IMG/VR virus record: IMGVR_UViG_3300027687_001258
Coordinates: 1 to 44,340 of that record
Reading direction: 5' to 3' (one strand)
Length of the DNA: 44,340 nucleotides
Source: a virus
Shown here in pieces: positions 1 to 44,340 of this stretch. The translations under genes were made by a program, and so were the position numbers. The notes beneath the pieces were generated by a model. That model had not been told where the DNA came from, ran no database searches, and worked only from the letters and a program-made list of their open reading frames with translations. The stretch's first letter is position 1. Each line of letters opens with the position of its first letter.

Positions 1-1
1 T

Positions 2-439
2 ATACCCGGATGGGCAGTAGTTGGAGCGATATTAGTGTTATGTCATATTTTAGGCTGGCCCTTTGAGTGGCCAGTGGTAGTACTAGTGTTCTTACCAATA
101 TTCTTACCAGTATTAATTGATACTGGAGTTGATCTAATTTGGTTTGCGGCCGCCTTGGGTGTTATTTTACAAACAGCATATCTAACACCTCCAGTGGCTT
201 TAACTGGATACTATCTAAAACAGGTGGTGCCTTCGTGGGATCTTAAATTAATATTCAAAGCAATGATGCCCTTTATGTATATTCAGGTTATTTGTGTTGT
301 AATATTGTTTATTACACCTGGCCTTGCAACATGGTTACCTAATTACCTAGCAGAGCAAAGAAAAAATATAGTACAAGAAGTACTAGATGATGATGTCAAA
401 GGCCAAGAAGTTGACTTTTTGGGTGTCCTTGGACAATAA
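2..439 (+). CDS. dctM: TRAP transporter large permease, C-terminal part
   Basis: The frame is open from the left window edge to a TAA at 437-439, so this is the C-terminal end (about 145 residues) of a longer gene. It is very hydrophobic, with about three membrane segments and motifs typical of the DctM family, such as LTPPVALTGYY near the end of the permease. DctM forms the main channel of TRAP transporters, which use an ion gradient and an extracytoplasmic binding protein to import organic acids. The next gene, 19 bases on, encodes that kind of binding protein, so the pair looks like one operon. The small permease (DctQ) would lie upstream, outside the window. A permease in a phage genome is unusual. 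Confidence 0.85.
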   Translation: MPGWAVVGAILVLCHILGWPFEWPVVVLVFLPIFLPVLIDTGVDLIWFAAALGVILQTAYLTPPVALTGYYLKQVVPSWDLKLIFKAMMPFMYIQVICVVILFITPGLATWLPNYLAEQRKNIVQEVLDDDVKGQEVDFLGVLGQ

Positions 440-458
440 TATTTTGGAGAATAGAAAT

Positions 459-1553
459 ATGAAACGTTTTATCGGAGCGGTATTAGCTACCGCAATGTCG
501 TTTGGCATGTTTGCTTCAGTAGCAACAGTCAATGCCAAAGAACTACAGATTGCATCTAGTTTTGGAGCAATCTCAACTTTTAACGAGCAAGCAAACTTTC
601 TTGCCGAAAGAGTTAAAATTTTAACTGACGGAAAAATTGATATGAAAATCAGACCTTCTGGTGCGTTAGTTCCTTCTTTTAAGGTTCTAGATGCTACAGC
701 GTCAGGTGCCGTAGATGGTGCATGGACTCAGTCTTATTACTGGGTTGGAAAGTCAAAGACTCTTGCATTATTCAATAGCCCGTTAGGAGGACCTTACGGT
801 ATGGACGGGATCGACTTCCTAGGTTGGATGTTCCACGGTGGTGGACTAGAATTGTATAACGATTTTTATCAGAATGAGTTAAAAATGGATGTACAAGCAC
901 TTCCAGCAATGCCAACGCAGAATCAGCCATTAGGTTGGTTTCATCGTCCAATCAAAGATCTAGCAGATCTTAAGAATTTTAAATGTCGTCAAACTGGCGC
1001 CAACGTAGAACTTTATGCTCGTATGGGTATGCAGACTATTGGTATGCCAGGTGGTGAGATTATGGCCGCGGCCCAGAAGGGTGTTATTAATTGTGCTGAA
1101 TTTGTTGGTGGTTTAGAAGACGAACGTCTTGGATTTCCAACTGTATGGAAATACTACTACTTGAATTCATTGCATGAGCACTCAAATACTGGTGATTTAC
1201 TACTTAATGGTAAAGTATGGCGTTCAATGAGTAAGCAACAGCAAACAGCAATTCGTTCTGCCGCTTATGAATCATATCTATGGTGGTTAACTGACATTCA
1301 AGCAAAGAATGGTCAAGCACTTGCTAGAATGATTAAAGAGCATGGAGTTAGAGTTATGAAAACTCCAGCAGATATTTTGGTTGCTGAATTAGAAACTATT
1401 GATATCATGTTAGCAGAAAATGCCGCTAAGGATCCTTATTTTGCAAAAGTACTTGCTTCTCAGAAAGCATGGGCAAAGAAAGTAGTTCCATTTAAGAACG
1501 TAGCATTTACGCCTTATAACTATGCCGCAGATTACTACTGGAAGAAAAAGTAG
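459..1553 (+). CDS. dctP: TRAP transporter solute-binding protein (DctP family), exported
   Basis: A 364-residue protein with a clear signal peptide (about residues 1-26, ending ATVNA). The ATG at 459 is chosen because a TTGGAGA ribosome site lies 8 bases upstream and the signal peptide begins there; the frame runs open further upstream without sense. The mature part has the DctP pattern, including the conserved arginine in KCRQTG that clamps a substrate carboxylate, followed by GMPGGEIMAAAQKGVINCAE. The domain style recalls TakP-type 2-oxoacid binders, but the ligand cannot be read from sequence. It follows the permease gene directly and should deliver substrate to it in the periplasm. A terminator follows. 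Confidence 0.88.
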   Translation: MKRFIGAVLATAMSFGMFASVATVNAKELQIASSFGAISTFNEQANFLAERVKILTDGKIDMKIRPSGALVPSFKVLDATASGAVDGAWTQSYYWVGKSKTLALFNSPLGGPYGMDGIDFLGWMFHGGGLELYNDFYQNELKMDVQALPAMPTQNQPLGWFHRPIKDLADLKNFKCRQTGANVELYARMGMQTIGMPGGEIMAAAQKGVINCAEFVGGLEDERLGFPTVWKYYYLNSLHEHSNTGDLLLNGKVWRSMSKQQQTAIRSAAYESYLWWLTDIQAKNGQALARMIKEHGVRVMKTPADILVAELETIDIMLAENAAKDPYFAKVLASQKAWAKKVVPFKNVAFTPYNYAADYYWKKK

Positions 1554-1576
1554 GTTTAAAAGCATATAACGTTAAA

Positions 1577-1605
1577 AATAGGGTGCTTATGCATCCTATT
1601 TTTTT
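1577..1605 (+). terminator. Rho-independent terminator after the TRAP genes
   Basis: A 10-bp stem (AATAGGGTGC with GCATCCTATT, one G-T pair) with a TTAT loop is followed by a run of T. It ends the TRAP operon. Confidence 0.8.
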
Positions 1606-1635
1606 GGCTATTACTTCTATATTTGTTGTAAAATG

Positions 1636-1643
1636 TATAAATA
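1636..1643 (+). promoter_or_regulatory. T4-late-type promoter motif TATAAATA
   Basis: An exact TATAAATA octamer, the -10 element used by T4-type late sigma factors, lies between the terminator of the TRAP operon and the next binding-protein gene. No good -35 box is visible. The call rests on the motif and position only. Confidence 0.45.
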
Positions 1644-1747
1644 GACTTGGATAGAATTTAGTCTAATACCTTATCGGGAAAAACTGAAAACTTTCTACAA
1701 TTTTGCAGTAGCAGAATTGTTCTTTTCTTAAGAAAAAGGAGTCTATA

Positions 1748-2686
1748 ATGACAAAGAATATTAAATGGGTACTCGCACACGAGCCTATCGAATTGTTTTT
1801 AAGAGCCGCAAAAGTTTTTGCATCTGAAGTTAATGCAAGAGCAAACGGAGCTTTAGATATTGAAGTTATGACAATGAATGAGTATTCTGCAAAGTATAAT
1901 AACGGTATCGTTGTTACTAAGCACGAACTTGTTGATATGATTAACAGAGGTGACATTGAAATGTCACAAACTTACACAGTAGACATTGGCGAATATGATC
2001 ACGAATTCCGTGCATTAGATATGCCATTCCTATTTGAGTCTCATGACCACGCAACTAGAGTGTTCGAAGGCCCAATTGGTGAATCACTACTAGCAGGACT
2101 TTCTCAGTCAGCTGGAGTTAAAGGTCTTGCCTTTACATATTCCGGTGGATTTAGAATTATTCCAGGACAAGAAGAAGTTTCAAGAATTGAAGATCTAAGA
2201 GGTCTAAAACTTCGTACTTCATTCTCACCTGTTGCTATTGAGACTTTCAAAGCAGTTGGTGCAGACGTAGTTCCTATGGAACTTGAAGAAATGACAGACG
2301 CAATCCAAGACAAAGATATTCAAGTAGGTGAGTCTACTTACCCACGTATCTATGCTCTAGGACAGGACAAAGTTTCTAAGGTTATTAACCACACAGAACA
2401 CTCATTGTTCCTAACAAGCATCTTAATCAACCAGGACTTTTGGGCAGATTTAGGTGAAGAACTACAAGGTATTGTTGCAGACGCCGCTAAAGTAGCCGCT
2501 AATTACGAACGTGTAATTAGTATTGAAGACGTTGCACTTACACAAGCTAAAGCTGAAAGCGATGGCATTGAAGTTCGTAGAATGTCACAAGAAGAAAGAG
2601 CTCGTTTCAAAGAAGCTACAGCACATGTATATGACATGTTTCCTGAGCTAATGGGAACAGTTAAAAAGATCCAAGATCTTAAGTAA
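1748..2686 (+). CDS. DctP-family binding protein without a signal peptide
   Basis: A 312-residue DctP-like protein: LRGLKLRTSFSP carries the conserved arginine, followed by VGADVVPMELEEMTDAIQDKDI and GESTYPRIYAL. The ATG at 1748 has an AAAAAGGAG site upstream. The protein begins directly with the first strand of the binding domain (KNIKWVLAHEP), so no export signal is present and there is no room for one upstream. It may act in the cytoplasm, in the virion, or as a decoy. It is a distant paralogue of the exported binding protein at 459, has its own upstream late-type motif and its own terminator, and so is probably transcribed separately. Confidence 0.78.
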   Translation: MTKNIKWVLAHEPIELFLRAAKVFASEVNARANGALDIEVMTMNEYSAKYNNGIVVTKHELVDMINRGDIEMSQTYTVDIGEYDHEFRALDMPFLFESHDHATRVFEGPIGESLLAGLSQSAGVKGLAFTYSGGFRIIPGQEEVSRIEDLRGLKLRTSFSPVAIETFKAVGADVVPMELEEMTDAIQDKDIQVGESTYPRIYALGQDKVSKVINHTEHSLFLTSILINQDFWADLGEELQGIVADAAKVAANYERVISIEDVALTQAKAESDGIEVRRMSQEERARFKEATAHVYDMFPELMGTVKKIQDLK

Positions 2687-2708
2687 ATTCTTTTTACAAC
2701 TAATATTG

Positions 2709-2736
2709 AAAAGGCGCCTAGTGCGTCTTTTCTTTT
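2709..2736 (+). terminator. Rho-independent terminator
   Basis: A 9-bp stem (AAAAGGCGC with GCGTCTTTT, one G-T pair) with loop CTAGT is followed by a T-rich run. It ends the signal-less binding-protein gene. Confidence 0.75.
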
Positions 2737-2829
2737 GACTAAATAATGTAATGCAATACAATTAGTATTGTTTATGCGGAATACCAACCGCGTAGCCCAT
2801 AAAACGGGATACCTTAAAGGAGAAAACAA

Positions 2830-3216
2830 ATGGGAAGACCAATTAATGCAAGAAACATCGGAACTCCGGGTTCTGGTAACGAAATCAAATGTCAGTTTCA
2901 TAACGGAACTGCAAGTGTACCTGGCTTTATTGTAAAGCAATCAGGCAGTAAGAAATTTCATTGTTCAGATGGAACAGTAACAAAGGTTTGTTTTTTAGTA
3001 GACGTAGCTTCGGCCGCTTTAACAGCAGGTCAAATGTCTATATCTATTAATGGCGGTGATAGAGTTACTAAAATTTCTAATAGAATAGTAACAGCAAATG
3101 GCGTTTCTCAAAAATGGAATTTTGATGGATCAGGTTCAGCCGCAGAAATTGAAGAAGCTGGAACCGATTCTGCACTAACTGGAGCAGATGACTTTGAAGG
3201 TGACGAAACGGTATAA
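2830..3216 (+). CDS. Small putative virion structural protein
   Basis: A 128-residue protein with an AAAGGAG site before the ATG. It begins MGRPINARNIG and is rich in short beta-type segments, with HNGTASVPGFIVKQSGSKKF in the middle and an acidic end. From memory this pattern resembles small structural proteins of marine T4-like phages, but that is recollection and not a search. It stands alone between two terminators, and a CTAAATAA late-type motif lies at about 2739, which fits a late structural gene. Confidence 0.5.
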   Translation: MGRPINARNIGTPGSGNEIKCQFHNGTASVPGFIVKQSGSKKFHCSDGTVTKVCFLVDVASAALTAGQMSISINGGDRVTKISNRIVTANGVSQKWNFDGSGSAAEIEEAGTDSALTGADDFEGDETV

Positions 3217-3239
3217 TATCGTTTAATGTAGTATAATAT

Positions 3240-3272
3240 AATAGGGTATGGAGAAATTCATACCCTATTATT
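3240..3272 (+). terminator. Strong hairpin, probable terminator
   Basis: A perfect 11-bp stem (AATAGGGTATG with CATACCCTATT) and an 8-base loop follow the structural gene. The T-tract is weak (ATTATT). Confidence 0.65.
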
Positions 3273-3310
3273 CTGACCAGTATTTCCGGACGTAAAAGAA
3301 GAAATAAAGG

Positions 3311-3339
3311 TTGACTCTAAGGCAGTATAGTGCTATATA
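3311..3339 (+). promoter_or_regulatory. Sigma70-type promoter of the tmRNA gene
   Basis: TTGACT (3311-3316), a 17-base spacer and TATATA (3334-3339). Transcription would start near 3346, just before the tmRNA acceptor piece. It belongs to the GGTTGAC promoter family seen in the right part of the window. Confidence 0.7.
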
Positions 3340-3345
3340 TAGTAT

Positions 3346-3605
3346 ACAATGTTGAAGCATAACAAACGTTGCACAGGACCTGGGGGCAGTACCCAGCGCC
3401 TCCACCATAAACACTTTTACTGAGAGTGCTTATGATGGGGGCGAAATAGGATCGACTGGCAAGTAGTAGGAATGTGGAGTTGTCCGGATGTAAGCTCGGT
3501 TAACGCGAACAAAACGATAATTGCAAACGATAATTTTGCATCTGAGGATTTTGCCCTAGCGGCTTAGTTACTCTGGGCGGGTACTGCCTGGAAACAGAAG
3601 TGCCA
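3346..3605 (+). ncRNA. ssrA: Circularly permuted (two-piece) tmRNA
   Basis: The 3' acceptor piece comes first and ends in CCA at 3405-3407; its T arm is CTGGG/CCCAG (3380-3396). After a 29-base intervening segment (3408-3436) the coding piece starts with GGGGGCG at 3437. GGGGGCG pairs with CGCCTCC of the acceptor piece to give a 7-bp acceptor stem with the G3-U pair that marks alanine charging. The tag frame starts at GCA 3523 and reads ANDNFASEDFALAA, then TAG at 3565-3567. The hydrophobic LAA end is the usual ClpXP/ClpAP degron. This permuted layout is the alphaproteobacterial form. Outer ends are approximate. tmRNA rescues stalled ribosomes and tags the nascent chains for proteolysis. Confidence 0.92.
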
Positions 3606-3624
3606 CTTAATAAGGAGAAGTAAG

Positions 3625-4383
3625 ATAGAAAAAGTTATTAATGTATATGATGGACTAATTAGCCCAGAAATGCAAAATGAAGTTCACGAATATGCATGTA
3701 ATCATACTTGGTATAGTGCATTGCGTCATTCAACCGATTATGATGCTACAATAGATCCATTAAATAATGATTTACCAGAAGGGGAACGGGGAATAATCCG
3801 ACACCCGTTTGGTAATAGTACTGCTATGGTGCAAACTAGGCATCCGTTAATTTATAAATTGTTTCAAGAAATAAATGATAAAGTATTAGGAAGTAAAGCA
3901 GATATAGATGGTATAAAAGAAGATATTGGCGGACTTAAAAGTGGTAAAAACTTGTATACTACAGGACAAAATTTCTTTAACAAATATGATTATTCTTCAA
4001 GTATTATGGGCTGGACATGTTATATGAATGCAAAGTCACAAGCTCCAAAGAAATCATTAAAACCAGGAATAGGATACATTCATAGAGATAGCGGCCCTGA
4101 TTATGTTGATAAAACTAATTATGCAACTGTATTGTTTGTTACTAATCTAAAATGGTTGCCAAGTTGGGGAGGAGAATATATTTTTTATGGTGATGAACCG
4201 GATGCTGAAGTTCATCCTAAATATAACTTCAACATAGGATTTCCAGATAATATTGTTGGCCACAAACCTGGTAGAATAATTGTATATAGGCATGATCAAA
4301 ATCATTTAAGTATGAGAATAGCACCAGATGCCGAAGGAATGCCTGTTAGGATAGCATTTAGAGTAAACCTGAATGATGACTAA
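3625..4383 (+). CDS. 2OG-Fe(II) oxygenase-like protein (prolyl-4-hydroxylase type), apparent ATA start
   Basis: The iron-binding HxD motif is HRD at about residues 153-155 (GYIHRDSG), the distal His is H223 or H227 (YRHDQNH), and an Arg follows in MPVRIAFRV. WGGEYIFYGD is typical of P4H-like oxygenases, which hydroxylate proteins or small molecules using 2-oxoglutarate and O2. An ideal AAGGAG site at 3612-3617 sits 7 bases before an ATA at 3625, and the frame from there reads IEKVINVYDGLISPEM, a normal family N-terminus. No ATG, GTG or TTG is available there; the first ATG (3670) has no ribosome site and loses the first strand. I therefore propose an ATA start. It is directly downstream of the tmRNA and one of six such oxygenases in the window. 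Confidence 0.72.
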   Translation: MEKVINVYDGLISPEMQNEVHEYACNHTWYSALRHSTDYDATIDPLNNDLPEGERGIIRHPFGNSTAMVQTRHPLIYKLFQEINDKVLGSKADIDGIKEDIGGLKSGKNLYTTGQNFFNKYDYSSSIMGWTCYMNAKSQAPKKSLKPGIGYIHRDSGPDYVDKTNYATVLFVTNLKWLPSWGGEYIFYGDEPDAEVHPKYNFNIGFPDNIVGHKPGRIIVYRHDQNHLSMRIAPDAEGMPVRIAFRVNLNDD

Positions 4384-4442
4384 AACTAATTATATGTGTA
4401 ACTAATTAAGTTACAAAACACACACACAGAAGGAGACATAAT

Positions 4443-4721
4443 ATGTCTGATACAATCAAGAACCTTAATGATGCAATTTCTGCATCAATTCCTAAAATGT
4501 CATTTAATAAAAATGGCTATGAAATCCGTACACAGGTTTTAGAAATGGCCAATGCCCATGAATGGAACGACTTTCATGCTAAGTTTGGCGCCTGGGAACA
4601 AACTACAGTTCGTGCAGAAAATGGCGAAGTAATTTCGACAACAGTACTTCCAGAAGTACCAGGAGTATCCGCAATTCTTGACACAGCCGAGCAGTTTTAC
4701 AACTTTATTAATAAGAGGTAA
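4443..4721 (+). CDS. Small conserved-looking protein of unknown function
   Basis: A 92-residue soluble protein with an AAGGAG site before the ATG. The first half (YEIRTQVLEMANAHEWNDFHAKFGAWEQ) looks helical, followed by a short strand and a Pro-rich link to a C-terminal helix. The style is that of small abundant proteins in marine T4-like phages. No function is recognised. Confidence 0.6.
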   Translation: MSDTIKNLNDAISASIPKMSFNKNGYEIRTQVLEMANAHEWNDFHAKFGAWEQTTVRAENGEVISTTVLPEVPGVSAILDTAEQFYNFINKR

Positions 4722-4885
4722 TCCTGGTCAAACAGCCTGTGCCATCTTTAGTAGATTAGCAGAGAAACCGACCGTGGCTATAAATCGGATTACAAAAAAA
4801 ATAGCACTAAAAAAGGGGTGGTTACCAAATAAACTCGCAGGGTCCAACGGTTAGGCCCTAACCTTTTGATAGACTATATATTAAT
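4722..4885 (+). other. Intergenic leader region with a hairpin before the first synthetase operon
   Basis: There is no convincing gene here. It holds a TATAAATC late-like motif near 4778 and a GGTTAG-GCC-CTAACC hairpin followed by TTTT (about 4850-4868), which could be a terminator or attenuator. A TATATT box at 4876 lies almost against the ATG at 4886, which has no ribosome-binding site. Confidence 0.45.
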
Positions 4886-5518
4886 ATGCTTTCAACATAT
4901 GCATTCAAAAAGATTTATCATCTAGTAATTGATACAGGATCTAATGGTATACTAACAAGTGTTAATTCCTTGTCTGTTGCTAATGGATTATGTAGTAAAT
5001 TAGTAAACGTTCAAGCTATGTCAGTTAAATTACCACATGAATTTAGTGAGAATATGGGTAAAATAGGTGACAAAGATTTTAACAAAGATGCAAATTTTGT
5101 TTTTCTTAGATCAAACAAAAGTTTAATGCCTTCATCAACTGCAAATATTGGTAAGATAGTTAATGGTAAAGATTTGTTTAGCATTGCTAAAATGGAAGAC
5201 GTTACTAACGACTGGATTGATAAACGAAAGAAAGTATACTCACTTAGAAATGTGATTTCTAAACTAGAATTGAAAGTTGTTGCACAAGTAACAGAGACAA
5301 AAACTTACTTTGGAGATGCAATATTTTATCCCTTTATTAAAAGTGAACTTGAAAAGTGCGATTCTAATAATAACATTTATACAGACATTATACATGAATG
5401 GGCAAGCATTGCAGAAGTTGATATCAAGATAGCATTTGATATTCTGTTAGAAGAAAGTTCTAGAGTTATTACAAATGCAGTAAGTGCCAGAGCAAAGTGG
5501 AATAAAATATGTTATTAA
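4886..5518 (+). CDS. Partner protein, family 1, of AsnB-like cassette 1
   Basis: A 210-residue protein without recognised domain, homologous to the products at 6548 and 15049. Shared features are an N-terminal strand block (YHLVIDTGSNGILTS, then a helix of the type VANGL), a central helix after DVTNDWIDKRK, and a C-terminal block NEC/KCDSNNNIYTDIIHEWA...RAKW. It ends early compared with its paralogues. There is no ribosome site before the ATG, so it may be translated from a nearly leaderless message. Its end overlaps the synthetase gene by 10 bases. The strict pairing suggests that it binds or serves the synthetase, for example as substrate carrier or specificity subunit; this is inference. 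Confidence 0.72.
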   Translation: MLSTYAFKKIYHLVIDTGSNGILTSVNSLSVANGLCSKLVNVQAMSVKLPHEFSENMGKIGDKDFNKDANFVFLRSNKSLMPSSTANIGKIVNGKDLFSIAKMEDVTNDWIDKRKKVYSLRNVISKLELKVVAQVTETKTYFGDAIFYPFIKSELEKCDSNNNIYTDIIHEWASIAEVDIKIAFDILLEESSRVITNAVSARAKWNKICY

Positions 5519-6555
5519 ATTATGCATTTAGTTCTAAATTAAAACACACAACTGAATATGATGATTACAAAGATATATCTGCTTTCCGTTCTTTGTACTT
5601 TATTGATTCAGATCCTTTCTTAGTTGATAGGACAAATTGTATAGCATTTCCCTTTTCAGAGAAAAATCACTTTCCTATGATTAAAGCAAAACCTGAAGTA
5701 ATGACTTGGGAAGAATGTACAAAAGATAGGGTAGAAGAACTTACTAAAACTAATAAAAAACTTTATTTAATGTGGAGCGGAGGCATTGATAGTACGTTAA
5801 TGCTTTTATCTTTTATAAAATACGGAGATAGGTCTCAGATTACAGTAGTACTGAATATGGATTCTATTAGAGAATATCCATTTTTTTATAAAAGTTGGAT
5901 TGGTCCTCTTTATAAAATGATATCAACCGAAGAATTCATGAGAACAATATCAAACTCTGACTTAGATGGATTAGTAGTATCAGCAGAGCATGCAGACCAA
6001 TTGGTTGGATCTCCGTTAGCTCAATTAGTATCTGATACATCAGGCAGAACAATGCTTGGGCTTCCATTTGATGAAGAAAACTTTCATAAGTGTTTACTAA
6101 ATTTACGAGTTCCATTATATCACATTGATATAATTATGGAGATTTATAATCGTAGTATAAAATATAGTCCGAGGCCAATTAATACCATGTGGGATTGGTG
6201 CTGGTGGCATGGATTTAATTTTAAATGGCAAACTATATTCATGAAACTGGCAATTAGAGCAAAGAATACTTCAAACATTACAACTTTCTTTAGTTCTGAA
6301 AACTTTCAAAACACTAGCATACATCAGGAAGGTAATACAACAGACTTCAAACAAACTTTTAAAGATATAATACTAAAATTTACGTTTGATGACAAATATA
6401 TGGATAAACATAAGTTTGCTTCATCAACTCTGTACTACGGATTAAACTCTCCTGCTGGTTTAGATAATAATTGGCGTAAAATTAGTGTCAAAGACTTTAA
6501 TTTACTAGATTACTACAACAAAGATAATACTATAAAGGGGATAATAGATGCTTGA
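5509..6555 (+). CDS. AsnB-like PP-loop synthetase, cassette 1
   Basis: A 348-residue protein. The PP-loop SGGIDS (residues 90-95) binds ATP for adenylation of a carboxylate. VSAEHADQLVGS matches the asparagine-synthetase signature GEGxDElFgGY in position and style. Further motifs shared with its paralogues are SIREYPFFYK, WDWCWWHGFNFKWQ and FFSSENFQNTSI. The N-terminal glutaminase domain of AsnB (Cys at position 2) is absent, replaced by about 85 residues. In the family this fold makes amide bonds (AsnB, beta-lactam synthetase, lasso-peptide cyclase). The substrate is unknown. It is the second of four overlapping genes (4886-8325). Confidence 0.82.
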   Translation: MLLNYAFSSKLKHTTEYDDYKDISAFRSLYFIDSDPFLVDRTNCIAFPFSEKNHFPMIKAKPEVMTWEECTKDRVEELTKTNKKLYLMWSGGIDSTLMLLSFIKYGDRSQITVVLNMDSIREYPFFYKSWIGPLYKMISTEEFMRTISNSDLDGLVVSAEHADQLVGSPLAQLVSDTSGRTMLGLPFDEENFHKCLLNLRVPLYHIDIIMEIYNRSIKYSPRPINTMWDWCWWHGFNFKWQTIFMKLAIRAKNTSNITTFFSSENFQNTSIHQEGNTTDFKQTFKDIILKFTFDDKYMDKHKFASSTLYYGLNSPAGLDNNWRKISVKDFNLLDYYNKDNTIKGIIDA

Positions 6556-7270
6556 TACATTTACAAAGAAAAGGAACATTTACTCAATGTTAGTAGACCA
6601 AGAAACGTTTGGTATATTAACAGTTTCGGCTAGTCCGTCAGTTATTAATGCATTAGCAGAAGGTATAACAAATACATCTTTGATGATAGGACAATTTCCA
6701 GAAGAACGTATTAAGGTATTGAACAATTATAATAAAGGATCAGGACAAAGTTTTATTTTAACAACATCTGGATCAGATAAAGGATATGCTATACCTGCGG
6801 CAGAGTTAAGTGTGGCAAAAGTAATAAAAGGTCAGAAAGTTATTTTTGATATCCAAGTTATGGAAACTGTACCAGAAGAGTTTACTGAAAAACGAAAAAT
6901 TGCTAACAGACGACAGCATGTGTTAAGTGCAATAGAAACTAAACTAGAACGTTATGCTGGCAGAGTGGTACATAGTTCTGTTGACGATTTGTTTATTCCA
7001 CATATGACTGTAGAAGTTAACAACTGTAAACCAAATGAAGGTTATTATACTGATGCATTAATAGAATATGCAACTTCGTCAGATTTAACAGTTGATCAAG
7101 CATTTCAAGAATGTAGAATGATAACAAGTTCTACAAATATTACAGTTATGCGTTTACATGCGTACTGGAAATACTTTATAAAGTATATAAATTCTTTAGA
7201 TCTTATTGCCCCTGAAAGTATGTCTGAGGCAATAGCATTAGCAGAATTTAAATTACGATCAGGCATGTAA
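6548..7270 (+). CDS. Partner protein, family 1, of AsnB-like cassette 2
   Basis: A 240-residue paralogue of the products at 4886 and 15049: YSMLVDQETFGILTV at the start, VPEEFTEKRK in the middle, and NNCKPNEGYYTDALIEYA with RLHAYWK near the end. An AAAGGGG ribosome site precedes the ATG, which overlaps the upstream synthetase by 8 bases. The stop TAA shares its last A with the ATG of the next synthetase (TAATG), so the two products are probably made in fixed ratio. The C-terminal block is helical and the best conserved part. No known domain is recognised. Confidence 0.75.
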   Translation: MLDTFTKKRNIYSMLVDQETFGILTVSASPSVINALAEGITNTSLMIGQFPEERIKVLNNYNKGSGQSFILTTSGSDKGYAIPAAELSVAKVIKGQKVIFDIQVMETVPEEFTEKRKIANRRQHVLSAIETKLERYAGRVVHSSVDDLFIPHMTVEVNNCKPNEGYYTDALIEYATSSDLTVDQAFQECRMITSSTNITVMRLHAYWKYFIKYINSLDLIAPESMSEAIALAEFKLRSGM

Positions 7271-8325
7271 TGAAATTAGTATATCAACAAGGCAAACGTG
7301 ATGTAACTAATAATTCTCCTGACGATTTAATTATATACGATAATATGTGGAAATACGATTCAAATGCATTTTTAGTAGATCGTACTAAAACTGTTGAGTT
7401 TTATTATTACATTAAACTATTACCAGAATATGAGTTACCAGTCCTTAATAGTGCAATTTCCTTTGAGGAGTGTTGTATTAATAGGGCAAAAGAGTTAGTT
7501 AATATAAATGACAGAATATACTTACTTTGGTCAGGTGGAATAGACAGTACATGTTCTGTAGTCTCATTTTTACAAGCAGGCATGCCATTAGATAATATTA
7601 CTATTGTATGTAATAAGGATAGTGTAAGAGAATATGCATTATTTTATAATAAATTTATCTTAGGTAAATTTAATATAATGGCTACTGAAGAATTTATGTT
7701 AAAAGCAAGTGCAGGAGTGTTAGATGGTACTATAGTAAACTCTGAGCATGCAGATCAGTTATTTGGATCGCCTTTTGCAAACATTCTATTAAGAGAAGGA
7801 AGAAGTGATTTATTACTTGCACCTTATTCATCTGATAATGTATTCAAGTTCTTTGATATGTTTAACTTAGAACACGAAGATACTAGAAACTGCATCTACG
7901 AACTTTACCACCAAACCACCAAGCACTCTCCAAGAGATATTACTACTATGTTTGACTGGGTATGGTGGCATAATTTTAATTTTAAGTGGCAAATGATTGG
8001 TGCTAAGTTCTTACCTAGGATTGCTAAAGGTAATATACTTCAAACTTTCTTTAGTTCCAACAATTTTCAAAATTGGAGCATAGCACATACACCAAATCTT
8101 ACTACACAACAGGATTTAAAACTTATTGCCAAAGAGGTTATACTTAATTATACCAAGGACCAAGCATATTACGATAAAAAAATTAAACATCAATCAACCA
8201 CACTATACTTTGGTCACCATTCTGCCTCATGTATTGATGCAGACATGAATCGTATTCAATTTAAGGACTTTAATCCTGGAGAATACTACAATCCGGACAA
8301 TTCAATTGCAAAATGGTTAAGATAA
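7270..8325 (+). CDS. AsnB-like PP-loop synthetase, cassette 2
   Basis: A 351-residue close paralogue of the enzyme at 5509. SGGIDS is at residues 88-93, NSEHADQLFGS replaces the AsnB GEGxDElFgGY signature, and FDWVWWHNFNFKWQ, FFSSNNFQNWSI and YTKDQAYYDKKIK are all conserved. There is no glutaminase domain. The WSI and lysine-rich C-terminal motifs sit where AsnB-type enzymes place catalytic residues, so an active amide-forming enzyme is likely. It is last in the four-gene overlapping operon. Tandem duplication of a partner plus enzyme pair explains the 4886-8325 layout. Confidence 0.83.
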   Translation: MKLVYQQGKRDVTNNSPDDLIIYDNMWKYDSNAFLVDRTKTVEFYYYIKLLPEYELPVLNSAISFEECCINRAKELVNINDRIYLLWSGGIDSTCSVVSFLQAGMPLDNITIVCNKDSVREYALFYNKFILGKFNIMATEEFMLKASAGVLDGTIVNSEHADQLFGSPFANILLREGRSDLLLAPYSSDNVFKFFDMFNLEHEDTRNCIYELYHQTTKHSPRDITTMFDWVWWHNFNFKWQMIGAKFLPRIAKGNILQTFFSSNNFQNWSIAHTPNLTTQQDLKLIAKEVILNYTKDQAYYDKKIKHQSTTLYFGHHSASCIDADMNRIQFKDFNPGEYYNPDNSIAKWLR

Positions 8326-8328
8326 AGG

Positions 8329-8357
8329 TTGACTATTGGGTACAGTTATGTTATATT
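8329..8357 (+). promoter_or_regulatory. Sigma70-type promoter of the HTH-like gene
   Basis: TTGACT (8329-8334), a 17-base spacer and TATATT (8352-8357). The -10 box lies inside an inverted repeat. Confidence 0.7.
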
Positions 8358-8366
8358 AGTAACATA
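8347..8366 (+). promoter_or_regulatory. Operator-like inverted repeat over the -10 box
   Basis: A perfect 7-bp palindrome TATGTTA-N6-TAACATA spans the -10 element of the promoter at 8329. A dimeric repressor bound here would block transcription. The product of the next gene looks like a DNA-binding protein, so autoregulation is a reasonable guess. Confidence 0.5.
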
Positions 8367-8391
8367 GTTAGAGCGACTCTAACTACTTTTT
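8365..8391 (+). terminator. Attenuator-like hairpin in the leader of the HTH-like gene
   Basis: A perfect 9-bp stem (TAGTTAGAG with CTCTAACTA) with a CGA triloop is followed by CTTTTT, right after the predicted transcription start and 16 bases before the ATG at 8407. It has the form of an intrinsic terminator inside the leader. Confidence 0.6.
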
Positions 8392-8406
8392 GATAAAGGA
8401 AAATAT

Positions 8407-8703
8407 ATGTCAAAATCTACAACGTCAATTAGATCTTTCGATCTAAAGACAAAGCAGGGCAAACTTTTTAACGCATTAGTTCTTGAAAAGCAGGCTCTAA
8501 CAAAGTCAGCAATTAAGAAGCGATTCGGTATTGCCAATCCAACTGCAACCGTGTCTAATATTAGGCAACGTGGTTATGCAATTTATGCAAACCAACGTAC
8601 AGCTGGAAACGGTGTCGCTGTTACTGAATATTCGCATGGTGCTCCATCACGTCGAATGGTTGCTTTGGCCTATAAGGCTCAGGGACTTGGTATTACTGTT
8701 TAA
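8407..8703 (+). CDS. Small HTH-like, probably DNA-binding protein
   Basis: A 98-residue basic protein. ALTKSAIKKRFGIANPTATVSNIRQRGYAIYANQR has the pattern of a winged helix-turn-helix (helix, turn at FGIANPTA, recognition helix VSNIRQRG, then a wing), followed by a second basic segment. A TAAAGGA site precedes the ATG. It stands alone between a regulated promoter and a strong terminator, so it may be a phage regulator expressed in a controlled way. The target is unknown. Confidence 0.6.
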   Translation: MSKSTTSIRSFDLKTKQGKLFNALVLEKQALTKSAIKKRFGIANPTATVSNIRQRGYAIYANQRTAGNGVAVTEYSHGAPSRRMVALAYKAQGLGITV

Positions 8704-8724
8704 TCAGTAATCTCAAAACTGACT

Positions 8725-8753
8725 AAAATAGGGGGAGAAATCCCCCTATTTCC
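8725..8753 (+). terminator. Rho-independent terminator
   Basis: A 10-bp perfect stem (AAATAGGGGG with CCCCCTATTT), loop AGAAAT, short T run. It ends the HTH-like gene. Confidence 0.8.
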
Positions 8754-8781
8754 TTGACATAAGTACAGATGCAATTATGCA
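8754..8781 (+). promoter_or_regulatory. Possible promoter of the kinase/nucleotidyltransferase gene
   Basis: TTGACA at 8754-8759 is a perfect -35 box, but the best -10 at a 16-base spacing (TATGCA) is weak, so the promoter may need help or be weak. Confidence 0.45.
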
Positions 8782-8799
8782 AGAAAGTGAGTTACATTT

Positions 8800-9660
8800 A
8801 TGTCAAAACGTATCCTAATTATGGGATTACCAGGATCTGGAAAAACAACTTTAGCTGAGAAGTTAAAAACTTATATCGAGGCAGAAGCCGGAGTAAGTTC
8901 AGCACCATTAGATAAACAAATTAGAGTAATCGAATCACCTAAGTTAGACGAATATAGGTGTACAGTAGAGTGGTTCAACGCAGACGAAATACGCAAGAAA
9001 TTTGATGATTGGGATTTTAGTCATACTGGACGTATTAGACAAAGTATTAGGATGTTTGACTTGTCAAAAAAGTCAGATGCAGATTTTGTTATATGTGATT
9101 TTGTAGCACCATTAGTAGAGATGCGAAACAACTTTAAAGCAGACTGGACTATTTGGGTTGATACAATTAAGGAAGGTAGATATGATGATACTAATAAAGC
9201 ATTTATTGAACCTGAAGTATATGATTTCCGTGTACCAGAACAAGACTGTGAAAAATGGGCTAGATACATTTCTAATAAGATTGTAAAAGACGAACGCAGA
9301 CCTAAATTTGACTGGAGAAAAGAAACAGTACAGATGTTAGGTCGTTGGCAACCATGGCATGATGGACATCGTGCATTGTTTGAAAGATTAATTCAACGTA
9401 CAGGACAGGTTGTTATACAAATTAGAGATGTACAAGGATGGGAAGGTTCTAATCCTTTTGAAATCGATCAAGTTAAACGTTTTATTCAATCAGACTTAGA
9501 TCCATTATATCAAGGACAATATGAAATTCAAATTGTTCCTAATATTGTGCATATTGGTTGGGGTAGAGGTGTAGGATATACTTCAGGCGAGGAAACTTTT
9601 GACGAATCAGTAACTGAAATTTCTGCAACTAAGATTAGAAAAGGAATGGGACTAAAATAG
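8800..9660 (+). CDS. Fusion: APS-kinase-like P-loop kinase plus nucleotidyltransferase
   Basis: A 286-residue two-domain protein. Residues 1 to about 165 are a P-loop kinase: Walker A GLPGSGKTT at 9-17, then WFNADEIRKKFDDWDFS and GRIRQSIRM, as in adenylylsulfate kinases. Residues about 175-286 are a HIGH-type nucleotidyltransferase: GRWQPWHDGH (181-190) and the closing ISATKIR (274-280). The order resembles NadR (NMN adenylyltransferase with ribosylnicotinamide kinase) turned around. Substrates could belong to sulfate activation, NAD salvage or another nucleotide conjugate; the sequence does not decide. Confidence 0.75.
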   Translation: MSKRILIMGLPGSGKTTLAEKLKTYIEAEAGVSSAPLDKQIRVIESPKLDEYRCTVEWFNADEIRKKFDDWDFSHTGRIRQSIRMFDLSKKSDADFVICDFVAPLVEMRNNFKADWTIWVDTIKEGRYDDTNKAFIEPEVYDFRVPEQDCEKWARYISNKIVKDERRPKFDWRKETVQMLGRWQPWHDGHRALFERLIQRTGQVVIQIRDVQGWEGSNPFEIDQVKRFIQSDLDPLYQGQYEIQIVPNIVHIGWGRGVGYTSGEETFDESVTEISATKIRKGMGLK

Positions 9661-9661
9661 C

Positions 9662-9946
9662 CTAACGTCTTTTCTTTTTTTTATTGGAATCTAAGGCGTG
9701 TTGTTCTTCTAGTGCTTCACGTCTTAGTTTTTCTATATCATCCAGAGGAGAGAATTTAGGTTTCTCTCTTAAAGTTAATTGAGCATTAAACTTTTGTCTA
9801 ACTGGCTCTTTATCTTGTGCTATTTGAAGCATCATAGTTATTGCTTTATAACCATCACCCATAAAAAGCAACTTACCACCTTTATATAATCTTGCCTTTG
9901 AGGATATAGTAGAATCTAGCTCTATATCTTCATGCTGAAAAATCAT
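9662..9946 (-). CDS. Small protein of unknown function with basic tail
   Basis: A 94-residue protein. The first half is a short strand-rich part (MIFQHEDIELDSTISSKARLY is typical), the second half helical, and it ends in a lysine/arginine run (NKKKKRR). Its start overlaps the stop of the upstream exported protein by 1 base, so the two are translated together. It converges with the kinase fusion gene, one base away. Last gene of a four-gene minus-strand block. Function not recognised. Confidence 0.6.
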   Translation of the reverse strand: MIFQHEDIELDSTISSKARLYKGGKLLFMGDGYKAITMMLQIAQDKEPVRQKFNAQLTLREKPKFSPLDDIEKLRREALEEQHALDSNKKKKRR

Positions 9947-10266
9947 TACTTTCCTACCTTATTTAAACTGTCTACAACATCGTTGATGCTGGGTTCTGGA
10001 CTGTTTGGATTGTAGACACATTTAAAAGACCTTGGACATTTCATTTCAATGACCATTTCATGTGTTTTATTTCCGCCTACATATATACAAACTTCTCCAC
10101 CTGCTGTAACAACTCTTTTCTTAAGTCTGCAAGTGGTATACTTTATAATTTCAGTTTCACCTCGTTGTATCTTTTGCTGTTTAGTGTATTGCTTTTTTTC
10201 ACCAACTGTTTTAGCACCTGCTAAAGCAATAGTGGGTATTAATACCAATAACATTAATAATTTCAA
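9946..10266 (-). CDS. Small exported protein with two cysteine pairs
   Basis: A 106-residue protein with a signal peptide (MKLLMLLVLIPTIALA, cleavage near AGA). The mature part is basic and has four cysteines (YTTCRLKK, EVCIYVG, EMKCPRSFKC) likely to form disulfides in the periplasm. Preceded by a purine-rich ribosome site (AGGAGG on the minus strand). Its neighbours are a second short exported-type protein and a membrane protein, which suggests a small envelope module. Function not recognised. Confidence 0.65.
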   Translation of the reverse strand: MKLLMLLVLIPTIALAGAKTVGEKKQYTKQQKIQRGETEIIKYTTCRLKKRVVTAGGEVCIYVGGNKTHEMVIEMKCPRSFKCVYNPNSPEPSINDVVDSLNKVGK

Positions 10267-10274
10267 ACTTCCTC

Positions 10275-10460
10275 CTATCTATATACTACTGTATCCTCTG
10301 GTACTTTACGAGGAAGGCAATATGTGGTAATATCACTCTTCCTCATCTGATCTGCAAAGTAATTGCACCGTTGTATATCATAAAAATACATGTCCGAGGA
10401 TTTTAACTGTTTATCTTCACCTATTCCTAGAAATACGAATAATACAAAAACGTGTATCAT
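10275..10460 (-). CDS. Small exported or membrane-anchored protein
   Basis: A 61-residue protein. The start at 10460 is chosen because it overlaps the stop of the upstream gene as ATGA and begins with a signal-like segment (MIHVFVLFVFLGIGED). A longer upstream frame exists but has no ribosome site and lies within the previous gene. The mature part contains YFYDIQRCNYFA and YCLPRKVP, a Cys-containing pattern also seen loosely in the small protein at 14153. Function unknown. Confidence 0.62.
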   Translation of the reverse strand: MIHVFVLFVFLGIGEDKQLKSSDMYFYDIQRCNYFADQMRKSDITTYCLPRKVPEDTVVYR

Positions 10461-10930
10461 GTCATATAAAATTTCAGTGCGGCAAATATTCCTCCAAGTA
10501 CTACAACGGCAAATAATACCATCCAACCAATCATTTTAAGTCCATCTATCAGCTCTTTTGCTTCTTTTGCTTTCTTCTTTCTCATTATTAGCTCGGCTTC
10601 TTTTCTTTCTTGTATTCTATTAGCTCTTTCTTGAATTATACCTGCCCAGGTACCTGGGCCAAAACGTAAATTAATCAATGTGGCTATTTCTTGCATCTGC
10701 TCTTGTGCTATCTTAGCATCGATAGTTTCTCTCGCAACATTTGCCGTGCTAAACTGGTCTGCTATAGAAATGTTCCCAGTCCTTTTGGAGTTCATCTGAC
10801 TGTTTCCTTCGAACATCTTGTCAATAGCACCGGCTATATCACCAATGTCTTTGCATGTATCGATTTGATCCTTAATAAAGGACACACTTTGTTTGATTAA
10901 AGCGATTCCTGCTAGGGTTTCTGCTATCAT
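10457..10930 (-). CDS. Membrane-anchored coiled-coil protein of phage type
   Basis: A 157-residue protein. Residues about 90-130 are a charged coiled coil (ERANRIQERKEAELIMRKKK) and residues about 133-155 a single membrane helix (MIGWMVLFAVVVLGGIFAAL). AAGGAGAG on the minus strand precedes the ATG. From memory, T4-like marine phages carry a protein of this build next to small exported proteins. A role at the host membrane late in infection is possible but unproven. Confidence 0.65.
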   Translation of the reverse strand: MIAETLAGIALIKQSVSFIKDQIDTCKDIGDIAGAIDKMFEGNSQMNSKRTGNISIADQFSTANVARETIDAKIAQEQMQEIATLINLRFGPGTWAGIIQERANRIQERKEAELIMRKKKAKEAKELIDGLKMIGWMVLFAVVVLGGIFAALKFYMT

Positions 10931-10990
10931 TACAACTCTCCTTTCTACTGAGAAGAGACATTTTAAAAACTGTCTGGATATTACATGTAT

Positions 10991-11018
10991 TTAACAAAAA
11001 AGGTCCAATATCTATAAT
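10991..11018 (+). promoter_or_regulatory. Probable sigma70-type promoter of the porin gene
   Basis: TTAACA (10991-10996), 16-base spacer, TATAAT (11013-11018). The message would have a leader of about 110 bases with two inverted repeats. Confidence 0.5.
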
Positions 11019-11058
11019 TTAGGTATGATGACTTTAACATTTTATTATAAGTATAGAG

Positions 11059-11077
11059 TTAATTAATAGATAATTAA
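11059..11077 (+). promoter_or_regulatory. Inverted repeat in the porin leader
   Basis: Perfect TTAATTA-N5-TAATTAA, either an operator-like site or a weak AT-only hairpin. Confidence 0.35.
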
Positions 11078-11091
11078 TAACCCTTTAAACT

Positions 11092-11112
11092 TCTATTGTA
11101 TGAAACAATAGA
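11092..11112 (+). promoter_or_regulatory. Hairpin in the porin leader
   Basis: A perfect 8-bp stem TCTATTGT/ACAATAGA with a 5-base loop ends 10 bases before the AAGGAAAA ribosome site of the porin gene. It may influence message stability or translation. Confidence 0.45.
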
Positions 11113-11134
11113 TTACACAAACAAGGAAAATACA

Positions 11135-12037
11135 ATGAAATTATTACCCTTAGCCGCGATGCTTTTTTTCGCCGGTGCCTCCACGGGTATGGCTGGCGAG
11201 AAATTAGCTCTTCCTTCAGTACCAGGAGTAGACATTACAACATACGGCGAAGTCCGAGCCTATGTTGAAACAACAACAACAGATAATGTAGATGCAGAAA
11301 TTAAAACATCAAGCAGTAAAATTGGACTAAACTTTAAAACGAAAGAACCTTTATATGTCTTTGGTGAAATTTCAGCTGACGTTGATTTATCGGCAGATGG
11401 AACAGATGATGTTACTACACGTTTTGGATATATTGGAGTAGGAAGTAAGGAACTAGGTGAAGTATCAATTGGTCGTACTATGTCTCTTATGGAATCTTAT
11501 GTTGATAAAGCTGATGTATTTTATGGTGCTGGAAATCAAGGAGTTCAAAAGACTCCTTTTAACATGAACAACAGTTTAAAGTACGGCGGAAATTTTAACG
11601 GCGTAGATGTTGGCTTTCAAACACAAATGACAGACGATAAGGCAAATCACGACTTAGACTTATATCAAATTGGATTAGGTTACAAAGGTATTGGTATTGC
11701 TTATGCTAGAGATGAAATTAATTCTTCAGATTACTATGGTATTGGCGTTAAACACAAAGTAGGCAAATTTGGAGCCTATGCAAGTGCATCAGTTTTAGAT
11801 GATGACACACAAGCAAATGATGCAGTAGGATATGAAATTGCTGGATCATATGATATGAATGAGAAATTAACACTATTAGGTGGATGGCAGGATACTGACG
11901 TTCAGTCAGATGACGGAAACTTAACTATTGAATCTCAGTTTAAAATTGCAACACAATCAGTATTCTTTACTAATATTGATCATGACTTAACCACAGAAGA
12001 TACAACTCTTCGAACAGGTTTAAGTTTTACGTTCTAA
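11135..12037 (+). CDS. Outer-membrane porin
   Basis: A 300-residue protein with a signal peptide (MKLLPLAAMLFFAGASTGMA). The ATG at 11135 is chosen because the AAGGAAAA site and the signal peptide both point to it. The mature part is a run of alternating beta strands typical of trimeric Gram-negative porins: GEVRAYVET, SKIGLNFKT, LGEVSIGRT in the eyelet region, SLKYGG, VGFQTQM, and it ends with TLRTGLSFTF, the terminal aromatic residue needed for BAM-dependent insertion. It is at the short end for porins. A phage-borne porin could raise nutrient influx, replace down-regulated host porins or alter receptor sites. Confidence 0.88.
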   Translation: MKLLPLAAMLFFAGASTGMAGEKLALPSVPGVDITTYGEVRAYVETTTTDNVDAEIKTSSSKIGLNFKTKEPLYVFGEISADVDLSADGTDDVTTRFGYIGVGSKELGEVSIGRTMSLMESYVDKADVFYGAGNQGVQKTPFNMNNSLKYGGNFNGVDVGFQTQMTDDKANHDLDLYQIGLGYKGIGIAYARDEINSSDYYGIGVKHKVGKFGAYASASVLDDDTQANDAVGYEIAGSYDMNEKLTLLGGWQDTDVQSDDGNLTIESQFKIATQSVFFTNIDHDLTTEDTTLRTGLSFTF

Positions 12038-12054
12038 TGTAATATGGAAAACTA

Positions 12055-12099
12055 GCCCTCTTTCTTTATTGATATATAGTATTAATATAGGAGGAGGGC
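12055..12099 (+). promoter_or_regulatory. Possible ribosome-site-masking stem
   Basis: GCCCTC (12055-12060) can pair with GAGGGC (12094-12099), which is part of the AGGAGGAGGG ribosome site of the TTG-started gene at 12103. Six pairs over a 33-base loop; weak on its own. Confidence 0.3.
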
Positions 12100-12102
12100 A
12101 GG

Positions 12103-12825
12103 TTGCCATTAATAGAGCAATACCCAAATTATAAATTCCTAGAAACCGTGTTTAGGCTTGGGCATCTAGATAAACTCAAAAAGACATTTTATGACAGCAA
12201 GTCGGTATGGAATCAAAGAGCAACAAAAACATTCTTTGCTGACTGCGGATGGTACAAGTATCCTTATTGTTGTTTCGTTCCTGGATATGAAGAATTAAAT
12301 GCTCCAAACGTTATAGGTTTACTGCAATCTGAGATATACAATGCAACAGTTGACATTGTTAAAGAACTATGGCTAGCCTTATATAAAGAAACAGATGAAG
12401 AATGGATGCCCTTTGGGGCAGAACTTAACTTAGTATATCCAGGCAGGAAAATTCAACCTCACACAGACAATCATTTTTATAGCAACTATGCAACTAGATG
12501 CCATGTTGTATTAGAAACTAACAGTAATGTAGAATTTACATTTGGAAACAACGAATCACCAACATTTAATTTAGGACATTCCTTTATTTTTAATAATAAA
12601 AGAAGGCACGAAATATGTAATCTTGGAAGTACAAACAGAGTTCATTTAGTAGTAGACTTTTTACCTAAAAACATATTTCCTTATACTGAACGAGTACTTG
12701 CTCCGTTTGGTCCTGATAATTCTTGCCATATCGTTAATACAATACGTTCAAAAGATCATCCTTTACATAATAAATATGTAGACTATGTTGACGATACACC
12801 TATACCTAAAAGAAAAACTATATGA
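12103..12825 (+). CDS. Aspartyl/asparaginyl beta-hydroxylase-like 2OG-Fe(II) oxygenase
   Basis: A 240-residue protein starting at TTG, behind a very strong AGGAGGAGGG site. Iron ligands are H120 and D122 (QPHTDNHF) and H169 (RRHEICNLG), with the 2OG-binding Arg shortly after (TNRVHLVVDF). FNLGHSFIFNNKRRHE is typical of the Asp/Asn beta-hydroxylase family. Substrate is unknown: in other organisms relatives act on EGF-like domains, lipids or peptides. Its stop overlaps the start of the next oxygenase (ATGA), so the two are translated together. Confidence 0.82.
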   Translation: MPLIEQYPNYKFLETVFRLGHLDKLKKTFYDSKSVWNQRATKTFFADCGWYKYPYCCFVPGYEELNAPNVIGLLQSEIYNATVDIVKELWLALYKETDEEWMPFGAELNLVYPGRKIQPHTDNHFYSNYATRCHVVLETNSNVEFTFGNNESPTFNLGHSFIFNNKRRHEICNLGSTNRVHLVVDFLPKNIFPYTERVLAPFGPDNSCHIVNTIRSKDHPLHNKYVDYVDDTPIPKRKTI

Positions 12826-13481
12826 TTTCAGATGATGTTAATCAACCTGTTCAGGCACATCCTGAATATTTTATACCTCTAAAATTAACACTACCTCAAG
12901 TAGATCTTGAAGCACTTAAAGGCGGCATTATTGCTGATTTAAGCGTCAAGCACAAGGGTAGTGATAGGCTATGGTTTAATACTGCTATTGCATCTGGTAA
13001 TCCATTAGAAGAAACGCAGAGGGTAGCAAATGATTACTTAGAGCAATATAAACTTGAAGCAAGTACTATGGGCATATTTGTTGTTAATGCAAACACATAT
13101 GATTGGAACATACATTGTGATTCACAACGTTTAGAAACTCGGCTAAATTTTTATGAATTAACTACTGCTCCGGGCTTAGTTCGCTGGTTTCCGGATACAA
13201 ACGACGGATATGAAGAGATACATAAAAACATAGAAGGTAATGAATTTGTTGACTATGTATGGCCATGGGTTATACAGTTTAAGCAACAACATAGGGATTG
13301 GAGTAAAGTACCACCTGCTATTTGGTCTACATCTACTGGTTGCAGTAGTGCGTTAGTTAGGACTAATTTACCACATCATGTAGTACAAGGTGATGGAATT
13401 AGGATAACAGTTACCTGTAAGGTTGTAGACAAAGAAACAAAGAGTACAGTTGACACATGGAGCAGATTACAACAATGTTAA
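12822..13481 (+). CDS. 2OG-Fe(II) oxygenase-like protein
   Basis: A 219-residue protein. HCD (residues 98-100, in WNIHCDSQRL) gives two iron ligands, and H185 or H186 (LPHHVVQGDG) the third, followed by R in GIRITVTCKV. Strand pattern and spacing fit the double-stranded beta helix of 2OG oxygenases. It is related in general build to the product of the preceding gene and coupled to it by ATGA. Its end overlaps the GNAT-like gene by 7 bases. Substrate unknown. Confidence 0.7.
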   Translation: MISDDVNQPVQAHPEYFIPLKLTLPQVDLEALKGGIIADLSVKHKGSDRLWFNTAIASGNPLEETQRVANDYLEQYKLEASTMGIFVVNANTYDWNIHCDSQRLETRLNFYELTTAPGLVRWFPDTNDGYEEIHKNIEGNEFVDYVWPWVIQFKQQHRDWSKVPPAIWSTSTGCSSALVRTNLPHHVVQGDGIRITVTCKVVDKETKSTVDTWSRLQQC

Positions 13482-13909
13482 AAAGAGTTACAAATTTAAC
13501 CTACGGCATAGCCGAAGAGTTAAAGAAAGATCCTGTTAGGCCGAATATTACGCCTTCAATGAGAATTGGAAAAAACAAAGATATTTTCTACGAGTTATCT
13601 GATGAAGGAAATATTGATGCAGTAGTTTGTGTTACCTACACAAATGATGTACCTACTGCTGAATCAAATCTGTTTGACATGCCTGGTAATGACATTGCTA
13701 TATTTTATAGTGTTTGGAGTAATAGAGCAGGAGCAGGTCGTAAAATAATCTTTGATGCAGTTAACGTGATATCTAAAGAATCGAGAGATGTACAACGTTA
13801 TGTTACATTGAGCCCAAAAACTCAAATGGCAGAAAGATTCCACACAAGAAACGGAGCAACAGTTTTTAAAACAAACGAAGACACCGTAAATTATGAATAT
13901 TTAAAATAA
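13475..13909 (+). CDS. GNAT-like acyltransferase-fold protein
   Basis: A 144-residue protein. The ATG at 13475 overlaps the previous stop; the longer frame from 13457 has no ribosome site. IDAVVCVTYT and IAIFYSVWSNRAGAGRKIIFDAV resemble the central strands and the pyrophosphate loop (R-x-G-x-G-R-like) of GNATs, and the end AERFHTRNGATVF fits the last strand. From memory this type is common in T4-like marine phages. Catalytic activity is not assured, since the loop is non-canonical. Confidence 0.55.
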   Translation: MLKRVTNLTYGIAEELKKDPVRPNITPSMRIGKNKDIFYELSDEGNIDAVVCVTYTNDVPTAESNLFDMPGNDIAIFYSVWSNRAGAGRKIIFDAVNVISKESRDVQRYVTLSPKTQMAERFHTRNGATVFKTNEDTVNYEYLK

Positions 13910-13980
13910 TGTTTTATTACTGGTCAAGTTTATATGTCATAATCATGCTAGTTACAATAGCTATGATACTAATGATATAA
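13909..13980 (+). CDS. Micro-ORF: single-helix membrane peptide
   Basis: A 23-residue peptide beginning MFYYWSSLYVII, nearly all hydrophobic, followed by TAA and TAG in succession. Its ATG overlaps the TAA of the upstream gene (TAATG), the coupling used by real gene pairs elsewhere in this window. The build suits a small inner-membrane peptide. It is short enough to be chance, but the coupling and the even membrane helix argue for a gene. Confidence 0.5.
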   Translation: MFYYWSSLYVIIMLVTIAMILMI

Positions 13981-14007
13981 TAGGCGATAAGTAGAATGTA
14001 GAAATAT

Positions 14008-14083
14008 GCCGGCATAGCTCAGTTGGTAGAGCAGTTGCTTTGTAAGCATCAGGTCCCGAGTTCAAATCTTGGTGCCGGCACCA
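14008..14083 (+). tRNA. tRNA-Thr (anticodon UGU)
   Basis: A 76-base cloverleaf with a 7-bp acceptor stem GCCGGCA/TGCCGGC, GCTC/GAGC D stem, anticodon loop CTTTGTAAG with TGT, T loop TTCAAAT, and an encoded CCA. It reads ACA, a codon favoured by this AT-rich genome. Confidence 0.96.
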
Positions 14084-14152
14084 TTTTTGTTAAAAGAATA
14101 ACAGAACCATAATTGTAATATAAGTAAGATATAATACGAACGGAAAACAAAG

Positions 14153-14398
14153 ATGAAATGGTTTTTTATATTAATGTTGTTTAATCAGAATACTCCTGTA
14201 CAAGATCATTTGTACTTAATACAGGAGCCAAAATTCTCCACACCACAAGAATGCTTGAGATTTGTTGAAGTTAATCAACCTCTACTTCGAGCTCTTGGAG
14301 CTGAAAAGTTTCCAACTCAGTATGTTGAAAACATTTATTGCTTAACGCAAGATGCGTTAGATAGTTTTATTACAGATAACCCAGGAAAGAGTATATAG
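14153..14398 (+). CDS. Small protein with signal-like N-terminus
   Basis: An 81-residue protein. The N-terminus MKWFFILMLFNQN is a short hydrophobic stretch; the rest is soluble with two cysteines (TPQECLRFVEV, NIYCLTQDA). A TATAAT box at 14130 and a GGAAA ribosome site precede it. Its stop abuts the ATG of the cupin gene, so both belong to the operon that runs to 19140. Its cysteine pattern (EC...YC) loosely recalls the small minus-strand protein at 10275. Function unknown. Confidence 0.6.
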   Translation: MKWFFILMLFNQNTPVQDHLYLIQEPKFSTPQECLRFVEVNQPLLRALGAEKFPTQYVENIYCLTQDALDSFITDNPGKSI

Positions 14399-15049
14399 AT
14401 GCAAATTTTAACAATGGACGGATTAATTGATAAGAGGAATACAATGTATCCTTCATATGCAGAAAACATAACAGATGACACTAAGGATGCAGAAGCATAT
14501 AGTTCAACATATGGATTTGTGTTAACAGGTAATGTTACATTGCCAAATGGCTGGATTGCTACAACAAATGAATATTTTTCTTACACAGATAAAACTGAAT
14601 ACAGTATTTCAGTAACCGGAACAGCAGTATTCTTTACTAGACTAGGACATATGCATCAGAATAACTTAGGTGGTCCAATTGAAGATAGTGGCCGTCTTTG
14701 TTATATTGATGGGTGCAGTGATAGCTTATTAATCTATCCAAGTCGTGCTGGAGATCCTAGTGTTAATCTTCTACACTTTCCTAAAGGAATTGATCAAACG
14801 TTTCATATCCATCCTAGTGTAAGATTAGGATTAGTAGCAAGTGGTTCTGGTATTGCTGAACTAGCAGATGGAGTATATAATTTGTTAGAAGCTGGTAATA
14901 TTTTTTGTATTGAAGAACGTGAATATCATAGATTTAGAACAACTGATTCTGAAATGAAAATTATTGCATATCATCCAGATGGCGATTGGGGACCTACTGA
15001 CGATAATCATACTATGCTTAATAGAACGTATTTAATGGGATCTAAATAA
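14399..15049 (+). CDS. Cupin-domain protein
   Basis: A 216-residue protein. Cupin motif 1 is FHIHPSVRLGLVASGSG (two His ligands) and motif 2 is EAGNIFCIEEREYHRF (third His). The usual Glu of motif 1 is absent. Cupins are small beta barrels that bind metal and often act as dioxygenases, epimerases or sensors. The N-terminal about 120 residues form an extra strand-rich part without a recognised motif. It is coupled at both ends (adjacent start, TAATG at the end) to the neighbours, and precedes cassette 3, which suggests it acts on the same substrate. Confidence 0.72.
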   Translation: MQILTMDGLIDKRNTMYPSYAENITDDTKDAEAYSSTYGFVLTGNVTLPNGWIATTNEYFSYTDKTEYSISVTGTAVFFTRLGHMHQNNLGGPIEDSGRLCYIDGCSDSLLIYPSRAGDPSVNLLHFPKGIDQTFHIHPSVRLGLVASGSGIAELADGVYNLLEAGNIFCIEEREYHRFRTTDSEMKIIAYHPDGDWGPTDDNHTMLNRTYLMGSK

Positions 15050-15747
15050 TGTTTACATCAGCTCCATCACAATACGGGTTAATAATTGACAGTAGAAATA
15101 ACGGAGTTCTAATAGGAACTTCAAATATGGACGTTATTACGGCACTTGTTATGCGTAAATCTTTTTATAGATTAGAAATCGATTGGATGAATAATTCTCA
15201 TAAACAGGTTAACGCATTATTTTTTAATACCAATTACGAATTTGATAAAACAGAAAAACTATATAGAATGGTATATAATAAAACTCATGGAAATGAACCA
15301 TCAAAAACTGGTAGACATTACCTTGAACTTATTCCACCTGAGGATGTAACAGATGAATATCTTGCAGACAAACTGGATGCTCATCTAGCTGAAGTAATGT
15401 ATGCTAATGTATGGCAAAACATCATGTCGTCATTAACTTTTACGCCACCTGAAAATGATATGGCTATACGATTCTATCCTGAATTACGAGATGCAATTAA
15501 TGAGTGCGATCCGGCAACAAATAGTTATGTACAAGAAATTGTTGAATATGGATCTTTTAATAATTTAACTCCTGAACAGTCGTACGATGAAATATGTAGA
15601 CAACTGTTGCCAATTAGAAAGCAACGTATTCGTGCGTATGCAATGTGGACAAAGTATGTACCTATAATGATGAATGTAGAATTATTAGAGGATTTTCGTA
15701 AAATATTAATAGACGTTAAAAGCAATGTAAGATTAGGGGCAGTATGA
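15049..15747 (+). CDS. Partner protein, family 1, of AsnB-like cassette 3
   Basis: A 232-residue paralogue of the products at 4886 and 6548: YGLIIDSRNNGVLIGTSN at the start, PEDVTDEYLADKL in the middle, NECDPATNSYVQEIVEYG and RIRAYAMWTK near the end. It overlaps the synthetase gene by 4 bases (ATGA). Sequence identity to the other two is modest by eye but the order and spacing of conserved blocks are the same. Function unknown; partnership with the synthetase is inferred from constant pairing. Confidence 0.74.
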   Translation: MFTSAPSQYGLIIDSRNNGVLIGTSNMDVITALVMRKSFYRLEIDWMNNSHKQVNALFFNTNYEFDKTEKLYRMVYNKTHGNEPSKTGRHYLELIPPEDVTDEYLADKLDAHLAEVMYANVWQNIMSSLTFTPPENDMAIRFYPELRDAINECDPATNSYVQEIVEYGSFNNLTPEQSYDEICRQLLPIRKQRIRAYAMWTKYVPIMMNVELLEDFRKILIDVKSNVRLGAV

Positions 15748-16844
15748 TGGGGGAATTATTACTATCAACCGTTGCTAGTGCAATTCATACTGCAACTGAA
15801 AGAACACAGGATCAAAAAGATTTCTACGAAATTTATAAGGTTATTGCTCCTACTGTTAACTTATGCGATCGCACAGGGCATGTTACGACACCTTATAATT
15901 ATAAGGTAATGCTTCCTATTCCAGAAGAACAAACTAATGTTGGAACATTTTCTGAAATTTCAATAGCTCGAGGAATTGAATTACTTAATCTAAGTAAAAC
16001 AACAAATAAACCATGCCTAATATTATGGAGCGGAGGCATTGATAGTACATCGCTTTTAACAGCAATGATAATAGCATCTGAAGGGGATTACAGCAACCTT
16101 AAAATTTGTATGAATGCTCAATCTATTAGAGAAAATCCTAGATTCTATTATACATATATTAGAGGAAAGATTGAAATTATAGCAAGTGAAACTATGTTTA
16201 GTCATATTAACAAAGACCATATTGTTATTAGTGGTGAGGGGTGTGATCAGTTGTTTGGCACGGACATATATCAAGCAATTGAAAGATGGGATAACGGTCG
16301 AGGAGCTATGTTTCAACCATATAATTTTGAAAATGTTGGTGCATTTTTTATGTATAAAGGAATGTCTGAACGAGCCGCTAAAATTTGGTATGACATTATG
16401 GACGATCAAATTAAAGCAAAACAACCCTGTGAAATTATAGATTTTAAAGATTTCTTTTGGTGGTATAATTTTTGTTATAAATGGCAGAACGTATATTATA
16501 GGCTTTTTAATATGGGTAAATTTATGTCCTTTCCCTTAGATCAAGATTTCTTTGATAATAATTATATACAGTTCTTTATGAATGATGATTTTCAAAGATG
16601 GAGTATTGCAAATCCAGATAAGAAAATTACAAAAGATTGGAGTACATATAAGTTTACGGCAAAAGAATTTATCTTTGATTTTACTAAAGATCAAGAATAT
16701 CTTGATAATAAAGTTAAAATTGCAAGCCTTATAAATGTCTTTAGGACGATTGAACATGTTGGAGCATTAAATTCTAATTATGAATTTCTTCCTCCACATT
16801 TTGATATAACTCCTTACAAACTTCAAACAAATAGCTTCTCCTAA
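15744..16844 (+). CDS. AsnB-like PP-loop synthetase, cassette 3
   Basis: A 366-residue protein. SGGIDS is at residues 96-101. SGEGCDQLFGT is the closest copy in this window of the asparagine synthetase signature GEGxDElFgGY. FFWWYNFCYKWQ, FFMNDDFQRWSI and FTKDQEYLDNKVK are shared with the enzymes at 5509 and 7270. There is no glutaminase domain. It is preceded by its partner and a cupin and followed, 38 bases on, by two more PP-loop genes, so 14153-19140 may be one biosynthetic operon. Confidence 0.84.
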   Translation: MMGELLLSTVASAIHTATERTQDQKDFYEIYKVIAPTVNLCDRTGHVTTPYNYKVMLPIPEEQTNVGTFSEISIARGIELLNLSKTTNKPCLILWSGGIDSTSLLTAMIIASEGDYSNLKICMNAQSIRENPRFYYTYIRGKIEIIASETMFSHINKDHIVISGEGCDQLFGTDIYQAIERWDNGRGAMFQPYNFENVGAFFMYKGMSERAAKIWYDIMDDQIKAKQPCEIIDFKDFFWWYNFCYKWQNVYYRLFNMGKFMSFPLDQDFFDNNYIQFFMNDDFQRWSIANPDKKITKDWSTYKFTAKEFIFDFTKDQEYLDNKVKIASLINVFRTIEHVGALNSNYEFLPPHFDITPYKLQTNSFS

Positions 16845-16882
16845 AGGTAAACAATGCAGTTAAAAACCTAATAACTACTATT

Positions 16883-17830
16883 ATGGAATACGGTTTAGAT
16901 AATAAAAAAGAATTTTACGTTGATTATACATCTTGCACTAGACCAGTTGGCAATATACGAGATGAAATGGAAATTGCTTGCACTAATTTAGCAGAAGAAG
17001 CAGATGCAAGAGATACTCATGTAACAATTAGTCTTAGTAGCGGATTAGACAGCCAAGTATTACTACACACTTTTTATTCTTGCGGTTTGCCATATTCTAC
17101 AGCTTTCTGCCATTGGCCTGGATATAACGATAACGAACGCAGTAACATTGACTCGTTGGATACAAAGTATAATAACGAAACACAAATTGTTACAATAAAT
17201 CCAGACGAACATAAAGAAGAAGTTAATAAGTTAGCAGTAAAAACAGGAATACCAGCTGAACATCATTTAATGAAAATGTTCTTAGAGCAACTACCAAGTG
17301 AAGTAGATATATTGCAAGGTATTGAAAGTTTTGATTTTATATTCCGTAATAAGAAAACATACTGTATGGAAAGCTGGACTGCAATAGAAGTAGCAAGTCA
17401 AAGAGCATTGAGGCAAGTTGATAGAACAGGTAAAATATTAGCAATAGACAGACGTGCAAGTTTTAATGAATTTACGTTAGCATTATTAAACGATCCTATA
17501 GTAGAAGGATATTGCAAGTCTATTAGATATATTGTTGGTAACGGATTAGTAGAGAAAAAGTCTGGAGAAGCACCTCCATTAATTTTTTCATGGGAATATT
17601 ATGTTAAACCTTTACTATATGGTTTATACTGGAAAGACGAACTAGAGTTATTTCCAAAAGACGTTAGTGCAAATAATATAGATTGGATTATGAATCCTTC
17701 TGATAATAGATTAAGACATAACTATAGGAACAAATGTGCTTTTATAGACAGAGATGAACTAATAGCACTTCTTACTGACTTCGGTTCAGGTAGGACTCGT
17801 AGATGGCATCAATATAAAGGAAAAGTATAA
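16883..17830 (+). CDS. PP-loop ATPase, AsnB-like, divergent
   Basis: A 315-residue protein. LSSGLDSQ (SSGLDS, residues 52-57) is the PP-loop, with the second G of the usual SGG replaced by S in the first position of the triplet, as in some AsnB relatives. The rest (ESFDFIFRNKKTYCMESW, SFNEFTLALLNDP) is arranged like AsnB C-terminal domains, where a LLNDPIVEG-like segment marks the enzyme core. It lacks the cassette motifs and has no partner gene of family 1 or 2. Its stop overlaps the next ATG (TAATG). Likely ATP-dependent ligase, substrate unknown. Confidence 0.7.
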   Translation: MEYGLDNKKEFYVDYTSCTRPVGNIRDEMEIACTNLAEEADARDTHVTISLSSGLDSQVLLHTFYSCGLPYSTAFCHWPGYNDNERSNIDSLDTKYNNETQIVTINPDEHKEEVNKLAVKTGIPAEHHLMKMFLEQLPSEVDILQGIESFDFIFRNKKTYCMESWTAIEVASQRALRQVDRTGKILAIDRRASFNEFTLALLNDPIVEGYCKSIRYIVGNGLVEKKSGEAPPLIFSWEYYVKPLLYGLYWKDELELFPKDVSANNIDWIMNPSDNRLRHNYRNKCAFIDRDELIALLTDFGSGRTRRWHQYKGKV

Positions 17831-19140
17831 TGGCAACACCATTACTAGATCCAAATGGATCTATACCAGAGGCTAAGATAATTATAAATCCATATATCAA
17901 TAAGAAACTTGGATATTACATTGTAGATGGATTTGAATTTGATTCTAAAATTAGAGCAGGATTGCATTCAGTTAAAGTAAACAAGCCTGTACAATGGATA
18001 TTTAATAATAAGGAATTTAGAGCTCATGACTGGAGTGTTGAACCAACAGAAACATTAGATCAACTGTATGATGCCCGAGCATTTGATTTGAGAACAAAGT
18101 ATGATTATTTAATTTTAAGTTTTAGTGGCGGAAGTGACTCTTGGAACATTTATAAAGCATTTCAAAGACAAGGCTTACATATTGACGAAGTTATTGTTAA
18201 CACAATGACCAAAGCTAGTAAAGGGTTAGTAACTGACTCTAGTGCAAAAGCAGTTAATGCTCCTGAAAGCGAACATGTAAGAAATACAGTCCCTAGGCTT
18301 AAAGAAATACAAAAAGAAATGCCTATGACTAAGATTACTGTTACAGACCAAAGTGATTATTTGTTTGAAAGTTTAGAAGCGGCAGGAGATGCTAGTTGGG
18401 TGTTAGATAAACGTGAGGGATTGAATCCAGCAGGTATTACAAGATTTAACTATTTGCATTTTATGGAAGTTCGTAAGAGATTTGACAAAGATAAAAAGAT
18501 TGGATTAATAGTAGGTATTGAAAAGCCTAGGACATTAGTACATCAAGGCAGATTCTTTGTTAGATTTGCAGATAGAAGCACTAACATGATTACTGTAGCA
18601 GAGCATTTAAAAGATTATCCTAATTCTACTGTAGAGTTCTTTTATTGGTCTCCGGATTGTGTTCCTTTGCTTATTAAGCAAGCACACGTTGTTAAGAAGT
18701 ACTTAGAAGCAAATCCTTCTATGCAAGTACACTTTAATAGCGATAACTCTACAGGTAAAGTATATAGGCTATTACACGAACCGTTACTTAGAAACTTATT
18801 ATACAGTACATGGGATCAACGTTGGTTCCAAGCAGAGAAAGCAGTACTAGATTGGGATAGCGAATTTGATCAATGGTTTAGAGTTGGCTACCAAGATACT
18901 AAAGCATATCAAGTTTGGATGGAAGGACTAAAGTATGTGTCTGACAACTTAAAGCCATTCTTACGTTATGTAGATGATCCTAATAATGATGTATGGAATA
19001 CTAGTATGATGAATACATTTACTGATAGGGGAGATGAGTTAATTGGACAACGTCCAGATGGCCTGATGCCAGTACTTCATAACTACGAAGTTGGTAGAAT
19101 GAAAGTATCTGGCCCAGGTGTCAATAACTTTATGCGTTAA
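17830..19140 (+). CDS. PP-loop ATPase-like protein, separate subfamily
   Basis: A 436-residue protein. ILSFSGGSDSWNIYKAF (SGGSDS, residues 99-104) is a PP-loop of the N-type ATP pyrophosphatases. The about 90 residues before it form a small strand domain (GYYIVDGFEFDSKIRAGLHS). No AsnB signature follows, so this is not close to the cassette enzymes. From memory, similar proteins occur singly in T4-like marine phages. It is coupled to the preceding PP-loop gene by a 1-base overlap and converges with the TctC gene (4-base overlap). Substrate unknown. Confidence 0.68.
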   Translation: MATPLLDPNGSIPEAKIIINPYINKKLGYYIVDGFEFDSKIRAGLHSVKVNKPVQWIFNNKEFRAHDWSVEPTETLDQLYDARAFDLRTKYDYLILSFSGGSDSWNIYKAFQRQGLHIDEVIVNTMTKASKGLVTDSSAKAVNAPESEHVRNTVPRLKEIQKEMPMTKITVTDQSDYLFESLEAAGDASWVLDKREGLNPAGITRFNYLHFMEVRKRFDKDKKIGLIVGIEKPRTLVHQGRFFVRFADRSTNMITVAEHLKDYPNSTVEFFYWSPDCVPLLIKQAHVVKKYLEANPSMQVHFNSDNSTGKVYRLLHEPLLRNLLYSTWDQRWFQAEKAVLDWDSEFDQWFRVGYQDTKAYQVWMEGLKYVSDNLKPFLRYVDDPNNDVWNTSMMNTFTDRGDELIGQRPDGLMPVLHNYEVGRMKVSGPGVNNFMR

Positions 19141-20054
19141 TTCTTCTGCAACGGAATATTATTATCAATTAAAAACTTTTCTAATTTTGTGTTATTGTGA
19201 AATGCTTCTAACTTAGTTTCAATGTCTGCTTTAGCAATAGGAAATAGTCCAATATTTTTAAGCCCTTTAACAAAGTCTTCGTTCTTAAACAACTTATCAA
19301 TATCTGCTCTAATACTTACTAAGTCTTTAGTATTACGAGATGTAATTAATCCGATAGGACTAACAAAAGGAAACTCTTCCTTGTAAACATCTTGCCATGT
19401 AGGAATATCTAATCCTAAGTCTTGGCTTGACATAATACTTGTAATATTTTTACCTAAATGATTTTTAACTGTTGGATAGTTTGCAAACATGCAATCAATA
19501 TTACCTGCTAGTAAATCACTCAAAGCAGTAGTTCCTCCCTTAGCATAAGGAATAACTTTACTATCAATTTTTAACTTTTTAATTAGTACTTCTGTAGCCA
19601 AATGTTCACTACTTCCGTAACCCGCGGCACCAAATAAAATTCTTCCCTTATCAAAGTTTTCTAAGTCTGCAACTGTTGACATTTTTCTATCATCATTACA
19701 AACTAATACATTAGGCATTGTAGCAACAACTCCTAGCAAAAGGAAATCCTTAATTGCATCGTATTCTAAATCTTTAAATCTAATTTTATTTGTAACATAA
19801 ATTTGAGCCATTGTTGCAGTAATAACACTCTTGTTAGTTTTCAACATATGTTTGATTGCAATTTTACCAGCCGCTCCAGGCCTGTTCACAACATTATATT
19901 CATTGTCTGACTTAACAATGTTTCTCTCAATTAATCTAGTAGTCTGATCGCTAGGACCACCTGGTCCATGATGTACGGTTAATTCAATGTCCGTAGCATA
20001 TGCATTTGTTGTAAATGCTAAAATAGCCGTTACGGCTAACAACTTCTTAATCAT
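19137..20054 (-). CDS. tctC: TctC/Bug-family tricarboxylate-type binding protein, exported
   Basis: A 305-residue protein with a signal peptide (MIKKLLAVTAILAFTTNAYA); start chosen at 20054 for that reason and for an AGAAGAGA site. Family marks are the opening HHGPGGPSDQTTRLIE, VNRPGAAGKIA, FGAAGYGSSEHLATEVL and PYAKGGTTALSDLLAGNIDCMF, the last being the most typical TctC block. These proteins bind carboxylates in the periplasm for the TctAB transporter. No TctA or TctB gene is in the window, so it would use host permeases or act alone. It converges with the PP-loop gene. Confidence 0.88.
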   Translation of the reverse strand: MIKKLLAVTAILAFTTNAYATDIELTVHHGPGGPSDQTTRLIERNIVKSDNEYNVVNRPGAAGKIAIKHMLKTNKSVITATMAQIYVTNKIRFKDLEYDAIKDFLLLGVVATMPNVLVCNDDRKMSTVADLENFDKGRILFGAAGYGSSEHLATEVLIKKLKIDSKVIPYAKGGTTALSDLLAGNIDCMFANYPTVKNHLGKNITSIMSSQDLGLDIPTWQDVYKEEFPFVSPIGLITSRNTKDLVSIRADIDKLFKNEDFVKGLKNIGLFPIAKADIETKLEAFHNNTKLEKFLIDNNIPLQKN

Positions 20055-20079
20055 ATGTAAATCTCTTCTCACTTTTAGG

Positions 20080-20108
20080 TTGACTTCTGAGTCAATATGT
20101 AGTAGTAT
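20080..20108 (+). promoter_or_regulatory. Promoter with palindrome over the -35 box
   Basis: TTGACT (20080-20085), 17-base spacer, TAGTAT (20103-20108). The -35 box is half of a palindrome TTGACT-TCTG-AGTCAA (20080-20095), which could be an operator. It drives the membrane-protein gene at 20152. Confidence 0.5.
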
Positions 20109-20151
20109 ATATGTAATTTGTAACCTGAGTGTTTTCCAAGAAAGTAGAAAC

Positions 20152-20460
20152 ATGACATATGATAAAAAACTAGACGAGAAGATTGCTGACTTAAACTCTA
20201 CGAGAGTTTACAAAAAGACAACACCTCTATATACTACTGATTGGTATATTAAGTGGATAGCATCATTTGTAATACTACTAGCAGTTATGTGTCGTAGTGT
20301 TGAAGAAGTTCCAAAGATATACGATCTTGTGTTATCCTTTTGTGGTTGCTCTGGTTGGTGCATGGTTGGATATATTTGGCATGATAGAGCCTTGCTTGTT
20401 TTAAATTCAGTACTGCTATTTGTACTAGGATCAGGGATCTTAACATACATATTTAAATAG
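20152..20460 (+). CDS. Small membrane protein
   Basis: A 102-residue protein with a charged N-terminus (MTYDKKLDEKIADLN) and three hydrophobic segments, two short ones near the middle and one at the end (ALLVLNSVLLFVLGSGILTYIF). The ATG at 20152 lies downstream of the promoter at 20080; the reading frame continues upstream but only as antisense of the TctC signal peptide. From memory it resembles membrane proteins of marine T4-like phages. Function unknown. Confidence 0.65.
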   Translation: MTYDKKLDEKIADLNSTRVYKKTTPLYTTDWYIKWIASFVILLAVMCRSVEEVPKIYDLVLSFCGCSGWCMVGYIWHDRALLVLNSVLLFVLGSGILTYIFK

Positions 20461-20495
20461 TCAATCCGGTAAATAGCTGTACGGAGGATATTTAA

Positions 20496-20927
20496 ATGGA
20501 TGCAACAAAACTTGGATTTGATTTTGCAGAACTTATAACACCTGGTTTAACAGTTTTAATCGCATTAGTGTTTACTATGTGGTTTAAAGACTTAGCAACA
20601 AAAATAGCAAAAGGTGCAATGTTTAAAATGAACAGAGCATTTAACGAAGGCGATTCTGTTATTATTGATGGTGCTGATGCAGTTATTGTTCGTATCGGAC
20701 TAACAGAAACAGTTTTTGGAATCTACGGAGAAAAAGGTTACACTTGGAGATATGTTCCTAACGAACGTATACCTTTTTTAAAGTTAGAAAAGATTGTTAA
20801 CAAAGATGTACATCTAGATACTCCTATGGAAAAGGCTTTACAAATACAAAAACAACTTGATGAATTACAAAATCAACGTATCAGTGAAAACCAAGCAAAG
20901 ATAGACGAAATCACAAAAAAGAAGTAG
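20496..20927 (+). CDS. MscS-like small membrane protein
   Basis: A 143-residue protein. One membrane helix (about residues 13-33, FAELITPGLTVLIALVFTMWF) is followed by a beta domain (FNEGDSVIIDGADAVIVRIGLTETVFGIYG, WRYVPNERIPFLKLEKI) that matches the MscS pore-adjacent beta domain, and a coiled-coil tail. MscS itself has three helices, so this is a reduced version, perhaps a partner of host MscS or a small channel. A GGAGG site precedes the ATG. Confidence 0.66.
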   Translation: MDATKLGFDFAELITPGLTVLIALVFTMWFKDLATKIAKGAMFKMNRAFNEGDSVIIDGADAVIVRIGLTETVFGIYGEKGYTWRYVPNERIPFLKLEKIVNKDVHLDTPMEKALQIQKQLDELQNQRISENQAKIDEITKKK

Positions 20928-20931
20928 ATAA

Positions 20932-21372
20932 ATGTCATACAGTATTACAAACCGTGATAAACGTGTCATGGATTTTCTACGGCGTTCTGCAATAGACAAT
21001 GAAGGTTACGGAAATGCTAAAATTGCATCTGCAATATCTATCAAAGGAAAAATTATAAGTTTAGGACATAATTCATCTAAGACTCATCCTTTCCAATCTT
21101 TGTATAGCAAAAATGAGGAGTCTGTGTATCTGCATGCAGAAACTAGTGCTATTTCTAATAGTCTTAATCATATGGGCAAGACAGAGCTAGAAAAGGCAAC
21201 TATATATGTATACAGGGTTAAACGTCCTGTAGATAATGTTAAAATTTGGTCGTCTGGATTATCAAAGCCTTGTAAAGGATGTATGAGAGCAATTACTGAT
21301 TTTAATATTAAAAGAATTGTTTATAGTACAGATGAGGATACCAGTTTTGAGGTATACAAAAGAACAAATTGA
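20932..21372 (+). CDS. Cytidine/deoxycytidylate deaminase-like protein
   Basis: A 146-residue protein with the zinc motifs of the CDA fold: YLHAETSAI (HAE) and PCKGCMRAI (PCxxC). The spacing between them (about 49 residues) fits this superfamily. It may feed pyrimidine deoxynucleotide synthesis, deaminate a nucleobase in DNA or RNA, or act on a modified nucleoside. It starts 4 bases after the MscS-like gene. Confidence 0.8.
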   Translation: MSYSITNRDKRVMDFLRRSAIDNEGYGNAKIASAISIKGKIISLGHNSSKTHPFQSLYSKNEESVYLHAETSAISNSLNHMGKTELEKATIYVYRVKRPVDNVKIWSSGLSKPCKGCMRAITDFNIKRIVYSTDEDTSFEVYKRTN

Positions 21373-21487
21373 TAGACTTTTGAGTAATGCAAGAATTGCA
21401 TATGAAACATGCAGAGGTGACTGGGGAAAAGATTACTGGTCTAATGTAATGTATGAATTGCAAAAAAAATATAATAGGTTAAACTAA
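21332..21487 (+). CDS. Small helical protein of unknown function
   Basis: A 51-residue ORF starting inside the deaminase gene in another frame (ATG at 21332; a TTG at 21347 would also serve). It reads RYTKEQIDRLLSNARIAYE, then a W/Y-rich block and YELQKKYNRLN, an amphipathic helix pair of a kind often seen in phage genomes. It overlaps the convergent oxygenase gene by 9 bases. The sequence between the two genes is otherwise unexplained, which supports it. Confidence 0.6.
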   Translation: MRIPVLRYTKEQIDRLLSNARIAYETCRGDWGKDYWSNVMYELQKKYNRLN

Positions 21488-22135
21488 GTAACCCTTTTTA
21501 TCTAAACGTTCAACAAGTTCAGTCCATGGGATCTGCGGATCAAGTTCAACAGTAATATTAACCCTATGCTCTGTTATATCATCTAAATCTAACTTATGAG
21601 CTTTATCTACATGATTCCAACAAGGTCCTGGATCATTCTCAATATGTACAGGCTCGCCCCAATCGCCATCTCCTGCGAGATAACTAAAGCCACGTTCCAT
21701 CTTATTTGTTTTACTGTTCCATTGTTCAAATCTACGTTCTAACATTTTAGGATCATCAACACCAGTCTTCCACCAACTTATCTTAGCACCTACTATTCCT
21801 TGTACAGGAACATTTAATCGTGCTATCATAGGAATATCAAACTTATGTGCATCACAATGAGGTTTAGCGGCATGGGCACCTTTGTATCCAATAAACAAAC
21901 AGAAGCGTCTAAAAGTTAAATCTAATTCTTCTATGTGATCTCTCATACGTTTTCCAATAGGACTATTAGCAAAGATACTTTGATCCATATTTGCCTTATC
22001 AAACTTGGCTCCGTATTTTTCATATAGTTTATCTAGTGCAACTTGAGCATGAGGCATTAACTCGTTGTTGGCCCATTCTAATTCTTCTTTAGTTGGCTCT
22101 AGGTGAGGCATTGGAATGTGATAATCTAAGTTCAT
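21479..22135 (-). CDS. 2OG-Fe(II) oxygenase-like protein
   Basis: A 218-residue protein. H93 and D95 (KPHCDAHKFD) are the first iron ligands, and H180 (HVDKAHKLDL) or H190 the distal one; R191 follows (HRVNITVEL). The strand order around ARLNVPVQG and the closing strands fit 2OG oxygenases of the Asp/Asn hydroxylase build. The start overlaps the previous gene's stop (ATGA), so it is translated with the upstream oxygenase. Substrate unknown. Confidence 0.72.
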   Translation of the reverse strand: MNLDYHIPMPHLEPTKEELEWANNELMPHAQVALDKLYEKYGAKFDKANMDQSIFANSPIGKRMRDHIEELDLTFRRFCLFIGYKGAHAAKPHCDAHKFDIPMIARLNVPVQGIVGAKISWWKTGVDDPKMLERRFEQWNSKTNKMERGFSYLAGDGDWGEPVHIENDPGPCWNHVDKAHKLDLDDITEHRVNITVELDPQIPWTELVERLDKKGYLV

Positions 22136-22890
22136 TTAATATTGTCTCCATATTTTTCAATACTACGATCTAATAATTCTTCGTAGCCTTTCCATTCCCA
22201 ACTTAGACTAATACTACACAGAATTTTCTTATAGAAACCACCATCATCTTTTTGTAGTTTATGAGCTCCGTGACACCATGTATGATTGTTATAAACAAAT
22301 GCATGACTGTCTAGTTCTGTAGTATCAACATAACAAGCTCTTTCTGTATCAAATGGAATTCTTTCTGCTCCAATACCTTTTGATCCTTCACCTAATGGTT
22401 GTAGCCAAAATGTAGGTCTAGGATTTTCATCTTGTATCATAATTCTAAGACTATTTGGATATGGTAATTGTTCGTTCATGTCTTTGTGTATTCCAATAGG
22501 TCTTTGATTACTCCAAAACAGTATTTGACTTATTCCGTTTGTAGGAAGATTTGTTTTCAAATAATCTATAAACTTAGGCAATACGTTTCTACCATCAATC
22601 ATAGGTTTTGTCCAACGGTCATCTGCACTAGGACTATCAATTATATTAATACCATTCCAATTTGGCATCGTGTATTCGTTAAGTTTGCCTGTTTGTTTAA
22701 ACATGCGTTCTGCTTCTTCTGGAGTATCAGTATATCTCTCATCTGGTTTTAGTCTAACAATAGGAGCATTATGTTCGTCCCACATTGCTTGAAAACCATC
22801 GTCCATAACAAAGGGAGGTATGTCTAATACTAAAAATGGAATTCCGTTATACTTTTGTTCAAAGTGTTTTGGATAGTTACTGTTTCTCAT
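22132..22890 (-). CDS. 2OG-Fe(II) oxygenase-like protein
   Basis: A 252-residue protein. H135 and D137 (GIHKDMNEQ) and H207 or H210 (NNHTWCHGAHK) are likely iron ligands. The start at 22890 is preferred over 22950, since a late-type GATAAATA lies just 5 bases upstream of it and neither start has a ribosome site; the longer form would add 20 residues. A role in the same process as the adjacent oxygenase is likely because the two overlap by 4 bases. Substrate unknown. Confidence 0.66.
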   Translation of the reverse strand: MRNSNYPKHFEQKYNGIPFLVLDIPPFVMDDGFQAMWDEHNAPIVRLKPDERYTDTPEEAERMFKQTGKLNEYTMPNWNGINIIDSPSADDRWTKPMIDGRNVLPKFIDYLKTNLPTNGISQILFWSNQRPIGIHKDMNEQLPYPNSLRIMIQDENPRPTFWLQPLGEGSKGIGAERIPFDTERACYVDTTELDSHAFVYNNHTWCHGAHKLQKDDGGFYKKILCSISLSWEWKGYEELLDRSIEKYGDNIK

Positions 22891-22969
22891 ACAAATATTT
22901 ATCTTTAGGCGAGACACATGTTGCTCTAAAGTATAATTACTATTACACATTAAACATTGGAGATTAGAT

Positions 22970-23170
22970 TTGGCTGATAAAAAGAAACCTAAAGCAAAAG
23001 CAGAAAATACGTCCGAAGAAGAAATTGCCGCATTTTTAGCAAATGGTGGAGTTATTAAAAAGATCCCAATGGGAGAAAAAGGCTACACAGCCGTTAATGT
23101 ATGGGGCCGTCGGATTAAGAAGCCGGCTGAAGAACCTGCTCCAAAAACAACTAAAACAAAGAAAAAGTAA
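22970..23170 (+). CDS. Small lysine-rich protein
   Basis: A 66-residue protein starting at TTG, with a GGAG site 7 bases upstream. The N- and C-termini are lysine-rich (ADKKKPKAKAE, TKTKKK) and the middle has EEEIAAFLANGGVIKKIP followed by VWGRRIK. Its build suggests nucleic-acid binding. From memory it resembles a small protein common in T4-like marine phages. Function unknown. Confidence 0.6.
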   Translation: MADKKKPKAKAENTSEEEIAAFLANGGVIKKIPMGEKGYTAVNVWGRRIKKPAEEPAPKTTKTKKK

Positions 23171-23212
23171 AAGTATGCCTTTAATGGGCTGAAAGAATTA
23201 TTTAAATATTAG

Positions 23213-23377
23213 ATGAAGAATTTATTTTCAGTTCAGGGTGTACTATGCATCCTTATCTTTCTTTGGCTTTATTCATTCATGTGGGTAGATTATCCTCCAA
23301 TAATGTATATTTCATTAGTATGGGCTATCCCGGCTTGGCTTGGATTATTCTCCCTATGCTTCGCTAAAGATAAATAA
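23213..23377 (+). CDS. Small two-helix membrane protein
   Basis: A 54-residue protein beginning MKNLFSVQGVLCILIFLWLY, with two membrane segments separated by a short hydrophilic turn (WVDYPP) and a charged end (FAKDK). A late-type TTTAAATA motif sits a few bases upstream of the ATG; there is no ribosome site. It is too short for most gene finders but its codon pattern and end charges look real. Confidence 0.62.
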   Translation: MKNLFSVQGVLCILIFLWLYSFMWVDYPPIMYISLVWAIPAWLGLFSLCFAKDK

Positions 23378-23438
23378 TTGGCAAGACTACCTTGCATCCT
23401 TTTGTTAAGTACGTTATAAGCATTTGTGGGAGAAAACT

Positions 23439-23804
23439 ATGGCAGAATATTGGGGTTATCATACACTCTTTGACTGTTTACACGGAGACCTAGAACAAGT
23501 ACGTTCAGGCAAAAATATTAAAAGTTTTATTGAAGAACTAGTACCTTCGATTGGAATGAAATCCTATGGTGATCCAATCATTGAACATTTTGCAACACAT
23601 GATATTGATGCGGCAGGACACAGTCTAGTTCAGTTAATTGAAACTAGTTCTATCACAGGACACTTTGTAGATAAGAACGGTGACTTGTATATTGATATTT
23701 TTTCTTGTATGGAATACGATGTTCAAAAAGCTCAAGCAATAGTGCAAAAATATTTTTCACCTGAAAGGATAAGAGTAAATTATTTAACTAGACAGGCAAG
23801 TTGA
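23439..23804 (+). CDS. speD: S-adenosylmethionine decarboxylase-like pyruvoyl enzyme
   Basis: A 121-residue protein with the SpeD order of blocks: GYHTLFDCL, EHFATHDIDAAGHSLVQLIETSSITGHF and DLYIDIFSC. In classical SpeD the self-cleavage site reads ESH; here it reads ETSS, so the pyruvoyl group would form at one of the two serines or not at all. SpeD makes the aminopropyl donor of spermidine. Relatives with altered sites have become ornithine or arginine decarboxylases in some bacteria. The ATG at 23439 follows GGGAGAA; the longer frame starts 15 bases earlier without support. It overlaps no neighbour. Confidence 0.78.
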   Translation: MAEYWGYHTLFDCLHGDLEQVRSGKNIKSFIEELVPSIGMKSYGDPIIEHFATHDIDAAGHSLVQLIETSSITGHFVDKNGDLYIDIFSCMEYDVQKAQAIVQKYFSPERIRVNYLTRQAS

Positions 23805-23806
23805 AA

Positions 23807-24079
23807 ATGTCTAATAAAAAATATCCATTTTGGGCCAGAGGCAATCATCATTTAAAACATAGTAATATGTCTTATTCATATCATTGTTGGCACTCTTTTT
23901 ATAATGGATCTAGATTACTCTTATTTGTTCTCACTAGTTACATACATGCAATTTGTCCATGGCTATTTAAATTCCATGCCGCACATGGAGTTATTAGAAT
24001 AAATGAAGAACTAAAACGTATGCCACATTTAAAACAAGCAATGAAAGACATTGCAAAAGAGTATAAACAAAAGGATTAG
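23807..24079 (+). CDS. Small membrane protein, DUF6356-like
   Basis: A 90-residue protein with a His-rich N-terminus (YPFWARGNHHLKHSN), one central hydrophobic segment (LLLFVLTSYIHAICPWLFKF) and a charged C-terminal helix. The HAICPWLF pattern recalls a small membrane family (DUF6356) seen in phages and alphaproteobacteria. The ATG at 23807 is two codons after a TTG that overlaps the SpeD stop. Function unknown. Confidence 0.6.
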   Translation: MSNKKYPFWARGNHHLKHSNMSYSYHCWHSFYNGSRLLLFVLTSYIHAICPWLFKFHAAHGVIRINEELKRMPHLKQAMKDIAKEYKQKD

Positions 24080-24085
24080 GTAGTA

Positions 24086-24886
24086 GTGACTTGGGGTAAC
24101 CAAATAAAAGAGAAAATCTCTTTCTTCCATATGAACGCATGGAATAGACGTCCAAATGCAAATATATTTTATAGTCCAGGTGTTGACAGATGTTTTGCAG
24201 TTGATACGTTTGATCCATATACAGCATTTGATGTTGCTAAAATATTAAGCAGTAAAATGCCTGCTATTGCAGTACTAACATTACATTACGAAGATCGAAC
24301 AGATGTTAATAATGGTAATGTTACAAACTTTACTGTTTCAGATAAGCAAATTATAGGTGGTGCCGCAGGTTTGCTATTCAGTAGACAAACACCAGTATAT
24401 AGAAAGATGCGAACTTCTGTACTACAAGAATGTGATAGTATGCCTTTAGATTACAAGCCAGGATCTACAGGTTACGATTCGTTTATGAAAATATCAAAAT
24501 ATACTAAATTTGTAATCCGTTGCTGGCATGTGACTAAACTATTTGACATGGTACATAACTTCTTACCAATGGAAGAATTTGCAAATGATTATCTTGCTGG
24601 AGAAGTGCCAGAGGATATGTGTTTGCCAGCAGACAGTAGTAACACAACTTCTTCTGCATTTGGTCCTAAGAATGAGATTCGTAGAATACTTTATAATGCA
24701 GACACAGTCGAGGAAGCAATGGAAAACATTGCAGATATGTGGAGAGCAAATAATACACCTCATTCCTTTCCAATGCGTAAAATGTTCTATGTATTATTAG
24801 ATCATGCAGACTATCCAGAGCCAGAAGATTTAGGTGCTACACAATCAGATACAGACTTAACACATTACTCAGGATACTTACTATGA
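24086..24886 (+). CDS. Partner protein, family 2, of AsnB-like cassette 4
   Basis: A 266-residue protein starting at GTG. It shares with the product at 36441 the blocks YSPGVDRCFAVDTFDPYTAFDVAKILSS... near the N-terminus, KMP(A/V)IAVLTL, RRILYNADTVEEAMENIADMW near the end and a final DHADYPEP. Family 2 may be a distant version of family 1 since both open with a strand-turn-strand before a helix. Its stop overlaps the synthetase ATG (ATGA). No known domain; a role with the synthetase is inferred from pairing. Confidence 0.73.
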   Translation: MTWGNQIKEKISFFHMNAWNRRPNANIFYSPGVDRCFAVDTFDPYTAFDVAKILSSKMPAIAVLTLHYEDRTDVNNGNVTNFTVSDKQIIGGAAGLLFSRQTPVYRKMRTSVLQECDSMPLDYKPGSTGYDSFMKISKYTKFVIRCWHVTKLFDMVHNFLPMEEFANDYLAGEVPEDMCLPADSSNTTSSAFGPKNEIRRILYNADTVEEAMENIADMWRANNTPHSFPMRKMFYVLLDHADYPEPEDLGATQSDTDLTHYSGYLL

Positions 24887-26184
24887 ACCTTGACACAAAA
24901 ATGTATTATACATCAGTTAACTGGGACGGACAAGAAGGAAATAAGTTTTGGGAAGAAACTTATAATGAAGTAGGAGCAGGAGGCAAGTTTGTAATAGATT
25001 TTGCTAGGAGAATTAATCCTAATAGATTTTCTTCTAGGGATAGTTCAACTTGGACACTTCCTTGGCCAGATGAAGTTTTACCTAAGTACAAGTTAGTTGA
25101 TTACGATCCTAACTACACAGGATCTTTTGCAGAAGCATCTGATAGCAAAGCAATGGAGTATGCCAGGCGTATTGATGAGAACGATGAGAAGTTTGCAATT
25201 ATGTATTCTGGAGGCATTGATTCAACAATCATTACAACTGCTCTAATTAAAAACTTAACTGAAGAACAACTTAAAAATGTTATTATTTGTACTAGTGTTC
25301 AAGCAGTAGTTGAAAATCCAAATTATTGGCGTAGATTTATATACGGCAAGTTTAAAATTATTGATTCTATGATTAACAAATACGATATGCTGTTAGAGCA
25401 AGGATATACTCCTGTTACAGCAGATGATGGAGATTGTATTCATGGAACAGTACTAGGCTTAAACTTCTATCATGCATGGGAGCAAAAGATTGGTGCAAAA
25501 CTTAGCGAGGACCAACGCAGGCACGTTAGAAACAACTTACATAAATTAAGCGACAAGGATACTCATTTTAGTGTATTTGAAGATGCATTAGTTGAGTATT
25601 TTCAGTATAGCGATACACCTTGGTGGCCTGTTCCTAGGAATCCAAATCCAGATCCTAAGTTTGGTCGTAAACTATACGACAAATATGCCTTAAATGCAAA
25701 TACTGCATCTTGTCCTGTTATTAGTTTACAAGATTTCTTTTGGTGGTTAATTTTTAATGTTAAGATGATTAACTGTGGTGTTAGAGGTGCAATGTATTAT
25801 AACGATCGTTATGATATGAATACTGCAATAAACAAAATTGAGAATTGGTATCTATGGCCAGCATACCAACAATGGTCGATGAACAATAATAATAACGGAC
25901 AAAAAATTGGCTATAGTGCTGGTACATATAAAAAAGCCGCTAGGGATTATATCTTTGATTTAGATCAAAATATTTGGTATAGAGACTTTAAACTAAAATT
26001 AGAAAGCATGGGACAAAATAGTGTTAGACAGAAAGTTGATACATCTGTATATCCTAAACCCATGCATAGGTTTGGTATTACAACTGACTATAAAGTAGTC
26101 AACGTATTAGATGCAGATGTACAGGATTATATTAAGCATCATTTATCAAACTTTAAGATAACATGGAGTGAGGAGACAACATGA
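24883..26184 (+). CDS. AsnB-like PP-loop synthetase, cassette 4
   Basis: A 433-residue protein. SGGIDS is at residues 109-114. TADDGDCIHGT lies where AsnB has GEGxDElFgGY. QDFFWWLIFNVKM and QQWSMNNN match the motifs of the other cassette enzymes. An N-terminal extension of about 80 residues (VNWDGQEG, FVIDFARRI, TWTLPWP) is shared only with the enzyme at 37166, which makes these two a subfamily. There is no glutaminase domain. Its end overlaps the GNAT gene (ATGA), giving a three-gene operon. Confidence 0.83.
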   Translation: MNLDTKMYYTSVNWDGQEGNKFWEETYNEVGAGGKFVIDFARRINPNRFSSRDSSTWTLPWPDEVLPKYKLVDYDPNYTGSFAEASDSKAMEYARRIDENDEKFAIMYSGGIDSTIITTALIKNLTEEQLKNVIICTSVQAVVENPNYWRRFIYGKFKIIDSMINKYDMLLEQGYTPVTADDGDCIHGTVLGLNFYHAWEQKIGAKLSEDQRRHVRNNLHKLSDKDTHFSVFEDALVEYFQYSDTPWWPVPRNPNPDPKFGRKLYDKYALNANTASCPVISLQDFFWWLIFNVKMINCGVRGAMYYNDRYDMNTAINKIENWYLWPAYQQWSMNNNNNGQKIGYSAGTYKKAARDYIFDLDQNIWYRDFKLKLESMGQNSVRQKVDTSVYPKPMHRFGITTDYKVVNVLDADVQDYIKHHLSNFKITWSEETT

Positions 26185-26753
26185 GGCGTAAGGGACCAGT
26201 AAAACAAGATGCACAAGGAATGGACGTTCAAATCTGGCACACAGATACAATAGGACAAGAGCCAGACTTAACTGCTTCTTACTATAAAGCAACATTATTC
26301 TTACTTGAAAAGGGTTGGGGTATGACTCCTTATGAACTTGCATCAAGTTCGCATAGAGCAATATTTTTAACAACTGCAACAGATCCTGAGGAGTTCTTAG
26401 GAGGAGTCATTTGGGAATATCATTCGTTCAATAGACAAGCAATGATTGTTCTTATTTGGACTGAAGACAAATGGAGAGGTAGACACTTGTATACTTTACT
26501 GCAACATGAACTTGAAAAAGAAAGTGTATTATGTGGAGGAACAAGTATTGCTAGTATGGCCCACGCAGATAATGCTCCTAGATTAAAAGCAGGAGCAAGG
26601 GAAGGAATGTTACCTCAATTTCATAGATTGTATAAAGATCTAACTCCTGACTTATATGAGAGAAAGAAAGCTCTTGTTAACGAAATGGGAAAATCATGGC
26701 CAGAGTTGAATAGAGAACGATGGAAATTAGAATCCCGTATGATGGTCAAATAA
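26181..26753 (+). CDS. GNAT-family acetyltransferase-like protein
   Basis: A 190-residue protein. EFLGGVIWEYHSFNRQAMIVLIWT is the central strand pair, WRGRHLYTLL the helix with the acyl-CoA pyrophosphate loop (R/G-x-x-G/A pattern), and SMAHADNAPRLKAGAREGM the following strand and helix of GNATs. It is translated together with the cassette 4 enzyme, so it may acylate the amide product or a partner. It has no exact partner in the other cassettes. Confidence 0.72.
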   Translation: MRRKGPVKQDAQGMDVQIWHTDTIGQEPDLTASYYKATLFLLEKGWGMTPYELASSSHRAIFLTTATDPEEFLGGVIWEYHSFNRQAMIVLIWTEDKWRGRHLYTLLQHELEKESVLCGGTSIASMAHADNAPRLKAGAREGMLPQFHRLYKDLTPDLYERKKALVNEMGKSWPELNRERWKLESRMMVK

Positions 26754-26774
26754 GCAAATAATCAAATAAACAGG

Positions 26775-26803
26775 TTGACATTAACATTACAATAGTGTAT
26801 TAT
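26775..26803 (+). promoter_or_regulatory. Sigma70-type promoter before tRNA-Arg
   Basis: TTGACA (26775-26780), 17-base spacer, TATTAT (26798-26803). It drives the tRNA and probably the methyltransferase gene. Confidence 0.7.
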
Positions 26804-26822
26804 AAGGAACAATTTGGAGTAA

Positions 26823-26899
26823 CTGCCCTTAGCTCAGCTGGACAGAGCAACGGTCTTCTAAACCGTAGGTCGCAAGTTCGAATCTTGCAGGGCAGGCCA
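26823..26899 (+). tRNA. tRNA-Arg (anticodon UCU)
   Basis: A 77-base cloverleaf: acceptor stem CTGCCCT/AGGGCAG, D stem GCTC/GAGC, anticodon loop CTTCTAA with TCT, T stem GCAAG/CTTGC, T loop TTCGAAT and an encoded CCA. It reads AGA, the arginine codon common in this AT-rich DNA. Confidence 0.96.
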
Positions 26900-26915
26900 A
26901 ATGCAAGGATTAATA

Positions 26916-27575
26916 ATGACAAAGAGAAAAATCCCAACACAGGAAGAGAAAAATCAAGATCATCAATTACACGTTGACTGGGTTTTAGAAAAAACAAATT
27001 TTAAAAGAAATGGCTTCTTTGTTGAAATGGGTGCCGTTGATGGCATCAGACTCAGTAACACATTAATATTAGAACGAGATTATAGTTGGTCGGGTATTTT
27101 AGCAGAGCCTGATCCAAGACATCACGAAAGCCTAAAGAACAATAGACCTAGTAGCAGTATTGAGTTTGATTGTGTTTGGAATCAAACTGGCCAAACACAA
27201 ACATTCCTTCAATCTAAAGAAATTAAAGATCAACGCAGTACACTTTCACATTTTGTAGACGAAGGAAGAGCACAACGACTTCTAAAGAAATGGCCTACCA
27301 TTGAGGTTAAAACTATAAGCCTATTGGATATGCTTGATAAGCATAATGCGCCAAAGTACATAGATTATTTTAGCCTTGACACCGAAGGTAGCGAATATCA
27401 AATTCTTAGAACTTTTGATTTTAGCAAATACAAGTTTGGATTAATTACAGTAGAGTGGAACCATCATAAAGTAAGAGGAAAACGTATCTACGATCTTCTA
27501 ACATCTAATGGTTATTACATACCCGAAAACTCAAAAGACATATTTAAATTCGACTATGCCTTTGTTAATAAATAA
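26916..27575 (+). CDS. FkbM-family SAM-dependent methyltransferase
   Basis: A 219-residue protein. The SAM motif is GFFVEMGAVDGI (about residues 33-44), followed by WSGILAEPDP and, near the end, DYFSLDTEGSEYQIL, the typical FkbM pair. These enzymes methylate sugars, lipids or polyketides. The ATG at 26916 follows AAGGATT. It comes directly after tRNA-Arg, before a membrane protein. The substrate is unknown; in phages such enzymes may modify a glycan. Confidence 0.82.
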   Translation: MTKRKIPTQEEKNQDHQLHVDWVLEKTNFKRNGFFVEMGAVDGIRLSNTLILERDYSWSGILAEPDPRHHESLKNNRPSSSIEFDCVWNQTGQTQTFLQSKEIKDQRSTLSHFVDEGRAQRLLKKWPTIEVKTISLLDMLDKHNAPKYIDYFSLDTEGSEYQILRTFDFSKYKFGLITVEWNHHKVRGKRIYDLLTSNGYYIPENSKDIFKFDYAFVNK

Positions 27576-27579
27576 TGTT

Positions 27580-27936
27580 ATGGAAGCCGTCTACTTAATT
27601 TTATTAATATTCAAACATGCTATAGTAGACGTTGGCCTTCAAAGACACTTGGGTGTACAAAAGAAACACCAATGGCTTAGCCCTAAAGCCCAAATACATT
27701 ATCTAAGTCACGGTGCTGGTACTTTTATAGTATTAGTGACACTTGATCCTGCTCTAGCATTAATTGCTGGATTATGTGATTGGATTGCACATTGGCATAT
27801 TGACTTTACAAAAACTAACATTAACAACAAATACGAACTGAACAATGCAGATTATGCCTATTGGTGGCTCCTTACTATTGATCAGTTATTGCATTACACA
27901 ACATATTTTCTTATAATATATTTTATATTTTTTTAA
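27580..27936 (+). CDS. Membrane protein, DUF3307-like
   Basis: A 118-residue protein with four hydrophobic segments. The pattern HAIVDVGLQRH, LSHGAGTF, AHWHIDFTK and IDQLLHYTTYFL matches the conserved H, D, Q and H/DQ/H spacing of DUF3307. I choose the ATG at 27580, just after the methyltransferase stop; 27556 and 27508 are earlier in-frame options. No ribosome site is clear. Function unknown. Confidence 0.6.
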   Translation: MEAVYLILLIFKHAIVDVGLQRHLGVQKKHQWLSPKAQIHYLSHGAGTFIVLVTLDPALALIAGLCDWIAHWHIDFTKTNINNKYELNNADYAYWWLLTIDQLLHYTTYFLIIYFIFF

Positions 27937-27975
27937 AATTTCATTGTCATTAAATGGTTACTTTACCTAATGTAT

Positions 27976-27983
27976 CATAAATA
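27976..27983 (+). promoter_or_regulatory. T4-late-type motif CATAAATA
   Basis: CATAAATA lies 25 bases upstream of the lipase ATG, with a normal leader and AATAAGGAA ribosome site after it. It likely drives lipase and fibre genes late in infection. Confidence 0.45.
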
Positions 27984-28007
27984 TTAGGGTAATAAGGAAT
28001 CAAAAAT

Positions 28008-28787
28008 ATGCTATCAGAAATGAATTTTAAGGAGCAGAGTTATATATTCTCGCTCCTGGCGGGTAACGCCTATAAGGACGAAAAAGAAGCAACACCAATA
28101 TTCAAAGAACATGGTTTCAAAAACATTAAGTTTGTTGATGTTGACTCAAGTCAAGCATACATTATATGGAATGCAAAAGACTTAATTATATGTTGTAGAG
28201 GCACCGAGCCAACAGAATTCAAAGACATTGCCGCAGATGTAAGAATCCTGCTAGTTAAACCAGCTACTGGTCAACCCGGAAGAGTCCATAAAGGATTTAA
28301 AGTAAGTGTTGACAGAATATGGCCTGGTATAATTAATACATTAAAATTAAAAAATCAAAAAGTTTGGGTTTGTGGACATTCCTTAGGAGGTGCTATGGCA
28401 TGCCTAATAGGAAATCGTTTTCATGAAATGGAAGGACTACCTTCAGTAGAAGCTGTCTTTACATATGGAGAACCACGTTCAGGTGATCGTAAGTTTGTTG
28501 ATAATCTTAGTGTAACTCATCATAGATGGGTAAACGGTGCTGATATAGTTCCAAAGGTTCCACCGGATTTGTTTGGCCGTTATAAACATCATGGTAAATT
28601 ACATTATATGAACCATTGGGGTAATGTAAGGCAGATGACATACTGGCAAGCAGTTAAAGACCAGTTAAGAGGTTTCTGGAAAGGACTTAAAAATTTCAGT
28701 ATAAACTTCTTTGTCAATCATAGTATTGATAGATATATTAATCAATTAAAACGTTATAAAGACGGCGACGAACGCCCTCAAGTGTAA
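28008..28787 (+). CDS. Class 3 lipase-like hydrolase
   Basis: A 259-residue alpha/beta hydrolase. The nucleophile elbow is GHSLGGA (Ser125), the acid D178 (VNGADIVPKVP) and a His follows in the YKHHGKLHYMNH segment. YGEPRSGDRKFVD is typical of class 3 lipases. No signal peptide is present, so it may act in the cytoplasm or be part of the virion. Its position just before the fibre gene, under a late-type motif, fits a late role such as attack on host lipids at entry or lysis. Confidence 0.82.
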   Translation: MLSEMNFKEQSYIFSLLAGNAYKDEKEATPIFKEHGFKNIKFVDVDSSQAYIIWNAKDLIICCRGTEPTEFKDIAADVRILLVKPATGQPGRVHKGFKVSVDRIWPGIINTLKLKNQKVWVCGHSLGGAMACLIGNRFHEMEGLPSVEAVFTYGEPRSGDRKFVDNLSVTHHRWVNGADIVPKVPPDLFGRYKHHGKLHYMNHWGNVRQMTYWQAVKDQLRGFWKGLKNFSINFFVNHSIDRYINQLKRYKDGDERPQV

Positions 28788-28808
28788 AAGGTAAAGGTAT
28801 TCATTTTT

Positions 28809-30317
28809 ATGGAACAAGAAAAAGATTTAAACAAGGCTGAAGCTCACGCCGACGCTGAAGCATCTGCTAGTACGGAAGTAACAGATTCAAGTGTAAGTGC
28901 AGAAGCAGGAGCCAAAGTTGAAGCAGGAGCATCAGCAGAAACAAGTGCAGAAACTCATGCTACACAAGGAGCATTAAGTGAAAGTGCTGAAGCTAGTGCA
29001 GGAGTTAGTGCAACTGCTGAAGCTAGTGCAGGAGCATATGCTCAAGCTGGATTTGACGGTGATGATGTTAGTGCAGGAGCAGGAGCAATGGTTGAAGCAA
29101 AAGTAGGCGTAGAAGCTCACGCAGGCGGAAGTGCTGAAGTTGGAGTTGACGCTGGACCATTAGGTAAAGTTACGTTAGCTGGTGCAGAAGGTGAAGCTCA
29201 TGCAGGTGCTTATGCAGAAACTCATGCTGGTGCAGAAATTCATGCTAGTGCTGGAAAACATGGTGTTGAGGCAGGCGGTGGAGCAATAGCTGGTGCAAGT
29301 ACTGGTGTTGATGCAGGCGCATCCGGAACACTAGATTCTCCAATTGGCTCAGTCGGTGGTGAAGTAAATGCTGGAGTTAGTGTTGGCGAGCAAGTAGGTG
29401 TTGAAGGCGAAGGACATGCAACTATACATGATGGACAAGTTAGTGTTGGTCTTAGTGGCGAAGCCGCAGTACTAGTCGGTGTTGATGTTGACATTGATGT
29501 TGAATTTGATGCAAGCCCAATTATTAATATTGGACACGTTACATACAATGTAATTACTCATCCTCAAGAAGCAATGACACAAGCAAAAGGTCTTATAGCA
29601 ACTGCAGGACAGCAAGCAACTGATGCTATCGCTAATGCAGAAAAAATTAAGAACGCAACTGTTAAAGCCGCAACTGATGAAGCTGATAGAGTTAAAAAAG
29701 AAGCTAATAGAGAGTTGAAGTCATGTCAAGAAGAATGTGCTAACATTATTTCTTCGGCAAACAAAGCAATGACAGAAGCCGCAGAAGAGGTTGCTAGAAT
29801 AGCCGCAGAAAATGTTGCAAAAGCAAAACAAGCCGCAGAAGACGCGGCTAGAGATGCTCAAGAAGAAGCTGAAAAACAAGCCGCATTGGCAGCTCACAGA
29901 GCTGAAATGGTTAAACAAAAAGCCGCAGATGCTGCCGCTAAAGCACAAGCTGAAGCACAACGCCAGGCAGAAGTTGCCCAACAGCAAGCCCTACAAGCTC
30001 GTAGACAAGCTGAAGCACAGGCACAACAAGCCGCGGCAATGGCACAACGATCTGCAAACGCCGCAAGGGATGCCGCAAAGAAATCTGGACGTACAATTAA
30101 AAAGTTCTTTAGTGATGTTAGATTAAAAGAAAACATTAACTTAGAAAACTTTGATACTACTACTGAACTTTCTTGGTATTCGTATAATTATGTTTGGGAT
30201 AGTGAGACAAGACATACAGGTGTTATGGCTCAGGACTTACTAGGTACAAAGTATCAAGATGCTGTTAGTGTTGAAAAAGGACATTATATAGTTGATTACG
30301 GAAAACTTCCTAACTAG
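28809..30317 (+). CDS. Alanine-rich fibre-like protein with S74 self-cleaving chaperone domain
   Basis: A 502-residue protein. Residues 1 to about 245 are a low-complexity region of alternating small residues (EASASTEV, AGAKVEAGAS, AGVSATAEASAGA) that probably form a repetitive beta or coiled shaft. Residues about 260-430 are an Ala/Lys/Glu-rich coiled coil. The C-terminus is a peptidase S74 chaperone: SDVRLKENI, with the cleavage Ser near 435 and the Lys and Asn of the dyad, then YNYVWDSE and HTGVMAQDLL. This domain trimerises phage fibres and cuts itself off. No N-terminal particle-binding domain is visible. Confidence 0.8.
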   Translation: MEQEKDLNKAEAHADAEASASTEVTDSSVSAEAGAKVEAGASAETSAETHATQGALSESAEASAGVSATAEASAGAYAQAGFDGDDVSAGAGAMVEAKVGVEAHAGGSAEVGVDAGPLGKVTLAGAEGEAHAGAYAETHAGAEIHASAGKHGVEAGGGAIAGASTGVDAGASGTLDSPIGSVGGEVNAGVSVGEQVGVEGEGHATIHDGQVSVGLSGEAAVLVGVDVDIDVEFDASPIINIGHVTYNVITHPQEAMTQAKGLIATAGQQATDAIANAEKIKNATVKAATDEADRVKKEANRELKSCQEECANIISSANKAMTEAAEEVARIAAENVAKAKQAAEDAARDAQEEAEKQAALAAHRAEMVKQKAADAAAKAQAEAQRQAEVAQQQALQARRQAEAQAQQAAAMAQRSANAARDAAKKSGRTIKKFFSDVRLKENINLENFDTTTELSWYSYNYVWDSETRHTGVMAQDLLGTKYQDAVSVEKGHYIVDYGKLPN

Positions 30318-30990
30318 GAATTTTTAAATCTGCCCATGGTTGTTGGAATCTTATTGATAATAATAACCGTGGGCTCATTCCGTCCCAGTTAATAGAGTGC
30401 AAAATATCAGTTCTAACAAATGAAGATTCTTTGTTTAGTTTAGCTAATGTATTACATTTGAAGTCTGGTTCACCTAGTAATTTATATTGACCAGCTCTAC
30501 TTTTCTCAGCACCACCTTTGGCTTGTAAACGTTTAGCAGGGATACCATCAGGCCTAGGAAATTCAGCAACACGAACTTTCCAATGATCTCTATCGCAGTT
30601 CCACCAGTTCATTTCTTGTTTTTCATCTCCATTTAGTAAGATGTTAAATCGAACAGGAATGTTATGTTTGTCTCCGCTATGTTTATCGGGACCGGTTGTA
30701 TCAATATGTGGATTACCACGTGGATCGTCTAACGGTTCAGTAAGTGATTTGTAGATGAAGAAATTTACATCACCATCTACTAGCCCATATGTTTTAGTAA
30801 AGTCGTTAATTTCAGCATATGCTTTTGATTGTTTCCATGCTTGAATCATATCAGGTTGAGGAGTTATTAAAGCGGCTGACAACGGAGCATTATCTTGGTA
30901 ATCTTGTACCATTGGTTTTGTTATTTCTTGAGCCCAATTCCATGACTCATCGGAAAGGCTGAACGAAACGGTTAAAAAAGGTTGCTCCAT
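30310..30990 (-). CDS. 2OG-Fe(II) oxygenase-like protein
   Basis: A 226-residue protein. H95 and D97 (NPHIDTTG) and a distal His in DILHSINWDG, followed by Arg in MSPRLLLSIRF, form the expected triad and 2OG clamp. The start at 30990 is chosen because a late-type CATAAATA lies 5 bases upstream; the frame extends further without support. It converges with the fibre gene and is followed by no other minus-strand gene. Substrate unknown; one of six oxygenases here. Confidence 0.72.
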   Translation of the reverse strand: MEQPFLTVSFSLSDESWNWAQEITKPMVQDYQDNAPLSAALITPQPDMIQAWKQSKAYAEINDFTKTYGLVDGDVNFFIYKSLTEPLDDPRGNPHIDTTGPDKHSGDKHNIPVRFNILLNGDEKQEMNWWNCDRDHWKVRVAEFPRPDGIPAKRLQAKGGAEKSRAGQYKLLGEPDFKCNTLAKLNKESSFVRTDILHSINWDGMSPRLLLSIRFQQPWADLKIPS

Positions 30991-31004
30991 ACCAGTATTT
31001 ATGG

Positions 31005-31033
31005 TTGACTTTAGTTTACATATGCCATATAAT
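31005..31033 (+). promoter_or_regulatory. Sigma70-type promoter
   Basis: TTGACT (31005-31010), 17-base spacer, TATAAT (31028-31033), a full-consensus -10. It drives the gene at 31058 and lies back-to-back with the minus-strand oxygenase gene. Confidence 0.75.
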
Positions 31034-31057
31034 AGTAAAATAACGAAAGGAACAAGA

Positions 31058-31342
31058 ATGCTAACTTCTAATACAAAAGACATAGTGCATATTGACGTAG
31101 GCATTAATAAGAAAGAAGGTAAGTGGCTTGGCGCCTGGACACCTAAAAATCCAGATGCTGTCGCACAACTTTATAATGAAGCTCCTTCGACTCATCATAT
31201 TACTGCAAACAGGCGAGAAGAACTAGAACGTAAACTTGAAAAAGCATTACGTCTGGCCTTCCCTAAAGCAAATTATATTGTGCAACATCGTGAGTCTATT
31301 ACTGAAGCACAAGATCCTCTAACCGGATATATCAATGCGTGA
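31058..31342 (+). CDS. Small protein of unknown function
   Basis: A 94-residue soluble protein. The ATG at 31058 follows AAAGGAA and the promoter at 31005; the longer frame begins inside the promoter and is rejected. HIDVGINKKEGKWLGAWTP forms the first strands; ANRREELERKLEKALRLAFP is a helix. The stop overlaps the next ATG, so it is coupled to the membrane protein behind it. Function not recognised. Confidence 0.62.
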   Translation: MLTSNTKDIVHIDVGINKKEGKWLGAWTPKNPDAVAQLYNEAPSTHHITANRREELERKLEKALRLAFPKANYIVQHRESITEAQDPLTGYINA

Positions 31343-31619
31343 TACCAGGCATGAACAAATAGGAATTAGAATAATTCGTAGTGCTATGGGTTGGTTGATG
31401 TTGTTTGGAACATTAGGAGTGCTTCTAGGCTCACAGGTATGGGTGTGGGAGACTTATAGTGCCACTCCTGGGCTTCTGGTACTATTTGAGGGTTTATGGT
31501 GTGTTGCTTCAGCAGTATTTTTAGGAATAATTGTAGTATTTGCTGAAAAAAACTTGCCTCCTAAGGAAATTATTTTACAACCTGTTGATAAACAACAAGA
31601 AAATTCCACACTTAATTGA
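31335..31619 (+). CDS. Small two-helix membrane protein
   Basis: A 94-residue protein with two membrane segments (about residues 15-37, 45-70, AMGWLMLFGTLGVLL and LLVLFEGLWCVASAVFLGIIVVF) and a short polar tail. The start overlaps the upstream stop by 8 bases, which supports coupling. It ends just before the promoter of the exported hydrolase pair. Function unknown. Confidence 0.62.
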   Translation: MRDTRHEQIGIRIIRSAMGWLMLFGTLGVLLGSQVWVWETYSATPGLLVLFEGLWCVASAVFLGIIVVFAEKNLPPKEIILQPVDKQQENSTLN

Positions 31620-31628
31620 ATAAAAAGG

Positions 31629-31657
31629 TTGCTCTTTGGACCTGTATGCCGTATACT
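31629..31657 (+). promoter_or_regulatory. Sigma70-type promoter, GGAC-spacer family
   Basis: TTGCTC (31629-31634), 17-base spacer containing TTGGACC, TATACT (31652-31657), followed by GTATATAATAAGAAATTAGG, nearly identical to the start of the promoter at 43135. Confidence 0.7.
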
Positions 31658-31693
31658 GTATATAATAAGAAATTAGGTTAATTGGAGAAGTAT

Positions 31694-32653
31694 ATGAAGC
31701 AAGTAATTAAACGTTTAGCATTTACCGTAGTAGCAATAGGAGCTCTAAGTGCATGTCAAACAACTAATTCACTAGCAGTTAATAACGAAACATCTGCTAT
31801 ACAGTATGATGGTAAAGCAGTTACTAATAATAATGTGTCTATCATGCCTGGATATGCTCATTACATGAAGCTAAATCCTTTGAAATCTCAAATTCCAAGT
31901 TATGACGGTAAAGGTTTACTTGCCGCAAGTTGGAATCCTTCCGATGATGTTGCTAACAATCCAACTATTGTTATAATGCATGGTGGACATGGTATTGGTA
32001 GCGGTATGTGGATTAAAGCAAGAGATCTAAAGCAAAGGATTAATGCCAACGTATTACTCCTTGACAGTTTTATGTCACGTGATATGCCTAATAACTGGGA
32101 TAGAAGTGTAGAAGCTGATGCAATCGTCCGTACATTTGATGTTATTGCAGTTGGTAAATGGTTAAAGACTCAAGGGTCTGATCCTAGTAAAACTTATATG
32201 ATGGGTGGTTCACAAGGTGGATGGACAACTCTTAAAGCAATGTCTGCAGGAGCAACTCAACTTGCTGAAGTAAAGCCTCTTTATGCAGGTGGTATTGCAT
32301 ACTACCCTGTTTGTGACAACTACAACAAGAATGGTAACCTAAGAGCAGGACAACGATTTGTTTCGTTAGCAAAGAATGGTTTTTGGGGACCTGTGTTACT
32401 TCTAACTGGTAATGAGGACTATGCTACTCGTATTGAAGATTGCCAGCAGTCTGTAGTTAAGCATGCTACTAAGCATGTTAGGTTTGAAAGAGGAACACAT
32501 GGTTGGGAAATCCGTTGGAGAGAAAACGGAGAAATGAACAAGGATGGTTCATGCAAGTACTCAGGTAACAAGAACTTTAAGATGTGTTACGATGCTAAAC
32601 ACACTACTGAAATGTATATTGAAATGACTAATTTTATTAATGGAGTAAAGTAA
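31694..32653 (+). CDS. Lipoprotein alpha/beta hydrolase, dienelactone-hydrolase-like
   Basis: A 319-residue protein. It has a lipoprotein signal with lipobox ALSAC (Cys21). MHGGHG (95-100) forms the oxyanion loop, GGSQGG (Ser173) is the nucleophile elbow, and a His follows in ERGTHGWEIR. It should hydrolyse esters or similar bonds at the periplasmic face. The ATG at 31694 follows GGAGAAG. It is coupled to the serine hydrolase behind it by TAATG, so the two exported enzymes act together, perhaps on cell-surface or scavenged compounds. Confidence 0.8.
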   Translation: MKQVIKRLAFTVVAIGALSACQTTNSLAVNNETSAIQYDGKAVTNNNVSIMPGYAHYMKLNPLKSQIPSYDGKGLLAASWNPSDDVANNPTIVIMHGGHGIGSGMWIKARDLKQRINANVLLLDSFMSRDMPNNWDRSVEADAIVRTFDVIAVGKWLKTQGSDPSKTYMMGGSQGGWTTLKAMSAGATQLAEVKPLYAGGIAYYPVCDNYNKNGNLRAGQRFVSLAKNGFWGPVLLLTGNEDYATRIEDCQQSVVKHATKHVRFERGTHGWEIRWRENGEMNKDGSCKYSGNKNFKMCYDAKHTTEMYIEMTNFINGVK

Positions 32654-33786
32654 TGAACAGTAGATTTATATTTGGTACATTAACTATCGTAACAACTATT
32701 TGGGTTGTATCAGGAGTTGTACAAAGTGCATTTGCAAAGTCAGCCCACGTTTCAATTGAACGTACTACAGGAGGCAATGCAGTAGAGTTTCCTAATGTAC
32801 ATTTACAAAGTGGCATGGGACGAGATATGCTTCAGCCTTTTAATGAGGAACTGCAAACAACACATGATCTAAAGTCAGCAGACAGAGTTCAAAGAATGAT
32901 GGAACGAAACAATTCAGCTCTTACTGGATTGTTGATTAACAAAGGACGTATTGTATACGAAGGATACAGGGCACCTGCTCGTGCTAATAGTAAGATGCAT
33001 AGTATGTCAATGTCTAAGAGCTTAACTGCTCTTGTAGTTGGAAACCTGTTATGTGATGGAAAAATTAGAAGTCTTGACGATAAAGCAATTAAGTATGCTC
33101 CACAGTTAGAAGGAACTCCATATGGAGATACTTCAATTCGTAATCTATTAAAGATGGCTAGTGGTATAAAGAAACTTGGCGAACACGGACAGCCTAAACA
33201 TAAGACTTATACTAGAATGAGGAACCAACGAGATACAGGTTTGTTTATGCTCAAAGGACACACAAGGCAATACGAAGAAGGAACCAGTCATCTTTATAAT
33301 TCAGGAGATACGTTAGCACTAGCCCAAGTAATGGAATCAATGGGCGGACTAGTTCGTAACTTTAACTTTTACATTTGGTCTAGGATTGGTGCCGAGACAG
33401 AAGGTTCATGGATGGTAGATAACCGAGGAGAGCCAATTGCCTTTGCAGGTTTTAATGCAAGCCTGAGGGATTGGGGTAGACTTGGAATGTATACAATAGA
33501 CATGGTAAAAGGTCGAGGTGGTTCATGTATGCAAGAATTTACTACAGATATGAACTCTAAGCAAATTAGGAACGAGAAGCGTCCTGGAGAAGCAGGTCGT
33601 GCATTTACACACTATGGTTATCAAACTTGGATTATGCAAAACGGAAATGCATGGTGGGTTGGCTATGGTGGACAACGAGTTGGATTAAACTTTGAACTTG
33701 AAAAAGTTATGGTTATCCACAGCCACATTGAAAACTATATGAGAGAAGCACATCAAGTTTTTAATTATTTTGCAGATTGGGATTAA
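32653..33786 (+). CDS. Beta-lactamase-fold serine hydrolase, exported
   Basis: A 377-residue protein with an N-terminal signal or anchor (about residues 1-28, ending SAFA). The catalytic SxxK is SMSK (Ser119, Lys122), the Tyr motif lies in LYNSGDT, and the closing GYGGQR resembles the KTG-type strand. These enzymes (class C beta-lactamase and esterase/amidase relatives) act on esters or amides in the periplasm; true beta-lactam resistance is not implied. It is coupled at both ends by 1-base overlaps. Confidence 0.8.
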   Translation: MNSRFIFGTLTIVTTIWVVSGVVQSAFAKSAHVSIERTTGGNAVEFPNVHLQSGMGRDMLQPFNEELQTTHDLKSADRVQRMMERNNSALTGLLINKGRIVYEGYRAPARANSKMHSMSMSKSLTALVVGNLLCDGKIRSLDDKAIKYAPQLEGTPYGDTSIRNLLKMASGIKKLGEHGQPKHKTYTRMRNQRDTGLFMLKGHTRQYEEGTSHLYNSGDTLALAQVMESMGGLVRNFNFYIWSRIGAETEGSWMVDNRGEPIAFAGFNASLRDWGRLGMYTIDMVKGRGGSCMQEFTTDMNSKQIRNEKRPGEAGRAFTHYGYQTWIMQNGNAWWVGYGGQRVGLNFELEKVMVIHSHIENYMREAHQVFNYFADWD

Positions 33787-34082
33787 TGGAAGAAGTTTTA
33801 ATAAAAATAATAAACATGGGTGATCCAGCCGATTGGGATCTATATGCAAACTTAGCAATAGGCGAATGGATTAAGTCAGACGAATATGTTAAGATTAAAG
33901 AATATGGATTAACTGCTCAATCATACAAATACTTAGATCAAAATAGCTGGGGAGGTGATTTTAACTTCTCTGGCTGTGGTGTATATTGCACAGAGTATAA
34001 TCCTAAAGATCTTATGTTGGCTAAATTAGCAGGATTAATTCCTTCTTATGGTAAGCATGCAGGAGATCTTGAAAGTAAGTAA
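33786..34082 (+). CDS. Small protein of unknown function
   Basis: A 98-residue protein. The ATG at 33786 overlaps the stop of the serine hydrolase. It has a Trp- and Tyr-rich helical part (LYANLAIGEWIKSDEYVKIKEYG) and a Gly/Cys-containing segment (SWGGDFNFSGCGVYCTEYN). No signal peptide or known domain. Its position suggests use with the exported hydrolases, but no direct evidence exists. Confidence 0.55.
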   Translation: MEEVLIKIINMGDPADWDLYANLAIGEWIKSDEYVKIKEYGLTAQSYKYLDQNSWGGDFNFSGCGVYCTEYNPKDLMLAKLAGLIPSYGKHAGDLESK

Positions 34083-34106
34083 CTTATTAAACAAAGGAGG
34101 AACAAC

Positions 34107-34712
34107 ATGTTCTCATTTAAAGACGTAGATAAAAGTATGCTACTAAAGTTGGTAGCATTACATGTTTTGGTTATTGTAGTTAGTAATGCCTTAGTTAGTA
34201 TTCCGGTAGAAATTCTTGGAATTAAACTTACTTGGGCGGCATTCACTTTTCCACTAGTAGTATTAGCAACTGATTTGACTGTACGACTATTAGGAAAGCA
34301 TATTGCTCGAAGTACAATTACCGCGGCATACCCGTTAGCAATTATTGGATCTATTCTAGTAGTACTAGCAGAAGGTGCTCCTACTAGTGTAGCACTTCGT
34401 ATTGGTTTTGCCAGTGCAACAGCCTATGCAGTTGGAACAATGCTTGACGTATATGTATTCCAACATATTAGAGAAAAGTTAGTAGACAACTGGTGGCTCG
34501 CTCCAGCAGTATCAACTATCGCCGCTAACATTATTGACACTTATGCATTCTTTGCAGTAGCCTTTCATAACTCCGCAGACGAGTATATGTCAGCAAACTG
34601 GATGGAGGTAGCAGGATCTCAAGTCATTATTAAGATCGGTGTTGGCCTCATAGTATTCTTACCAGCATATGGTGTACTATTAAAGCATTTAAGTAAAAAA
34701 GTAAAAACGTAA
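34107..34712 (+). CDS. yhhQ: Queuosine-precursor transporter, YhhQ/VUT family
   Basis: A 201-residue protein with about six membrane helices. The pattern SNALVSIPVEILG, TWAAFTFPLVVLATDLTVRLLGKHIAR, FASATAYAVGTMLDVYVFQHIREK and NIIDTYAFFAVAF, with the charged LATDL and LDVYVF motifs, is typical of the QPTR family. These import preQ0, preQ1 or queuine. A phage may use it to supply 7-deazaguanine for tRNA or to modify its own DNA against host nucleases. No TGT or QueC-type gene is recognised in the window. AAAGGAGGAA precedes the ATG. Confidence 0.82.
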   Translation: MFSFKDVDKSMLLKLVALHVLVIVVSNALVSIPVEILGIKLTWAAFTFPLVVLATDLTVRLLGKHIARSTITAAYPLAIIGSILVVLAEGAPTSVALRIGFASATAYAVGTMLDVYVFQHIREKLVDNWWLAPAVSTIAANIIDTYAFFAVAFHNSADEYMSANWMEVAGSQVIIKIGVGLIVFLPAYGVLLKHLSKKVKT

Positions 34713-34726
34713 AAAAAGGAACTGCA

Positions 34727-35089
34727 ATGAGAGAGTTTATATCTAGTAGTTGGAATGGTATTATGGATCATAATCTAAACCCGCTTAGACATATTCCAGA
34801 CTTACAAGTACGCCATATGGTAATGCAAATTTTAGCATTTATGTGGTCTACAATTTTTGCAGTTCTAATTGTTGATAGTATGTGGGTATTTGGTATTAGT
34901 GCCGTTGCTCACATACTTTTCATCGCAGGCATTGTTATTACAGTTGGTATATTTAAAACTGCTGAAACAAATCCTAATGCCTTTAAATTTATAAATGGTT
35001 ACCATTCACCTGGTAGAAGCCGTTCTCAATGGATAGACGGAAAACGTTATGACTTACCTAAAGGTGATCCTGGTGGTGAGCATGAGTGA
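34727..35089 (+). CDS. Small membrane protein
   Basis: A 120-residue protein with an N-terminal soluble helix, two membrane segments (VMQILAFMWSTIFAVLIV, SAVAHILFIAGIVITVGIF) and a hydrophilic tail (SPGRSRSQWIDGKRYDLP). It follows the transporter by 14 bases and may be co-transcribed. Function not recognised. Confidence 0.6.
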   Translation: MREFISSSWNGIMDHNLNPLRHIPDLQVRHMVMQILAFMWSTIFAVLIVDSMWVFGISAVAHILFIAGIVITVGIFKTAETNPNAFKFINGYHSPGRSRSQWIDGKRYDLPKGDPGGEHE

Positions 35090-35117
35090 TAATTACTACT
35101 ACACAGGAGAATAATAT

Positions 35118-35804
35118 ATGAGTCTAAATACAGATGGATTATTTTTAGCAGTAGCAAATCCTCAATTATCAAAATATGATGGTGTAAAACTTCCTCCATT
35201 AGTTATTCCGGACGGAAGTGGTCCTTGGGCTCTTAGATATATTTGGGTTAAACATAAAACTGATAACGATAACTTCGTAAAGAATTATTTCAATAAAGGC
35301 AACAATGCAGACGGTGCTGGTATTAATTTGCGAAAGCAAACTGACCACATGAAAGAGAAAGCATGGAACCCTCACAACAATATTTTTGATACTAGTCGAG
35401 ATAACGGTAACTTAGTATGGCGTGTTAAAGTACATAATGCCTTAGCAGATACAATAGACTATGTTGAAATATGGCGTAGTAAGCAAATTATTAAAGATAC
35501 TTTTGGAGTTAAAAAAGGAGATACTACTATTAAAAATAGTAAAGTTCCTGTAACTAATTCTGAAAGCACATCAGATCTTGCTAGGTCTGCAGAAGAAATT
35601 ATTACATTAAGAAAAGGTTTAGAAGAAGCAGGGTTTGAACCCAGAGCTTGGTCTACTTTTCCTAATGTTCATCCTATTGTCGCAATGAAGTGGTACTTGT
35701 ACTTTCTTGAAAGACGAAACGGAAATAAGCAATGTGTTATAAACACACCTTACAACAAAGAACTAAATGACTGGGAACAGTTTAAACGAAAGGAAAAATA
35801 TTAA
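35118..35804 (+). CDS. Phage protein of unknown function
   Basis: A 228-residue soluble protein, Gly- and Asn-rich in the middle ([18 protein letters not shown]), with [20 protein letters not shown] and a C-terminal helical part ending in a basic run. A GGAGA site precedes the ATG, and its stop overlaps the ClpP start by 1 base. From memory similar proteins occur in marine T4-like phages, where no role is assigned. It might be a ClpP substrate or a virion component; this is speculation. Confidence 0.6.
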
Positions 35805-36430
35805 TGGCACTCGTACCTATGGTAGTAGAGAAAACCTCTGAAGGTGAAAGGGCATACGATATCTATAGTCGTTTGCTTAAAGAAAGAATCATTATGGTTG
35901 AAGGAGTAGTAAACGATAATATGGCTAATTTAATTGTAGCCCAGTTACTATACCTAGAAGCAGAAAATGATACAGATATTACAATGTTTATTAATAGTCC
36001 TGGAGGTTCAGTTACAGCCGGATTAGCAATTTATGATACAATGCAATTTGTTGGAGCTGATGTGGCTACCTTTGCAATAGGACAAGCATGTTCGATGGGA
36101 TCTGTATTAGCAATGGCAGGCTGTAAAGGAAAGCGATATGTTTTACCTAGCTGTCGTACAATGATTCATAGAGTAAGTTCTGGCACTAGAGGAACAGAAG
36201 GTAGTGTTCATGTGCAAGAGTTACAATTTGAAGATGCTATTCGTAGTATGGAAGAATCAAAGAAACTCAACGAACGTTTAACTAACCTTTATGTTACACA
36301 TAACACAAAAGGTAAAACTTATGAACAGATGTTTGACACAATGAAGTTTGATACGTTCTTAGATGCACAAGCAACAATAGATTTTGGTCTTGCAGATAAA
36401 GTTATTAGTAACAGAAGTGATATTACATAG
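35804..36430 (+). CDS. clpP: ClpP-type serine protease subunit
   Basis: A 208-residue protein with intact catalytic Ser97 (GQACSMGS), His122 (TMIHRV) and a candidate Asp183 (KFDTFLD). [14 protein letters not shown] is the substrate groove. Length and pattern fit the standard ClpP. It would form rings that work with host ClpX or ClpA. Phage ClpP may remove host proteins or process virion proteins, and pairs naturally with the tmRNA tag of this genome, which ends in LAA. It is coupled to the unknown gene upstream and followed by cassette 5. Confidence 0.9.
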
Positions 36431-36440
36431 GAAAATAAAA

Positions 36441-37166
36441 ATGGACTTAAACGAGTTTAAGACGCTGATTGCTGAACAATCAACTATTGGAAGAGATTAT
36501 TTTAAAGGAGATGCATATTTTAGCCCAGGTGTAAAGTATCTAATTTATTCTCCAGGAATTGATAGGTTTTTACTTATTGACACAATGGATTTATGGACTA
36601 CATTAGAAACTGCTAAAATGTTATCTTCAAAAATTCCTGTTTCGATAATTGCACTTACAAATTGTTCTGCACCTATTACCATGAAAAATTGTTTACTATG
36701 GACTATCTCAGAAAAGACAGGTTATAAACAAACTGAAAATCAGGCACCTCTTATAGGATCAGTTTCCGGTGAGGACCAAGTTGAAGAACTTGGCTTAGCA
36801 TTAGATTATAAAGATGATATAAGTGCCCCGTATATAATTAAGTTACAAAATTATGCACTATTCTGCCAAAAAATATTGTATGCAATAAAAATAGCAGATG
36901 CAGAAACTAATTCAGATGATGCTGAATATTACAAAGAATTGTTTGAAGTTGATATCAGAAAACTACTTCAAGTTAGAGCAGATCATACTAGAGTACCCCA
37001 AGGTGTATTATTGTGGACCAAGCGAATCTTGTACATGTCTAATGATATTGATGAGGCAATGGAAAAACTTCAAAGACTTTGGAATCCAAATGTAGCGAGA
37101 GATACTGATATACGAAGTGCATTTTTTAAATATGCTGAGATACCTTATAATGAAGGTCTCAAATAA
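36441..37166 (+). CDS. Partner protein, family 2, of AsnB-like cassette 5
   Basis: A 241-residue paralogue of the product at 24086: IYSPGIDRFLLIDTMDLWTTLETAKMLSS, KIPVSIIALT and TKRILYMSNDIDEAMEKLQRLW, ending AEIPYNEG. The ATG at 36441 has only a weak AGGAAA site; an upstream in-frame start inside clpP is unlikely. The stop overlaps the synthetase start (TAATG). Function unknown; constant pairing implies a subunit or substrate. Confidence 0.73.
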   Translation: MDLNEFKTLIAEQSTIGRDYFKGDAYFSPGVKYLIYSPGIDRFLLIDTMDLWTTLETAKMLSSKIPVSIIALTNCSAPITMKNCLLWTISEKTGYKQTENQAPLIGSVSGEDQVEELGLALDYKDDISAPYIIKLQNYALFCQKILYAIKIADAETNSDDAEYYKELFEVDIRKLLQVRADHTRVPQGVLLWTKRILYMSNDIDEAMEKLQRLWNPNVARDTDIRSAFFKYAEIPYNEGLK

Positions 37167-38587
37167 TGGATATTAATTCTTTAACATTTGATAAATTTAA
37201 TATATCAAAGTATCATACAGATGCAAATAAAAATATTAATTTTATTAGTAAAGAAAATAGAGATCCTATACCTAGATCTAAAAAGAAATTATCTGATGGT
37301 CTGCAATCTTTTGATACTCCAGTGTTTCATCATAGTCTTTCCTGGAATGACACAACTTCTAAATTTTATGGTGCTTTGTATAACGACTTGCCAACTGCGT
37401 CTAAGTATTACATAGACTTTGCTAAAATATACACACATTCTAGATTTTCTCCTAGGCATGGTCATTGGACTCAACCTTATCCAACACCTCAAATGCCAGA
37501 ATTGGCTATGCCTTCTTATGCACCTAATTTTAATAAGACCTGGACAGAAATTACTGATAATAGGGCTCAATGGGTTAAAGAATTGATAATACGTGAACCT
37601 AATCGTAAAATTGCAATATATTACTCGGGAGGCATTGATAGCTTAGTTGTATTGATTGCTTTGCTTAAAGTACTTAATACTCAGGAGCTTCGTTCTAAGT
37701 TGACAATTTGTTGCAGTATGGAAAGTGTTATTGAATATCCTAATTTCTTTAGAGATGAAATTTATGGAAAGTTTAACATTATAGATTTAAAGATGGGAGT
37801 AGTCCGGTTTAATGATTTAATTGCTAGAGGATTTACAATAATCACTGCCGACCTTGGTGATGCTATGTTTGGTACAGAGGTGTCTACCCAGTTTTATTAT
37901 ACATTTAGAAATCATGCTGAAGCTCTTGGATTTCAAGGACGTAAACTAGTAGGAGATTTATTAGAAGATATTGGTAAAGCAGACTCACATTATTCTGTTT
38001 ATAAAGATGTGCTAATTGCATATTTAGGTGCTGGCGGCGTTTATTCTAAAGACGCAAATATAACAGAAGGCTTTGGAGAATGGTATTATAATAAATTAGA
38101 TACGTTAGCAAAATCATCAGATTATACAGTTTTTAGTTTGCATGATTTCTTTTGGCAGATTATTTTTAATGTTAAATGGATGCATTGTTCTTGCAGATGT
38201 TTTATGTACTTTGGAGACAGTACTAACAATAGACATTTATTTCAAGGGGAAAAACTTTACATAAATTGGTACCAAGATGATGATTATCAACGTTGGAGTA
38301 TGGTTAATAATAACACAGGACAGAAGATTAAAGGTGTTACAGCCGCCACGTATAAATGGGCGGCTAGAGAATACATATATGATTATACAAAAGATGACTG
38401 GGCATTATATTTTAAACTTAAGATTGCTTCTTTTCAGAAAATTGCTCCTGTTATGACTTATCCTCATTCCTTAGATGTAATGGAGAGATTTGCAGTTAAC
38501 ACAGATTACCAAATTGTTCGTTTAACTGATCCTGGGGTAGAAGATTACATTAAGCATCATTTGTTTAATAACAATGCCCTGGTGTAA
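37166..38587 (+). CDS. AsnB-like PP-loop synthetase, cassette 5
   Basis: A 473-residue protein, the longest of the five. SGGIDS is at residues 154-159. TADLGDAMFGT takes the place of the AsnB GEGxDElFgGY signature. LHDFFWQIIFNVKWMHC, DDDYQRWSMVNN and YTKDDWALYFKLK are conserved. The N-terminal about 100 residues (LSWNDTT, YYIDFAKIYTHSRFSPR) are shared with the enzyme at 24883. There is no glutaminase domain. It overlaps its downstream neighbour by 14 bases. Confidence 0.83.
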   Translation: MDINSLTFDKFNISKYHTDANKNINFISKENRDPIPRSKKKLSDGLQSFDTPVFHHSLSWNDTTSKFYGALYNDLPTASKYYIDFAKIYTHSRFSPRHGHWTQPYPTPQMPELAMPSYAPNFNKTWTEITDNRAQWVKELIIREPNRKIAIYYSGGIDSLVVLIALLKVLNTQELRSKLTICCSMESVIEYPNFFRDEIYGKFNIIDLKMGVVRFNDLIARGFTIITADLGDAMFGTEVSTQFYYTFRNHAEALGFQGRKLVGDLLEDIGKADSHYSVYKDVLIAYLGAGGVYSKDANITEGFGEWYYNKLDTLAKSSDYTVFSLHDFFWQIIFNVKWMHCSCRCFMYFGDSTNNRHLFQGEKLYINWYQDDDYQRWSMVNNNTGQKIKGVTAATYKWAAREYIYDYTKDDWALYFKLKIASFQKIAPVMTYPHSLDVMERFAVNTDYQIVRLTDPGVEDYIKHHLFNNNALV

Positions 38588-38918
38588 ATTACATATTTCA
38601 ATAGCAGATTTTAATATACAATCGTTATTGGATGCATATTCAAAAGAACAGTTAAGCAAATATGATGAAATTGAGATCCTAGATGAGGATTTTGCAAATA
38701 TACCCACATCACTTAGTATGATACAATATCTAGCTGATTCATCTTTAGCAAAAATATCAGTTACAACAAAAGGAACAACTAGAAAATCTAGGTTTTGGGA
38801 AGAACTTGCATTTGTACATAATCTTACAGTTACATTTACTGGTAATAATCCTGTTCGGAATGGTGGTTTTAAAACATTTAAACAATTTAATGGTACTTTT
38901 CTGATAGAAAACGGTTGA
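38574..38918 (+). CDS. Small protein of unknown function
   Basis: A 114-residue protein overlapping the end of the cassette 5 enzyme. It has a mixed strand-helix pattern (KLHISIADFNIQSLLDAYS, VTFTGNNPVRNGGFKTFKQF) without recognised motif. Its stop lies inside the -35 box of the next promoter. Overlap suggests that it belongs to cassette 5, in the position that a GNAT gene takes in cassette 4. Confidence 0.55.
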   Translation: MPWCKLHISIADFNIQSLLDAYSKEQLSKYDEIEILDEDFANIPTSLSMIQYLADSSLAKISVTTKGTTRKSRFWEELAFVHNLTVTFTGNNPVRNGGFKTFKQFNGTFLIENG

Positions 38919-38944
38919 CCCTAAGGACCTTTTCGTGTTATACT
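38915..38944 (+). promoter_or_regulatory. Sigma70-type promoter, GGAC-spacer family
   Basis: TTGACC (38915-38920), 18-base spacer with AAGGACC, TATACT (38939-38944), then a purine-rich leader. Confidence 0.7.
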
Positions 38945-38976
38945 CTAAGTATAATAAGGAATTAGGAGTTACTTAG

Positions 38977-39243
38977 ATGAAAAACAACTACCGTAAAGCA
39001 TTTACAGCCCTTAAAAAAATTGGTGCCCCTGTTATTAAAGGTGGCGATAACGGTGAAGATACGTTCCGTATCTCCGGCGAAGATAATATTACTGAGATAT
39101 GGGCTGATTTTTATGAGGAATATACTAGTCATTCAGACAACTTCCTTTTTGGTGTTAACAACAAGATTAACAACATATTAGACGAGCAAGGTCTATATGC
39201 AGAATGGATTAATCCTGGTGTTCTTGGTGTTTGGGAATCTTAA
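38977..39243 (+). CDS. Small acidic protein
   Basis: An 88-residue soluble acidic protein. It opens with a basic helix (NNYRKAFTALKKIG), then GGDNGEDTFRISGEDN and a helix-rich second half ending VLGVWES. AATTAGGAG precedes the ATG. It is alone between two promoters of the same family, as is usual for phage early genes. Function unknown. Confidence 0.6.
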   Translation: MKNNYRKAFTALKKIGAPVIKGGDNGEDTFRISGEDNITEIWADFYEEYTSHSDNFLFGVNNKINNILDEQGLYAEWINPGVLGVWES

Positions 39244-39262
39244 AAATAAATGTAGAAAACGG

Positions 39263-39291
39263 TTGACATTACGGACAACTGGTGCTATACT
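39263..39291 (+). promoter_or_regulatory. Sigma70-type promoter, GGAC-spacer family
   Basis: TTGACA (39263-39268), 17-base spacer TTACGGACAACTGGTGC, TATACT (39286-39291). The TG of the extended -10 is present. Confidence 0.8.
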
Positions 39292-39312
39292 ATAGATAAT
39301 AAGGAGATTAAG

Positions 39313-39618
39313 TTGACAGGTGAGATAATTAACATGCCGTTACATATTATGCGGCCTAAACTAGACTTTTCAAAGTATCCTAATCTTACTTTAGAAACTC
39401 AAGTTGGATTATCTCGTTACATATTAGATCATAAGGAGCCAGGTGGCTATCTTAGATCTGTCTTAGAAAACAACTTAATGACTGCTATACAGTCTGCTGA
39501 TTCACAAAACTTAAAGCAACTAAAAAGTTTATGTAATTGGATTTTTAATAATGCTCCTGGAGCGTCCTGGGGCGATCAATATACAGTAGACAGTTGGATT
39601 TATGGTGAAGAAATATGA
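39313..39618 (+). CDS. Small protein of unknown function, TTG start
   Basis: A 101-residue protein starting at TTG, with AAGGAG 6 bases upstream. It has a strand segment then helices (TLETQVGLSRYILDHKEPGGYLRSVLENNL, NLKQLKSLCNWIF) and ends WGDQYTVDSWIYGEEI. Its stop overlaps the HD-hydrolase start (ATGA), so the two are coupled. Function not recognised. Confidence 0.6.
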   Translation: MTGEIINMPLHIMRPKLDFSKYPNLTLETQVGLSRYILDHKEPGGYLRSVLENNLMTAIQSADSQNLKQLKSLCNWIFNNAPGASWGDQYTVDSWIYGEEI

Positions 39619-40115
39619 ATATGATTGAAAAAGCAAAAACATTTGCAACTAAGGCACATGAAGGACAAGTCCGAAAGTATACCGGAGTACCTTACATTGT
39701 TCATCCTATTGAAGTTTCTGAAATTGTAGCAGAGTACAACGGATCACAAGAAATGATTGCCGCGGCACTTTTACATGATGTAGTAGAAGACACAGATGTT
39801 ACTATTGAGGAAATCCGTAGCGAGTTTGGTAACTCTGTTGCTAGTTTAGTAGATGATCTAACAGATGTAAGCAAGTTGGAAGATGGTAACCGAGCAGTAC
39901 GAAAAGCAATGGATCGTGAGCATACTGCAAAAGCAAGTGCCGCCGCTATGGTTGTTAAGGCCGCTGATCTAATTAGCAATGGTAGAGATATTAAAGTAAA
40001 TGATCCGTCCTTTGCTAAAATTTATCTCAAAGAAATGAATTTGTTGTTAGACAAGATGTTTAAAATTAAAGAAATGGAAATTTATAAAGTAGCAAAAGGA
40101 GTAGTAAAAATATGA
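39615..40115 (+). CDS. HD-domain hydrolase of the MESH1/SpoT (p)ppGpp hydrolase type
   Basis: A 166-residue single-domain protein. Ligands and active-site residues of the family are all visible: RKYTGVPYIVHP (His30), LLHDVVEDTD (His54, Asp55, Glu58, Asp59) and VVKAADLISN (Asp118). There is no synthetase or ACT domain, so it is a small alarmone hydrolase or a NADPH phosphatase of the MESH1 kind. In a phage it could erase (p)ppGpp to keep host growth pathways open or to counter toxic alarmone-type defences. It is coupled to genes on both sides by ATGA. Confidence 0.84.
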   Translation: MNMIEKAKTFATKAHEGQVRKYTGVPYIVHPIEVSEIVAEYNGSQEMIAAALLHDVVEDTDVTIEEIRSEFGNSVASLVDDLTDVSKLEDGNRAVRKAMDREHTAKASAAAMVVKAADLISNGRDIKVNDPSFAKIYLKEMNLLLDKMFKIKEMEIYKVAKGVVKI

Positions 40116-40288
40116 ACGATATTTTAAACGATGTTGAAGATCTAGAAGGCGCAATAGATTGCCTTAAAAAGCTAGATCATACTCCTGATGTTATAAATGC
40201 TATTATAAGAATAGATGATATAATTGAACGAAAGAAGACAGAATTTAATTATTACGAAAAATACATGGAATCATCATTTTCTGGTTGA
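40112..40288 (+). CDS. Small acidic helical protein
   Basis: A 58-residue ORF with an ATGA overlap to the HD gene. It is acidic and helical (VEDLEGAIDCLKKLD, AIIRIDDIIERKK) and its stop lies inside the -35 box of the next promoter. Reading frame, overlap and helix pattern support a real gene. Function unknown. Confidence 0.62.
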   Translation: MNDILNDVEDLEGAIDCLKKLDHTPDVINAIIRIDDIIERKKTEFNYYEKYMESSFSG

Positions 40289-40313
40289 CATTTCGGATAA
40301 CTGGTGCTATACT
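40285..40313 (+). promoter_or_regulatory. Sigma70-type promoter, GGAC-spacer family
   Basis: TTGACA (40285-40290), 17-base spacer TTTCGGATAACTGGTGC, TATACT (40308-40313). It differs from the one at 39263 in only a few bases. Confidence 0.8.
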
Positions 40314-40339
40314 ATAGAAACAATAAGGGATTAGAAAAT

Positions 40340-41131
40340 ATGGAATTACAAGCAGGAAAATTAGTTGAACTTAAGGTAAAGAATGTTATGTACCCTTATA
40401 GGGATCGCTATGCGAGGCATATGTTTATTCCTGAGTTTAATTACTACAAAGGACAGGTTGTATACGAAAAATGGTATAAGCCTGATCAAGTTGGTCTCAC
40501 AACAGGTGAAGATTGGTTTAAGGTTCGCAGGTTAGACCTGCATCGTATTGTAGAGATAAACGGAGTAGAGATAGAGCCTATCCCAGAAGTTATTCCGTCT
40601 ACTGCTAAAGTTTTTACTGTTTTAGGTTCTAAAGGCGAAGAGTACGAAGTTACTTTTGATGGCCCTAATTCAAAATGTACTTGTAAAGGTTTTCAGTTTA
40701 GAGGAACTTGCAAGCACATTGCACAAGAATTCAGCACCGTTCCTGACGTTGCTAAACCCAATTTGACTACAAGAGTAGTCGAGTCCGAGCAGGCGGAACC
40801 TGTTATTGAAATTGAGGAAGAAAATATGTCTGAGAAACTTTTTACTGTAACTGGTTTTAGCACTAAAGATGGTAAAATCAAAGCTCGCTTTGCAACTGAT
40901 ATGACTCGTATTAAGACTCTTATCAAAACTGGACATACAGATATTCAACTGTATGACTTGCCTAAGCCTGCAACAAAACTTGAGGCTCTTCAGTATTTGC
41001 ATGATAAAGGCGTCCCTGGTGATGCTGGTATTGCGATTGCGAAGGAATATGCAAAACGTTCTAAACGAGCGGTTGCTGATCTTGTTAAGGAAGGTCCTGC
41101 TACTTCGCTAGAGTCAGAAGCAGTAGCATAG
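40340..41131 (+). CDS. SWIM zinc-finger protein
   Basis: A 263-residue protein. CTCKGFQFRGTCKHI (about residues 113-127) is the CxC...CxH zinc motif of SWIM domains, which bind DNA or protein. The N-terminal part is strand-rich (GKLVELKVKNVMYPY), the C-terminal part is a small helical domain (TKLEALQYLHDKG, AIAKEYAKRSKRA). The ATG at 40340 lies 8 bases after AAGGGATT; the upstream in-frame start is rejected. It may tune recombination or host gene expression. Confidence 0.72.
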   Translation: MELQAGKLVELKVKNVMYPYRDRYARHMFIPEFNYYKGQVVYEKWYKPDQVGLTTGEDWFKVRRLDLHRIVEINGVEIEPIPEVIPSTAKVFTVLGSKGEEYEVTFDGPNSKCTCKGFQFRGTCKHIAQEFSTVPDVAKPNLTTRVVESEQAEPVIEIEEENMSEKLFTVTGFSTKDGKIKARFATDMTRIKTLIKTGHTDIQLYDLPKPATKLEALQYLHDKGVPGDAGIAIAKEYAKRSKRAVADLVKEGPATSLESEAVA

Positions 41132-41148
41132 AATATAACTTCGCCTAA

Positions 41149-41175
41149 GGGGGCGGGCCGAATATTTTAGCCCCC
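41149..41175 (+). terminator. Possible terminator after the SWIM gene
   Basis: GGGGGC (41149-41154) can pair with GCCCCC (41170-41175) around a 15-base loop, followed by ACTTT. The stem is GC-rich in an AT-rich region but the T run is poor. Confidence 0.5.
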
Positions 41176-41184
41176 ACTTTCTAT

Positions 41185-41213
41185 TTGACTATATACTAAA
41201 AAGGTTTTATATT
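41185..41213 (+). promoter_or_regulatory. Sigma70-type promoter of the HNH gene
   Basis: TTGACT (41185-41190), 17-base spacer, TATATT (41208-41213). It lacks the GGAC spacer of the sister promoters. Confidence 0.65.
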
Positions 41214-41242
41214 ATAATTAATTGAAACATAGGAGAAACACT

Positions 41243-41635
41243 ATGAGACCAATATGTTGTAATCACGGATGTGAAAAACCAGTATGTACTAGTATTGGAA
41301 AGAACTCAGATCCATCTCCTAGATGGAGACCAGTTTGTGGGCATTGCCAGCAGGCAAGCTGGGGCAAACATTCTTACAAAGACGGTGTTACTCCTTATGT
41401 TACCGGAATTTGTAATAACAAAGATGGGCATCTTGGTTTTGTATGCTGGACAAACTTTAAGAAAATGCCTAAAGATTTTAAAGGTAGAACTCAAATAGAT
41501 CATATAGACGGAGATCCAAATAACAACGTCTTAGAAAACCTAGACGAATTATGTACTTCTTGCCATCAATATAAAGGGCAAAGAAATGGTGACCATAATG
41601 GTTGGAGAACTGGTAGTAGACGGTCAGCATGCTAG
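41243..41635 (+). CDS. HNH nuclease-like zinc protein
   Basis: A 130-residue protein. Several Cys pairs (CCNHGCEKPVC, CGHC, CNNKDGHLGFVC) precede the HNH core QIDHIDGDPNNNVLENLDELCTSCHQYKG. The start at 41243 follows TAGGAG; an upstream in-frame ATG adds only seven residues. Free-standing phage HNH proteins act as homing, packaging or recombination nucleases. It is coupled to the gene at 41629 by a 7-base overlap. Confidence 0.8.
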   Translation: MRPICCNHGCEKPVCTSIGKNSDPSPRWRPVCGHCQQASWGKHSYKDGVTPYVTGICNNKDGHLGFVCWTNFKKMPKDFKGRTQIDHIDGDPNNNVLENLDELCTSCHQYKGQRNGDHNGWRTGSRRSAC

Positions 41636-42840
41636 TATTTGTCTTTGATAAGGAATTTCCACATCAGAATGGAGTTATGCATCATCCTAATCAGTTACAA
41701 GCAAAAGGAAATGGTGCATTTCTACGTTGGTTAGATAGCCTTATAGAATATAAAATATCTAACAGTTATTCTTTTGACGATAAGCCTATAGCTCTGTATA
41801 CTGTTTGGGCAGGCAGAGGTCAAACATTCTTTGAAAAACTTAATATAATATCTGACCATCTTCGTAACTCATCGATAGTTAGACATGAGAATTTTAAAAT
41901 ATGGATTGACTTCTCAACTGAAGGTTGGGTTATAGGTAGAGAATTCCATGATTGGATTATTGCAAATGACCTGCAAGGTAGAGTATTATATACAAGTGGT
42001 CAAATTGATCAGAAACGTATGTACGAAGCAGATGTCTATCCAGAACAAACTGTAATGGATTTTGTTCCAACTTCTATGTGGAGAAAGCTGATTCCGCCTA
42101 ATGAGGTTAAACATCTGTCTGGAATAGAATTACTGCAAAGTTTTCCTAGTTACCGCCCAACTCAAAATAGGATCATGTGTTTTAATAGAATAGTCAAGGA
42201 CCATAGGGTCCAAATAGCACTTGAATTAGAAAATTTAAATATACTAGATAAGATTACGTTTAGTTTATCAGATAAACTAGGTGATGAATATGATAGTATA
42301 GGCAATCAATACAAAGATTATATTAACGAAGATATATTTGATAGATTAAAAGCAAAACTTCCATTGGTAGTAGACACCGACCAGTTTGATTATAATTGGA
42401 TTTATGTTGAGAAAGAACACACTTACAATATATTTAAATCTCATCCTATTAATGTTGTAACAGAAACTATGTATAGGAATGATGGTAGGTTCTTATCTGA
42501 AAAATCATTTAAGCCTATGGCACTTAGACAAATTTTTCTTATTGCTGGTAACAAAGGTACATTAGAACTTCTAAGGCATTATGGCTTTAAAACTTTTGCA
42601 CAATGCGGAATAGATGAGAGCTACGATACAGTATTAGATCCAACTAAAAGAATGAAAGCATTAACATTAGAAATACAAAGATTAGTAAACCTATCTGAAC
42701 ATAAGTTTCAAGACATATTACTAAAAGCAGAAGAAGTAATAGAGCATAATCATATATTAGTATGGGACGATGAACATGTATTAAAAAGTTCCTGGGGAGA
42801 ATTAGTAAATTATTTGGATCTTTTTAATAAGAACGGTTGA
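41629..42840 (+). CDS. Glycosyltransferase-like protein
   Basis: A 403-residue protein. The second half, VVTETMYRNDGRFLSEKSFKPMALRQ, FLIAGNKGTLELLRHYGFKTF, has the S-E-K-x-x-K-P and G-x-x-x-x-L-x-x-L pattern of GT-B-fold glycosyltransferases (GT10-like). The first half is not recognised. The acceptor is unknown; it could decorate phage DNA bases, virion glycoproteins or host surfaces. Confidence 0.55.
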   Translation: MLVFVFDKEFPHQNGVMHHPNQLQAKGNGAFLRWLDSLIEYKISNSYSFDDKPIALYTVWAGRGQTFFEKLNIISDHLRNSSIVRHENFKIWIDFSTEGWVIGREFHDWIIANDLQGRVLYTSGQIDQKRMYEADVYPEQTVMDFVPTSMWRKLIPPNEVKHLSGIELLQSFPSYRPTQNRIMCFNRIVKDHRVQIALELENLNILDKITFSLSDKLGDEYDSIGNQYKDYINEDIFDRLKAKLPLVVDTDQFDYNWIYVEKEHTYNIFKSHPINVVTETMYRNDGRFLSEKSFKPMALRQIFLIAGNKGTLELLRHYGFKTFAQCGIDESYDTVLDPTKRMKALTLEIQRLVNLSEHKFQDILLKAEEVIEHNHILVWDDEHVLKSSWGELVNYLDLFNKNG

Positions 42841-42865
42841 CTTCTGGTCCTAAATATCGTATAGT
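42837..42865 (+). promoter_or_regulatory. Sigma70-type promoter, GGNCC-spacer family
   Basis: TTGACT (42837-42842), 17-base spacer with TGGTCC, TATAGT (42860-42865). It overlaps the stop of the glycosyltransferase-like gene. Confidence 0.68.
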
Positions 42866-42895
42866 ATATACATAATAAAAATTTAGGAGAAGCAA

Positions 42896-43126
42896 ATGAA
42901 TAACGTAGTAAATTTTCCAATACTTAAAACACAACATTGTAAAGAAATACGAAATGTTGCTAAAACAACAAAGTCTGTAGTTGCTACATTAATGCGAGAT
43001 GAAATGTTAGCCTTAAAAATGCCTGTTATGCAGGACAAACAATTACAAGCAAAAATAAATGAAATTGCATCTATGTATCACAATGTTTTAATTGAATACT
43101 TTCAAAATGATAGTAACTTTTCCTAA
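42896..43126 (+). CDS. Small helical protein of unknown function
   Basis: A 76-residue protein, mostly helical, with the second half (KMPVMQDKQLQAKINEIASMYHNVLIEYFQ) forming a long amphipathic helix. TTAGGAGA precedes the ATG. It is under its own promoter just before the ligase gene. Function unknown. Confidence 0.58.
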   Translation: MNNVVNFPILKTQHCKEIRNVAKTTKSVVATLMRDEMLALKMPVMQDKQLQAKINEIASMYHNVLIEYFQNDSNFS

Positions 43127-43134
43127 AATAAAGG

Positions 43135-43163
43135 TTGACATTAGGTCCAACAGGTGCTATACT
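43135..43163 (+). promoter_or_regulatory. Sigma70-type promoter of the DNA ligase gene
   Basis: TTGACA (43135-43140), 17-base spacer TTAGGTCCAACAGGTGC, TATACT (43158-43163). Both boxes are near consensus and the TG of an extended -10 is present. Confidence 0.82.
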
Positions 43164-43191
43164 GTATATAATAAGAAATTAAGGAGATTGA

Positions 43192-44340
43192 ATGTTTAAT
43201 ATAATTGCAAAATTAGAAGCTACTGCAAGCAAGTTAGAAAAAGAAGAAATTGTTAGAGAACAAGCATGTGAAGAGAATACTGTATTCTTTGAAGGATGTA
43301 GACTAGCATATGATGCTTTGGTTGTGTTTGGTGTTAAACAAGTTCCTGAAAAGAAAGAGCCAGGCGGGGATGGTCTTGCATGGGACGACTTTATGAATCT
43401 TTGCAAAAGACTAATGACTCGTGAAGTTACTGGTCATGCGGCCGCTGATGCTATTCTTGTTGCAATGACACAAGCAACACAAGAAGAATGGAATGGTTGG
43501 TATAGAAGAATTCTTATTAAAGATATGAGAGCAGGCTTTCAAGTTGGTACTATTAATAGGGTTGTTAAAAGAGACTTTCCTGCTTATGCAATTCCAGTAT
43601 TTGAATGTCAGTTAGCTCATGATAGTGCAAAGCATGAATCTAAAGTATCTGGTAAGAAGCTAGTTGAAGTTAAGCTCGATGGCGTTAGAGTTATTACTAT
43701 TGTATATCCAAATGGTGATGTTACACAATACAGTCGTAATGGTAAAGAGCTTGTAAACTTTCCTCATATTAAAGAGCAGTTTGCCGCAACTACTTCACAT
43801 GAGAAGCCAATGGTATTTGATGGTGAAGTTATGTCTGCAAACTTTCAGGATCTTATGCAAGTTATACATAAGAAGAATGGTTCAACTGCCGCTAAAGATG
43901 CAGTTTTACATTTGTTTGATATACTTACATTAGAAGATTTTCTTAATGGTATTAGTAATGTAACACAACTAGACAGAACGGCAGAACTAAAACGTTGGTT
44001 TGGTGTAGTAAACTCTACAGGAAAAATAAGTAACATTGCAATACTAGATCAGGAAGTAATTGATTTAGATACTGAAGAAGGTCAAAAAGCATACAGTGAT
44101 ATTAATGCAAAAGCAATCGCAGGTGGTTACGAAGGCATTATGATTAAAGATCTTGATGCACCATATGAGTGCAAAAGATCTGCTTCATGGTTAAAGTTAA
44201 AGCCTTTTATAGAGGTTTCGTTGGAGGTAGTTGATGTCGAAGAAGGTACAGGTAAAAACAAAGGACGTTTGGGGGCTCTTGTTTGCGAAGGAAACGATGA
44301 TGGGACGGATATTGCCGTCAATGTTGGCTCGGGTCTTAGC
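43192..44340 (+). CDS. T4-type ATP-dependent DNA ligase, partial (runs off the right edge)
   Basis: 383 residues are visible from an ATG behind TTAAGGAGA; the frame stays open to the window end. The adenylation motif is VEVKLDGVR (KxDG with the catalytic Lys), then FDGEV (motif III), GGYEGIMIK (motif IV) and WLKLKP (motif V). The N-terminal helical part and the closing VNVGSGL resemble T4 gp30 (about 487 residues), so roughly 100 residues are missing. It seals nicks during phage replication, repair and recombination. Transcribed from the promoter at 43135 and so probably early. Confidence 0.92.
   Translation, partial: MFNIIAKLEATASKLEKEEIVREQACEENTVFFEGCRLAYDALVVFGVKQVPEKKEPGGDGLAWDDFMNLCKRLMTREVTGHAAADAILVAMTQATQEEWNGWYRRILIKDMRAGFQVGTINRVVKRDFPAYAIPVFECQLAHDSAKHESKVSGKKLVEVKLDGVRVITIVYPNGDVTQYSRNGKELVNFPHIKEQFAATTSHEKPMVFDGEVMSANFQDLMQVIHKKNGSTAAKDAVLHLFDILTLEDFLNGISNVTQLDRTAELKRWFGVVNSTGKISNIAILDQEVIDLDTEEGQKAYSDINAKAIAGGYEGIMIKDLDAPYECKRSASWLKLKPFIEVSLEVVDVEEGTGKNKGRLGALVCEGNDDGTDIAVNVGSGLS

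What the first reader, a model, noticed from the sequence alone, without database searches (positions are those of the whole stretch)
39615..40115. Phage-encoded small (p)ppGpp hydrolase candidate
All metal and active-site positions of the MESH1/SpoT hydrolase domain are present in a stand-alone 166-residue protein, within an early-type operon. It could block the stringent response or neutralise alarmone-based defence toxins.
Basis: partly seen in the sequence, partly recalled or inferred. Interest (0 to 1): 0.55.

Follow-up and report, generated by a model that had tools for sequence, protein, structure and literature searches.

The report
Phage MESH1-like small alarmone hydrolase
A phage genome fragment carries a small enzyme of a family already known from many phages that strips pyrophosphate from stress-signal nucleotides and from toxin-damaged tRNA; it probably helps the phage keep the host cell productive, but it is an ordinary member of that family.

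Summary
Window 39615-40115 (+) encodes a stand-alone 166-aa HD hydrolase with every metal and active-site position of the RelA/SpoT hydrolase domain. An AlphaFold model (mean pLDDT 96.4) overlays human MESH1 over 162 residues (Z 24.0, 1.7 A). The gene is under purifying selection against an 87%-identical copy in a 244-kb viral contig (dN 0.08, dS 1.11). It sits in a tight three-gene unit with ATGA overlaps behind a strong sigma-70-like promoter, so 'early-type' is plausible but not shown. The best-characterised relative, PaSpo of Salmonella phage SSU5 (48% identical), is published to neutralise toxSAS toxins and remove the pyrophosphate they put on tRNA CCA ends. A jumbo-phage survey already proposed such enzymes as counter-defence. 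No alarmone synthetase gene lies in the window or in the 244-kb relative, so a cognate toxin-antitoxin pair is unlikely. Best reading: a PaSpo-like hydrolase removing 3'-pyrophosphate from (p)ppGpp/(p)ppApp and/or tRNA during infection; substrate preference and role untested. One relative (L010) carries the domain inside a >2200-aa LPD38 polyvalent protein, suggesting delivery with phage DNA there.

The parts
39615..40115 (+). 166-aa small alarmone hydrolase (HD_4 domain, PaSpo/MESH1-like)
   Evidence: dN 0.082 / dS 1.110 against L002
39263..39291 (+). Promoter-like TTGACA-17-TATACT with TG before the second hexamer; probable start of the 101aa-hydrolase-58aa unit
   Evidence: (0 mismatches here and at 40285; 4 matches in the window against 0.28 expected)
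39313..39618 (+). 101-aa protein of unknown function directly upstream, ATGA overlap with the hydrolase start; AAGGAG-type ribosome site upstream
   Evidence: no Pfam or PHROG match; 85% identical neighbour in L002
40112..40288 (+). 58-aa protein of unknown function directly downstream, ATGA overlap with the hydrolase stop
   Evidence: only weak matches; 91% identical in L002
40285..40313 (+). Second copy of the same promoter-like block, before the SWIM-domain gene; marks the likely start of the next unit
40304..41131 (+). SWIM zinc-finger protein, next unit downstream (context only)
   Evidence: PF04434, 24.0 bits, cut-off 19.6

Best explanation
This is a phage-encoded small alarmone hydrolase of the PaSpo-like phage clade. 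By analogy with its relatives it is probably a Mn2+-dependent enzyme that removes the 3'-pyrophosphate (or a 3'/2'-phosphate) from nucleotides: (p)ppGpp, (p)ppApp, and the pyrophosphorylated 3'-CCA end of tRNA made by toxSAS defence toxins. Made from its own strong host-type promoter together with two small unknown proteins, it most likely keeps translation and nucleotide pools running during infection, either by undoing toxSAS-type defence or by lowering the stringent response. Shown here: catalytic residues, predicted fold, purifying selection, clade, operon anatomy. Inferred: activity, substrate, timing, role. My estimates: active 3'-pyrophosphohydrolase about 0.9; main benefit is counter-defence against toxSAS products about 0.45; main benefit is blunting (p)ppGpp about 0.35.
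For: Profile matches. PDB sequence matches. Catalytic residues conserved. Model pLDDT 96.4; MESH1 Z 24.0, 1.7 A, 162 residues aligned, above the (p)ppApp hydrolase 7smg (Z 18.2) and ribosome-bound RelA (Z 13.5-13.9). Tree: all 45 phage rows plus 3 bacterial rows on one side of a branch supported 97/92, with PaSpo of SSU5 inside. [quoted passage not shown] Purifying selection. Operon and promoter. One relative, L010, has the domain inside an LPD38 polyvalent protein, a phage-type class held to act at invasion.
Against: No biochemical test. No defence or anti-defence gene was recognised around it: PADLOC finds nothing in 9 of 9 proteins scanned. Neighbours other than in L002 are not conserved, so context does not choose a role. 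Small alarmone hydrolases are promiscuous: XccSAH also takes NADPH and MESH1 takes CoA, so a metabolic role is open. The host is unknown, and so is whether it carries toxSAS.
Confidence: 0.65

Rival explanations
1. The enzyme's main job is to lower host (p)ppGpp, and so relieve the stringent response, rather than to undo a defence toxin.
For: Catalytic residues of (p)ppGpp hydrolases are all present. A MazG-family gene is also present in the 244-kb relative, a family discussed as touching the same nucleotides.
Against: The best-studied close relative was studied as a toxSAS neutraliser. The residues examined here cannot separate (p)ppGpp from (p)ppApp or tRNA.
Confidence: 0.35
2. It is mainly a cofactor phosphatase (NADPH to NADH, or CoA to dephospho-CoA) that remodels host metabolism.
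For: The model is closest to MESH1. MESH1 and XccSAH dephosphorylate NADPH, and MESH1 dephosphorylates CoA. Fly Mesh1 shares the R93/R96/K97-type basic residues in the alignment.
Against: XccSAH works about 1000-fold better on alarmones than on NADPH by the printed kcat/Km values. Sequence places the protein with phage PaSpo; metazoan rows were not in the tree.
Confidence: 0.12
3. It is the antitoxin of a toxSAS toxin-antitoxin module carried by the phage itself.
For: Small alarmone hydrolases such as ATfaRel serve as antitoxins (passage).
Against: RelA_SpoT synthetase domain (PF04607) found in 0 of 2 records searched, the 44-kb window and the 244-kb relative; the control search rang in 11 of 14 genomes. 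The two adjoining small genes match no toxin family. Both records may be incomplete.
Confidence: 0.05
4. It is a degenerate host-derived remnant without function.
For: None beyond the lack of experimental data.
Against: dN 0.082 against dS 1.110; all catalytic residues intact; high-confidence complete fold.
Confidence: 0.02

Closest known systems
PaSpo of Salmonella phage SSU5 (taken here as SSU5_099 in JQ965645, the one match in that record)
   Same: Stand-alone phage hydrolase, 48% identical over 157 columns, same catalytic residues and G-N-R-x-x-R stretch, same side of the tree. [quoted passage not shown]
   Different: 213 aa with a C-terminal extension; lacks K97 and D100 of the window's G-N-R-x-x-R-K-x-x-D stretch; different gene neighbours.
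MESH1 (HDDC3) of metazoa
   Same: Whole-length fold match, Z 24.0, 1.7 A over 162 residues, 32% identity.
   Different: Cellular enzyme, studied also as an NADPH/CoA phosphatase; not placed in my tree.
HD-alarmone phosphodiesterases of jumbo phages (Viruses 2021, PMC7824862)
   Same: Same domain class in phages, predicted there as a counter to alarmone-based signalling (passages).
   Different: A prediction without experiment; that the window belongs to a jumbo phage is inferred only from the 244-kb relative.
Small alarmone hydrolase PaAdele_032 of Pseudomonas phage Adele (PMC12846349)
   Same: Phage-encoded hydrolase proposed to act on (p)ppGpp/(p)ppApp (passages).
   Different: Also untested; its sequence was not compared here.
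Hydrolase domain of long RSH enzymes (RelSeq, SpoT, Rel)
   Same: Same active site; RelSeq Z 17.5.
   Different: Window protein has no synthetase or regulatory domains; long RSHs form their own group in the tree, 100/99.

Membership tests
Small alarmone hydrolase (SAH) | Stand-alone HD hydrolase domain without synthetase, TGS or ACT domains | tested here: met
   166-aa ORF with only HD_4/HD matches
Small alarmone hydrolase (SAH) | Metal ligands and catalytic residues of the RSH hydrolase domain (R, H, HD, ED, D, N) | tested here: met
   Alignment to RelSeq; conservation
Small alarmone hydrolase (SAH) | MESH1/SAH fold | tested here: met
   Model pLDDT 96.4; MESH1 Z 24.0, RelH Z 22.6, P. aeruginosa SAH Z 21.7
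Small alarmone hydrolase (SAH) | Mn2+-dependent release of 3'-pyrophosphate | not testable with these tools
   Needs an assay
PaSpo subgroup | Groups with PaSpo of SSU5 apart from long RSHs and the other small bacterial hydrolases sampled | tested here: met
   Window and SSU5 among 48 rows on one side of a 97/92 branch
PaSpo subgroup | Groups with PaSpo rather than pbcSpo, Mesh1-L, Mesh1, rickSpo or divSpo reference members | tested here: inconclusive
   Named reference members of the other subgroups were not in the tree
toxSAS toxin-antitoxin module with SAH antitoxin | A toxSAS synthetase gene next to the hydrolase gene | tested here: not met
   PF04607 in 0 of 2 records; neighbours without toxin match. 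The records may be incomplete
Phage counter-defence protein | Rescues phage growth or cells from a defence toxin | not testable with these tools
   Precedent only in SSU5 PaSpo co-expression

The most novel reading that the evidence does not exclude
The physiological substrate is not a free alarmone but pyrophosphorylated tRNA: the enzyme is a tRNA 3'-end repair tool that lets the phage survive tRNA-targeting toxSAS immunity in its (probably alphaproteobacterial) host. Relatives that carry the same domain inside LPD38 polyvalent proteins (L010) would deliver the repair enzyme with the DNA, before any phage gene is expressed.
Probability: 0.3. Interest if true: 0.55.

Novelty: new member of a known kind. 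Interest (0 to 1): 0.27.

Why it matters
In the passages I read, its role in infection is predicted, or shown only by co-expression with toxins. If such enzymes undo toxSAS damage during infection, they would be a common counter-defence class. This particular gene adds one more member, with a clean three-gene unit and a close relative in a 244-kb contig.

Tried and rejected
Rejected: toxin-antitoxin module (no synthetase domain). Rejected: chance HD motif. Rejected: degenerate copy. Tried without gain: PADLOC scan of 9 proteins; gene-neighbour conservation across 113 viral/phage loci, where apart from L002 only scattered ClpP, SWIM and other matches appear; near-identity search of the window in phage records, which found only tRNA matches. 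The basic residues R93/R96/K97, near-invariant in viral rows (104 of 105 each), looked like a phage signature, but fly Mesh1 has equivalents in the alignment and SSU5 PaSpo lacks K97, so I do not use them as a substrate marker. Many other HD proteins appear at Z 8-12; they are far weaker than MESH1 and were not pursued.

Full report
What is there. Window 39615-40115 (+) is an intact 166-codon ORF. It scores 83.1 bits against Pfam HD_4 (E 2.3e-23), 140.8 bits against PHROG 990 'metal-dependent phosphohydrolase', and 111 bits against the hydrolase part of the spoT_relA model (far below that model's whole-protein cut-off, as expected for a single domain). PDB sequence matches include Lmo0812, RelSeq, Bacillus Rel and MESH1.

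Active site. The RelSeq alignment places R20, H30, H54, D55, E58, D59, D118 and N122 on RelSeq R44, H53, H77, D78, E81, D82, D144 and N148 (functions of these residues recalled). Seven of the eight are invariant in 35 of 35 aligned phage and viral proteins, and R20 is kept in 34 of 35. The same holds over 105 viral loci (98 contigs) and 80 bacterial loci, with R20 in 104 of 105 and 80 of 80. The scans used some of these letters as search patterns, so these counts lean upward.

Structure. An AlphaFold2 model from the window protein and 22 relatives (alignment A1) has mean pLDDT 96.4 and pTM 0.91. Foldseek ranks fly and human MESH1 first. VIA-align 2 gives human MESH1 Z 24.0, rmsd 1.7 A, 162 residues; RelH 22.6; P. 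aeruginosa SAH 21.7; SpoT 19.8; the (p)ppApp hydrolase 7smg 18.2; RelSeq 17.5; ribosome-bound RelA 13.5-13.9. A shared fold does not fix the substrate.

Selection and kinship. Against its 87%-identical counterpart in a 244-kb viral contig (L002) the gene shows dN 0.082 and dS 1.110 by NG86 over 165 codons. In a 77-row tree all 45 phage rows, with three bacterial rows (Sphingobium, Serratia, Xanthobacteraceae; prophage status not examined), lie on one side of a 97/92 branch; the 15 long RSHs are one group (100/99). PaSpo of phage SSU5 is inside the phage side. The bootstrap had not fully settled, named members of the other SAH subgroups were not included, and five rows have long end branches, so the subgroup label PaSpo is provisional.

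How common. 482 of 50,697 phage records match at E <= 1e-3, 133 of them covering at least 80% of the query; annotators already call several of those listed (p)ppGpp hydrolase/synthetase, SpoT-like or phosphohydrolase.

Neighbourhood. The gene overlaps the 101-aa gene before it and the 58-aa gene after it by ATGA, suggesting coupled translation. A near-consensus extended -10 promoter, TTGACA-17-TATACT, lies at 39263-39291, 21 bases before the 101-aa start (TTG at 39313), with an AAGGAG site between. The same block recurs at 40285 and 43135 and, weaker, at 38915, all on the + strand and all between or at the edges of genes. The longer block pattern matched 4 times in the window (one of them a 3-mismatch site at 6592 on the other strand) against 0.28 expected by shuffles; a simpler pattern gave 4 against 0.13 from a Markov resampling. 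The general promoter scan as a whole found no excess, 42 against 36.8 expected; only the strong block stands out. L002 keeps the three-gene unit with a related promoter in front of it and lacks the 88-aa gene at 38977. Beyond L002 the neighbours are not kept: of 113 loci compared, 9 had a ClpP match, 7 a SWIM match, 3 a match to the 101-aa protein and 1 to the 58-aa protein, L002 included in each count. The gene behaves like a movable accessory.

The virus. The window is a whole IMG/VR record of 44,340 bases classed linear, likely a fragment. The 244-kb contig suggests a large phage. An alphaproteobacterial-type tmRNA in the window hints at such a host. Neither record has a RelA_SpoT synthetase domain; the 244-kb relative has a MazG-family gene.

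What it most likely does. The nearest tested relative is PaSpo of Salmonella phage SSU5: 76 of 157 aligned positions identical. [quoted passage not shown] PMC9712102 co-expressed it to purify CapRel and says it neutralises other toxSAS toxins; PMC7644958 reports that SSU5 and PVP-SE1 SAHs and human MESH1 alleviate FaRel lethality. SAHs are promiscuous: XccSAH takes pGpp, ppGpp, pppGpp, pppApp and, about a thousand-fold less well, NADPH; MESH1 takes CoA. I therefore commit to an active 3'-pyrophosphohydrolase, with undoing toxSAS-type products the likeliest benefit and lowering (p)ppGpp second. A jumbo-phage survey already predicted this class as counter-nucleotide defence, and a recent phage paper offers a similar hypothesis. 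So the finding is sound but ordinary.

A side result of more interest. In L010 the same domain (59% identical) sits inside an ORF of over 2200 codons, open at the contig's start, with LPD38 (80.2 bits, cut-off 27) near its C-end. FSRA-containing motifs recur five times (residues 48, 791, 969, 1150, 1309), two of them just before and after the hydrolase domain. Its C-terminal part matches proteins of small tailed phages, one annotated as a putative virion structural protein. [quoted passage not shown] in those passages I did not see the hydrolase domain named, and a term search of that paper for 'HD domain' gave none. This rests on one contig of 98.

Papers. Only passages found by term search were read, plus one section of PMC9765508; for others only search listings.

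Noticed in passing
L010:35-6697 (contig IMGVR_UViG_3300027608_001849): The same hydrolase domain is embedded in a >2200-aa LPD38 polyvalent protein, bounded on both sides by FSRA-containing motifs that recur five times; suggests delivery of an alarmone or tRNA hydrolase with phage DNA. The repeats could be processing sites (inference).
   Followed up: partly
window 5509-6555, 7270-8325, 15744-16844, 16883-17830, 17830-19140, 24883-26184, 37166-38587: Seven large ORFs carry an SGGIDS-like motif (SSGLDS and SGGSDS in two), resembling the PP-loop of N-type ATP pyrophosphatases (motif recalled), several paired with a 210-260-aa ORF just upstream. The three scanned (37166; 5509 and 16883) match no Pfam family. 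An unusual multi-copy family for one phage fragment.
   Followed up: no
window 3307-3658: Phage-borne permuted, alphaproteobacterial-type tmRNA (Rfam RF01849 123.6 bits, RF04321 122 bits), predicted tag ANDNFASEDFALAA.
   Followed up: no
window 387-1553, 1748-2686, 19137-20153 (-): Two DctP TRAP-type and one TctC-type solute-binding receptor genes on a virus record, possibly host-derived transport genes.
   Followed up: no
window 2754-2832: A freshwater-2 cis-regulatory RNA motif (Rfam RF02980, 67.3 bits, threshold 49.9) directly before the ORF at 2830.
   Followed up: no
window 38915, 39263, 40285, 43135 (+): A repeated promoter block ending in GGTGCTATACT (GTGTTATACT at 38915), each copy between or at the edge of genes; the 38915/39263 pair flanks an 88-aa gene absent from the L002 locus, as if a promoter-gene cassette had been inserted.
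   Followed up: partly
window 32653-33786, 34107-34712, 35804-36430: Beta-lactamase-family, Vut_1-type transporter and ClpP protease genes upstream of the unit; ClpP also lies near the hydrolase in several other viral loci.
   Followed up: no
L002:7588-8124: The 244-kb relative has an extra peroxiredoxin-like gene (label recalled from its sequence) between the SWIM and HNH genes where the window has none.
   Followed up: no
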